Assembly (NCBI GenBank): GCA_022848865.1 | Contig: JAJISE010000014.1 | Coordinates: 1 to 42,641 of the forward strand | DNA length: 42,641 nucleotides | Reading direction: 5' to 3' | DNA from: Candidatus Thermoplasmatota archaeon | GTDB lineage: Archaea; Thermoplasmatota; Thermoplasmata; RBG-16-68-12; JAGMCJ01 | Part shown: positions 1-42,641 of the stretch, one piece after another | How the letters are laid out: each line of letters begins with the position of its first letter | Position numbering within the stretch: position 1 is the stretch's first letter | Notes under the pieces: generated by a model | Seen by the model: the letters and a program-made list of their open reading frames with translations, nothing else | The model's database searches: none | What the model was told of the DNA's origin: nothing | Translations under genes and position numbers: made by a program

Positions 1-353
1 GTCCAGATGGCGTCTTCGCGGCGGCAAGGCTCGTGACCATGGTCGCTCGCAGACCGCTGTCGGAGCTGGTCGAGAGCATCCCGAGATACCCCCTCATCGA
101 AGAATCGGTCTCTTTCGCACAGTCAAGAAAGCGTGACATCCTCTCCAAGCTGAAGGAGGAGGTCGAGGGCGTCGAGTGCGCGTCGCTGAACACCATCGAC
201 GGTTGGCGGCTCGAGTTCGAGGACGGATGGGTCCTGGTCCGGCCGAGCGGCACGGAGCCGAAGATAAGAATCACAGCAGAAGCCAGGGAAGATGAGAGAG
301 CAAAAGAAATATACAACTCGATGATTTCTCTCGTAGAGGAAGTGGTCGCTTGA
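1..353 (+). CDS. glmM: Phosphoglucosamine/phosphomannomutase, C-terminal part (5' truncated)
   Basis: This is the C-terminal end of an alpha-D-phosphohexomutase. The reading frame is open to the window edge (first full codon at base 3), so the start lies outside. The segment DGVFAAARL and the domain-4 phosphate-binding loop RPSGTEPKIRI are the family's signature near the C-terminus. Family members interconvert 6-phospho and 1-phospho hexoses or hexosamines through a phosphoserine in domain 1, which is not visible here. The stop TGA overlaps the TTG start of the glmU-like gene, so the two are translationally coupled. That neighbour makes phosphoglucosamine mutase (GlcN-6-P to GlcN-1-P) the likeliest activity; phosphomannomutase remains possible. 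Confidence 0.9.
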   Translation, partial: PDGVFAAARLVTMVARRPLSELVESIPRYPLIEESVSFAQSRKRDILSKLKEEVEGVECASLNTIDGWRLEFEDGWVLVRPSGTEPKIRITAEAREDERAKEIYNSMISLVEEVVA

Positions 354-1570
354 AGGCGTACATTCTGGCTGCAGGTGAGGGCACGAGAATGAGGCCCCTC
401 ACGGCGAACATCCCAAAACCCCTGTTGCCCGTGGCGGGAAAGCCATTCATCGTTCACACGATCGGGGCGCTCAAGAAGGCAGGAATCAAGGAGGCTACGA
501 TTCTCATCGGTTGGCGGGGAATGCGGGTTAGGGAATTCCTCAAGGACGGAAAGGACCTCGGCATCAAAATAACGTACGAAGAGCAGGAAAAGAGGCTCGG
601 AACCGCCCACGCCATTGGGCTCGCCAAGAAGCACATGAAGAGCAAGTTCTTGGCCCTCAACGGGGACATAATCCTCCCGCCGAAGTCGCTCAAGGCCCTT
701 ATGGAGTTCTCCCGAGGGAAAGGAAACGTCGTGGGCCTCACGAGCGTGGAGGATCCCAGCAATTTCGGGGTAGTGGACCTGAAGGGAGACATCATCCAGG
801 GGATAGAGGAGAAGCCCGCTAGGCCGAAGTCCAAGCTCATCAACGCCGGGGCCTATGTCTTCCAGCCAGCGATCTTCGATGCGATATCCAAGACGAAGAA
901 ATCTCCCCGAGGGGAGTATGAGATAACGGATTCTCTGAAGATACTCATGAAGAAGAAGGTGTACGGCTTCCCCCTCCCCGGTGACTGGATCGATGTTGGG
1001 AGACCATGGGACCTTCTCAAAGCAAACGGCATCCTCATGAAGGATACGAGGTCAAAGACCGAGGGAAAGGTGGACAGGAACGTCGTCATTGAGGGGCAGG
1101 TCCTGATTGGCAAGGGAACCAGGGTGAGGAGCGGAACTACGATCCTGGGACCCGTAGTGATAGGAAGGGATTGCAGCATCGGCCCGAACTCCTTCATCCG
1201 AGGAAGCAGCTACGTCGGTGACAGATGCAAGGTTGGGGCCAGTTCTGAAGTGAAGAACTCGATAATCATGAACGAGACACACATCCCCCATCACAACTAC
1301 GTCGGCGACAGCATCATCGGGGAGAGATGCAATCTGGGCTCAGGCACGAAGATAGCCAATCTCCGATTGGACGAGGGCACCATCAGAATATTCGTGAAGG
1401 GGGAGAAGGTGGATACCGGTCTGAGGAAGCTCGGCGTGATAATGGGTGACGACGTCAAGACCGGGATAAACGCCTCTATCGATTCTGGAACGATAATCGG
1501 CGAAGACTCCTACATAGGTCCTGGAGCCCTCGCTGGAGGCTTCATATCTTCGGACAGCAGGATACACTGA
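350..1570 (+). CDS. glmU: Bifunctional sugar-1-phosphate nucleotidyltransferase/acetyltransferase (GlmU-like)
   Basis: A 406-residue two-domain enzyme. Residues 1-230 form a nucleotidyltransferase domain with the N-terminal signature LAAGEGTRMRPLT, the KPLLPVAGKP segment and LNGDI for metal and sugar binding. Residues about 245-406 are left-handed beta-helix hexapeptide repeats, as in acetyltransferases. Archaeal proteins of this layout (Sulfolobus ST0452 type) acetylate GlcN-1-P and then make UDP-GlcNAc. The start is TTG at 350, overlapping the glmM stop (TTGA) and giving the expected N-terminus MKAYILAAGEG. Product and neighbour supply UDP-GlcNAc for glycan or glycolipid synthesis, and the next gene is a glycosyltransferase. 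The exact sugar specificity is inferred. Confidence 0.9.
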   Translation: MKAYILAAGEGTRMRPLTANIPKPLLPVAGKPFIVHTIGALKKAGIKEATILIGWRGMRVREFLKDGKDLGIKITYEEQEKRLGTAHAIGLAKKHMKSKFLALNGDIILPPKSLKALMEFSRGKGNVVGLTSVEDPSNFGVVDLKGDIIQGIEEKPARPKSKLINAGAYVFQPAIFDAISKTKKSPRGEYEITDSLKILMKKKVYGFPLPGDWIDVGRPWDLLKANGILMKDTRSKTEGKVDRNVVIEGQVLIGKGTRVRSGTTILGPVVIGRDCSIGPNSFIRGSSYVGDRCKVGASSEVKNSIIMNETHIPHHNYVGDSIIGERCNLGSGTKIANLRLDEGTIRIFVKGEKVDTGLRKLGVIMGDDVKTGINASIDSGTIIGEDSYIGPGALAGGFISSDSRIH

Positions 1571-1575
1571 GGGCA

Positions 1576-2694
1576 ATGAAAGTTCTGCAGGTCGCTCCGT
1601 ATTTCCACCCACATATCGGGGGAGTCGAGTCACATGTTCTTGACCTCTCCAGAAAGCTCGTTGAGCTCGGTCTCGAGGTCGAGATCGTCACCAGCATGTA
1701 TGAGAAGATGAAGGACAAAGAGAGCGTCTTCGGACTGGACGTTGTACGGCTGAAGCCCGCTGCCTTGTGGTGGAAAACGCCGGTCACATTCAAGCTGCGG
1801 GCGTACGTCTCCTCGAGCGATGCCGACATAGTCCATGCCCACAGCCCTCCTCCTCTGGACTCCTACTTCGCCGCGAGAGCGTGCAAGTCCTCCCAGAAAC
1901 CCTTTGTCATCACCTACCATTGTGACCTAGAGATCCCGGGGGTGCTCGGGCCGTCTATTGTCTGGATGTACGAGAGGACCTTCGGCTCCTTCACAGTGAG
2001 CTCCGCTGACAAGATCATTGTCACCACGGGCACTTACGCGGCGACATCCAGGAGTGTTTGGAATTATCTACCAGTCGTCATCCCGAACGCGGTGGACAAA
2101 CAGATGTTCAATCCATCTGTCGATGGGTCAGGGATTAGGGAAAGGCACAACATCGGAAGCGATGAGGGGATGGTGCTGTTCGTGGGGAGGCTTGTGAGCC
2201 ACAAGGGGATCGAGCACCTCCTGGACGCGGCGGAGCACATCCCACATGCCAAGTTCGTCATCGTGGGAGGAGGGGAGTTCGCGGAGGACCTCAAGAGGCG
2301 ACACCCCGCAGGTTCTGGTGGGAATGTGATATTCACCGGAAGGGTCCCGTACGCCGATCTTCCGAAGTACTACGCGGCCTGCGACATCTCCGTACTTCCC
2401 TCCGTTTCCAGGCTGGAGGCGTTCGGCATTGCCGCGCTCGAGGGAATGGCCTCTGGAAGACCCGTGGTCGTCAGTGACATTCCAGGTGTCAGGGAAGTGA
2501 TAACAGACGGGGAGGATGGGTTGCTGTGCGAGCCGATGAACCCCGAGGATCTGGCCCAGAAGATCACTACCCTCCTTGAGAACGATGCGAGGCGCGAGAG
2601 TATGGGATCGAAGGGCAGAGAGAAGGTCGAGAAGTACTTCAACATCGAGAGGGTCGCCAAGAATCTGGTAGAGGTCTATGACTCACTTGTCTAG
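1576..2694 (+). CDS. Glycosyltransferase family 4 (GT-B fold)
   Basis: A 372-residue retaining GT4 glycosyltransferase. The N-terminal Rossmann domain begins with APYFHPHIGGVESHV, the typical glycine-rich acceptor-side loop. The C-terminal domain has VGRLVSHKGIEHL and the EX7E donor-binding motif EAFGIAALE (E281 and E289), followed by SGRPVVVSDIPGV. There is no signal peptide or membrane helix, so it probably works at the inner membrane face on a lipid-linked or protein glycan acceptor. It starts five bases after the glmU-like stop, so it belongs to the same operon and may use the UDP-GlcNAc made there. Its stop overlaps the convergent JAMM gene by four bases. Donor and acceptor cannot be read from sequence. 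Confidence 0.88.
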   Translation: MKVLQVAPYFHPHIGGVESHVLDLSRKLVELGLEVEIVTSMYEKMKDKESVFGLDVVRLKPAALWWKTPVTFKLRAYVSSSDADIVHAHSPPPLDSYFAARACKSSQKPFVITYHCDLEIPGVLGPSIVWMYERTFGSFTVSSADKIIVTTGTYAATSRSVWNYLPVVIPNAVDKQMFNPSVDGSGIRERHNIGSDEGMVLFVGRLVSHKGIEHLLDAAEHIPHAKFVIVGGGEFAEDLKRRHPAGSGGNVIFTGRVPYADLPKYYAACDISVLPSVSRLEAFGIAALEGMASGRPVVVSDIPGVREVITDGEDGLLCEPMNPEDLAQKITTLLENDARRESMGSKGREKVEKYFNIERVAKNLVEVYDSLV

Positions 2695-3080
2695 TCGACT
2701 ACTTCCAGATTGATGGGCTCCCCGTACAGATCAAAGGCCCGCCAGGAATCCTTGTTGAAAGGGACGCCAGTTATTATATGGATGTACCCGAACCTCTGGA
2801 AGAAAGCTATGTCCGCTCCGGAGGGGCTTATGCTTCCTGATGGATGGGAGTGCGCCGTCCCGACAACCGTGAAATCAATGGGGAGCATGTGCAACTGGAA
2901 TATGGCCGACCTCGAGCCAGATATGGTTCCGGGGAGCAGCATGATCTCCGTGACGACTCCCTCCTCCGCCCTGAGGATGGCCCCGAACTCGTTTGGATGG
3001 ACATCCCTCGAAGCCTCAAGAATCATCTCAATGGTCTCTCTCTTGATCGCCCTAGCCCTCTTCCTTTTGAGCGGCATCAC
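2691..3080 (-). CDS. JAMM/MPN+ metalloprotease (desampylase-like)
   Basis: A 129-residue single-domain JAMM protein with a complete zinc site: Glu31, then His77-Ser-His79, Ser87 and Asp90 in the pattern HSHx7SxxD. Archaeal stand-alone JAMM enzymes (Haloferax JAMM1) remove ubiquitin-like SAMP modifiers from lysines or process the modifiers, which is the likely role here. Sulfur-transfer functions exist in bacterial relatives and cannot be excluded. It is the last gene of an operon with NAD kinase and an IMPase-family phosphatase; its ATG overlaps the NAD kinase stop (ATGA). Two adjacent ATG codons could serve as start. No ubiquitin-like or E1-like gene is visible in the window. Confidence 0.85.
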   Translation of the reverse strand: MMPLKRKRARAIKRETIEMILEASRDVHPNEFGAILRAEEGVVTEIMLLPGTISGSRSAIFQLHMLPIDFTVVGTAHSHPSGSISPSGADIAFFQRFGYIHIITGVPFNKDSWRAFDLYGEPINLEVVD

Positions 3081-3883
3081 TGCACCATCAGCTTCTCTCT
3101 GATTCTTTCGTAGAAGTCCTCGTGGAAGCGTACGAACCTGGCCTTGTTCTCCGATACCCCAATCCTGACCTCCTCATCACCGTTCAGGTCGAACTCCACT
3201 TGACCATCGAGGACCAGCTTGCACGGTTTGGGCTCGGGGATGCGCAGCGAGACCTCGCTCTGAGCGGGGACTATTAGCGGTCTGACGGAGAGTTTGAACG
3301 GGGCGATGGGAACCACGACGATCGCCTCGACCCTCGGGTCAATGATGGGTCCACCAGCGCTCATTGCGTAGCAGGTGGAACCTGTGGGGGTGGCGATAAT
3401 GACCGCGTCCGCCCTGATGTTCTCGGCGGGCTGTCCATCGATTTCTATCGAAAAGGTCCGCATCTTCGCAATGTGCGCCGTGTTCAGAACCGCTTCGTTC
3501 GTGCAGTCCGGAACGCGTTCTCCATTGACCTGGGTCTTCAGCTTCAACCTCTCGTCGATCTCGTAGTCCCCATTGACTATCTTGTCAAGCCCCTTCTCGA
3601 TTTCATCCACACGAACCTCTGTCAGGAATCCCAGGACACCGGCGTTGATGCCGAATATCGGAGAGGAATTCCTCTGAAGCGTGGAGAGAATGGTCCCGTC
3701 CCCGCCGATTGCGACCACGACATCCGCATCTATCTCCTCCAAGGGAGAACCTTCCCGCCCGATCTTCTTCGCCAGACCCACGTCCAACAGTACATCGTGC
3801 TCCGGCTCTAGATAATCCAGGACGCGTTTCGACAAAGCGATTCTCCGCTCGATCTCAGGATTGCATGAAACACCAAACCTCAT
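3077..3883 (-). CDS. nadK: NAD kinase
   Basis: A 268-residue ATP/polyP-NAD kinase that makes NADP from NAD in the cytoplasm. The diagnostic GGDGT loop is at residues 60-64 (VVVAIGGDGTIL). A Thr-Asn-Glu segment (CTNEAVL) and the nucleotide-binding TPTGSTCYAMSAGGPI segment follow. Length is normal for the family. The ATG overlaps the stop of the upstream IMPase-family gene by four bases, and its own stop overlaps the start of the JAMM gene. In Methanocaldococcus jannaschii the NAD kinase is fused to an IMPase-type NADP phosphatase (MJ0917). Here the same two domains are separate but coupled genes. Confidence 0.95.
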   Translation of the reverse strand: MRFGVSCNPEIERRIALSKRVLDYLEPEHDVLLDVGLAKKIGREGSPLEEIDADVVVAIGGDGTILSTLQRNSSPIFGINAGVLGFLTEVRVDEIEKGLDKIVNGDYEIDERLKLKTQVNGERVPDCTNEAVLNTAHIAKMRTFSIEIDGQPAENIRADAVIIATPTGSTCYAMSAGGPIIDPRVEAIVVVPIAPFKLSVRPLIVPAQSEVSLRIPEPKPCKLVLDGQVEFDLNGDEEVRIGVSENKARFVRFHEDFYERIREKLMVQ

Positions 3884-4662
3884 CCCAGAACCTCCAACAC
3901 ATTCTCATCTCCTATGACCATGAGATTCGACCTTGACGAGATGTCGAAGTCCATCTCCAGTCTCCGGCCCTCCAGATCGAGGACCTCCCCGCCAGCTTCT
4001 CTAACGATGAGCGCGCCCGCCGCGATATCGATTATCCTCAGCATGGCGCTGCAATCCACGTAGTACAGGTCGGCTTGGCCGCTGGCGATGTAGCACATCT
4101 CAAGGGAAGCGGCTCCAAAGGAGCGTGCACGTCTGGCCTTCGCCGCTATCTCAAACGAGCGGGGATGGGCGAGTTTCCCGATGTAGACTATGAAGAGGGA
4201 CTTATCCGGGTCGAAACCCGCCGTCCTGATTCTCTCGCCATTCAGGAACGCACCCTTGCCCTTCTCAGCATAGTACGCATCGTCACCCGTCAGGCTTCTC
4301 ACGAGTCCGTACCTCACATCGGAGAGACAGCTCTCGCCAACAGCCATGGAGATCGAATAGAACGGCGTACCCTGCAGGGCGTTGAACGTTCCATCCACCG
4401 GGTCGAGAACGAGGGTCATGTCGGCCCCGTTGTCGACGAATTCCGACTCCTCGCTCAGTATGTTCAGGGGGACATTCTCCCGCTGGACCTTCTCAATGAC
4501 CACCCTCTCGGCGATCTCATCTATCCCGGACGTGGGCGTCCCGTCCGCACCCATTCCAATTTGCCTCGAGAAATCCGCTCCTGAGGATGACCTTAGTGTC
4601 CTGTAGACCTCCTCGGCTGTCTCGAAAAGGAACTCCTTCACATTCTCTGTAATCGATTCCAT
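3880..4662 (-). CDS. Inositol monophosphatase family phosphatase (IMP/FBP/NADP phosphatase)
   Basis: A 260-residue Mg-dependent phosphatase of the FIG superfamily. Motifs are LSEES (residues 69-73; Glu71 and Glu72 at the metal site), DPVDGT at 87-92 with its metal-binding aspartates, and a C-terminal IIDIAAGALIVREAGG in place of the usual WDxAAG. Archaeal members hydrolyse inositol-1-phosphate, fructose-1,6-bisphosphate or NADP. The ATGA overlap with NAD kinase, and the known fusion of these domains in M. jannaschii, favour NADP phosphatase, but this is inference. I chose ATG at 4662 (MESITENVKEF); an in-frame GTG at 4695 would add 11 residues without family support. It heads the leftward operon and is divergent from the thermosome gene. 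Confidence 0.88.
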   Translation of the reverse strand: MESITENVKEFLFETAEEVYRTLRSSSGADFSRQIGMGADGTPTSGIDEIAERVVIEKVQRENVPLNILSEESEFVDNGADMTLVLDPVDGTFNALQGTPFYSISMAVGESCLSDVRYGLVRSLTGDDAYYAEKGKGAFLNGERIRTAGFDPDKSLFIVYIGKLAHPRSFEIAAKARRARSFGAASLEMCYIASGQADLYYVDCSAMLRIIDIAAGALIVREAGGEVLDLEGRRLEMDFDISSRSNLMVIGDENVLEVLG

Positions 4663-4739
4663 CCTTAAATCATTAGTCCTGCAACCGAGCGGCACGCAGC
4701 TTTTTGACTCAGGTCAACGCCGGGTTGCGTTTCATTAGG

Positions 4740-4791
4740 TTTATATAGAAGAACAAACATAGCAACCTGGAAATCATCTAGAATGGGGTGA
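4740..4791 (+). promoter_or_regulatory. Thermosome promoter: TATA box and ribosome-binding site
   Basis: TTTATATA at 4740-4747 is an archaeal TATA box. About 25 bases further on a transcript would start near 4770, giving a short leader with GGGGTGAG (4785-4792), complementary to the 16S rRNA 3' end, just before ATG 4798. The strong box and site fit a highly expressed chaperonin. The 135-bp gap also has to carry the promoter of the divergent phosphatase operon. Confidence 0.7.
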
Positions 4792-4797
4792 GAAATA

Positions 4798-6426
4798 ATG
4801 ATGACAGGAACTACACCAGTGCTGGTGTTGAAAGAAGGAACAAGAAGAGAAAGGGGAAAGGGAGCTCAGCTCAACAACATCGCCGCTGCCAAAGCTGTGG
4901 CGGATGCAGTCCGCTCAAGTCTAGGCCCGCGGGGGATGGACAAGATGCTCGTGGACGGCATGGGCGACGTCGTCATCACCAACGACGGTGTGACGATACT
5001 GAAGGAGATCGACATCGAGCACCCGGCGGCCAAGATGCTCGTGGAAGTGGCGAAGACGCAGGACCAAGAAGTCGGAGATGGGACCACGACCGCAGTGATT
5101 CTGGCGGGCGAGCTGCTGAAGAAGTCAGAGGACATGATTGACCAGAACGTCCACCCGACCATAATCGCTGGAGGATACAGGATAGCCGCGGACAAGTCGG
5201 TCGAGGCCCTCTCCAAGATCGCGGAGAAGATCGACATCAAGGACAAGAAGCAACTGAGAGAGATCGCGGCCACGGCGATGATTAGCAAGAGCGTTGGGTC
5301 ACACCGAGATATGCTTGCCGACATCGCTGTCAAGGCGGTCACGATGGTCGCAGAGAAGACAGAGGACGGAAGATGGGTGATAGACGATGACAACATCCAG
5401 ATCACCAAGAAGCAGGGCGCCGGGATCGCCGATTCAGAGCTGATTCCCGGGATAATCGTCGACAAGGAGAGGGTTCATCCCGGCATGCCGAGGAGCGTGA
5501 AGAAAGCGAAGATCGCGCTGCTCGATTCAGCGATGGAAGTCAAGAAGACGGAGATTGACGCGAAGATTGAGATCACCGATCCGTCGCAACTCCAGGCATT
5601 CCTGAATGAAGAGGAGAAGATGCTGAAGGGCATGGTGGCCAGGGTCAGGAAGTCCGGAGCGAATGTCCTCTTCTGTCAGAAGGGCATCGATGACCTTGTC
5701 CAGCACTACCTGTCCAAAGAGGGGATATACACTCTGCGCAGGGTCAAGAAGTCGGACATGGAGAAACTCGCCAAGGCGACCGGTGCAACAATCGTCTCGA
5801 AAATCGATGAGCTCAGAAAGGGAGATCTTGGCTCGGCGAGCGAGGTCTACGAGAATAAGATAGGCGACGATGAGATGACCTTCGTGACCGGATGCCGGAA
5901 CCCGAAGGCGGTATCTGTCCTTCTCCGAGGCGGGACCGAACACGTCGTCGATGAGCTTGACAGGTCCTTCGAGGATGCCATTAGCGTCGTCGGAGTGGCG
6001 ATTGAGGACGGGAAGATGGTAACGGGCGGAGGTTCTGCGGCGACCGAGATTGCGCTTGCACTGAGGGAATACGCGGCCTCCGTAGGCGGAAGGGAGCAGA
6101 TTGCAATTGACGCCTTTGCCGATGCGATTGAGGTAATTCCGAGGACGCTCGCCGAAAACGCAGGTATGGACCCGATAGACACTCTGATCGACATGAGGAA
6201 GGAGCATAAGAAGGGAAAGAAGACATTCGGAGTGAACGTCTTCACAGGAAAACTCGCCGATATGCGAAAGGGAAACGTCATAGAGCCGATTCGCGTCGGA
6301 ACTCAGGCGATCCAGTCAGCGACTGATGCCGCTGTGATGATCCTGAGGATTGATGACGTCATCGCATCGAAGGGAACCGGGGCCTCCATGCCGGGAGGAC
6401 CAGGCGGAGAGGACGACGAGTACTAG
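4798..6426 (+). CDS. thsA: Thermosome (group II chaperonin) subunit
   Basis: A 542-residue archaeal chaperonin subunit, full length for the family. Group II hallmarks are the N-terminal nucleotide-binding [12 protein letters not shown], the ATP-hydrolysis motif [15 protein letters not shown], the late [17 protein letters not shown] segment and a flexible Gly/Asp-rich end ([12 protein letters not shown]). It assembles into a double-ring cage with a built-in lid that folds cytosolic proteins using ATP. ATG codons at 4798 and 4801 are both possible; the ribosome-binding site fits either. grpE starts 49 bases downstream, so the chaperonin and Hsp70 genes are clustered. Only one thermosome subunit gene is visible in the window. 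Confidence 0.97.
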
Positions 6427-6475
6427 CCCCGCTGCGTACCTTTCACTGGCTCGAAAACTAGAAGGAGCAGCCTAG

Positions 6476-7000
6476 ATGCCAAGCCCGGCTGAGAAGTCCA
6501 AGCAGCAGAGTACGAGAGTGCTGCAGTCGAAGATTACCAAGCTCAAGAGGGACCTCAAGAAGCAGACGGAAGATGCCGAGGAATCGCAGTCGAAACTCGT
6601 CTATCTCCAGGCCGAGTTCGAGAACCTCAAGAAGCGAGGCGACAGGGAGAAAGAGGAGTTCACGAGACATGCGAACAGACAGCTCTTCGAGAAGCTTCTG
6701 CCAGTACTGGATGACCTGGACTCCGCCATCAGCTCTATGGATGAGTGCGACACTGAGTCAGCTCAGGGGATCGGAATGATAAGAACCAACTTTCTCGACT
6801 TGCTCAAGAGCGAAGGCCTGGAAGAGATGGAGTGTTTGGGAGAAGCCGTGGACCCGTACAAGCACGAGGTCGTTCACACAGTGTCGGACGATTCCGCGGA
6901 GGACAATACCGTGGCAGAGGTTGTCCAGAAAGGGTACGTTCACGGTCACAGGGTGATTAGGCCGTCAAAGGTCATTGCCGTTAAGAACACGGGGGAATGA
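6476..7000 (+). CDS. grpE: GrpE nucleotide-exchange factor
   Basis: A 174-residue GrpE. A basic N-terminus leads into a long coiled coil (about residues 15-75, with [19 protein letters not shown] typical of the family). The C-terminal beta domain contains [15 protein letters not shown] and ends with the conserved [17 protein letters not shown]. It releases ADP from DnaK. AAGGAG lies at 6462-6467 before ATG 6476. The stop is one base before the dnaK ATG, so the genes are coupled in the order grpE-dnaK-dnaJ. The Hsp70 system in archaea is thought to have come from bacteria, and this order agrees with that. Confidence 0.96.
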
Positions 7001-7001
7001 G

Positions 7002-8849
7002 ATGGCGAAGATAATTGGTGTTGATTTAGGGACAACAAATTCCGAAGCAGCATATCTGGAAGCGGGAAGACCGAAGATCATCCCCAGCGCTGAGGGGAGC
7101 ACTTTCGGAGGGAAGATGTTCCCTTCCGTTGTGGCCTTCACTGAGGATGGCGAGAGAATAATCGGGGAACCCGCGAAGAGACAAGCGGTTCTCAATCCAG
7201 AACGCACGGTGATGAGAATAAAGAGGAAGATGGGAACCGACCACAAGATCAAGATCGACGATAAGGAATTCACGCCGCAACAGATCTCGGCGATGATTCT
7301 CCAGAAAATCAAGACGGACGCTGAGGCTTTCCTCGGGGAAGAGGTGAAACAGGCAGTCATAACCGTCCCCGCGTACTTCAACGACAACCAGAGGACCGCC
7401 ACAAAGGACGCTGGTGAGATCGCGGGCCTGGAGGTTTTGCGACTGATTAACGAACCCACCGCCGCCTCTCTTGCCTACGGCCTCGACAAGGCCGGTGAGC
7501 AGAAGCTCCTCGTTCTCGACCTGGGAGGAGGAACGTTCGACGTGACCGTGATGGAGATCGGCGATGGAGTCTTTGAGGTCGTGTCCACAAGCGGAGACAC
7601 TCAACTCGGTGGCACAGACATGGATGACGAGATCATCGATTGGGTTCTCGACAGCTTCAAGAAGCAGGAAGGCATCGATCTCTCAGAGGACAGAAACGCA
7701 CGGCAGAGAGCCCGTGACGCGTGTGAGAGGGCCAAGATCGAGCTGAGCAGCACTCTCACGACGACGATCAACCTCCCTTTTATCGCTCAGAAGGACGATA
7801 AACCCAGGCATCTGGAGATCAAGCTCACAAGGGCGAAGCTGGAAGAGCTCGTGGAACCTGTCCTGAAGAGGTGCGAAGCTCCCATTCGACAGGTTCTGAA
7901 GGATGCGAAGCTTGATCCGGGAGACATTGGAAAGATTATCCTTGTGGGTGGTCCGACGAGAATGCCCGTTGTTCGCGAGCGGTTCGAGAAGATTCTGGGC
8001 AAGAAGGCGGAAAGAGGTGTGGACCCCATGCAGTGCGTTGCGATGGGCGCGGCCATTCAGGCAGGGATCCTCGCGGGCGAGGTCAAGGACCTGGTTCTGC
8101 TCGATGTCACTCCTCTCTCACTCGGACTTGAGACGCTCGGAGCGGTCACGACCCGCCTGGTGGAGAGGAACACAACGATTCCGACCAAGAAAACGCAGAT
8201 ATTCACGACGGCTGCTGACGGACAGACCAGCGTCGAAATCCACGTTCTTCAAGGTGAGAGGGAAATGGCCGCCGACAACACAACCCTCGGGAGATTTCAC
8301 CTCATCGGCATCCCGCCGGCTCCGAGAGGCATCCCTCAGGTAGAGGTCTCATTCGACATCGACGCAAACGGCATACTCAACGTCTCGGCGAAGGATCTCG
8401 GAACCGGGAAGGAACAGCAGATAACCATAACCGCATCTACGAAGCTCTCGCAGGAAAAGATAGACGAGGCGACGAAGGAGGCCGAGAAGTACGGCGAGGA
8501 GGATGCGAAGAAGAGGGCGGCCGTAGAGGCCAGGAACCAAGCCGATTCCCTCGTGTATGCCACGGAAAAGACCCTCAAGGAGATGGGTGACAAGCTGAGT
8601 GATGGCACCAAGAACGCGGTCCAAGCCGCCGTGGACGACCTCAAGAAGGCCCTCGAAGGCGACGACGTCTCGGAGATAAAGGCCAAGACAGAGAAGCTCA
8701 TCGAAGAGTCACAGAAGATCGGGTCGGAGATTTACCAGCAGGCGCAGGCACAGCAAACCGCCGCTCAAACCCCATCGGCAGAGGAAGAGAAGAAGGAAGA
8801 CAAGGACAACGTGGTGGACGCTGACTACAAGGTCGTCGACGAAGACTAA
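7002..8849 (+). CDS. dnaK: Chaperone DnaK (Hsp70)
   Basis: A 615-residue Hsp70. The ATPase domain carries GVDLGTTNS near the start, the phosphate-2 loop [14 protein letters not shown] and the adenosine loop [13 protein letters not shown]. The substrate domain includes [14 protein letters not shown] and a helical lid rich in Lys/Glu, with a Gln/Ala stretch before the acidic tail ([10 protein letters not shown]). I place the start at ATG 7002 ([10 protein letters not shown]), preceded by GGGGGA; an in-frame upstream start near 6975 would add nine residues lying inside the grpE end and lacks family support. It works with the adjacent GrpE and DnaJ in protein folding and stress recovery. Confidence 0.97.
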
Positions 8850-8873
8850 GGTTTAATACTCAGCCCTTTTCTT

Positions 8874-10016
8874 ATGCCTACTGTGGCCAAGCGGGACTAC
8901 TACGAAGTGCTTGGAGTTGACAAGACGGCCTCTGAGCAGGAGATCAAGAAGGCCTACAGGGGCCTCGCGAAGAAGCACCATCCGGACCTCAATAAGGATG
9001 ATACGAAGGCCGCGGAAGAGAAGTTCAAGGAGATATCCGAAGCCTATGAGGTTCTAGCGGACGTGGAGAAAAGACTGGCGTACGATCGATTCGGGTTCTC
9101 TGGGGTCAAGTCACAATTCGGAAGAGGCGGGTTCACCTGGTCCGACTTCACTCACCACCGCGACATAGAGGACATATTCGGGAGGGACATCTTCAGGGAC
9201 CTCTTTGGGGAGGGCATTTTCGACGGTCTCTTTGGCGGTCGGAGAGCGAGGAGAGGCCCGCGAAGGGGTCACGACCTCAGGATGGATGTGGAGACCGACC
9301 TGAAGGACGTGGTGAGCGGCGTGAGAATGAACCTGAAAGTACCCCACTCAACGAGGTGCAAAGAGTGCAGCGGGACCGGCGCGGAGGGGGGGAAGACAGT
9401 CACCTGCGCCCAATGCAGCGGGGCGGGCCAGATACGCAATGTCTCCCGGCAGGGATTCAGCCAGTTCATACGGATCACGACGTGTCCCATCTGCAGGGGA
9501 TCAGGTTCCACATTCGACAAGCCGTGTGAGAAGTGTGGCGGAAGAGGGTCGGTTCGGAAGACGAGCTCGATAGAGGTCAACATCCCGAAAGGAGCGTACA
9601 CGGGTCTCAGGCTCAGGATACTCGAGGAAGGCGAGGCTGGAGATCCCGGGGCACCTCCAGGAGACCTCTACGTGATCGTGCATGTGAGGCCGCATGAGAT
9701 ATTTGAGCGGGACGGCGACAATCTCTGGATGCAGGTTCCGATAACGATTTCGCAGGCGGCTCTGGGAACGAGAATCCAGGTTCCGACGATCAATGGAAAG
9801 GCCGAGCTGAAGATCCCGAGCGGCACACAGACCCACACCACCTTTCGTCTGAAGGGAAAGGGCCTGCCCCGAATCAACGGGTTCGGGCGAGGAGACGAGA
9901 TGATACAGGTGGTCGTTGCAGTCCCCGGAAAGCTCACATCAGAGCAGAGAAAGCTCCTGGAGGACTTCCAGAGGCTGACAGGAGACTATACACTGTCGAA
10001 ACCTCGGAAGAATTGA
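8874..10016 (+). CDS. dnaJ: Chaperone DnaJ (type I Hsp40)
   Basis: A 380-residue type I DnaJ. The J domain spans about residues 7-75 with HPD at 36-38, which stimulates DnaK ATPase. A Gly/Phe-rich linker with repeated FG and DIF segments follows. Four zinc-binding repeats ([32 protein letters not shown]) and the C-terminal substrate-binding domain complete it. The gap to dnaK is 24 bases and contains GTTTAATA (8850-8857), about 20 bases before ATG 8874. A separate weak promoter giving an almost leaderless dnaJ message is possible, but cotranscription with dnaK is the simplest reading. Confidence 0.97.
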
Positions 10017-10037
10017 ACGCAGCCTCTACCAAAGGAG

Positions 10038-10283
10038 ATGGATGTTTCCTATTCTGACGTTGGAAAGCCCACATTCCTTCGCAGCCGAGTGGTACTCATC
10101 GGCGACCTTAGGACAGTGTCTTGGATGTTGGCAGACGTTGCGATGTTCTTGCTCGTGTTCTTTATGGTTCTTGCAGCCATATTGAGAGACGACTTCCATC
10201 ACTGGGTACGCGTGAGCCTCGTCGCCTTCGGGGCAGTCGTACTGCTGTATTTCCTCTCGGCAGTCTATGGGGTGGGCCCCTAG
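10038..10283 (+). CDS. Small membrane protein, two predicted helices
   Basis: An 81-residue protein I do not recognise. A polar N-terminus of about 27 residues is followed by two hydrophobic stretches, about residues 29-49 (MLADVAMFLLVFFMVLAAIL) and 57-77 (VRVSLVAFGAVVLLYFLSAV). A short DDFHHW loop joins them. It starts 21 bases after dnaJ in the same direction and may be cotranscribed. AAGGAG directly abuts the ATG, closer than usual, so a different start is possible. The composition is protein-like and the helices are clear. No function can be assigned. Confidence 0.6.
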   Translation: MDVSYSDVGKPTFLRSRVVLIGDLRTVSWMLADVAMFLLVFFMVLAAILRDDFHHWVRVSLVAFGAVVLLYFLSAVYGVGP

Positions 10284-10345
10284 GGGATGCACAGTAACGC
10301 GAGTGATTGCCATCACTAACAAAATCGTTATCTACAGCCACAGCC

Positions 10346-11107
10346 ATGAACCCAGACGTGCGGAAGCTCATAGGAGTCTACACAGGAGATTTCGGTGTCT
10401 TCCACAATGTTCGAGAGATCCTCAAGGCTAGAGGAATCCCCTTCGTCGGCATCTCCGTTGGCGAAGAGGTCCCGGACACCGTTGGAGTCATACTCACATC
10501 CGCAGAGGAGATGGATGACATAGACTTCGAACCCAAGGTCGCCCTCGAATCGATCGAGGAAGCGATTGGGCGGGCACTCTGCCTGCTCGCTGGAAAGACC
10601 CAGTTTGAGTGGTTGACCATAGGCATCGATCCGGGACCCATGCCAGGTCTTGCAGCCATCGGGGACGGGGAGGTCCTCGAGGCTCGCACGGTCGGGTCGC
10701 CGGAGCACGTCGCCGCACTCGTGGGGGAATTGGCACGGATATACGGACCGAGGAACCTGAGAGTCCGCATCGGGCACGGAGACCCGCTGAACAGGAACAG
10801 GATAATAAACTCCCTCCTCGACGAGGACCGCTTAGTGGAAATCGTGGACGAGAAAGGGACCACGAGGAAGACGGGAAATCCTGATCTGGAAGCCGCGAAG
10901 CAGATTGCAGCTTCGAGAGGTGACCGCGTCAGGGAGAGATTTCATCTCACTCCAACGGCTGGGCAGCTCAAGGACGTTCAGAGGCTCAGCAGGATAGCTA
11001 GCGACAACAGGATAACGATTTCGACGGATTTGGCGAGGGAAGTAGCGGTCGGGAGCATCACCCTAGCCGAGGCTCTGAAGAGGCAAGATGGGTCGAAGAA
11101 AACGTAG
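10346..11107 (+). CDS. Conserved-looking archaeal protein with IDPG (RNase H-like) motif
   Basis: A 253-residue soluble protein. The first 75 residues look like a small alpha/beta domain (LIGVYTGDFGVFHNVREIL). The middle has TIGIDPGPMPGLAAIGDGEV, which resembles the first strand and catalytic-Asp turn of RuvC-like RNase H folds (IDPG). This is followed by RVRIGHGDPLNRNRIINSLL and a basic C-terminal half with possible DNA-binding helices. I chose ATG 10346 (MNPDVRKLIG); a TTG 39 bases upstream adds a low-complexity leader. It lies between the chaperone cluster and cdc48. A nuclease or resolvase role is only a structural guess; no full set of catalytic acidic residues can be confirmed by eye. 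Confidence 0.7.
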   Translation: MNPDVRKLIGVYTGDFGVFHNVREILKARGIPFVGISVGEEVPDTVGVILTSAEEMDDIDFEPKVALESIEEAIGRALCLLAGKTQFEWLTIGIDPGPMPGLAAIGDGEVLEARTVGSPEHVAALVGELARIYGPRNLRVRIGHGDPLNRNRIINSLLDEDRLVEIVDEKGTTRKTGNPDLEAAKQIAASRGDRVRERFHLTPTAGQLKDVQRLSRIASDNRITISTDLAREVAVGSITLAEALKRQDGSKKT

Positions 11108-11152
11108 TGCCCATCGGGACATCCACACCTCTTCTGATACTGTCAAGATAAG

Positions 11153-11185
11153 CTTTATAACCAAGCTCTGTCTATCAAGAAAAGT
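11153..11185 (+). promoter_or_regulatory. cdc48 TATA box, leaderless start
   Basis: CTTTATAA at 11153-11160 lies about 27 bases before ATG 11186. Archaeal transcription starts about 25 bases after the TATA box, so the mRNA would begin almost at the start codon. No ribosome-binding site is seen, in keeping with a leaderless message. Confidence 0.65.
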
Positions 11186-13411
11186 ATGCCAGAAAAGGTA
11201 ATGCTGAAGGTTGCTGAGGCCCCCCAATCGGACGTTGGATTGGGAAGGGCGAGGGTCGACACTCAAATAAGAGCGGCCCTCGGCATAGACGTCGGAGAGA
11301 TTGTGGAGATCGTTGGAAAGAAGAGGACAGCGGCCAAGCTCTTCCGCGTGATGCAGGAGGACGAAGGCAAGGGCATAGTCCGCATTGACGGACTGGTGCG
11401 GAAGAACGCCGGTATATCGATCGGCGACAGGGTGGAGGTTACCAAGGCGGAGGTCAAGCCCGCCGAGCGGGTGATGATCGCGCCCATAATATCCGAAGGT
11501 CACAGAATCAGCTTTGGTGAGGGAATAGAGAGCTTCGTCAAGAGGGGACTTATCAAGCGGCCCGTTACGAAGGGCGACGTCGTCATCGTCCCTGGCATTG
11601 CCCTGATGGGCGGTGCCCTTCCTTTCATGGTCGTCAAGGGCGTCCCCCGCGGTATCGTCCAGATCAGTGACGACACGTCCGTCGAAATCAAGGAGGAGCC
11701 CGTGAGCGAAGCGGATATGGTCGCCCCCACCGTCAATTACGATGACATAGGCGGGCTCGGGGAGGAGCTCCTGAGGGTCAGGGAGATGATCGAGCTCCCG
11801 CTGAAGCACGCCGAGCTCTTCGAGAGGCTCGGGATCGACCCGCCAAAAGGGGTCCTTCTCTACGGGCCACCCGGAACGGGAAAGACGATGATCGCGAAAG
11901 CCGTGGCCAACGAGGCCGGCGCCTACTTCTCCTCGATTCAGGGTCCGGAGATAATGTCGAAGTACTACGGTCAGAGCGAGGAGAGGCTGAGAGAGAAGTT
12001 CGAGGAAGCGGAGAAGAACGCGCCCTCGGTCCTTTTCATCGACGAGCTCGACTCGATCGCACCGAAGCGGGAAGAGGTCACGGGCGAGGTCGAGAGGAGA
12101 GTCGTCGCTCAGTTGCTCACGCTGATGGACGGTCTGAGCGGTAGAGGGAACGTCATAGTCATTGGAGCCACGAACAGAGAGGAAGCAATCGACCCAGCGC
12201 TGAGGAGACCCGGCAGGTTCGACAGAGAGATCGAGATCGGTGTCCCGGACAGAGAGGGCAGGAAGGAGATCCTGCTGATCCACACTCGAGGCATGCCAAT
12301 AGAGGGCTCGGACGAGGAAAGAGATGAGATCCTCACGGGACTGGCGGACATCACCTATGGGTTCGTTGGAGCCGACCTTGCGGCCCTAGCGAGAGAGGCG
12401 GCGATGAAGGCTCTTCGCAGATATCTCCCTGAGATCGACCTGGAGAAGCCCATCCCTTCCGAGATTCTGGAGAAGATGAGGGTCATGAAGGAGGATTTCA
12501 AGGAAGCGCTCAAGGAAGTGGAACCCAGCGCCATGAGAGAAGTGCTCGTTGAGATCCCCAGGGTCTCTTGGGATGACGTCGGCGGTCTGGTCGACGTCAA
12601 GAAGGTCCTCAAGGAGACGATAGAGCTCCCGCTCAAGGACCCCGAGGCGTTCAAGCGGATGGGGATAACCCCGCCTCGCGGCATCCTTCTGTACGGACCG
12701 CCTGGCTGTGGCAAGACCCTACTAGCGAAGGCCGTCGCAAACGAATCCAAGGCCAACTTCATATCGATCAAGGGCCCCGAGGTCATGTCGAAATGGGTGG
12801 GAGAGAGCGAGAAGGCGGTCAGGCAGATATTCAAGAAGGCGAAGCAGGTCGCTCCCGCGATCGTCTTCCTCGACGAGATCGATGCGATTGCCCCGCGGAG
12901 AGGATCCTCCACGGGAGATTCCGGCGTAACGGAGAGGCTCGTCAATCAGCTACTCACGTCGATAGACGGTCTGGAGTCTCTCGAGGGCGTTGTCATCGTC
13001 GCGGCAACGAACAGACCTGACATAGTGGACCCGGCACTGCTTCGGGCGGGGAGGTTCGGAAAGCTCGTGCTCATCCCTGTCCCGGACAGAGACGCGCGGC
13101 TCGAGATATTCAATGTCCACACGCGGGAAATGCCGTTGAAGGATGTGAATCTGGAGGAACTGGCCGATCGAACGGAGAGCTTCTCAGGGGCAGACATCGA
13201 GTCCCTGTGCCAAGAGGCGGGATTGAGTACTCTGAGGAAAGACCCGGACGCATCGGAAGTGACGATGGAGGAGTTCGAGGAGGCCCTGATGCACGTGCAC
13301 CCTTCGATCGACAAGGAGACCATGGAATTCTACAAGATGATAGGAGAGGTCATCGAAAAGGGGACCATTACGAAGAAGGAAAGGCAGGACGCTCAGTCCA
13401 TGTTCCGCTAG
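11186..13411 (+). CDS. cdc48: Cdc48/VAT-type AAA+ ATPase
   Basis: A 741-residue archaeal Cdc48/p97 homologue, full length. Residues 1-190 are the double-psi-barrel N domain that binds substrates or adaptors. Two AAA modules follow, with Walker A GPPGTGKT (227-234) and GPPGCGKT (504-511), Walker B acidic boxes (FIDELD, FLDEID) and arginine-finger segments ([20 protein letters not shown]). The hexamer unfolds proteins for the proteasome or for remodelling. The C-terminus ends in SMFR, with no HbYX motif of the kind used by proteasome-activating ATPases to dock on the 20S core. It has its own TATA box and appears leaderless. Confidence 0.97.
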
Positions 13412-13441
13412 CTGTCTTCCGACGTTGGCCATCCTCTAATG

Positions 13442-13488
13442 CTAAATATTAGAAGGTAGATATAGGACAGGCTTAGGCCCAAGGAGGT
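13442..13488 (+). promoter_or_regulatory. Promoter and strong ribosome-binding site of the PRC-barrel gene
   Basis: An A/T-rich CTAAATATTA (13442-13451) is a plausible TATA element. AAGGAGGT at 13481-13488, five bases before ATG 13494, is a full match to the anti-Shine-Dalgarno sequence and fixes the start. Confidence 0.65.
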
Positions 13489-13493
13489 ATGGG

Positions 13494-13733
13494 ATGAAGA
13501 GATTTGCAACAGAGCTGAGGGGAAAGACCGTTATGACGAACGATGGCCAGATCCTCGGCATGATAGAGAATTTTATTGTCGATACAAAGACGGGGAAGTT
13601 GCACGATGTTCTCGTGATTCCAGCTGAGGAGATTGAGACCCGCCTCTTCAAGACGGATCCGCAGGGGAGAATCATACTGCCCTTTACCGGCATGAAGGCT
13701 ATCAAAGACGTCGTCGTGATGGACGTCGAGTAG
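13494..13733 (+). CDS. PRC-barrel domain protein
   Basis: A 79-residue stand-alone PRC-barrel, a small six-stranded beta-barrel found in RNA-processing and photosynthetic proteins. The segment ELRGKTVMTNDGQILGMIENFIVDT is the typical opening (strand, turn, G-x-I/V-G), and KTGKLHDVLVIPAEE follows. Short archaeal PRC-barrel proteins are common near translation and cell-division genes; their role is unsettled. It stands alone with its own promoter and a perfect ribosome-binding site, which suggests high expression. Its stop is directly next to the end of the convergent 50-residue gene. Confidence 0.85.
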   Translation: MKRFATELRGKTVMTNDGQILGMIENFIVDTKTGKLHDVLVIPAEEIETRLFKTDPQGRIILPFTGMKAIKDVVVMDVE

Positions 13734-13886
13734 CTATCCTGGCCGCCCGAGGAACGCTTCCACTACTTCTTTTCTATCTTCAACCTGAACTCTCAGTATC
13801 GCCTCTATCGTCGCGGCGACTGACCAGCTCTCGATGATCAGTTCCGGTGATTTCTGGAAGGTCCATTCCACCGAGCCCACTCTCAT
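13734..13886 (-). CDS. Small 50-residue protein coupled to the flotillin gene
   Basis: A short frame with ATG at 13886-13884 and TAG at 13736-13734. The protein begins MRVGSVEWTFQKSPEL and has a likely amphipathic helix (VAATIEAILRVQVED). ATG starts one base after the flotillin TAG (TAGGATG), so translation is probably coupled by re-initiation. The composition is protein-like with charged and hydrophobic residues in register. It fills the only gap between the flotillin and the convergent PRC-barrel gene, directly abutting the latter. I do not recognise a family. It may be a partner of the flotillin/NfeD membrane complex. Confidence 0.55.
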   Translation of the reverse strand: MRVGSVEWTFQKSPELIIESWSVAATIEAILRVQVEDRKEVVEAFLGRPG

Positions 13887-13887
13887 C

Positions 13888-15357
13888 CTATTTCAGCGTC
13901 TCCTTGACTTTCGTGGTAAGGTCAGAGATGTCCATTCCGGTCAGTGCCTTTATGAGCACAGGCGCCTGAGCGGCTATGTCGACGACGCTGCCAACGAGAT
14001 CCGAAGGGCCTCTGCTGCCCATGATTATGATCTTCTCAGTGTTCTCGAGAGGTCTAGCCGCCTCAGCGACGATCTCAGGCAGCTTCTCCACTATCAGCTC
14101 CGTGACGGCAGCTCGCCCGTACTGTTCCCAAGCCTGAGCCTTCTTGGCCATCGCCTCCGCCTCGGCGAGTCCCTTTGCGCGTATGGCATATGCCTCGGCC
14201 TCACCCTTTAGCCTGATTATGTCTGCCTCGGCCGTTCCTTCCTGGCGGATCTTCTCTGCCTGTCCGAGCGCGACCTTGGAGAGTCGCTCCTTCTCGCCCT
14301 CCGCGATGAGTATGAGCTTCTGCTTCTCACCCTCGGATGTGATTATCGCCCTCCTCTTCTCGCCGTCTGCCTCTGCTGCCACTGCATCTGCACGAGCCCT
14401 TGCGGGAACCACTTGCTCCGCGGTCTGCTCCTGCTCCCTTCTCCGGACCTCCTGCATCATGACCTCGACCTGCTTCTCCTTGTCCTTGATGTCGACTATC
14501 CTCTCCTCCACGACGAGCTCCTGCCTCCTGGTGGCGTCCTGTATCGAGAACGATATCTCTCTGTTGGCTCTCTCCCTTTCAACCTCCGCCTCCGCCTTCT
14601 GGCGGGTGATATCCCTGTCCCTGTGGTAGATCGCAACCTTGGCTTCCGCACCGGCATTCGCCTGCTCACCTTCCATCGCTGCTTTGGCTTCCTGGATGGT
14701 CGCCTCCCTGTTCGCATTGGCCTTGCCTACGCGCGCATCTCTCTTGACCTCTTCCGTCTTCTTCACACCTAGCGCGTCAAGGTAGCCGTGCTCATCCTCG
14801 AGATCCCTGATTACAAAGGAGCGGATGTCGATTCCCATGTTCTTCAGATCCGCGGCAGCCATGGTCTGAATCTGGCTCGATATCGCGTCTCTGTCACTGT
14901 TGATTAGTTCCACAGTGAGAGTCGCACAGACACCTCTGACGTGTCCCTCGAGAGTCTTCATGGCTATCTCGTTGATCTCCGAGTCTGACTTGTGCAGAAG
15001 ATGCTCAGCGGCTGTATCCATGGTTGCCGGATCGCTCGAAACCTTGACCTGCGCAACCGTCTTGATGTTGACCTTTGCGCCGCTCCGCGCAACGTCTGTC
15101 ACAATGTCGTTCACGTTGACATCGAGGGTTCGGACATCGAGCGGAAGGAACTCATAGGACTCAATGATGGGCACTATGAATTTCGCCCCGCCTGAAATCA
15201 CCTGGTATCCCTTCTTGCCAATCTGCTTCCTCCCATACACGACCATGGCCCTGTCTGGCGGGACCTTCTTGTATCTCCAAGAATAGAGAAGGATGGGTGC
15301 GAAGACCCCCGCTAGTATGGCCAGTACCGCTATCAGCAATATTACTTCTTCTTCCAT
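13888..15357 (-). CDS. floA: Flotillin-like SPFH-domain membrane protein
   Basis: A 489-residue flotillin. Residues about 5-27 are one N-terminal membrane helix, followed by the SPFH/band-7 domain (about 35-215; VPPDRAMVVYGRK opening). A long Glu/Ala-rich coiled coil with many EA and EAEA segments (about 215-420) and a short C-terminal region follow. In Bacillus, YuaG/FloT-type flotillins form membrane scaffold assemblies and are paired with the NfeD protein YuaF. The same pairing occurs here: NfeD lies 20 bases upstream. The symbol is by analogy. The stop is one base before the 50-residue gene. Confidence 0.9.
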   Translation of the reverse strand: MEEEVILLIAVLAILAGVFAPILLYSWRYKKVPPDRAMVVYGRKQIGKKGYQVISGGAKFIVPIIESYEFLPLDVRTLDVNVNDIVTDVARSGAKVNIKTVAQVKVSSDPATMDTAAEHLLHKSDSEINEIAMKTLEGHVRGVCATLTVELINSDRDAISSQIQTMAAADLKNMGIDIRSFVIRDLEDEHGYLDALGVKKTEEVKRDARVGKANANREATIQEAKAAMEGEQANAGAEAKVAIYHRDRDITRQKAEAEVERERANREISFSIQDATRRQELVVEERIVDIKDKEKQVEVMMQEVRRREQEQTAEQVVPARARADAVAAEADGEKRRAIITSEGEKQKLILIAEGEKERLSKVALGQAEKIRQEGTAEADIIRLKGEAEAYAIRAKGLAEAEAMAKKAQAWEQYGRAAVTELIVEKLPEIVAEAARPLENTEKIIIMGSRGPSDLVGSVVDIAAQAPVLIKALTGMDISDLTTKVKETLK

Positions 15358-15377
15358 CTACAAACCTCCCCGTTTCA

Positions 15378-15956
15378 TCATCTCTTGACTCTTACGCTGT
15401 GACCCACCACCGCCTCGATTGTCACTGCGGCGTCCGTGGGAATGGCCTCATCGGCAATGGCGGGCAATAGTGTTCGGCCTCTCTCGGCTGTCACCACAAC
15501 GACCTGACCAGTTCTTCCGGGTTTGATCGCCACCGAGACAATCCCCTTCTCTCCCACAAGGTCCTTTGGATGCACGACGGTCGTTGTCTGAGTCTTCACG
15601 AATACCCTCACGACGACCACGTACATGATGCCCGCCGTCATCACGCTCACCATCATTGCTATGAACGGGATGATGAAGGAGTCCCAACCCTGCTGCTCGA
15701 GCACCGCGCCGACGCCTCCGAATGTCGTTCCGAAGGCGAGCACGATCGGAAGGCTCAGCGGACTGATACCCGCTCCCGTGAAGTCGCCGTGCCCCACATC
15801 CCCCTCGAACCCTCCAAGGTCAAGGTCAGGGCCTTCGACATCGAAGTCCCCGCCAGCATCGAAGTCTCCTCCCGTGAACCCGCCCATTGCCACAGTTACG
15901 ATTAGCAGGATCGCGCATATTATTGCAATCAACAGATAGATGCTTATGCCGTCCAC
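15378..15956 (-). CDS. NfeD-family membrane protein (YuaF-like)
   Basis: A 192-residue NfeD protein. It has an N-terminal helix (about 5-25), an Asp/Gly/Phe-rich loop (about 26-60; GGDFDAGGDFDV and PDLDLGG), two more helices (about 64-86 and 92-118) and a C-terminal OB-fold domain (about 130-192; DLVGEKGIVSVAIKPGRTGQV). NfeD proteins partner with SPFH proteins, and the flotillin gene follows at once. The acidic repetitive loop is unusual; its D-x-D and D-F pattern resembles the octapeptide repeats of the zinc-ribbon protein encoded upstream. The loop's role is unknown. Confidence 0.85.
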   Translation of the reverse strand: MDGISIYLLIAIICAILLIVTVAMGGFTGGDFDAGGDFDVEGPDLDLGGFEGDVGHGDFTGAGISPLSLPIVLAFGTTFGGVGAVLEQQGWDSFIIPFIAMMVSVMTAGIMYVVVVRVFVKTQTTTVVHPKDLVGEKGIVSVAIKPGRTGQVVVVTAERGRTLLPAIADEAIPTDAAVTIEAVVGHSVRVKR

Positions 15957-15968
15957 GAAACCACCTCA

Positions 15969-16498
15969 TTACTCCAGAAAGTCCTCCAGTCTCTTACCCG
16001 TCTCCTTCCAATCGGTCGTAATTCTCTTCTGTGCCTCTTTCTTTGGAAGCCTCAAAGCCTCATACTCGTGATCCTCTGACGCCCCTTGCTCCTCGGTGCG
16101 GTCCATTCCCCCCGAGCCTTCGGGGAGTCTCAATCCACAATGGCTGCAGTAGGTGTCGGAACCCGTGATCGGATATCCGCAGTAGTGACAGAACCTCCGC
16201 CTGACCTTCGCCTTCTTCTTGGGCTTCTTGGTCGCCTTCTTCTTCGGTTCCGTCTCAAAGACGGCGTCACATTCGTCACATTCCGTGGCCATAGGATTGA
16301 CCAACGCTCCGCAGGATGAGCAGACATAGCCGCGGAAAATGATTCCTCTCTTCCCGAAACCGAGATCTCTGTTGAGGTCGAAGCCCAGATCCCTGTCAAG
16401 GTCGAAATGCAGGTCCCTGTCAAGATCGAAATGAAGATCTCTATCGTAGTCGAAATGTAGATTGCGGTCCAGATCGAAATTGAGCAGCTTCGTGTCAT
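15969..16498 (-). CDS. Double zinc-ribbon protein with N-terminal DLDRDLHF repeats; start disrupted
   Basis: In one continuous frame the protein has five octapeptides of type DLDRDLHF (16475-16356). Then comes a zinc ribbon CSSCGALVNPMATECDEC, a very basic linker (KKKATKKPKKKAKVRRR), a second ribbon CHYCGYPITGSDTYCSHCG and an acidic C-terminus. No ATG, GTG or TTG opens this frame upstream of the repeats. The only good start, ATG at 16498 after a GGGGGG run, is one base out of frame: an extra G (ATG GAC ACG) would restore it. So there is a real or assembly frameshift at the start, or a non-standard start. The later TTG at 16304 would cut the first zinc ribbon in half. It heads the NfeD-flotillin operon; function unknown. 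Confidence 0.6.
16356..16475 (-). repeat. Five tandem 24-bp repeats encoding DLDRDLHF
   Basis: Five head-to-tail 24-base units on the minus strand encode DLDRNLHF, DYDRDLHF, DLDRDLHF, DLDRDLGF and DLNRDLGF. Third-position changes outnumber amino-acid changes, which points to selection on the protein and supports this reading frame. The pattern alternates acidic, hydrophobic and aromatic residues. Confidence 0.85.
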
Positions 16499-16579
16499 CC
16501 CCCCTAACTGGATGCGATTTTTCAAATGAGCTACAGGAATATAAGCGTTGCGGGGAGTTCAGATGACACTCTCTGACAT

Positions 16580-16635
16580 TTTATATATCTCTCCCCGCAT
16601 ACAGCTTTTCATCCCTATCAACTCGAGGAGGGTGG
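16580..16635 (+). promoter_or_regulatory. glnA promoter and ribosome-binding site
   Basis: TTTATATA at 16580-16587 is a TATA box. The transcript would start near 16612. GAGGAGGGTGGG (16625-16636) before the TTG at 16639 is a strong ribosome-binding site. The same A/T-rich stretch read backwards may drive the leftward zinc-ribbon/NfeD/flotillin operon. Confidence 0.65.
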
Positions 16636-16638
16636 GTT

Positions 16639-17973
16639 TTGTCTGATGAGCAGAAAGATGCGATATTGAAGAGAATGGAAGACGAGAGCGTCAAGTTCGT
16701 CCTAATCCAGTTCATGGACATTCTGGGAATCGTCAAGAGCATCACTCTCCCAGGCAACCAGCTTGAGAGAGCCCTGGACAACGGCGTCGTCTTCGATGGG
16801 TCCTCCATTGTCGGGTATGCCACAATCGAGGAATCGGACATGAGAGCCCTTCCCGATCCCTCCACATTCCGCATACTGCCTTGGACGTCAGGAGACACGA
16901 AGTGCGCGGGCATCGTGTGCAACATACACGAGGCGAGTGGCGACAGGTTCAGCGGTGATCCGCGATACGTGCTCGAGATGATGATGGAAAAGGCGGCCGA
17001 AGACGGACACATTTTCAACACGGGTCCAGAGTACGAGTTCTTCCTCTTCAAGATAGATGAGAACGGAAACCCAACAACAACCCCCGGTGATGCTGGCGGA
17101 TACTTCGACCTTCTCCCTCTCGATGAGGGCGATATGGTCCGGAAGAAGACCACTCACCTTCTGAATGCGCTCGGTTACGAAGTCGAAGCCTCGCATCACG
17201 AGGTCGCTCCTGGTCAGCACGAGATAGACCTGAGGTACACCGACGCGATGACCTCGGCCGACAGGGTCCTGACCCTCAAGAACGCGATCAGGACGGTGGC
17301 CCTCGAGCACAGGCTTCACGCCACGTTCATGCCAAAGCCGATATTCGGAATCAACGGAAGTGGGATGCACACACATCAGTCCCTGATAACGAAGGACGGA
17401 GAGAACGCGTTCTACGACCCCGATGGTGAGTACGAGCTCAGCGACACCGCCCGCTGGTTTCTCGGCGGGGCTCTTGCTCATGCGCGGGAGACGTGCGCGA
17501 TTCTCGCCTCCTGGACGAACTCCTACAAGAGGCTCGTTCCAGGATACGAGGCCCCCGTTCACGTGTCGTGGGCGAACCGGAACCGGAGCGCACTCATACG
17601 CGTCCCACCAGACAGGGAGATGAAAACGAGGATAGAAGTCAGGAATCCCGACCCCGCGGGCAACCCATATCTGCAGTACGCGGTCATGCTCGCGGCGGGC
17701 CTTCACGGTATCGAGAAGAAGATCGAACCCCCCGGTCCCGTTGAGGTGGACATTTACAGGCTTCCCTCCAAGGAGAGGCAGAGACTCGGCATTGGCTCCC
17801 TGCCCGCGAACCTGGAGGAAGCACTCGACGAACTCGAGGGTAGCGACCTGATGAGGGAGACGCTCGGTGCGCACATAATGACGCATTTCCTGTACATCAA
17901 AAGAGGTGAATGGGACAAGTACAGGACGCAGGTCACCGAGTGGGAGACAGAGAACTTCCTCAGGATCCTCTGA
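16639..17973 (+). CDS. glnA: Glutamine synthetase type I
   Basis: A 444-residue GSI, which joins ammonia to glutamate using ATP. Signatures are DGSSIVGYA in the beta-grasp part, the metal-binding GPEYEFFLF, the ATP/glutamate-site NGSGMHTHQSL and RNRSALIRVP near the C-terminal third. Length matches the short GSI-alpha type of archaea and Gram-positive bacteria, and no adenylylation loop tyrosine motif is seen. The start is TTG 16639 after a strong GGAGG-type site; the first in-frame ATG would remove conserved N-terminal helix residues. A TATA box lies 52 bases upstream. No GlnB/GlnK gene is adjacent. Confidence 0.96.
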   Translation: MSDEQKDAILKRMEDESVKFVLIQFMDILGIVKSITLPGNQLERALDNGVVFDGSSIVGYATIEESDMRALPDPSTFRILPWTSGDTKCAGIVCNIHEASGDRFSGDPRYVLEMMMEKAAEDGHIFNTGPEYEFFLFKIDENGNPTTTPGDAGGYFDLLPLDEGDMVRKKTTHLLNALGYEVEASHHEVAPGQHEIDLRYTDAMTSADRVLTLKNAIRTVALEHRLHATFMPKPIFGINGSGMHTHQSLITKDGENAFYDPDGEYELSDTARWFLGGALAHARETCAILASWTNSYKRLVPGYEAPVHVSWANRNRSALIRVPPDREMKTRIEVRNPDPAGNPYLQYAVMLAAGLHGIEKKIEPPGPVEVDIYRLPSKERQRLGIGSLPANLEEALDELEGSDLMRETLGAHIMTHFLYIKRGEWDKYRTQVTEWETENFLRIL

Positions 17974-18030
17974 TCTCAAGTGCCATCTGCTTCGGTCTGT
18001 CTATCCTCTAGTTGTATACATCTGTCCGAA

Positions 18031-19881
18031 TTACGCAGGCGAGGGTTTTTCCAGCCCGCCTGGCGGGAGTATCCTGAGAACCTCTTCGATCGGAACATTG
18101 TAGTGCTCACTCAAGTCTTTGGCGACCTTGTTCGCGCTCTCCTTTCCGGGTGTGAAAATGAAGACGGACTCCGAGTGGTGCTTGACAGCCTCTGGCGGCC
18201 CGCAAACGATCTTCCTGGCTCCTTCGTAGCTGATCTCTCCCACGGCAACCTCGAGCGGGAGCTTGTGAACGTAGTTCCTCCTGCCCCTGATCATGAACCC
18301 TCCTCTCGGTAGATACTCCCCGCTCTCGGCTCGCTTACTCACCTGTTCAGGGTTCACCCAGTAGGCGGACCCGGACGCCAGGCCCTTTGACCACGCCTTC
18401 GAGAAGCTGAGAGCGAACTGACACGTCTCCCTGAGCGTATCCTCGCCCGCCTCGGAACCCTTTTTCACGACAATGCTCGGCGCGCCCGACATGTCTGCGT
18501 GCGCGTACCTGTCCCCCGGCTCGAGATGCTTCTTGACGACCTTCTCATTGCTCTTCGCGTCTCTCCCGCCAAGGACAAGGAATCCCTCACTGGACAAGAA
18601 CCATCGGAACCTGTCCACCCACAACCTCTTCGTCGGCTCGCGCTTCTCGACCTCTTTCACCCTCTTCTTCTCGGCGAGCTCCAGTTCTCTCCCTGTCTCC
18701 TCGATCCTCAGTCTGAGGCTCTGGATCTTTGATTTAGCGGTCTTCTCCCTCACATAGTATCGCTGGGCATTGGCGTTCAGATCCTCTTGGTAGTGAATCT
18801 CGATTTCCCTGTCCTCCACTCTGATCACTGCTGCCTTCTTCTTCGGATCTCTCGACAAGAGCTCGACCCCGTCCGGAGCCTCCTCTGAACGCAGGGTCTG
18901 GATGGTCGCATCCACCAACTCATAATGGGTGTAAATGAACTCCGCAATCTCATGAGATTCCACGGCCTTCTCCTGGTTCTTCTGCAGAGCCTCTTCCTGT
19001 TGCGCTCTCCTTCTTTCGAGTTTCGCGATCCGCTCATCCTTCTTGACCTCCTTGGGCTGGCCTGCAAGGTGCTCCGAAATGGCCTGACTGAAGGTCTCTC
19101 GCTCTTCCTGCCTCAGATTCTCGTACTTCTTGAGCCTGACCGGAACAACGTCCGCAGGAACGCCCTCCTCGAAGACGATCCTCGGAGCGGGGTGCGAGAT
19201 CTCATCCAGAAGCTCACTGAGGGCGGCAAGCAAGGGGTCCGCTGTCTCCTTCTCGAGATCTTTGGCGGGAGCACTCTTGTCCACGCCCGTGCGATGGCAC
19301 AGCTCCTCCGCATACACACCTCCCAGATTCAGGTCGACCGCCAAGGCTCTGACCAAGTCCTTCTCGGAGGATGTGATAATCGAGAGGATCTCCTCCTGGC
19401 TCAACCTCGGGACGTCCGTTCTCTCGGGGGGGAAGCTGTACTCTCTGTGGGCTCGCATTTCCCTCCCGCTCCAGGACTTCGAGTGCAGAGGTTGCAGGAT
19501 CATTCCGTCCTTGATGAGAACAACATTGCCCTTGCCGAACATCTCCAGGACCAGTTGGAACTCGCCCCTCCTGTCGATCACGAACTCGACTATCCTGTCG
19601 AACTTGCGCTGTTGGATCCGGATGATCTTCCCGTTGATGAGGTATTTCCTCAGGAACATACCGTATGACAGGGTCTTTCCAGGAGGCTCGGCGGCGGGAT
19701 CCAAGTAAATCCATTTCCCCAATTCAACGATCAAGTTCTCCTTGCCGTTGCCCGGGATGTTGAACCTGAAGTGCAGACGATTCGTCTGGGGCTGGTAGAT
19801 CTTTTCGACATAGCTGCCGATGAGCTTCTGGAGCTCAGCAGACATGGCCATAATGTCGAAGCTGGTCATCTCCTTCTTCAT
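18031..19881 (-). CDS. rqcH: NFACT-family protein (archaeal RqcH/Rqc2 homologue)
   Basis: A 616-residue NFACT protein. The NFACT-N domain spans about 1-180 and contains Asp9 and the Asp95-Arg96 pair (RKFDRIVEF). These match the D and DR residues that Rqc2/RqcH use to recruit tRNA. A helix-hairpin part and long coiled coils (about 260-430) follow. The NFACT-R domain (about 430-560) includes WFLSSEGFLVLGGRDAKSNE and HADMSGAPSIVVK. Family members bind split 60S/50S subunits carrying stalled chains and, in bacteria, add alanine tails. An archaeal role in ribosome rescue is expected. The ATG lies just before the A/T-rich divergent region shared with the tRNA gene. Confidence 0.92.
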   Translation of the reverse strand: MKKEMTSFDIMAMSAELQKLIGSYVEKIYQPQTNRLHFRFNIPGNGKENLIVELGKWIYLDPAAEPPGKTLSYGMFLRKYLINGKIIRIQQRKFDRIVEFVIDRRGEFQLVLEMFGKGNVVLIKDGMILQPLHSKSWSGREMRAHREYSFPPERTDVPRLSQEEILSIITSSEKDLVRALAVDLNLGGVYAEELCHRTGVDKSAPAKDLEKETADPLLAALSELLDEISHPAPRIVFEEGVPADVVPVRLKKYENLRQEERETFSQAISEHLAGQPKEVKKDERIAKLERRRAQQEEALQKNQEKAVESHEIAEFIYTHYELVDATIQTLRSEEAPDGVELLSRDPKKKAAVIRVEDREIEIHYQEDLNANAQRYYVREKTAKSKIQSLRLRIEETGRELELAEKKRVKEVEKREPTKRLWVDRFRWFLSSEGFLVLGGRDAKSNEKVVKKHLEPGDRYAHADMSGAPSIVVKKGSEAGEDTLRETCQFALSFSKAWSKGLASGSAYWVNPEQVSKRAESGEYLPRGGFMIRGRRNYVHKLPLEVAVGEISYEGARKIVCGPPEAVKHHSESVFIFTPGKESANKVAKDLSEHYNVPIEEVLRILPPGGLEKPSPA

Positions 19882-19954
19882 TGTCGCTCAAAACGTGGAA
19901 CACCTACTTAAACATCGCAATCGTTAATAACTCAAACAAGATAGTGGAACTCGC

Positions 19955-20026
19955 GCCGTTGTGGCTTAGTGGTATAGCGACACCTTGGTAAGGTGTAGGT
20001 CGGGGGTTCGACCCCCCCCAACGGCT
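19955..20026 (+). tRNA. tRNA-Thr (anticodon GGU)
   Basis: A full cloverleaf folds by hand. The acceptor stem GCCGTTG (19955-19961) pairs with CAACGGC (20019-20025), with T as discriminator at 20026, usual for archaeal tRNA-Thr. The D stem is GCT/AGC. The anticodon stem ACACC/GGTGT (19980-19996) holds the seven-base loop TTGGTAA, anticodon GGT at 19987-19989. The T arm is GGGGG-TTCGACC-CCCCC (20002-20018). There is no intron and CCA is not encoded. TTAATAA at 19923-19929, about 28 bases upstream, is a plausible TATA box; TTTT follows the gene. Confidence 0.95.
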
Positions 20027-20031
20027 TTTCG

Positions 20032-20547
20032 CTATCCGAGAGAGAATCTCTCGAACCTCTCGCGGGGAGCCTTGCAGATCGGGCATACGTTCGGCGGGTA
20101 CTTCCTGGCACACAGATAGCCACAGACAGAGCACCTCCACACTTGAACGTCCCCCGCGGACGCCGTCTTGAACTCGGCCATCGACATCTCCCCCTTCTCC
20201 AGCAGCTCGGTAGCCTTCTCCGCCTCCTCAGTCGCCTCGATTGGTCGCCTCTCTGGGACAGGGTCTACCTCCATCCCTTCGTAGACCTTCTTCGATACGA
20301 ACAGGGCACAGAAGCAGGCACCGAATTCGGCAACATCAGCGTCCCTGTACTCACAAGGGCATACTATGTCGGCATCGTAGGACTCTATCCCGCTGGCGAC
20401 TCGACAGGGGCAGGAGCCATATCCGTATCTCTCCTCGTTCGTCACCAAACCGCTCATGAGCTCGTCCAAGAACCCCTTGTCCGGGTTCAGGAAGCACGAA
20501 GTCTCTTCGGCGTCTCTCTGCATCCTTGCCAGCATTCCCTCACTCAA
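20032..20547 (-). CDS. Ferredoxin-thioredoxin reductase catalytic domain fused to rubredoxin
   Basis: A 171-residue redox fusion. Residues about 15-95 resemble the FTR catalytic subunit: CPC, then CPC after 14 residues, then CFC after 12 more. Plant FTR-beta has CPC-x16-CPC-x8-CHC, so the spacing differs but the cluster pattern is clear. An extra early Cys (ETSCFLNP) is present. After an acidic linker the C-terminus is a rubredoxin-like iron site, CSVCGYLC and CPICKAP. The likely role is to pass electrons from a ferredoxin or rubredoxin to disulfides. I chose TTG 20547, overlapping the glutaredoxin stop (TTGA) with GAGGTG eight bases upstream; ATG 20535 is an alternative. The upstream glutaredoxin may be its substrate. 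Confidence 0.85.
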   Translation of the reverse strand: MSEGMLARMQRDAEETSCFLNPDKGFLDELMSGLVTNEERYGYGSCPCRVASGIESYDADIVCPCEYRDADVAEFGACFCALFVSKKVYEGMEVDPVPERRPIEATEEAEKATELLEKGEMSMAEFKTASAGDVQVWRCSVCGYLCARKYPPNVCPICKAPRERFERFSLG

Positions 20548-20822
20548 ACGCCAAGCACCTCTTCTATCCTCTCTTCCCGATAGCCGATGACGACCGTATC
20601 GCCATCTACCACGAGAGTTGGATACGAGCATCGAGGATTGTACTTGATCAGTTCCATCCTTAGTCTCTTCCTCTCCTCTCTGGACTGCAGATCCACATCC
20701 ACGTAGTCGTAGGCCACGTCGTGTTTCTTGAGTAGCGCCTTGACCTTCCTGCAGAAAGGGCATGTGCTGAGCGCGTAGAGTTTCACATCGCGATTCTCGT
20801 TGGCTCCATCGATATGTTCCAT
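20544..20822 (-). CDS. Glutaredoxin-like protein
   Basis: A 92-residue thioredoxin-fold protein with redox centre CPFC (LSTCPFCRKVKALL) near residue 21, the cis-proline segment SYPTLVVDGD and a C-terminal helix. This is the glutaredoxin/NrdH type. It is coupled to the FTR-rubredoxin gene by a TTGA overlap, so the FTR protein probably reduces it in place of glutathione; this is inference from context. An extra Cys (NPRCSYP) just before the cis-Pro is notable. ATTTATATC (minus strand, 20853-20845), about 27 bases before the ATG, indicates a leaderless message. Confidence 0.9.
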   Translation of the reverse strand: MEHIDGANENRDVKLYALSTCPFCRKVKALLKKHDVAYDYVDVDLQSREERKRLRMELIKYNPRCSYPTLVVDGDTVVIGYREERIEEVLGV

Positions 20823-20844
20823 GCAATCACTCTAAAACCATGTC

Positions 20845-20928
20845 GATATAAATGGCTTTAGCTTGCGCCGCGCGCTCCTGAATGGGACGTTGACACTTTC
20901 ACCCGGCTCCCAAACCAAGCTTTTTATG
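20845..20928. promoter_or_regulatory. Divergent promoters of glutaredoxin and priL
   Basis: On the minus strand ATTTATATC (20853-20845) lies about 27 bases before the glutaredoxin ATG. On the plus strand CTTTTTATG (20920-20928) lies about 26 bases before the priL GTG at 20950. Both spacings predict leaderless transcripts. Confidence 0.6.
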
Positions 20929-20949
20929 ACGGGAGGACGTACATAAATC

Positions 20950-21957
20950 GTGGAGCTCAGAACGATTGCGAGGTTTCCCTTTCTCGAGCATGCATCAGAG
21001 TTCATCAGGAGCGAGGGGCCGACCCTGGAGGAGCTTCTGCTGCACCCGGCATACGAGGAGGTCAGGCGGGACGGAATGAGCAGGGTGAGAAGGGCGCTCG
21101 AAGAAGGCCGGATCCCTGATGGTGAGACGAACACCGAGGCGGACTCCCTTCGAGAGCTTCTCTCCTATCCCATCGCGAGAATGATCGTCTCTGGCGTCGG
21201 CGATGCCTATCTCATACGAAGGTACTCGCTAGCAGAGGCAGAAAAGGCCAGAAGGAACATGACATCCGAAGACAACGACTTCATCTCACATGTGGCGAAG
21301 GACCTTGGAATGGATTTCAGGATGGACGGGCTTGTCCTCCTCCACTTCGCCGACTATCTGAGGTACTCCGTGCAGATGAAGAGCAAGGACTGGAAGCTTG
21401 TCAATCAGCGCCTTGCTGAGGGATACGTCAGGCTGGGCCGCGACAGATTCGTCAGGGTCCTCCAGGAGGCCATCCAGAGGAGGATGGAGTCCGAGCTCCC
21501 CCTCGCCGTCAATGACCAGATACTCGGTGCCCTTGAGGACAAGATAGGGGAGATAGGCAAACTCACGGAGGAGAAGAAGGAGCAGTACAAGGTCGAGGAC
21601 ATGGGGAGGATCAGGATCACGCGGGTCCCCCCGTGCATGCGCGACCTCATACGGGCCATCCAGGTGGGAAAGCACATCCCCCACACGGGAAGGTTCGCCT
21701 TGACCGCCTTTCTGCACAACATCGGTCTCTCATCCGCTGACATATTCAGACTCTACTCGCTCTCTCCTGATTTCCAGGAAGGCAAGACCAAGTACCAGAT
21801 CGGGCACATAAGCGGCGAGATCTCCGGAACAGAGTATACGCCTCCGGAATGCAGCACGATGCAGTCGTACGGTCTCTGCCCGGGTCCAGACGACCTCTGC
21901 AAGAGGATAAAGCATCCCTTGAACTACTACCGCATCAAGGGTAAGAAGAGGGGCTAG
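20950..21957 (+). CDS. priL: DNA primase large subunit PriL
   Basis: A 335-residue archaeal primase large subunit, which partners with catalytic PriS to make RNA primers. The helical N-terminal domain is typical (ARFPFLEHASEFI). The C-terminal domain has the four 4Fe-4S cysteines Cys229, Cys301, Cys310 and Cys317, and the conserved RFALTAFLHNIG and HPLNYYRIKG. The start is GTG 20950 with a TATA element at the distance for a leaderless mRNA. priS is not in the window. The stop overlaps by four bases the end of the convergent CDP-alcohol phosphotransferase gene. Confidence 0.93.
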   Translation: MELRTIARFPFLEHASEFIRSEGPTLEELLLHPAYEEVRRDGMSRVRRALEEGRIPDGETNTEADSLRELLSYPIARMIVSGVGDAYLIRRYSLAEAEKARRNMTSEDNDFISHVAKDLGMDFRMDGLVLLHFADYLRYSVQMKSKDWKLVNQRLAEGYVRLGRDRFVRVLQEAIQRRMESELPLAVNDQILGALEDKIGEIGKLTEEKKEQYKVEDMGRIRITRVPPCMRDLIRAIQVGKHIPHTGRFALTAFLHNIGLSSADIFRLYSLSPDFQEGKTKYQIGHISGEISGTEYTPPECSTMQSYGLCPGPDDLCKRIKHPLNYYRIKGKKRG

Positions 21958-22592
21958 ATCTTCCTCCAGGCCAGGACGGCCCGCTGAATCGCCGTGGCGT
22001 GGCCGAGCACTCCGATGACGATCATCGTGTATTCCAGTACCGTGAAGTCGAAGTAGCCCTCGATCCCTATTCCGTGGACTCCCGTTATCATGAAGACCAT
22101 CTGGAGAATGATGGCGACCATGAGTATGACAAGCCTGTCAGCCCTCCCCATCATTCCTGCGTATATCCTTCCCGTGCCCGTCGCCTCCGCTTGCGTGCCT
22201 ACGTAGCTCGTCATGAGCACGCCGAGGAGGGCGAAGAACCCCAGGAGCCAGTTGCAGTATGGCGAGAGCATGATCCCGCCGATGATGAAGATGTCCGCAT
22301 ATCTGTCCAGCAAGTGATCGAGGAAGTCCCCCCGCTTGGATTCCTTCTTCCAGAGCTTCGCGACCCGCCCATCCAGCGCATCGAGGAGGGCATTCAGGGA
22401 AAGGAACACGAGGGCCAAGAAGAGATAGACGGGGCGCATGCTCTCCGGTTCGTGCATGAAGAAGAACGCTCCCGCAAAGACGGCGCAGAGGAAAGCGTAT
22501 ACCGTTATCGTGTTGGGGCTGACGTTCTCCATCCTTCTAGCCAACGGAAGGAGGAGGAAATCCGCCTTGTCCCTCTTGGCGTCTAGTACCAA
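21954..22592 (-). CDS. CDP-alcohol phosphatidyltransferase (archaetidylinositol-phosphate synthase-like)
   Basis: A 212-residue integral membrane enzyme with about five or six helices. The catalytic motif is Asp71-x2-Asp74-Gly-x2-Ala-Lys79 ... Gly88-x3-Asp92-x3-Asp96. The usual Ala-Arg is Ala-Lys here. The aspartates bind two metals and the CDP-lipid. Archaeal members attach inositol-phosphate, serine or glycerol-phosphate to CDP-archaeol; the N-terminal NVSPNTITVYAF is family-like. Archaetidylinositol-phosphate synthase is the best guess. Start TTG 22592 overlaps the end of the kinase gene by ten bases and has GAGGTGA seven bases upstream. Confidence 0.85.
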   Translation of the reverse strand: MVLDAKRDKADFLLLPLARRMENVSPNTITVYAFLCAVFAGAFFFMHEPESMRPVYLFLALVFLSLNALLDALDGRVAKLWKKESKRGDFLDHLLDRYADIFIIGGIMLSPYCNWLLGFFALLGVLMTSYVGTQAEATGTGRIYAGMMGRADRLVILMVAIILQMVFMITGVHGIGIEGYFDFTVLEYTMIVIGVLGHATAIQRAVLAWRKI

Positions 22593-23107
22593 CTCAGAAT
22601 CACCTCGCTCCAGTCAACGCTTCCTGCCCGCATGTCCGAGGCCTTCCCATCGACCACGCTCAGGATGTCTTCTGTGACACGCTTTGGCTCCTTCTCCGTC
22701 GTGTCGACCTCAAAGGTCTCTGGATGGTTCTCGAGCGATTCCACGAGTATCACATCGATGGCCTCCGCCTCCACGTTCTCCGCGATTTTCCGTTCGTTCC
22801 AGCCCAAGGAGGCGAGCCTCTGCCTGAGCACGTCGGGATGGCATCTCAGGACGATCGAAATGTCAACGTCAAGGAGGTGAGAGAGATGTCCGTCGAGGAA
22901 CACGAGGCCATTCTGGAGGGACTTGACAAACTCGTTCAGCCTGTCCGTGTCGATTATCGTGGCTTCCCTGGTGTCATCTCTTCCCAGAACGAGGCCTCTC
23001 TCTTCGGCCTCCCTGTTGAGGGCGAGCACTCTATGCCCTCTCTCAGCGAGCGTTCGGCACGCCGAGCTCTTGCCTACACCAGGGGTGCCCGTGATTGCCA
23101 CCAACAC
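22583..23107 (-). CDS. AK6/Fap7-type adenylate kinase-like NTPase
   Basis: A 174-residue P-loop kinase with Walker A GTPGVGKS at residues 7-14, IIDTDRL and FLDGHLSHLL in the middle, and the lid/NMP features of the AK6 (Fap7/hCINAP) group. Eukaryotic Fap7 and archaeal homologues act in late 18S/16S rRNA maturation with uS11, besides having adenylate kinase activity. The start is GTG 23107, giving the compact MLVAITGTPG opening. A TAAATATATT element about 26 bases upstream predicts a leaderless transcript. It forms an operon with the downstream CDP-alcohol phosphotransferase. Confidence 0.9.
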   Translation of the reverse strand: MLVAITGTPGVGKSSACRTLAERGHRVLALNREAEERGLVLGRDDTREATIIDTDRLNEFVKSLQNGLVFLDGHLSHLLDVDISIVLRCHPDVLRQRLASLGWNERKIAENVEAEAIDVILVESLENHPETFEVDTTEKEPKRVTEDILSVVDGKASDMRAGSVDWSEVILSWY

Positions 23108-23128
23108 GCGTGATGGATTGACTCCAGC

Positions 23129-23138
23129 AATATATTTA
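23129..23138 (-). promoter_or_regulatory. TATA box for the AK6-like gene
   Basis: TAAATATATT on the minus strand, centred about 26 bases before the GTG start at 23107; spacing fits a leaderless transcript. The neighbouring poly-A run on the plus strand (23143-23157) may serve as a T-rich terminator for transcription coming leftward. Confidence 0.55.
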
Positions 23139-23170
23139 TTGCGGAAAAAAAGAAAAGGAAGGGTGGGAGC

Positions 23171-25465
23171 CTAGTGCTCCCTTCTTCTGTACGCCATGAC
23201 CAGCAGAGCCACGAGGGTCACCGAGACCATTGCCAGTATGCCGACATCGGGGATGGACTCGATCTTCTCGATCTGTGGGGGCTCCACACCGCCCCAGCTT
23301 CTCACAACAACGTCGTTGGACCCAGTTCCTGCGTCGTATCCGTCCTTCATCGCGGTCACCATGACCTTGAAGAGGGTATCGGTAGTCACGTTCCCTGTGA
23401 AGGAAGCGGTGAATTCCCCTGGGCTTCCGGCCACTGGTGTTGGATCTCCTAGTGTCGCGCCCGCGTGATCCACGGAGACGTACACATCGCTGGCATGCAC
23501 ATCAACAGGAATCATGTCCTGGTCCGTGATGGCCATCGTTATCAAGGTCGAACCGCCGGACTCGAGTACTGGGGCCTGCCTGCCCACAACGACGATGAGC
23601 TTGGAGACGGCTGGATGCACGGTTATCTTCGTGCTCGCCGTCGCTCCCTTGTACGTAGCGAGGAACGTCGTCGCTGTTATCCCTATGTCTGTCACATCGG
23701 ACACTCCCGGAGCAGTGTACGTGGTCTGGAACTCACCTAGTGAATCCGTCGTCCCTGTTCCGGACAGGAAGGTGCCGCCGGCGTCAGCGGAGAGTTCGAC
23801 ATTTATTCCCAGGACAGCTGCAAAGCCTTGGTCAAGAACCCGCACAGTCACTGTAACATTGCTGCCTGATTCTACGGAAGGCTGCGATGTGGACACGGAG
23901 ACTGAGAGAGAACCGGTCTGAACCTTGTGGATGTTGATACCGGACCAGAAGTTGAATATCCCTCCAACCATCTCCACAACGCCGTCCCATCTCTCTCTGT
24001 TGTATGCCTCGATGGCATCATACGAGGTGATTGGAGCGAACGGAACCAACTCTGAGATTAGTCCGAGGGTTTGGTGGACGTACATCTGTCTGGTTGCCAT
24101 GTCCAATTCGTCGTCTGCCGCATCGAGTGCCGTCATTATCTCCGGGTGCAATACATCGTACCCGGCGAGCATGGGAATGTCCCTTATGGCCGCCGGTTCC
24201 AAGGGGAGCTTATCCACATCGACGTAGATATCAAACCCGGAGGGATTCGTGGCAGTTGTGTTCAGCGTAATGTTGAGTCCCAAGCTGCTCAGCAACCCCT
24301 CGTAGTTATAGCCGATGTCGAATCTCCTTATGTCAACTGATTGGGAGGGTCCAAGCATGGTCATTTGGAGCGCGCTGCCATCTGGCCTCTCCCTCAGTCC
24401 ATCGCCATCTCTGTCTATGTAGTTCAGCTGTGCAAGCTCGGCAAGTGCTGGCATCGGGTTGCTTGCCTGTCTCCCGGTCGAGTCGAAATAGAATCCTGCA
24501 TTGTACTCCACTATTGATTGATTGTACCAGGGCTCATTGAAGGGACTCATCGGCGACTGGACTATCCTCGTGTTTGGCTCCATCAAATTGTATAGTTCCT
24601 TGTTTATGGCCATGACCAATGCTCTTCTGAGGTCGGGAGATGTCAGCTCGTCGATCGGATTGTATGCAGCATAGAGATATTCGAGGCCGCGACTGTAGGA
24701 AACGGCGAGGTGTGGCTCTATGATTATGGAGGTTGGTGTGCCGCTCACATTGTATACGTCTGTCGGATCATTGATACCGAGGGTCCATCCAATGAAATCT
24801 ATATCACCGTTTATCAGTGCTGATGCCGCCACACTTATGTTCTGATACACATCGAATGTCATAGTGTCGAGGTAGGGCCGTCCATCGAAGTATCCATCGT
24901 AGGCACCAATCGTAACGCTGTCCGCGGCGGCGCTGATCAACTCGAACGGACCACATCCCTCATCTGGAGTGGTTTCGTCGAGCTTGACAAGCGGCCTCTG
25001 GAGACCCTCCGTCATGAACTTCCCTCCGCCTCCACCAGAGAAGTCAAAGGAGACTTCTGTAGCAGAGACTACGTCCACGATATAGCCACCATAGAAGGTC
25101 TCATAGGTGTATTTGACATCGTCTGCCTCAACCGCAGAGTCGTCATCGTGCCAGAGGACATCGGTTCTTAGGACAATGTCTACTGTCTGATCTCCCGTGT
25201 CTACTGACCAGCTGTCCGCAACCCAGGGCACAACCAGGAGCGTGACCGGGTCGAGACGTCCCAGAGAATCATAGAGAAGGCCTATCACGTGCAGACTGGC
25301 CTCATCCGATGCTGTATTCGGATTCAGGTCCAGAGTCGTGTCCTTCACGGCGACTCGGAAGTCTCCTCCATACATTCCGGAGAGTTCTTCTGGAGTTGCG
25401 GCAAAGGCAGAGGCAGCGAAGCTGAAGACGAAGAGCATCGCCACTACACATGCGAGTGCTCTCAC
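23171..25465 (-). CDS. Membrane-anchored oligopeptide-binding protein (SBP_bac_5 family) with Ig-like domains
   Basis: A 764-residue extracellular protein. Residues 1-22 are a signal peptide (ACVVAMLFVFSFAASAFA). Residues about 35-520 look like a family-5 peptide/nickel-binding protein: GLLYDSLGRLDPVTLLVVPWVADSW, then DVLWHDDDSAVEADDVKYTYE and a late PFAPITSYDAIEAYNRERWDG. Two invasin-like Ig domains follow (about 525-620 and 630-720; VSADAGGTFLSGTGTTDS-like segments). A membrane helix (about 735-757) and a basic end (YRRREH) complete it. It should capture peptides at the cell surface. No ABC permease or ATPase is adjacent, so transport must use proteins encoded elsewhere. Its ATG overlaps the stop of the giant protease (ATGA), tying the two functions together. 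Confidence 0.88.
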   Translation of the reverse strand: MRALACVVAMLFVFSFAASAFAATPEELSGMYGGDFRVAVKDTTLDLNPNTASDEASLHVIGLLYDSLGRLDPVTLLVVPWVADSWSVDTGDQTVDIVLRTDVLWHDDDSAVEADDVKYTYETFYGGYIVDVVSATEVSFDFSGGGGGKFMTEGLQRPLVKLDETTPDEGCGPFELISAAADSVTIGAYDGYFDGRPYLDTMTFDVYQNISVAASALINGDIDFIGWTLGINDPTDVYNVSGTPTSIIIEPHLAVSYSRGLEYLYAAYNPIDELTSPDLRRALVMAINKELYNLMEPNTRIVQSPMSPFNEPWYNQSIVEYNAGFYFDSTGRQASNPMPALAELAQLNYIDRDGDGLRERPDGSALQMTMLGPSQSVDIRRFDIGYNYEGLLSSLGLNITLNTTATNPSGFDIYVDVDKLPLEPAAIRDIPMLAGYDVLHPEIMTALDAADDELDMATRQMYVHQTLGLISELVPFAPITSYDAIEAYNRERWDGVVEMVGGIFNFWSGINIHKVQTGSLSVSVSTSQPSVESGSNVTVTVRVLDQGFAAVLGINVELSADAGGTFLSGTGTTDSLGEFQTTYTAPGVSDVTDIGITATTFLATYKGATASTKITVHPAVSKLIVVVGRQAPVLESGGSTLITMAITDQDMIPVDVHASDVYVSVDHAGATLGDPTPVAGSPGEFTASFTGNVTTDTLFKVMVTAMKDGYDAGTGSNDVVVRSWGGVEPPQIEKIESIPDVGILAMVSVTLVALLVMAYRRREH

Positions 25466-28400
25466 GGCTCACCCTCCTTTGGGAACGTTGTCTCCTCAGG
25501 CGGCTCTTCAGGAGGACCTTCCTCAGGAGAAACCTCCTCTGCGGGAGGCTCTTCCTCCGGCATCTCAATCTCCTCCAGAGGCTCTTCCTCCAGCATCTCT
25601 TCTTCCTCCGGCATTTCCTCTACAGCCTCCTCTTCCTCGGGCGGGATCTCCTCCTCGAAGACCTCTTCCTCAATCGTGGGCCTTCTTCCTATCATGAGCC
25701 CGATGAGGAGGCCAACTATCAGGAGCACAACGGCAAGAGCCATGAGTATCACCGTCGTCCACGTCTGCTTGGTGACCTCGAACTCTGGAGACCATGTGAC
25801 GGACAAAGCCCGCGTGGCAGTGTTTCCCGCCTCGTCCTTTGCTATGACTGTAATCTCGTTTGTTCCGTAGCTCAGTGTGACTTCTTTGCTGAAGGCTCCT
25901 TGCGACGGTATTACTGGGAGACCGTTCACTGTCACGATTTCCACGTCGCTTGATACCGTTCCTGTGACGTTTATTATCGAGACTAAGGCCTCTCCCGTCA
26001 GTGGGTCAATGTTCTCCGCAAGGATGGAAGCTGTCAGGGTTGGGGCGACTGTGTCTTTGGTTATGACGGTGTCGTTGCTGGTGAACGTGTGTCCTGCAGC
26101 ATCGTGGGCCTCTATTACAATGGTGTTCACGCCCTCTTCCAGTGGGATGGTTGTTTCGAAGGTTCCGTCCTCGTTCACGGGAACCTCCTTCCCAGCAATA
26201 GTCAACTCGACAATCTCACTGAACTTCCCAGTGACAGTTAGAGTCTGTGCGTTTGTTGGCTTGCCTAGCGGTTCGGACGTAATCACCGGGTACTCCAGAT
26301 CGGGCGGAATAGTGTCCACTGTGATAAGCCTCGTCACAGTAGCGGTGTTGCCAACAGAGTCCACGGCAACGACAGTGAGCCAATTGGCCCCTTCTCCCAG
26401 CTGGTCGAACATGTATGAGAAGGTCCCGTCCGAGGCCACCGGTACATCCTCGCCGCGGATTGCCACGGTCGCCCCGGATTCGGCTGTTCCAGTTATCATT
26501 ACAGAATCTGTGGTTATGGTTGTGTCCGTGGACGGATAATCGATCTGAAGCAGCGGTATGGTCGTGTCAACGTAGAACTGCCAAGTGAATTCTTCCAGAT
26601 TGCCAGCGGAGTCTCCAACCTGTGTCATGACGGTATGCATTCCGTCGGCAAGAGGTGCGGTCGGAATGTAGCTGACTGTCCCAGTCGCATAGCCGCCGAG
26701 ATCAGAATCGAAGGTCACTGAGACCACCGACATGGACGTTATGTCGACGCCATCCAACCACAGGCTTATCGACGTCGAGTCCATCGTCCCGATGCTGTCA
26801 GAGAAGCCTGCCAGTATCGCAGGCGTGCTATCTGACATCACTGAACCATCCGCTGGAAGCGTTTGCAGAACCTCCGGAGGAGTAATATCGTAAATCAAAG
26901 TGACGGGTACGAGAAGGGTCAACGAGACGGGAGCGTTTCCTGGAGAGGCGAAGAATGCTGCCTTAATCGTCCCTTCTGTAGTGGTATCCTCCGGGAGGTC
27001 CCATGTAAGATTGAGAACCTCACTGGAATAGGCTGGGACGACGTCCGCTGTGTATGTGACACCGAACGGGGACGGTCCAACACTGAGCTCCGTGACTGTC
27101 ATATCCGCAAGGGCACCAGCTCTCCAGACGTCGAAGCCCGCCATCGTGATGATGTATCTGCCGGGTGCTGGAAGGACCAGAACGACAGTCTCGTCCGCGT
27201 CTGCATCCGCGTCGTACTTAACGAACTCATCCGCCTGGGCCTGATCATCACCGTTCGCGTCCAGGAACACACCGAGGTCCATATCCGGGCAGCAGTCAGC
27301 GTGCCCCTGCAGGTGGAACTCGATCGTTATGACCGATGCGTCGACATCCCAAAGCATGGTGTTCAATGACCTGGCAAGGTACTCAACAAAGCTCTCGTCA
27401 CCCACAGTTTCACCATCAAGCTCGATGGGGATGTCTAGGAACTCACTGACTTCTGAGCCAGCAACGGTAACGCCCACAGGCTTTCCATAGAACTCGTTGA
27501 AGGGATCTGGATTGGGTAGCCACGGTATGGTCGTCGACAAGACGGTTTCATAGGAACCTTCCAGCTGGTTCGTGGAGAAGTCGAGCGGATATGGCGTCAT
27601 ACTGAGAAGACCCGTCTCCCCGGACATAACATCAGCAGCTTCCTCGCCCTCGACAGTGGTTGTCTCCACGATTAGGACGTTTAGACCGGGACCAGCGCTG
27701 AGAGCCTTGAACAGTCCGTTTCCGGCTCCTGTCCAATCGGGCGTCTTCTTGAAGTATCCCGGGGCCCCGACATCTGTCTCGGCCAGCACAAACGGACCGT
27801 ATCTGCTTTCGTTCAGTTGGGAGAAGACGTAGTCACCAAGGCCGGGAGAACCTTCCTCACGTTCCTGACCGAGATGACGCATGTCGGCGTAGGTGTTGTC
27901 GCCATCACTGTCTATGTCGACTATGAACTTCATGCCCTCTTTGAACACGAAGGTGTCAGGAACGTCGAAGAAGTAGTACCTCAGGTCATAGGCGCCCCCG
28001 TAGCCTCTGAGAGCATTGTTATCATATAGCGTATCCGAAGTGGTGCTTCCACCGAACTGGAAGTTCGTGGAACCCTCATGAGCTACATTTATCACGATCG
28101 GGATTGTCGTGATATCGGCCCCGTTGGTCAAATGGATTGCACCTTCGTAGAGTCCCACGTCCGCACTAGGTGGCACCGTCGCAGTTGCAACGAAGTCGAA
28201 CGTGCCTCCTGCTGGTATACTGATTGTCGCTCCGAGAGGCGTGACCCCATTGTCCTCAAAGAGACTGACCATGGGCCAGGGTTGCTTCTCGAAGAACTCG
28301 ATCGTAACAGTAACGGGTCCCGGAACTGGGTCACCAGAGAGATGCCTCCACCATATGATTAGACCATCATGAGTTCTTGTGGCAGGATCATGGATTCTGA

Positions 28401-31400
28401 CCTCGAAAGAGTTCTCACCCAGGAAGATTCCCATCCTGTTTCTCTCGAACCATGCTCCGGTCACTCCGTAGGGCAGACCCGGGTCAACCAGCATTGCGCC
28501 AGAAGCCTTCCACCACAGGTCTATCTCGCCTCCGTAGCTCACAGCCCAGAACCACTCATATCCGGACGAGAAGCCTATGTCCGAGAAGCCGTCGAAGTCG
28601 TATGTGGGAATGACCTCTGCCGTAATTGTGCCGCCCATAATATCCCATATTGCGACACCGGTCGCGTTGGCGACGGCCAGATTCATGGCGACACCATCGA
28701 AGTCCACGTACGTCGGATTCTCTTGTACGAGAGCGACGGCTGGCGGAACATAGTCGTACTGAATGGTAACGTTGGCCCACATCGGAAGGGGGCCAAGATA
28801 AAACATCAGACCGTCAGTCGTGTACAGAATGTAGTCGCCCATACCGCTCCCAAGGTCAAGCTCGTACACCGGTGTACCGTCCACCCAGACCTGGTACGAG
28901 AAGGGAACGATGCTCGTGTTTCCGAGCGTGAATACCGGGGCGCCTGTGAAGTTGAACGTGTCGTAGCCTGTTGATGGCACCAGAGTCATGTCCCAGACAT
29001 TCACTGTCCCAGTGCCGGCTCCACTCAAGGCCGATCCCATTCCTACTGACGCAAGCCACATGCTGTCAGAGCTGAACTTGAGGTCCATCACACCGTCCAG
29101 GTCGCCCGACAGGTCCTCGTCCTCGTGACCGCTGAATCCGCCAACTTGGGTCCCTGTGATCGGGTCCCAGAGCATTACGTAGTTGTCCCAAACGCCAAAG
29201 TAACCACCGCCACCGGTGGCTATCACAGACCCATCTGGACTCCAGGCAAGGGTGTTCACGATGTCAAGGTGTCCACACGCCCCTCCGAGTAGGTTTCCCG
29301 AGATGTCCATGATCATGACATCCGCGAGGAAATCGGGGTCGCAGTAGTCCCTCGGAAGACCATTCAGCCACCTAAGGGCGGAGTTGACGCTCGAAGTGAA
29401 CGCTATCTGACTCTCATTGGCTGGGTTGAACTCCACTCCGGTGATAGTATAGCCGAATAGGAAATCATCCGACCGGACAAGCCGGGCGCGGGTGGCCACA
29501 TCCCACACGGCCACCAAGCCATCTCCACCAAAGGGCAACGGGCCAGCCGAGGCCGCCAACTTGCTACAATCAGAAGTGAAGTCGATGTCGTTGATCATAC
29601 TGCCTCCCAATCCTGCCAGGTCGTCAATCGGGTATCCTGTCGTGTTGTCCCACAGAATGATTACGCCATCCTCCGCACCAGTTGCGAACATCGTGCCGTC
29701 AGAGCAGAAGTCCATCGCGGTTATGTTGGCGGAGTGCCCAAAGAACCGCCCATTCATATTGACATCTGTCCAGTCGTGCGGTTCTACGTATATCTGCTGG
29801 TTCGTCAGTAGGTCCATGTCGAAGTGGGCGGTAATCCTGAGAAGGTCGGCATTGTTCCATCTCGTCACATCCATGCCCGGTCCGAACTTCCTTCCGAAGA
29901 AGTCATAGAATCCCGTCTCGTTGATGATTGTCCAGTTGTTGCCCACAGGCTCCGGCGGGGCCTCAACGGTGGGCTGGACTGTATACTCGATGGTGGCCAT
30001 TCTCTTTAGGTAGTCAGCGGACACACCAACGTTGTTCAGGGGTGTTGACCCGCGATTCTCCACCGTCATCATCTCAGAATCAGATTCACCAGCCGTGAGG
30101 AAGTGGACGAAGTCAACATAGTCCTGGCCCCTGTAGTCACCCGGGTACCAGACCTCTGGATTGGCAAGAATGCCTCCACTGTTGGAAGCCAGATTGGTGG
30201 CACGCAGGGCGTTTCCGTAGCCAGATCCCTGTGTGAAAACGTCGTAGTTCATGTCGTCAGCACTCGATAGGAGTATCCTCTGCGCTTCGAAGGCATCCAT
30301 GTAATGCCCGTATGTCTGCTCATATGCGTCCTGCATGAGGGCAATCACTGCTGTTGCGTGAGGGGCTGCCATGCTCGTACCTGCGTCAATATTCCATGCC
30401 GCTGTCCCATCCATGAACTCGTTTATCGGATAGGCATCGTACGCCCACGCTCCATTAAAGCAGATGTCGGGTCCCAATTGACCAGTAGCCGCCGGTCCCC
30501 AAGAGGAGAGATAGGCTACGCCGCCGTACGCAGGATTCGGCCCTCCATCGTAGAGGTGCTCTGGTTGCACTCTGTAGAAGAGGTCCCATGCTGCGCACGT
30601 GCTTATGGTTCCCGGGGCGACTGAGTTCCCGGTTGTTCCGTATCCGCCGCCTTCGTTTCCAGCAGACTTCACGTGAATCGTCTTGCCCTCCGAGTATTGA
30701 GTTGTGACCCAGTCTCCGAACCTCTCACCGACCGTCCATCCACTTTCCAGCGGGTTCGAGCCGAAACTCCAGCTTATCACAAGACCCTCATCACCAGTTC
30801 CAGGGACTCCATCATATCCCTCTATGGCGAAGAGGAACCCGTGGTACTGAGTGAACGAACCGTGAGAAACTCCGCCTGGTATCGAAATGACCTTCGCATC
30901 AGGAGCCAGCCCCATCAACTTAGGTGTACCGCCGATGGGGGTGACACCCTGACCCACGATACTTGTGGCGACAGCCGTTCCATGCGAGCCGTAGGTTGCA
31001 CCAGTGAAGGCAACCATATCGCCAGCGCCCCAGTAGTAGTTATCCACTCCCAGGCGTCCCGCCAGGATATCCGAGTAGGGTATTGGTACAACACCATACG
31101 AATAGTCAACGGTGAGTTCGTCGCCGGCTTGGAGATCGTTCGTGAACGTGAAGTTGCCCGTGACTACGTCCAGAATCCACGGGTAGTAGGTGTAGTCCGC
31201 TCTGATCTCTGCACCTGTCTTGAGCTGATAGGTCAACGTGATCTCGCCGGTTTCATAATCGACAGTGTAACCAGAGGTGTCCATGACACCAGTGTAGTTG
31301 TACCATGTATAGAACTCATCCTCAGCCATGTTGACCTCGAGAGGATTGGGGTTGTTTGTCAACTTCGATGTGAAAGTCACCTGTCCTGTAGCCAGATTCG

Positions 31401-33669
31401 CGCTGTAATCATCGGGCGTAGCCAGAGTGGTCCAGACAGGTCCAAACCAAACATCAGAAGCCCTCTTTCTGAGTATGGTGAGATCCAGCAGGTTGTCATT
31501 GGCGACCTCGAAGCCCGTGTCAGCCGCGGGGTCGGAGACCGTGAAGGAGAGTTCATCTGTGACATTTATGTCTGTGCCAGTCAGGGTCTCACTCTCCTCA
31601 ACGACTTTCGCGTTTTTCAAGGAAACGACATCCTCAAGCCCTTCCGCAACAATCACCACCTCGCTGACCACATCAACTGTGTTCCAGGAAAGTGTGTTTT
31701 TCAAGACATTCACAACGTCGCTCACCGTCACGTCTCCGTTTGCCAACTGTCCCCAGGTCTCACCACCAATCGCGGTGGTTCCTGTTATCATGGTCTCGTT
31801 TCCCACGACGAGTTGTTCACCAAGAACAGCTGTCGAATCGCTGATGAAATAGAGGAGACCGCCCGAAATGTCCGCGTAGCCATCCGAATCCAGATCCTTC
31901 CATAGGTTCGGACTGCCCTTCGTCGCGGACATGTCGTCTGTGAAATCGAGGTTATTGTCCAGGTCCACATAGACGGTGTCGTAGACCCCTGGAGAGGTCG
32001 AATCTACTACGATGAGCGCAGGAGCCATGAAATAGGCGGCACTCAGCCAGGAGTCCCAGTGCAGACCCGCATGATACACACCGCTTGCACTCGAAATCCC
32101 TGTTACATCGTAGTCAGTATCCTGCATTACAATGCTGATGAACTCGATGTAGATGTCCGCGTCCGTCGGATTCGAAGTTGTATATCCGAGAATCGCCAGT
32201 ATGTAGTCGTTCTCCGTGTTCGGATTGAATATCGGCGCGAATACTTCAGGATTGTCTCCGGTGCTCGTATCTTCATAAGCGACCAGTTCAGATAGGTCTA
32301 TGTCATCATCTCCGTTCGCATCATAGAACAGCCCCAAGTCCAAATCATCACCGGGTGTGAATTCGACCCAGATGTTCATCTGGACCGTTCCCACAGGAAC
32401 CGCGAATGGAAATCTATATGCAGCTGTCAGGAACGCGCCGGGGAACCCAGGACTCAGATCATCATCGAATACCGGTTCGCCAAAAGTGTAGAAAGGAACC
32501 ATTAGCGGTGCATCCCTGTTGTACGTGATGTAGGTCCCGCTCGCGTTCGTGAAGCTCGCAAGCTCAGTTGAGGTGTCCACAAACATCCCTGAAAGCTCTC
32601 CTTCGTTGGAGAGATAGGCGTCTATCGCCGGTGGCTCGAATGTAATAGGCCATCCGGCATAGGGTGAGCTGTACGTGTAGGTTGCAGTTACCACATCGTT
32701 GAGAACCAAGGCCGTCGTGAAGGTTATCACGCCGGTCGCGGGATCGAAGGTGTAGTCCGCCGGCGGCATGAAGACGCCGTTCAGGTAGAAGGAATAACCA
32801 GTGACGTCCATGTGCACGAGGGTGGCAGTGGTCTCGCCACCGACAGCCTCAATGACCGTTATGTTCTCGATTGTGGTGCTGGCAGGTTGGACGGCCCAAG
32901 TCCCATCGAGGTCAGAATGTCCAAAGTCAATTCCTTGGTCAAGGACTGCAACAACCTCTCCAGCTCCCGTGAATCCATTTGCCCAGGCAAGGTCTGCCAT
33001 GTGAGTCACAACGGAATTCCAATCATTCGGCGTTGGGGGGTCTTCTCCCATTGGCTGAGGGCCTCCAGAGCCCATAGGGCCAGACGGAGAATCAATGAAT
33101 ACTGGGTCCAGCTTTATGCCCTTCTCCTTCGCCGCTCGTTCTATCATCTCGTTCTGGTCCCCACGTAGAAGGTTGAGCGGGACTTCTCCTCCCACTACTT
33201 CCTCTGGGACATCCATCACGTCAGGTGTGAAGACCTCCTGCTTTCCTATCAATAGAACCTCATCAATTGCGGCCAGCTCAGCAAGAGCGTTGGCGGGAAC
33301 CTCAAGTACGATCGGTGTGGGTACCGACTTGATGGTTGCTTTCTCACCGACCAACCCCCGATACTCATACTTCTCGAGAGCTCTGGCCACTGCGGAAACG
33401 TCTGAGACTATGAGAACAACTTCAACCATCTCTTTGTGTCCGCTCTTTGCCAGATCCCGAAGGGCAGGATCGATCTTCTCTAATCCCAGAACCTCGCTGG
33501 ACTGAGGAAGCGAAGGCTCCTCCATTGGAAGGAACTCTTCACCCTGTTCAACTGGCTCCTCGTATCCCTCACCGCCCGAAGACGAGACAGGTGAAGGGGC
33601 GACGAAAAGCGATAGGGCAAACAACCCTACAACAACCCCACTAATCCACCTAACACTTTTTTTGGACAT
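25462..33669 (-). CDS. Giant membrane-anchored subtilisin-like serine protease with WD40 and Ig-like domains
   Basis: A 2735-residue protein. It has a signal peptide (about 1-30), an inhibitor-like prodomain (about 60-150) and an S8 protease core with Asp244 (VAVLDQGIDFGH), His896 (GSHGTAVA), Asn1005 (SAGNEGG) and Ser1099 (GTSMAAPHA). About 650 residues lie between Asp and His. They carry repeated beta units such as YTFDPATGVITFT and YTVDYETGEITLT, and Ca-type segments (DANGDDDIDLSEL). Residues about 1310-1725 hold at least six WD-type blades (ILWDNTTG, VMLWDPITG, VNVWDM). A second DANGDD unit is near 2130, three Ig-like domains span about 2370-2625, one membrane helix about 2636-2662, and a Glu/Pro-rich tail of about 70 residues ends it. 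It probably digests proteins outside the cell. GGAGG lies seven bases before the ATG. Confidence 0.9.
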   Translation of the reverse strand: MSKKSVRWISGVVVGLFALSLFVAPSPVSSSGGEGYEEPVEQGEEFLPMEEPSLPQSSEVLGLEKIDPALRDLAKSGHKEMVEVVLIVSDVSAVARALEKYEYRGLVGEKATIKSVPTPIVLEVPANALAELAAIDEVLLIGKQEVFTPDVMDVPEEVVGGEVPLNLLRGDQNEMIERAAKEKGIKLDPVFIDSPSGPMGSGGPQPMGEDPPTPNDWNSVVTHMADLAWANGFTGAGEVVAVLDQGIDFGHSDLDGTWAVQPASTTIENITVIEAVGGETTATLVHMDVTGYSFYLNGVFMPPADYTFDPATGVITFTTALVLNDVVTATYTYSSPYAGWPITFEPPAIDAYLSNEGELSGMFVDTSTELASFTNASGTYITYNRDAPLMVPFYTFGEPVFDDDLSPGFPGAFLTAAYRFPFAVPVGTVQMNIWVEFTPGDDLDLGLFYDANGDDDIDLSELVAYEDTSTGDNPEVFAPIFNPNTENDYILAILGYTTSNPTDADIYIEFISIVMQDTDYDVTGISSASGVYHAGLHWDSWLSAAYFMAPALIVVDSTSPGVYDTVYVDLDNNLDFTDDMSATKGSPNLWKDLDSDGYADISGGLLYFISDSTAVLGEQLVVGNETMITGTTAIGGETWGQLANGDVTVSDVVNVLKNTLSWNTVDVVSEVVIVAEGLEDVVSLKNAKVVEESETLTGTDINVTDELSFTVSDPAADTGFEVANDNLLDLTILRKRASDVWFGPVWTTLATPDDYSANLATGQVTFTSKLTNNPNPLEVNMAEDEFYTWYNYTGVMDTSGYTVDYETGEITLTYQLKTGAEIRADYTYYPWILDVVTGNFTFTNDLQAGDELTVDYSYGVVPIPYSDILAGRLGVDNYYWGAGDMVAFTGATYGSHGTAVATSIVGQGVTPIGGTPKLMGLAPDAKVISIPGGVSHGSFTQYHGFLFAIEGYDGVPGTGDEGLVISWSFGSNPLESGWTVGERFGDWVTTQYSEGKTIHVKSAGNEGGGYGTTGNSVAPGTISTCAAWDLFYRVQPEHLYDGGPNPAYGGVAYLSSWGPAATGQLGPDICFNGAWAYDAYPINEFMDGTAAWNIDAGTSMAAPHATAVIALMQDAYEQTYGHYMDAFEAQRILLSSADDMNYDVFTQGSGYGNALRATNLASNSGGILANPEVWYPGDYRGQDYVDFVHFLTAGESDSEMMTVENRGSTPLNNVGVSADYLKRMATIEYTVQPTVEAPPEPVGNNWTIINETGFYDFFGRKFGPGMDVTRWNNADLLRITAHFDMDLLTNQQIYVEPHDWTDVNMNGRFFGHSANITAMDFCSDGTMFATGAEDGVIILWDNTTGYPIDDLAGLGGSMINDIDFTSDCSKLAASAGPLPFGGDGLVAVWDVATRARLVRSDDFLFGYTITGVEFNPANESQIAFTSSVNSALRWLNGLPRDYCDPDFLADVMIMDISGNLLGGACGHLDIVNTLAWSPDGSVIATGGGGYFGVWDNYVMLWDPITGTQVGGFSGHEDEDLSGDLDGVMDLKFSSDSMWLASVGMGSALSGAGTGTVNVWDMTLVPSTGYDTFNFTGAPVFTLGNTSIVPFSYQVWVDGTPVYELDLGSGMGDYILYTTDGLMFYLGPLPMWANVTIQYDYVPPAVALVQENPTYVDFDGVAMNLAVANATGVAIWDIMGGTITAEVIPTYDFDGFSDIGFSSGYEWFWAVSYGGEIDLWWKASGAMLVDPGLPYGVTGAWFERNRMGIFLGENSFEVRIHDPATRTHDGLIIWWRHLSGDPVPGPVTVTIEFFEKQPWPMVSLFEDNGVTPLGATISIPAGGTFDFVATATVPPSADVGLYEGAIHLTNGADITTIPIVINVAHEGSTNFQFGGSTTSDTLYDNNALRGYGGAYDLRYYFFDVPDTFVFKEGMKFIVDIDSDGDNTYADMRHLGQEREEGSPGLGDYVFSQLNESRYGPFVLAETDVGAPGYFKKTPDWTGAGNGLFKALSAGPGLNVLIVETTTVEGEEAADVMSGETGLLSMTPYPLDFSTNQLEGSYETVLSTTIPWLPNPDPFNEFYGKPVGVTVAGSEVSEFLDIPIELDGETVGDESFVEYLARSLNTMLWDVDASVITIEFHLQGHADCCPDMDLGVFLDANGDDQAQADEFVKYDADADADETVVLVLPAPGRYIITMAGFDVWRAGALADMTVTELSVGPSPFGVTYTADVVPAYSSEVLNLTWDLPEDTTTEGTIKAAFFASPGNAPVSLTLLVPVTLIYDITPPEVLQTLPADGSVMSDSTPAILAGFSDSIGTMDSTSISLWLDGVDITSMSVVSVTFDSDLGGYATGTVSYIPTAPLADGMHTVMTQVGDSAGNLEEFTWQFYVDTTIPLLQIDYPSTDTTITTDSVMITGTAESGATVAIRGEDVPVASDGTFSYMFDQLGEGANWLTVVAVDSVGNTATVTRLITVDTIPPDLEYPVITSEPLGKPTNAQTLTVTGKFSEIVELTIAGKEVPVNEDGTFETTIPLEEGVNTIVIEAHDAAGHTFTSNDTVITKDTVAPTLTASILAENIDPLTGEALVSIINVTGTVSSDVEIVTVNGLPVIPSQGAFSKEVTLSYGTNEITVIAKDEAGNTATRALSVTWSPEFEVTKQTWTTVILMALAVVLLIVGLLIGLMIGRRPTIEEEVFEEEIPPEEEEAVEEMPEEEEMLEEEPLEEIEMPEEEPPAEEVSPEEGPPEEPPEETTFPKEGEP

Positions 33670-33676
33670 TCCTGTT

Positions 33677-33733
33677 CCTCCTATCCAAATAGAAACTCAA
33701 AGACGTGCGAGGGATAGAGTTGCGATTATAAGT
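33677..33733 (-). promoter_or_regulatory. Promoter and ribosome-binding site of the protease/peptide-binding operon
   Basis: On the minus strand ACTTATAATC (33733-33724) is a TATA-like box predicting a start near 33702. GGAGG (33681-33677) is seven bases before ATG 33669. So this operon has a short leader with a ribosome-binding site, unlike the leaderless genes nearby. Confidence 0.6.
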
Positions 33734-33786
33734 TTTTTTCCACGTATCAAACCGATTCTGCATGCGTTCTTGAGGACATGCTAATC

Positions 33787-34599
33787 TCACCCGGCTTCCC
33801 GAATCCCTTGCCCTCGGCTACGGTTCAGAATGAGGGATAGAACCTCAAGAGACAGACGCGCCTTCCACATCCTGTTATCGAGTCGAAGGGAGAACTCTCT
33901 TTCCCTTTCCTGGACGACGAAGTCGAATCCGTACTCCACATCCATGAGGACAGTGGGTTCTGCAGGAGCGATGCCGAAATCCCCGCCTTCACCCTGAAGC
34001 GCCCTCTCGACGTCAGCCAGTGTCAACTGTCCCGAGGCAACGTGCTCCATGACCCACGCGACCTTGCGAACCATCCCTCTCAGAAAGCTCTCACCCCAGA
34101 TGTCCAGAGTCGTGAAACTCCGATTCCCACTCACTTCGATCTTGTCTATTCTTCGAACGGGCGATCTCTCGTCTCGATACGCAAACGAGGTGAAGTTATG
34201 TTGACCAATGAATGGACGGGAGGCCTTCCTCAGGCCCTCCGGGCTCACGCGAGGAGGGAAGTAGTATCTGTACCATCTCCTGACCGCATGTCTGGGGTTG
34301 AATCCCTCTGACACTGCGGCGTAACCCCAGACCCAGATGTCCAGAACCTTGGAGTTCAGAGCTCGAGGAAGCTCTTCCAGCCTGAACTCCGTGTTGAGGG
34401 CGAGCACGTTTCCGATCGCACTTACACCCGAATCCGTTCTGCTACTGCTCCTAAACAAGGAATCCTCAGTGGAGTCCATTGCACCGAGAGAAATGAGAGC
34501 TTTCAACAATTCACCCTCCACGGTCCTTACGTCTGGCTGTCTCTGGTATCCGTGGAAGTACGTTCCATCGTAGGCGAACTTGATGGCCACTCGCATCAC
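33787..34599 (-). CDS. truA: tRNA pseudouridine synthase A
   Basis: A 270-residue TruA, which converts uridines 38-40 of the tRNA anticodon arm to pseudouridine. Asp56 in SSRTDSGVSA is the catalytic aspartate with its conserved Arg. AYDGTYFHGYQRQP near the start and SFLRGMVRKV in the C-terminal part are family hallmarks. Length is normal. Two consecutive ATG codons (34599 and 34596) are possible starts. It is divergent from a TrmJ-like tRNA methyltransferase, 34 bases apart, so two tRNA-modifying genes share a control region. Confidence 0.94.
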   Translation of the reverse strand: MMRVAIKFAYDGTYFHGYQRQPDVRTVEGELLKALISLGAMDSTEDSLFRSSSRTDSGVSAIGNVLALNTEFRLEELPRALNSKVLDIWVWGYAAVSEGFNPRHAVRRWYRYYFPPRVSPEGLRKASRPFIGQHNFTSFAYRDERSPVRRIDKIEVSGNRSFTTLDIWGESFLRGMVRKVAWVMEHVASGQLTLADVERALQGEGGDFGIAPAEPTVLMDVEYGFDFVVQEREREFSLRLDNRMWKARLSLEVLSLILNRSRGQGIREAG

Positions 34600-34633
34600 A
34601 ACAATATTAGTCGGTTAGTATATACCGATAATC
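34600..34633. promoter_or_regulatory. Short divergent promoter between truA and trmJ-like gene
   Basis: Only 34 bases separate the two start codons. The stretch contains CTAATATTG for the minus direction and TTAGTATATACC for the plus direction. CGGTTAGTATATACCG (34611-34626) is an imperfect inverted repeat with CGGT/ACCG ends and could serve as a shared regulatory site. The TATA-to-ATG distances are shorter than the usual 26-30 bases, so either transcript may begin upstream within the other gene. Confidence 0.4.
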
Positions 34634-35329
34634 ATGCCGGATTTTGAGGTAGTTCTCGTAGAGCCGAAGATACCGGGTAACATCGGAGCCGTGGCCCGGG
34701 CGATGAAGAACTTCGGGATGGAGAAACTCGTTCTTGTCAATCCCTGTGAGATCGGGGAGGAAGCAGTCAAGCGGGCGAAGTGGGGGAAGGACGTGCTATA
34801 CTCCGCAAGAACTGTCGACACCTTGGAGGAAGCACTGTCCTCAGCGGACTTCGTCATCGGATCATCATCTGTTGACACCGACAGCGAGAGGAAGTTCGCC
34901 AGGATCTCTGCGGACCCGAGGGAATCGGTCGAGAAGATCGCCGACCTCGATGGTGCCGTTGCCCTCCTCTTCGGAAGAGAAGACTACGGGCTTCTGAAGG
35001 ACGAAATCGCGAAGTGCGACATTCTTGTCAAGATTCCCGCGAACGAGGAATACCCAGTCCTGAACATCTCACACGCGGTCACTGTGATCCTGTACGAGAT
35101 CTACCTGTCGAAGGCATCGAAAAAAGGAACCACGGAAGCCTCTGGCAGGGAGAAGGAGTTGTTGTTTGAGGCCTTCGGACGGCTGCTGAACACCATCAAC
35201 TATCCGGAGCACAAGAAGAAGAGGACATCGGTGATGTTCAGAAGAATGATGGGCAGGGCGGTTCCTTCGAAATGGGAATACCATGCACTTATGGGCGTTC
35301 TCTCTCGGGCCGCCAAGCGTCGGGAATGA
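34634..35329 (+). CDS. trmJ: TrmJ-like SPOUT tRNA/rRNA 2'-O-methyltransferase
   Basis: A 231-residue SPOUT methyltransferase. The N-terminal VEPKIPGNIGAVARAMKNFG is motif 1, with the Asn and Arg of the active site. LLFGREDYGLLKDE and YPVLNISHAVTVILYEIY are motifs 2 and 3 that form the SAM-binding knot. The C-terminal extension of about 70 residues fits TrmJ, which methylates position 32 of tRNA (Cm32; archaeal TrmJ is cytidine-selective in Sulfolobus). An rRNA target is possible. It is divergent from truA. It is the last recognisable core gene before the accessory region. Confidence 0.88.
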   Translation: MPDFEVVLVEPKIPGNIGAVARAMKNFGMEKLVLVNPCEIGEEAVKRAKWGKDVLYSARTVDTLEEALSSADFVIGSSSVDTDSERKFARISADPRESVEKIADLDGAVALLFGREDYGLLKDEIAKCDILVKIPANEEYPVLNISHAVTVILYEIYLSKASKKGTTEASGREKELLFEAFGRLLNTINYPEHKKKRTSVMFRRMMGRAVPSKWEYHALMGVLSRAAKRRE

Positions 35330-35501
35330 TCAGCACTCTATGCCGAGCGCATGATTGACCCACTGGCTATACCCTCATTTTGACACTCGAAAACGGGTCT
35401 AGGGTACTGGCTCATTTCGGGACCTGCTGGTGAATGCGCATAGCCAGACCATGTTATCATAACTCCATCCGCTTGTAGCCTACCGGAACCCTGTCGAATT
35501 T

Positions 35502-35527
35502 TGTGTGTGTGTGTGTGTGTGTGTGTG
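35502..35527 (+). repeat. (TG)13 dinucleotide tract
   Basis: Thirteen uninterrupted TG units preceded by TTT. Its partner (CA)9 lies 149 bases downstream in inverted orientation. Confidence 0.97.
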
Positions 35528-35676
35528 CTGTAGTAGTAGGTATCGTGCGGTGATCCGCTACATACATACATACGTAAAGGGACTGGAAGCATCGTCTTAC
35601 AAACGTAACAAAGAATGCTCTCCATGCCCGCCGCCGGGGATCTGAAACGGTCTTCAGTGGAAGCGATGGGGCCCCG

Positions 35677-35694
35677 CACACACACACACACACA
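35677..35694 (+). repeat. (CA)9 dinucleotide tract followed by T6
   Basis: Nine uninterrupted CA units followed by six T. They are complementary to the (TG)13 tract at 35502-35527. Confidence 0.97.
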
Positions 35695-35755
35695 TTTTTT
35701 ATCAATGCATGCTCCTCGCATTCCAGTCATGTCCTTTCTCCTCCGCCTAGTCTCA

Positions 35756-36111
35756 CTACCATCCACGCCAATCGCTCCTGACCTTCCACCACAGCAGCAG
35801 GACCATGACGACGAAGGAACCGATGCCGATCCCGAGCAGGCAGAGAGATATCACCCCTCACCAACTCCCGCAGGGAAACAGCGCGACACCTTTCGCCGAG
35901 CGCCCGACCCCGTTCCTCATCTCCGACAGCTGCTCCTCGAGGGCGAGCGGCTTGACGATTCCGCGCCGCCTTCTCGGACCTCTGCCAGACCGTTCACAAA
36001 TACCCCTGGTTTGACATGCAGATTCACCAATCCGTGAAGACTGGCTACGTTCAGCCGCCAAAAGGGAGAGGGCGATTCGATGGCGCGGCGCGATCCCCGA
36101 CGCGTCCTCAC
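35756..36111 (-). pseudogene. Possible frameshifted remnant ending in a membrane helix
   Basis: From GTG 36111, preceded by GGAG, one frame reads protein-like to FVNGLAEVREGG and then degenerates. The neighbouring frame continues with IVKPLALEEQLSEMRNG and stops at 35858. In that same frame, after the stop, GTG 35854 opens 32 residues with a clear membrane helix and basic end (SLCLLGIGIGSFVVMVLLLW, then KVRSDWRGW), ending at 35756. Joined, this would be a small protein with a coiled-coil middle and a C-terminal anchor. It may be a decayed gene, two tiny genes, or one gene with sequence errors. It lies directly after the last gene of the leftward train. Confidence 0.35.
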
Positions 36112-36123
36112 CGTTCCATCTCC

Positions 36124-36519
36124 TCATCGAATCTTGATCCTCCCGCGAGACCGGAACCATGAGGCCTCGAATCCGAACAGACAATCCTCTCGCTCGGGTT
36201 CCCTGTCGCCACACGTGGACCTCAGCGCGCACCTGAACAAGCACTTCGTACAGACAAACGTGCTACGTGATCGCGTGGTCCTCTTTTGGAAATCGTCCTG
36301 CCTCGTCCTGGGGATGCGAGACGCGCCCGTGGAGACGCGGGACCTCGCTCTCCTTAGTTGGCAAGTGATGCAGAGGAACGTTGCCGCGCCGCACTCGGAG
36401 CACTGCCCTTCTCCTTTCAGCTTCCTCCGGCACATGTCCGATGACTCGCAGTAGAGGGGCTTCTTCCTGACCTCACCGCCGCAGTCCGCGCAGGTTCCCA
36501 GGTCCACGTCCTCACCCAT
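36124..36519 (-). CDS. Cys-rich zinc-finger-like protein
   Basis: A 131-residue protein with many CxxC-type pairs: CADCGG, CESSDMCRRK, CSECGA, CITCQ, CTKCLFRC. It probably binds two or three zinc ions. The second half is very rich in Arg, Ser and Thr and could contact nucleic acid. Start ATG 36519 overlaps the stop of the upstream gene by eight bases (ATGGGTGA), typical of coupled translation; an upstream in-frame start at 36615 would run deep into that gene. It is the last clear gene of the leftward train. No named family recognised. Confidence 0.65.
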   Translation of the reverse strand: MGEDVDLGTCADCGGEVRKKPLYCESSDMCRRKLKGEGQCSECGAATFLCITCQLRRARSRVSTGASRIPRTRQDDFQKRTTRSRSTFVCTKCLFRCALRSTCGDREPEREDCLFGFEASWFRSRGRIKIR

Positions 36520-36808
36520 CGGCGACGCCCTCCCGATGCGGTTCGTTGGCAGAACTCCTGACGCGACCTCGGCGCGGGACCTCTCTCTGAATCTGCTCCA
36601 GGACCCGCGTGGCATGCCTATAGTCCAGCCCGCCTGTTCTCCCTCTCAGCCATTCCACGTTGTCCGCCTCGGTGAACCTAGGGCTTCCGTCCTCGCTCAA
36701 CGCTCCCCTGCCGGATCGTCGGTAGTCCTCAAGGACAGCCTCGAAGGTCTCCTGCGAGATACGGGCCCCTTCGTTGTCCGAGTCCGGACGTGAACGTGTC
36801 GGCGTCAT
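36512..36808 (-). CDS. Unrecognised 98-residue charged protein
   Basis: A hydrophilic protein with two likely helices (ISQETFEAVLEDYRRSG and YRHATRVLEQIQREV) separated by TEADNVEWLRGRTGG, and disordered Arg-rich ends. The pattern could be a small helical DNA-binding domain, but I cannot name a family. The ATG overlaps the stop of the upstream zinc-ribbon gene by four bases (ATGA), and its own stop lies inside the start of the next Cys-rich gene. This tight coupling supports it as a real gene. Confidence 0.6.
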   Translation of the reverse strand: MTPTRSRPDSDNEGARISQETFEAVLEDYRRSGRGALSEDGSPRFTEADNVEWLRGRTGGLDYRHATRVLEQIQREVPRRGRVRSSANEPHREGVADG

Positions 36809-37125
36809 CTCCTGGACTCCTGGAGCGTCATGTAGGTCTTGACCTCAGGGTTCAGGATCAGCCTGGTCCGACTGCATCCTGGACACCTGTATTCGTGTCT
36901 GCCCCTTTGAATTCTCAAACGAAGGTCCTCGAAGTCTCCGGTCCACCCGCAGACCTCACAGCCGACCTTGCCGACGAGTATCACGACGGACCCACAGCGA
37001 TGACACTCACAATCGTATCCGTAGAGATCGTCGGAGTATTGCTGCACCGCTCCAACCCTTCCCAAGACCCTTCCGCACTCAGGACAATAACGGGGCGGTT
37101 GCAGCGATCCTTTTCCCATCCTCAT
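36805..37125 (-). CDS. Multi-zinc-ribbon protein
   Basis: A 106-residue protein built from zinc ribbons: CPECG paired with CHRCG, and CEVCG paired with CPGCS. Beta-strand residues between them (GSVVILVGK) are typical of ribbons. Such small ribbons are common in archaeal plasmids and viruses, usually binding nucleic acid or protein; the role here is unknown. I chose ATG 37125 with GAGG eight bases upstream; a start further up (37203) would translate a TG/CA repeat. The stop overlaps the next gene's ATG. It follows a 105-base gap with an inverted repeat, so a promoter or terminator may lie there. Confidence 0.65.
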   Translation of the reverse strand: MRMGKGSLQPPRYCPECGRVLGRVGAVQQYSDDLYGYDCECHRCGSVVILVGKVGCEVCGWTGDFEDLRLRIQRGRHEYRCPGCSRTRLILNPEVKTYMTLQESRR

Positions 37126-37144
37126 CTTCCCGTCCTCTGAATCT

Positions 37145-37204
37145 TTTGTGTGTCTGTGTGCACCCAAGACGGTCATCGCCGCCTGGGACAGACAGAGACA
37201 CAAA
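37145..37204. repeat. TG/CA-type inverted repeat between genes
   Basis: A 16-base arm TTTGTGTGTCTGTGTG (37145-37160) pairs with CAGACAGAGACACAAA (37189-37204) at 14 of 16 positions around a 28-base loop. It lies in the gap between the 102-residue gene and the zinc-ribbon gene. It resembles the TG...CA pair at 35502-35694 and the C/A-rich wording of the array near 41 kb. Confidence 0.75.
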
Positions 37205-37230
37205 CATTCATTTTCGCCAGCCTCGTTCCC

Positions 37231-37539
37231 TCAGCCCTCTAAGTCCTCGGCATGCCTCCAGTAGATCGTCTTGTGTCTCAACGGTTCGGTCTCGAAGACC
37301 TTGTTGTTTCCGTCGCACCAACACTGCGCGGAGTGGATGAGCACGCCGTCGTCGGCCATGATGAAGGCATGCCTCGCCGATTCCCTTCCAGCCCTGAAAC
37401 CGACCTGGTAGATCGTCGTCCTCTCTGCTCGTTCCTCGGGCGTCCACTGTTCCCGCCAGAGATGCGGCGGCGGGTGCATCGTCGCAAAGACCCGAAGCTT
37501 CTCCTTCTCACTCAGCCTGTCCCATTCTTCCTTTCGCAT
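37231..37539 (-). CDS. Unrecognised 102-residue protein
   Basis: A soluble protein beginning MRKEEWDRLSEKEKLRVFAT, with an HPPPHLWREQWTPEERAE segment, then an alternating strand pattern (AFIMADDGVLIHSAQCWCDG) and a Trp-rich end. The composition is protein-like throughout. GGAG lies eight bases before ATG 37539. Its start overlaps the end of the upstream YkgJ-like gene by 28 bases. The CWC motif might bind a metal, but nothing more can be said. Its partners are probably the neighbouring Cys-rich proteins of the same transcript. Confidence 0.65.
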   Translation of the reverse strand: MRKEEWDRLSEKEKLRVFATMHPPPHLWREQWTPEERAERTTIYQVGFRAGRESARHAFIMADDGVLIHSAQCWCDGNNKVFETEPLRHKTIYWRHAEDLEG

Positions 37540-38009
37540 TGTTCTTTCTCCTGCAGCTTATTGAAATGACGCCTGAGGACCCCCACCCCTGCGATCCCCT
37601 CGAACCTGTTCAAATCCCTCATCGCCCCGTATGCACTCTCGGGACACCGCCCCGGGTATTGTCTGCATATCTCGGGGCGAATCTCGTAGACCATGCACCG
37701 ATACATCTTCATCCTCGGGACCTTCCGAAGAAAAGGGCATCTGCCCTCGATAATCTCCCCGGTCTCAGGATGAAACCACAGGTCTCCGCACAGGTCTCCC
37801 CACGTGCCCCCCAAATCTCCCTCGTCCTCGAACTCGACGAAATCAAAGACGGGATACGTCCCGAGGTTGGACCGGACCACTATAGAATCCTCCCCAATCG
37901 GATCCTCCTCATCGAACCATCTATCAATGTCTGCCTGCTCGTATCCGAGCTCATACACCATGCAGCACCAGCCGCATCGCTTGCACTCGGGGAGCCCATC
38001 CCCCTTCAT
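37512..38009 (-). CDS. YkgJ/UPF0153-type cysteine-cluster protein
   Basis: A 165-residue protein with the family's opening CKRCGWCCMVYELGY (CxxCxxCC) and the later CPFLRK, CMVYEIRPEICRQYPG with PE-C-R-Y spacing. These cysteines bind Zn or an Fe-S cluster in the YkgJ family, whose chemistry is unknown. An insert of acidic residues (FEDEGDLGGTWGDLCGDLW) lies between. ATG 38009 overlaps the stop of the coiled-coil gene (ATGA) and has GAGGGAG eight bases upstream. Finding it inside an integrase-linked gene train is unusual, since the family is mostly chromosomal. Confidence 0.8.
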   Translation of the reverse strand: MKGDGLPECKRCGWCCMVYELGYEQADIDRWFDEEDPIGEDSIVVRSNLGTYPVFDFVEFEDEGDLGGTWGDLCGDLWFHPETGEIIEGRCPFLRKVPRMKMYRCMVYEIRPEICRQYPGRCPESAYGAMRDLNRFEGIAGVGVLRRHFNKLQEKEQCERKNGTG

Positions 38010-38467
38010 CTGTCGCTCTCCCTCTCAGCTTCCTTCAATCTGACCAGGAGACTGTCAAGCCTGTGCGTGGTTTCCTCTATGGCCTCCTCCGCTTCCGTCA
38101 TCCGTTCCTGAGCAGACACTATGTCCATCTGAGCCGATGTCAAGGTCTCGGACAGCTGCTGCACTTCCAGGCGCTCCTGTATGATGCTCAGCCCTCTATC
38201 CACCACATCGAGGTCCGTCCTCCATTCTTCCTTTCCCATCAAGCTGAACAGGAGAATGTCAAGCCTCTCGGCGATCTCCCACGGTTCCTGCTCAAGTCCA
38301 TCCCCCATGACACCTTGGATCATGACGGACAGCTCGTTCGTTCCCAGGCGCTCCGTCGCGATCCTTGCGACCCCACACACATCTATCAGTTCTCGTCCTT
38401 CGACCATCGCGGACTCCGCGACATTCTCCGTTCCCATTTTCTTCTCCAAGTCCTCTATCTCCTGCAT
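38006..38467 (-). CDS. Coiled-coil protein
   Basis: A 153-residue helical protein. The C-terminal half is one long coiled coil (LEVQQLSETLTSAQ to LLVRLKEAERESD); the N-terminal half has shorter helices and hydrophobic residues (ERLDILLFSLMGK). ATG 38467 has a perfect AAGGAGGT eight bases upstream and is preferred. An in-frame TTG at 38584, overlapping the previous stop (TTGA) and preceded by GGAGG, would add 39 residues that read through the 28-bp repeat and look unstructured. No family recognised; structural or scaffold role is possible. Confidence 0.7.
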   Translation of the reverse strand: MQEIEDLEKKMGTENVAESAMVEGRELIDVCGVARIATERLGTNELSVMIQGVMGDGLEQEPWEIAERLDILLFSLMGKEEWRTDLDVVDRGLSIIQERLEVQQLSETLTSAQMDIVSAQERMTEAEEAIEETTHRLDSLLVRLKEAERESDR

Positions 38468-38523
38468 CACTATCGACCTCCTTTTTCCGTGTTCTTCTCC
38501 TTCTCCATGCCGCCCTGGACTGC

Positions 38524-38551
38524 ACTGCATTATTTCACGTGGAATAATCAT
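38524..38551 (+). repeat. 28-bp direct repeat, copy 1, with 20-bp near-palindrome
   Basis: Identical to 41643-41670 at 27 of 28 positions. The core ATTATTTCACGTGGAATAAT (38529-38548) is symmetric at 18 of 20 positions around CACGTG. It lies between the 69-residue gene and the coiled-coil gene. It could be a recombination site or an operator. Confidence 0.9.
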
Positions 38552-38580
38552 CAGGTCCTCCAGGACGCCAACCGTGACCC

Positions 38581-38790
38581 TCAACCTGAACCCTCCAGTG
38601 GTTCCCCCGTGAAGTCCTCGGGATACCTCAGCACCGATGTTCGCAACCAGTCCCAGACACAGCCGACCTTGACCCAGAGCGACGCGTCTGCATATGCCCA
38701 GGGTCTGCCCTCCGGATCGTAGTGGACCTCGCGGGCCTTGACCTTCCCATCGACCCTCACTCTCCTGACGTTCCAGAATCCGTTGCTCAA
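38581..38790 (-). CDS. Unrecognised 69-residue basic protein
   Basis: A small protein with a beta-like N-terminus (VRRVRVDGKVKAREVHYD) and a Trp-rich centre (WAYADASLWVKVGCVWDWL). It starts with TTG 38790, with GGAGG seven bases upstream and only 16 bases after the integrase stop. Small basic proteins next to integrases are often excision or recombination-direction factors. The position fits such a role, but no helix-turn-helix is evident, so this is only a suggestion. Confidence 0.6.
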   Translation of the reverse strand: MSNGFWNVRRVRVDGKVKAREVHYDPEGRPWAYADASLWVKVGCVWDWLRTSVLRYPEDFTGEPLEGSG

Positions 38791-38806
38791 CCCACAGCCT
38801 CCAGGG

Positions 38807-39949
38807 TCAAGCGGCCCCGTTCAGAAGGGCAGTCAGCGACTTCTCGAACCCCTCAAAAAGCGGCTCGATTATCGCCCTCTTGCCCGAGTCGAGGGTCTTG
38901 ACAAGTTCCAACCTCAGCGCACGAATCGTCGCCACCACATCGCCGTTTCCATTCGACGCTGAGACCATCGGCGGAACACTTCCCGAGGACATGGCGTTCT
39001 CCACCCATTCCCTGCTTTCGGGGTCTATCCTGTCCCACTTCGCCTTGACCTTGCGGGGGTCCCGCAGGTCGTAGAGCTCCGTAATGTCCTTGGCCTTGTG
39101 CGCCAGCAGTATCCTTCTGTCGGTCAGGTCCAGCCCGAACTCGCTGGCATACGTGCCGACGGACTTCCTGAACCTGTGTGCCGTCAGGCGCTCCTTGACG
39201 CCCCTTTCCTCCAGTCTCGCCTCCACCCTTCTGAGTTGCTCCAGGACGTTGGCGCGGTTGCGCCGCATGTTCCTAACGTCCTCCACGTAGCCGCCCCCTT
39301 CTGGAGCGTCCAGGTAGGTGTATGGATAGACGCCGTTCTGGAATACGAAGTCGCTCTCGTAGTCGCGGTTCTCCAGGTGCTCCTTCCAGACCTCGGCGAT
39401 GCGGCGGTGCATCGGGATCACGACGCGATATCCGCCCTTGATGACCGGAGTCAGGACCTCCTTGTCAAAGTCCACTTCCTTGACCAGAATCCCATACATC
39501 TGTGCCCTCATTCCCGTGTAGAGTAGTCCGATGACAAGCTGATATTCCTCCAGGGCGCACTCCTTGGCGGCTTCACAAATGTCTGGGATGATCTCCAACG
39601 GGTAAGGCTGATGCGGAGAAAGGGACCCTCTCACCTTCGGTCTCAGGTGGGTCTTCAGCTGAGCCACGAAATTAGGCCACCTGGAATGAGGATGCGCGTT
39701 CGCCAGGAACTTGTAGTATCTGATGACCCGCCCCTCGTAGACGCTGATGGTGCTCGTTTTGAGTCCGGACGCGAGAAGCTTCTTCTCGAAGTCCTTGAAG
39801 TCCTCGATCTGGACCCTGTCCCTGCGGACCTTTCGCTCCCGAAGGAAGTCCGCCCACCTTTGCAGGGTCTCAACCGTTCCCTTCTGGGTCATCGGCGTGA
39901 TCTGAAGGTTCCCCTCGGTCAGTTGCAGGAACTCCTCCACCATCTTCAT
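38807..39949 (-). CDS. Tyrosine recombinase (integrase)
   Basis: A 380-residue tyrosine recombinase. Residues about 1-105 are the SAM-like core-binding domain (ETLQRWADFLRER). The catalytic domain has Arg148 (YTGMRAQMYGIL), a candidate Lys171 in the beta-hairpin (VIKGGYRV), His258-x2-Arg261 (AHRFRKSV), His284 (LLAHKAKD) and nucleophile Tyr293 (ITELYDL). All expected catalytic residues are present, so it is probably active. A C-terminal tail of about 85 residues follows. Its ATG overlaps the stop of the RHH-like gene (ATGA), so the regulator and integrase are made together. It should cut and rejoin attachment sites; the 28-bp repeats are candidates. Confidence 0.92.
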   Translation of the reverse strand: MKMVEEFLQLTEGNLQITPMTQKGTVETLQRWADFLRERKVRRDRVQIEDFKDFEKKLLASGLKTSTISVYEGRVIRYYKFLANAHPHSRWPNFVAQLKTHLRPKVRGSLSPHQPYPLEIIPDICEAAKECALEEYQLVIGLLYTGMRAQMYGILVKEVDFDKEVLTPVIKGGYRVVIPMHRRIAEVWKEHLENRDYESDFVFQNGVYPYTYLDAPEGGGYVEDVRNMRRNRANVLEQLRRVEARLEERGVKERLTAHRFRKSVGTYASEFGLDLTDRRILLAHKAKDITELYDLRDPRKVKAKWDRIDPESREWVENAMSSGSVPPMVSASNGNGDVVATIRALRLELVKTLDSGKRAIIEPLFEGFEKSLTALLNGAA

Positions 39950-40128
39950 GCAGGTTCCTCCTCGGTGAAGCTGTCCAGTGTGCCAGGGTTCTCCTTCGTT
40001 TCCTTCCTGACCTTCTCCAGCACCGCGGTCTTGACCAGTCCGTAGATACTGGTCTTCTCCTGTTCAACGTAGCGCTGGACCTCCTCAAATTCCTCGTCGC
40101 TCACTCCTCCACGCAACCATCTTACCAT
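39946..40128 (-). CDS. Ribbon-helix-helix-like regulator, coupled to integrase
   Basis: A 60-residue protein beginning MVRWLRGGVSDEEFEEVQRY, with SIYGLVKTAVLEKV as a second helix. The pattern strand - helix - turn - helix is RHH-like, and the small size is typical. It shares WLR, EFE and SIYxLxKxA positions with the divergently encoded 40241 protein, so the two are paralogues. I chose ATG 40128; a TTG 12 bases upstream is possible. An A/T-rich TATA at 40169-40158 predicts a near-leaderless mRNA. It probably represses the shared promoter region and therefore the integrase. Confidence 0.7.
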   Translation of the reverse strand: MVRWLRGGVSDEEFEEVQRYVEQEKTSIYGLVKTAVLEKVRKETKENPGTLDSFTEEEPA

Positions 40129-40144
40129 AGTTATCGTCAAGGAT

Positions 40145-40230
40145 ACAGCGTACTCTGTATTTAATATATGCCGTACGTTTCACAGCGTAGCATTGAACCT
40201 TGAGCAAAGGTTGATATGCACTACAGCGTA
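40145..40230. promoter_or_regulatory. Divergent promoter with three ACAGCGTA boxes
   Basis: ACAGCGTA occurs at 40145-40152, 40182-40189 and 40223-40230, all in the same orientation, 37 and 41 bases apart. A TATA-like TATTTAATATAT at 40158-40169 lies between the first two and could drive both directions. Boxes at such positions are natural binding sites for the two RHH-like proteins encoded on either side. Confidence 0.6.
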
Positions 40231-40240
40231 TCCGATAGCT

Positions 40241-40681
40241 GTGAAATGGCTAAGAACCGCGGTGAATCAGGCCGAGTTCGAGGCGATCCACAAGATATCC
40301 GAGGAACAGGGAATCAGTATCTATGCACTGCTGAAGAAGGCCCTTTTCCGGTATCTTCTGGTCCTCACTGACAAAGTACCTGACAATCTGAGTAATGGTC
40401 TTCTGGTCGTCACTGAGAAGGCGGCTGACAAGCTAGGTGATAGATTTCCGGTCCTCACTGACAAGGTAGCTGACGCATTTGACGACGACAAGCTAGCTCA
40501 TTGGGGAGAAAGTTTCGCTCGCAGATTGCTGGAGGCCGAGAAAGAGAGAGAGGAAGAGAGAATTGCCCTCCTCCTTCAAACGCTCCGGCGCATATCTGAG
40601 TTACCCCCAGAGAAAGTCGATGCCTACGTTGCATCACTCGAAGGACTCCTCAAGCAGGTGAAATCGGAGAAACCACCCTGA
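40241..40681 (+). CDS. RHH-like DNA-binding protein with tandem repeats and coiled coil
   Basis: A 146-residue protein. The N-terminus (VKWLRTAVNQAEFEAIHKI, then SIYALLKKALFRYL) matches the 60-residue protein on the other strand. Three tandem 15-16-residue repeats follow (LVLTDKVPDNLSNG, LVVTEKAADKLGDRF, PVLTDKVADAFDDDK; bases about 40358-40492), then a charged helix (RRLLEAEKEREEERIALLL). I chose GTG 40241 to match the paralogue; TTG 40193, close to the predicted transcript start, would add 16 residues. The repeats may be a multimerisation arm. It resembles plasmid copy-control or partition proteins in layout, though not provably in family. Confidence 0.65.
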   Translation: MKWLRTAVNQAEFEAIHKISEEQGISIYALLKKALFRYLLVLTDKVPDNLSNGLLVVTEKAADKLGDRFPVLTDKVADAFDDDKLAHWGESFARRLLEAEKEREEERIALLLQTLRRISELPPEKVDAYVASLEGLLKQVKSEKPP

Positions 40682-40979
40682 GGAAAAAAAGACAGCACTC
40701 CACGACAAATGACACACGGACTGTCTGGCTATTCCCGTTCTTGTCATCTCAGACGTTCCGATCTACACGTCTTCTCTTGATTCTTGATGAAACCCGAGGA
40801 CCCCGAGGGCACTGGCTACGGGGTGGGGCTTCGTGGCGGCGGCGCCGCCGGACCCCGGACATTGTGCATTCCCATTTAATTAATGAATATACCCCCCCCT
40901 CCCCTCCCTACACGGACGCCCTATCGCCCCTGTTTCCGAGGACCCGAGGGGCTTCGCTTGAGCACCCTACGCCCCACAG
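40682..40979. other. Gene-free stretch with GC hairpin and A/T-rich island
   Basis: I find no credible gene. A perfect 14-base palindrome CGGCGGCGCCGCCG (40837-40850) sits in a GC-rich context and would form a strong hairpin. ATTTAATTAATGAATATA (40874-40891) is an A/T island followed by a run of C. Hairpin, A/T island and the array that follows are features of replication origins, but no replication protein gene is nearby. Confidence 0.55.
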
Positions 40980-41634
40980 GGCAGACCTCGCACTAGAGAC
41001 GCGGCAGGGACGCGCTCGGCGTCCTGGAGGCAGAGACACGTCCTTGGACACAGATGCCGCATGCACAGGCTTAGGGACAGCTACAAGGACTCACAGACAC
41101 ACACAGCCTAGCCCGTTGCCCTGGACGCCCTCAGCCACACACACAGCACCCAGGGACAGCCCACCTATTCACCCACCGCACCCATCCAGCCGCAGACCTC
41201 GGACAGCCACAACCTAGCGCGGTACCCTGGACAGGCCCAGACACGCATAGCCACAGCCCCCGCATCCCTGACACCCGCAGACCTCACCCATGACAGCCAC
41301 AGCCGGATACGTCCTCAGACGCGGCACGACGTCCTCGACAGCCTCATGGACCGTGCCGCATCCCGCACAGTCTCAACCATAGGACAGAGACACACACGCA
41401 CAGGATCACTGACGGCCCTCGGTGTGCTCGGCCTCCTGGAGACACAGACAGGTCCTCAGACGTGCATGCCGCGCACACCGCCCTAGAGACAGCCACAGAC
41501 CTCAGACAGACACATCTAGTGCGGTATCCTGGACAGCCTCAGCCGCAAGCTCAGGGAGAGCCGGATCGGACACACACGCACAGGATCACGGACAGCCGCA
41601 GACACATCTAGCGCGGTATCCCGGATAGTCGCAG
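40980..41634 (+). repeat. C/A-rich array of degenerate repeats
   Basis: A non-coding tract in which the plus strand is rich in C and A and poor in T. A 28-base unit, consensus YCTAGYGCGGTAYCCTGGAC plus AGCCTCAG, occurs at 41107-41134, 41213-41240, 41515-41542 and 41607-41634. The 21-base segment ending CGCACAGGATCAC is exact at 41389-41409 and 41569-41589, 180 bases apart. A longer block at 41014-41137 (GCTCGGCGTCCTGGA onward) is repeated with changes at 41426-41545. Many shorter CAGACAC and GGACAGCC words fill the rest. Spacing is irregular, so it is not a CRISPR. Function unknown. Confidence 0.8.
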
Positions 41635-41642
41635 GCCCCACG

Positions 41643-41670
41643 ACTGCATTATTTCACGTGGAATACTCAT
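41643..41670 (+). repeat. 28-bp direct repeat, copy 2
   Basis: Differs from 38524-38551 by one base (A to C at 41666). It lies at the right end of the C/A-rich array, 170 bases before the last gene. The palindromic core is ATTATTTCACGTGGAATACT here. Confidence 0.9.
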
Positions 41671-41840
41671 TCACCGACAGCATCCTCCTAGTCCAACACA
41701 GGGAAAGAACAACGGCGCGGATCCAACAAGCGACAAGGCTATATTCCAGACTCAGTATCACAGCTCGTGGAAGGAGACGCTGGTATATGAGCGATGTATT
41801 ATCGGAGTGAGATTGAATACTAGATCGAGGAGTGAGGTTG

Positions 41841-42641
41841 ATGGCGACGACAGAGTTCATTCCTAGTGTGGGGCTGTATGAGTCTAGGAGCCTAGATAGA
41901 ATCAAGAGGGATATGAAGAGGATGCGGAATCGGAAGCTCTTCTGGGCATCGCTGTTTACTCTCATTTTCATACTGGCTGTCGTCCTCTTTAACTGGGCAG
42001 GAGGTCTTGTGATAGCTGGCCTTGCCATAGGCGATGTCATACAGCTAATATGCGTTCTCATGGGTCTCTTCAGTGGTATCATGCTCTTCATCTATGCCGT
42101 GGCAATCCTTCCAGACCGCTTCTCTTCGGGCTTCAGCAAGACCGAACGACTCAATTGGTATCTCGACAGGCTCTGTGTACACCTTCAGACCTACGCCGAA
42201 ACAGAAGGCAAGGGCTTCTCCCGCATCTTGGCAAGGGCGACGCTCTACGCTGCCTCAAGACTGTTCCCTGAATGGTCTTGGGACGAGTCCCGAAAGGAGT
42301 CAGTCATAGACAATGACTTATTCCAGGAAGAGTACCTGAGACTCAGTTTTGTCTTGAGAGACATCTTCCAGAGGTTGAACTATCTCTTGTTCAGGAAGAG
42401 GGAGATTCCCGCAGGCATCATCAAGGTTCTAGGAACATTCAGAGAATCGCTCGACGTTAGCTCCGGTTCCCCAAACGTGGACCAGATTGGAGATGTTGGA
42501 TGGATGGCTGCAAACCTGAGGAGAGTTGAAGGGACGGGAATCGACAAGGACATGTTCTTCGCCCTTCTTCGTGCAACAGCAGTAGAGAGATACAAGAGAG
42601 CGGTCTATGGGAACGTGTACGCCATGGTCATCATTGCGTGG
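41841..42641 (+). CDS. Membrane protein, N-terminal 267 residues (3' truncated)
   Basis: An uninterrupted frame from ATG 41841 to the window edge. Residues 1-32 are charged and cytoplasmic-looking (LDRIKRDMKRMRNRK). Two membrane helices follow (about 34-56, SLFTLIFILAVVLFNWAGGL; about 68-92, LICVLMGLFSGIMLFIYAVA). Residues 95-255 form a soluble helical region (SKTERLNWYLDRLCVHLQTY). A further hydrophobic stretch begins at the cut (YAMVIIAW). GAGGAGTGAGG precedes the ATG. Base composition is less C-rich than the adjoining array and resembles ordinary coding DNA. I do not recognise the family. Whether it is host or element DNA is uncertain. Confidence 0.7.
   Translation, partial: MATTEFIPSVGLYESRSLDRIKRDMKRMRNRKLFWASLFTLIFILAVVLFNWAGGLVIAGLAIGDVIQLICVLMGLFSGIMLFIYAVAILPDRFSSGFSKTERLNWYLDRLCVHLQTYAETEGKGFSRILARATLYAASRLFPEWSWDESRKESVIDNDLFQEEYLRLSFVLRDIFQRLNYLLFRKREIPAGIIKVLGTFRESLDVSSGSPNVDQIGDVGWMAANLRRVEGTGIDKDMFFALLRATAVERYKRAVYGNVYAMVIIAW

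Follow-up and report, generated by a model that had tools for sequence, protein, structure and literature searches.

A flotillin-NfeD operon of Thermoplasmatota with two conserved candidate partners, an octad-repeat protein and a 50-residue protein

The DNA analysed here (the window) is a stretch of 42,641 nucleotides from a Candidatus Thermoplasmatota archaeon (contig JAJISE010000014.1), in which an octad/zinc-ribbon gene, an NfeD-like gene, a flotillin gene and a 50-residue open reading frame (p50) follow one another head to tail on the minus strand, with gaps of 12, 20 and 1 nt (Table 1). A sequence-only reading of the locus had proposed that the four genes form one operon with two unusual partners; the order was confirmed on the minus strand and found to be conserved in relatives, and the repeat protein and the 50-residue protein were both borne out as unusual. 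The zinc-ribbon gene does carry a 24-bp tandem repeat. The end assigned to that gene at 16498 had to be given up, as the ATG at this position is shifted by one base relative to the frame of the zinc ribbons.

Table 1. Features of the flotillin locus in the window.
Feature	Position	Strand	Remarks
Octad/zinc-ribbon gene, first conserved residue (LLNF) to stop	15969..16487	-	stop codon 15969-15971
Five octads NFDLDRNL HFDYDRDL HFDLDRDL HFDLDRDL GFDLNRDL	16362..16481	-	pattern F-x-x-x-R-x-L-x
First zinc ribbon (CxxC...CxxC), GFGKRGIIFRG ahead of it	16269..16322	-	
Second zinc ribbon (CxxC...CxxC)	16137..16190	-	Zn_Ribbon_1 28.6 bits, cut-off 25; four Cys invariant in 22/22
NfeD/YuaF-like membrane protein, 192 aa, GTG start	15378..15956	-	
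TM1-TM2 loop, acidic, D/G-rich and K/R-free, predicted to be disordered	15765..15881	-	
OB fold predicted at the C-terminus of the NfeD-like protein	15384..15548	-	
Flotillin, 489 aa, Band_7 and Flot domains, ATG start	13888..15357	-	
p50, 50-residue microprotein, ATG one base past the flotillin stop	13734..13886	-	

The flotillin scores 84.2 bits against PF01145 (cut-off 23.6) and 35.2 bits against PF15975 (cut-off 27), and its profile matches the human flotillin-1/2 chains with E values of 1e-68 to 1e-79. The NCBIfam FloT equivalog model NF058507 gives 294.5 bits, under its cut-off of 700; the protein is therefore a flotillin and not the FloT equivalog. The gene adjoining this SPFH gene encodes an NfeD-like protein that is not a Pfam-level NfeD member, since its match to PF01957 (E 0.96, 10.1 bits vs 29.1) lies below the cut-off; the same model matches 10 of 23 homologues at E<=0.1 (best 7.4e-7), and a genome-level search of G000 with it returned no match. 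The predicted structure comprises three helices and five strands, the transmembrane helices preceding a C-terminal OB fold, and retrieved 8z5g, 2k5h, 3cp0, 2k14 and 3wwv in Foldseek (E 3e-4 to 8e-3). The NfeD profile did not match E. coli YqiJ. The acidic loop is an ordinary feature, as the NfeD-like protein beside a flotillin on a Persicobacter plasmid also has one.

Within the window, the repeat-encoding frame contains no ATG, GTG or TTG upstream of TTG 16304, a codon that lies inside a zinc ribbon, downstream of the octads. Translation from TTG 16304, with the repeats left non-coding, was excluded because the octads align without gaps to those of relatives in which an ATG or GTG stands just before the octads. 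The four same-genus genomes that show the start region (G000, G001, G003 and G004) all read AGGGGGG(G)ATGACACG, in which the ATG is not in frame. No in-frame ATG, GTG or TTG was found ahead of the octads in G000 and G001. In G003 a TTG stands in frame about 13 codons ahead of LLNF, and in G004 the closest of the upstream ATGs is some 30 codons ahead of it. The start of the octad gene would lie somewhere between about 16500 and 16487; conjectural forms of it are an ACG start 5 nt past the run of G and an early frameshift.

Exactly five octads of the pattern F-x-x-x-R-x-L-x open the gene in 27/27 zinc-ribbon-type relatives (one octad being short by a residue in one of them), followed by G-(V/I)-x-F-R-G and the zinc ribbons. 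The F and R of the octads and the G-x-x-F-R-G positions are invariant or nearly so in the alignment, and the conserved octad positions are F, R and L, not D. The net charge of the octads is -6 to -9 in 4 of 22 sequences and -4 to +5 in the other 18; aspartate-rich repeats are special to the genus of the window, and their D richness had been overstated. The proposal that the repeats and the NfeD loop interact through similar D-rich motifs was not upheld, as both stretches are acidic in the window and the D in the repeats is not kept outside the genus; the motifs were rejected as an interaction mark. Seven of the zinc-ribbon cysteines are invariant over 22 rows and the eighth (C74) is nearly so, with the Pfam family DZR scoring 24.2 bits against a cut-off of 27.3. 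For the octads, only the three pairs that include the window give a dN/dS of about 0.2-0.3; the other three pairs hold too few changes, with values near or above 0.8.

A predicted membrane helix is absent from the octad protein, as is any long helix from its model. ColabFold left the octads without secondary structure, with a pLDDT of about 73 over residues 21-40, in a model that is weak overall (mean pLDDT 61, pTM 0.22) and that found no Foldseek match at E<=0.001. A PDB sequence search with the octad profile returned only rubredoxin and ribosomal L40e zinc ribbons at E 0.024 or worse, and the octad alignment had no match in viral contigs.

Gene neighbourhoods were compared in three samples that overlap and are not independent by descent: 80 relatives plus the window genome, 400 genomes drawn from the class and 389 drawn from the phylum. 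In this survey of Thermoplasmatota the neighbourhood proved conserved, with the octad gene just upstream of nfeD-flotillin in 33 of the 34 assessable genomes that carry this flotillin. The flotillin genomes number 39, leaving out G255 and G550 with their 32-33% identical SPFH proteins, and in five (G002, G021, G407, G408 and G435) a contig end cuts the place of the octad gene; the one exception, G422, has flotillin and NfeD and no octad match. The arrangement octad gene-NfeD-flotillin persists from family to family and across the phylum. The zinc-ribbon octad core was detected in 24 of the 400 class genomes and in 7 of the 389 genomes of the phylum draw, with flotillin present in every one of both sets. 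Three genomes of the class draw have flotillin only, two of them cut by contig ends and the third (G255) with the 32%-identical SPFH protein. A search of genome contigs with a single protein of the window returned 4 same-genus loci. That the set is simply a standard flotillin/NfeD pair whose neighbours hitch-hike neutrally is very improbable: glnA, PRC-barrel and CDC48 genes are likewise syntenic in the order, but they were not found in the fetched flotillin loci of other families and classes, where the octad gene stays, and flotillin and the octad gene are jointly missing from 8 genomes of f4, the family of the window.

In a second family (f43), the octad profile picks the gene upstream of nfeD in 6/6 assessable genomes (E 7.6e-6 to 0.0035, 5,849 frames). 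The zinc ribbons are replaced there by TPR (four of the six C-termini were scanned, with three over the Pfam cut-off and the fourth below), and degenerate octads and G-V-x-F-R remain, only two to three octads being in register. The plan of the octad protein is therefore octads, G-(V/I)-x-F-R and an exchangeable C-terminal part, mostly a putative double zinc ribbon. Because the octad tail survives the exchange of the C-terminal domain and is predicted to be extended, it is the candidate docking part. Zinc ribbons often bind nucleic acid. A regulator that binds DNA, RNA or the ribosome and controls the operon or membrane stress, encoded alongside the complex and acting outside it, would have a precedent in YdjG: this protein of the B. 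subtilis PspA operon, where an SPFH protein is also encoded, is described as binding nucleic acid (PMC9239133). Such a role is quite unlikely for the octad protein, as f43 exchanges the zinc ribbons for TPR but keeps the octads, and no helix-turn-helix family matched.

The fixed octad number in all zinc-ribbon types would also suit an assembly factor: its octads would tie adjacent flotillin subunits together and set or stiffen the ring, and the C-terminal zinc ribbons or TPR would be purely structural. An extended octad would measure ~26 Angstrom (8 x 3.3), near the 22.8 Angstrom per subunit computed from the wide end of human flotillin, given as 32 nm and 44 subunits in the structural description (PMC11260169); this match is only approximate, however, and the archaeal subunit number may differ from that of the human reference. 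The fixed count is not universal either, given the two to three octads of the TPR family, and an assembly factor is considered unlikely. The most likely reading, at roughly even chances and judged from the sequences, is a docking adaptor: the octad tail, extended and multivalent, would attach to the oligomer of flotillin or NfeD with each octad occupying one of the repeated sites, and the C-terminal zinc ribbons or TPR would bring clients or signalling proteins to this platform.

The p50 frame is intact in 21/21 flotillin-bearing genomes of the order, and the sequence-only reading, for which a frame broken in relatives would have counted against the proposal, holds on this point. All 21 sequences matched the p50 profile, 18 of them having been used to build it and 3 being independent. 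Residues W8, P14, W21, A25 and A29 are conserved, and dN falls clearly short of dS in 9 of the 10 pairs taken within a genus and in both of the f4 pairs. A chance ORF is ruled out by these three observations together, and conservation in the sequences indicates that the frame is a gene. In a tree of 34 flotillin rows of sufficient length (L118, L119, L132, L133 and split contigs left out), p50 marks one clade (support 99/98); it was not found in octad-bearing families outside the order. A weak p50 match was seen in G422, the genome without detected octads. The very short length of p50, a hairpin between flotillin and p50 in two loci (L067 and L068) and another gene between them in 3 loci might point to a translated leader, a spacer or a degenerate ORF in place of a functional product, but this is improbable in view of the conserved residues, the intact frames and the low dN, and p50 stays near flotillin despite the inserted gene. 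It would be a small accessory subunit whose translation is coupled to that of flotillin, and probably an amphipathic-helix peptide (the helix being judged by eye) that tunes or caps the complex.

Beyond this phylum, the octad search covered 8 bacterial plasmid flotillin loci (of 36 matches) and E. coli K-12, and neither a credible octad gene nor a 50-residue homologue was found in them; the claim that bacterial flotillin operons lack such partners holds for this set only. The only octad-profile match in the 8 plasmid loci (L140, E 0.0022) is a stretch of an unrelated frame ~1.5 kb after the flotillin and was judged to be chance. The bacterial yuaF-yuaG(floT) and yqiJ-yqiK operons are described as pairing SPFH2 with NfeD2 (Hinderhofer 2009, PMC2636767), and the window resembles them in having a weakly conserved NfeD/YuaF-like protein of three transmembrane helices and an OB fold directly before flotillin, with matches by profile and by fold to flotillins and YuaF 2K14; it differs in the octad gene that precedes nfeD. 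In its treatment of abbreviated operons, a PSP survey reports flotillin plus YqiJ/YuaF as widespread in bacteria and archaea, the same two-gene core as in the window, and names an AAA+ protein as the extra with no mention there of an octad or microprotein partner (PMC11237479). The open-licence PMC literature likewise yielded no octad partner or microprotein of flotillin.

QmcA-YbbJ combines a stomatin-type SPFH protein with a shorter NfeD, unlike the window. This SPFH-NfeD complex, as deposited (PDB 8z5g), is the best Foldseek match of the NfeD-like model (E 3.2e-4). The B. subtilis pspA-ydjGHI operon, as outlined in two reports (PMC9239133, PMC11237479), shares with the window a zinc-ribbon protein (YdjG) and an SPFH protein (YdjI) encoded in one operon and acting at the membrane; the window differs in having no PspA, an octad protein without a predicted membrane helix, and flotillin plus NfeD in place of YdjI, its neighbours being glnA, nfeD, flotillin, p50, PRC and CDC48, so that it is not of the pspA-ydjGHI type. 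An archaeal link between SPFH and zinc ribbon is also described for the methanogen ESCRT (Meth_adaptin) locus, in a passage on an SPFH protein with a coiled coil and a zinc ribbon (PMC10936438); there, SPFH protein and ribbon form a single fusion, whereas the ribbon of the window belongs to a separate protein.

Overall, the four genes very probably act as a functional unit, and the operon is somewhat favoured to be a flotillin-NfeD membrane-scaffold module of Thermoplasmatota with a nearly obligate octad protein and an order-specific p50 as extras. A known scaffold system seems to have gained two new, conserved parts in the octad protein and p50, and the new finding is the first gene, encoding a candidate adaptor with five octads. 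A doubtful extension is that the octad array serves as a ruler or strap on the archaeal flotillin cage, its extended eight-residue units reaching from subunit to subunit; five octads would then engage five neighbouring subunits, fixing the place and number of the zinc-ribbon or TPR adaptors. If true, this would be a new way to read out an SPFH ring, with a swappable payload. A conserved, linked partner with a simple repeated peptide would allow a direct test of how partners are recruited to prokaryotic flotillin cages, and the module may provide an archaeal handle on membrane microdomains together with a new microprotein family tied to flotillin.

In the window, the minus strand encodes within approximately 2.75 kb a protein combining eight-residue repeats (octads, F-x-x-x-R-x-L-x) with zinc ribbons, an NfeD-like protein, a flotillin and a 50-residue ORF (p50), with gaps of 12, 20 and 1 nt between the genes. 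The operon is flanked by a divergent glnA, by a convergent PRC-barrel gene with its stop directly next to the p50 stop, and by a gene for a CDC48-type ATPase; the PRC-barrel synteny is kept in all 21 flotillin-bearing genomes of the order (the window genome included) and the CDC48 synteny in most of them. The contig is one of 136 in a 2.03 Mb genome, the nearest named relatives of which are Thermoplasmatota/Thermoplasmata MAGs, and it also carries a 2735-residue ORF (25462-33669) that by eye resembles a large surface protein in which a subtilisin-like part is combined with repeated domains.

Judged by profile matches, the third protein is a flotillin and not a FloT equivalog, because its Band_7 and Flot domains exceed the Pfam cut-offs and, among PDB entries, the flotillin profile matches human flotillin-1 and -2, yet it scores 294.5 bits against the NCBIfam FloT cut-off of 700. 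One relative has a further flotillin-like fragment at G003:C408:2628-3200, which is 57% identical, contains one in-frame stop and represents a paralogue or a strain mixture. Taken alone, the window NfeD-like protein did not reach Pfam NfeD (E 0.96), and 10 of its 23 homologues matched at E<=0.1 (best 7.4e-7). In the structure predicted for it there are three helices, residues 27-63 form a disordered loop, and the C-terminal domain is built of five strands; the best Foldseek matches were QmcA-YbbJ, MTH693, a soluble NfeD-like domain (3cp0), YuaF and PH1510-C. The D-rich loop between TM1 and TM2 contains no K or R in any of the 23 sequences; the sequence-only reading had treated this acidic loop as a peculiarity, but it is not a mark of the operon, because its length and sequence vary and a protein adjoining flotillin on a bacterial Persicobacter plasmid carries a similar one.

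The placement of octads before nfeD was conserved in nearly all flotillin-bearing genomes whose contig shows the place. Among the first 81 genomes, 24 had a flotillin match at E<=1e-100 and 23 of these had the zinc-ribbon gene (only its second half on the contig of G002); in the remaining genome, G021, the contig stops within flotillin. The octad core was found in 24 of 400 genomes drawn from the class and in 7 of 389 drawn from the phylum, and each of these also had flotillin. Both draws together gave 39 genomes with this flotillin, G255 and G550 (32-33% identity) being set aside, and octads precede nfeD in 33 of the 34 whose contig shows the place (24 + 3 detected by the core profile, 6 by an octad-only profile), bearing out the proposed gene neighbourhood. 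The exception, G422, has an upstream protein with a weak C-terminal zinc ribbon and no octad matches; two distant SPFH loci, L119 and L133, likewise gave no octad matches.

Twenty-two sequences of the zinc-ribbon type form a gap-free alignment of 71 columns in the order L-L-N-F, five octads and F-G-K-R-G-V-V-F-R-G-Y-V-C-P-x-C-G-A, and five octads also occur in G115, G127 (one octad a residue short), G415, G423 and G430. The initial F and the R four residues on are (nearly) invariant, as is, in most octads, the L two after R; the aspartates of the window octads are not among the conserved positions. The ColabFold model of the whole protein is weak (mean pLDDT 61, pTM 0.22), leaves the octads without secondary structure (pLDDT ~73 over residues 21-40) and matched no PDB structure at E<=0.001.

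No in-frame ATG, GTG or TTG lies 5' of the octads in the window or in G001 of the same genus, and the ATG at 16498, where the zinc-ribbon gene had been placed to begin, is one base off its frame. The four same-genus genomes showing the place share the stretch AGGGGGG(G)ATGACACG (window 16485-16500) with an out-of-frame ATG. G003 has an in-frame TTG ~13 codons 5' of LLNF, and G004 has ATGs ~30 codons or more upstream; outside the genus, ATG or GTG immediately precedes the octads in the 18 genomes examined. Despite the start problem, the octads of this genus are coding, because their amino acids are conserved with other families and three pairs with the window have dN of 0.046-0.055 vs dS of 0.18-0.23 (three other pairs being uninformative). 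An ACG start or a frameshift is possible in the window, and gene finders would probably clip off the repeats in this genus.

In the f43 family, the gene upstream of nfeD lacks a zinc ribbon; it retains two to three in-register octads together with R-x-x-G-(V/I)-x-F-R, and its C-terminus is a TPR (of the six such proteins, four were scanned, three scoring above the Pfam cut-off and the fourth below). Among 5,849 frames, these six f43 upstream genes ranked right behind the true members by octad profile (E 7.6e-6 to 0.0035), and the flotillin tree places f43 and zinc-ribbon rows on different sides. The zinc ribbon is thus swapped for TPR while the octads stay, which suggests that the link to flotillin/NfeD lies in the octads, with the remainder as payload. 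A conserved uncharacterised gene adjoins the octad-TPR gene on its upstream side (table).

The best reading is that the octad protein would be a docking adaptor on a putative flotillin-NfeD platform. A bolder one has the octads as a strap running along adjacent flotillin subunits: by our arithmetic an extended octad spans ~26 Angstrom against ~23 Angstrom per human flotillin subunit, the reported wide end being 32 nm with 44 subunits (PMC11260169).

Coordinates of genes adjoining the flotillin operons
Feature	Location	Remark
CDC48-type ATPase	window 11186-13411	convergent to operon
PRC-barrel gene	window 13494-13733	convergent to operon
Gene inserted between flotillin and p50	L074 5961-6605	G031
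Gene inserted between flotillin and p50	L078 5935-6579	G007
Gene inserted between flotillin and p50	L088 ~2911-3543	G021; minus strand
f56 74-residue protein	L116 6858-7082	
f56 74-residue protein	L130 1372-1596	
f43 ~230-aa gene	L124 149-832	
f43 ~230-aa gene	L125 5197-5880	
f43 ~230-aa gene	L127 5313-6011	
f43 ~230-aa gene	L128 751-1464	
f43 ~230-aa gene	L126 3268-3567	fragment

The 50-residue frame held up as a real microprotein on comparative grounds. It was found in 17 relatives by tblastn (E<=0.01) and matched by profile in all 21 flotillin-bearing genomes of the order (three independent of the profile's building), with dN < dS in all 10 pairs within the genus, clearly in 9; G422 gave a weak profile match (E 0.0084). 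The flotillins accompanied by p50 form one clade (support 99/98). Its start lies 1 nt past flotillin in all five same-genus genomes, window included, and a few to ~60 nt after it outside the genus, except in G007, G021 and G031, where an extra gene puts p50 ~650 nt away; the inserted gene encodes a protein with a zinc ribbon at its N-terminus, plus a membrane segment and an extra domain. At loci L067 and L068, a hairpin (GGGACGCCG...CGGCGTCCC) separates flotillin and p50. Family f56 has a 74-residue protein directly 3' of flotillin, by eye unrelated to p50.

Bacterial SPFH2 (flotillin) genes are described as paired with a weak homologue of NfeD (PMC2636767), flotillin + YqiJ/YuaF operons are described for bacteria and archaea (PMC11237479), and flotillin genes are noted to be widespread in Ca. 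Poseidoniales, another Thermoplasmatota group (PMC6461757). Zinc ribbon and SPFH are also linked in the PspA-ydjGHI operon (PMC9239133) and in methanogen ESCRT loci (PMC10936438). Neither an octad partner nor a microprotein of flotillin was described in the open-licence PMC papers searched. Overall, the mechanism is what we infer; the sequence case is strong that the octad protein represents a conserved new partner, and p50 an order-specific microprotein, of a known scaffold system.
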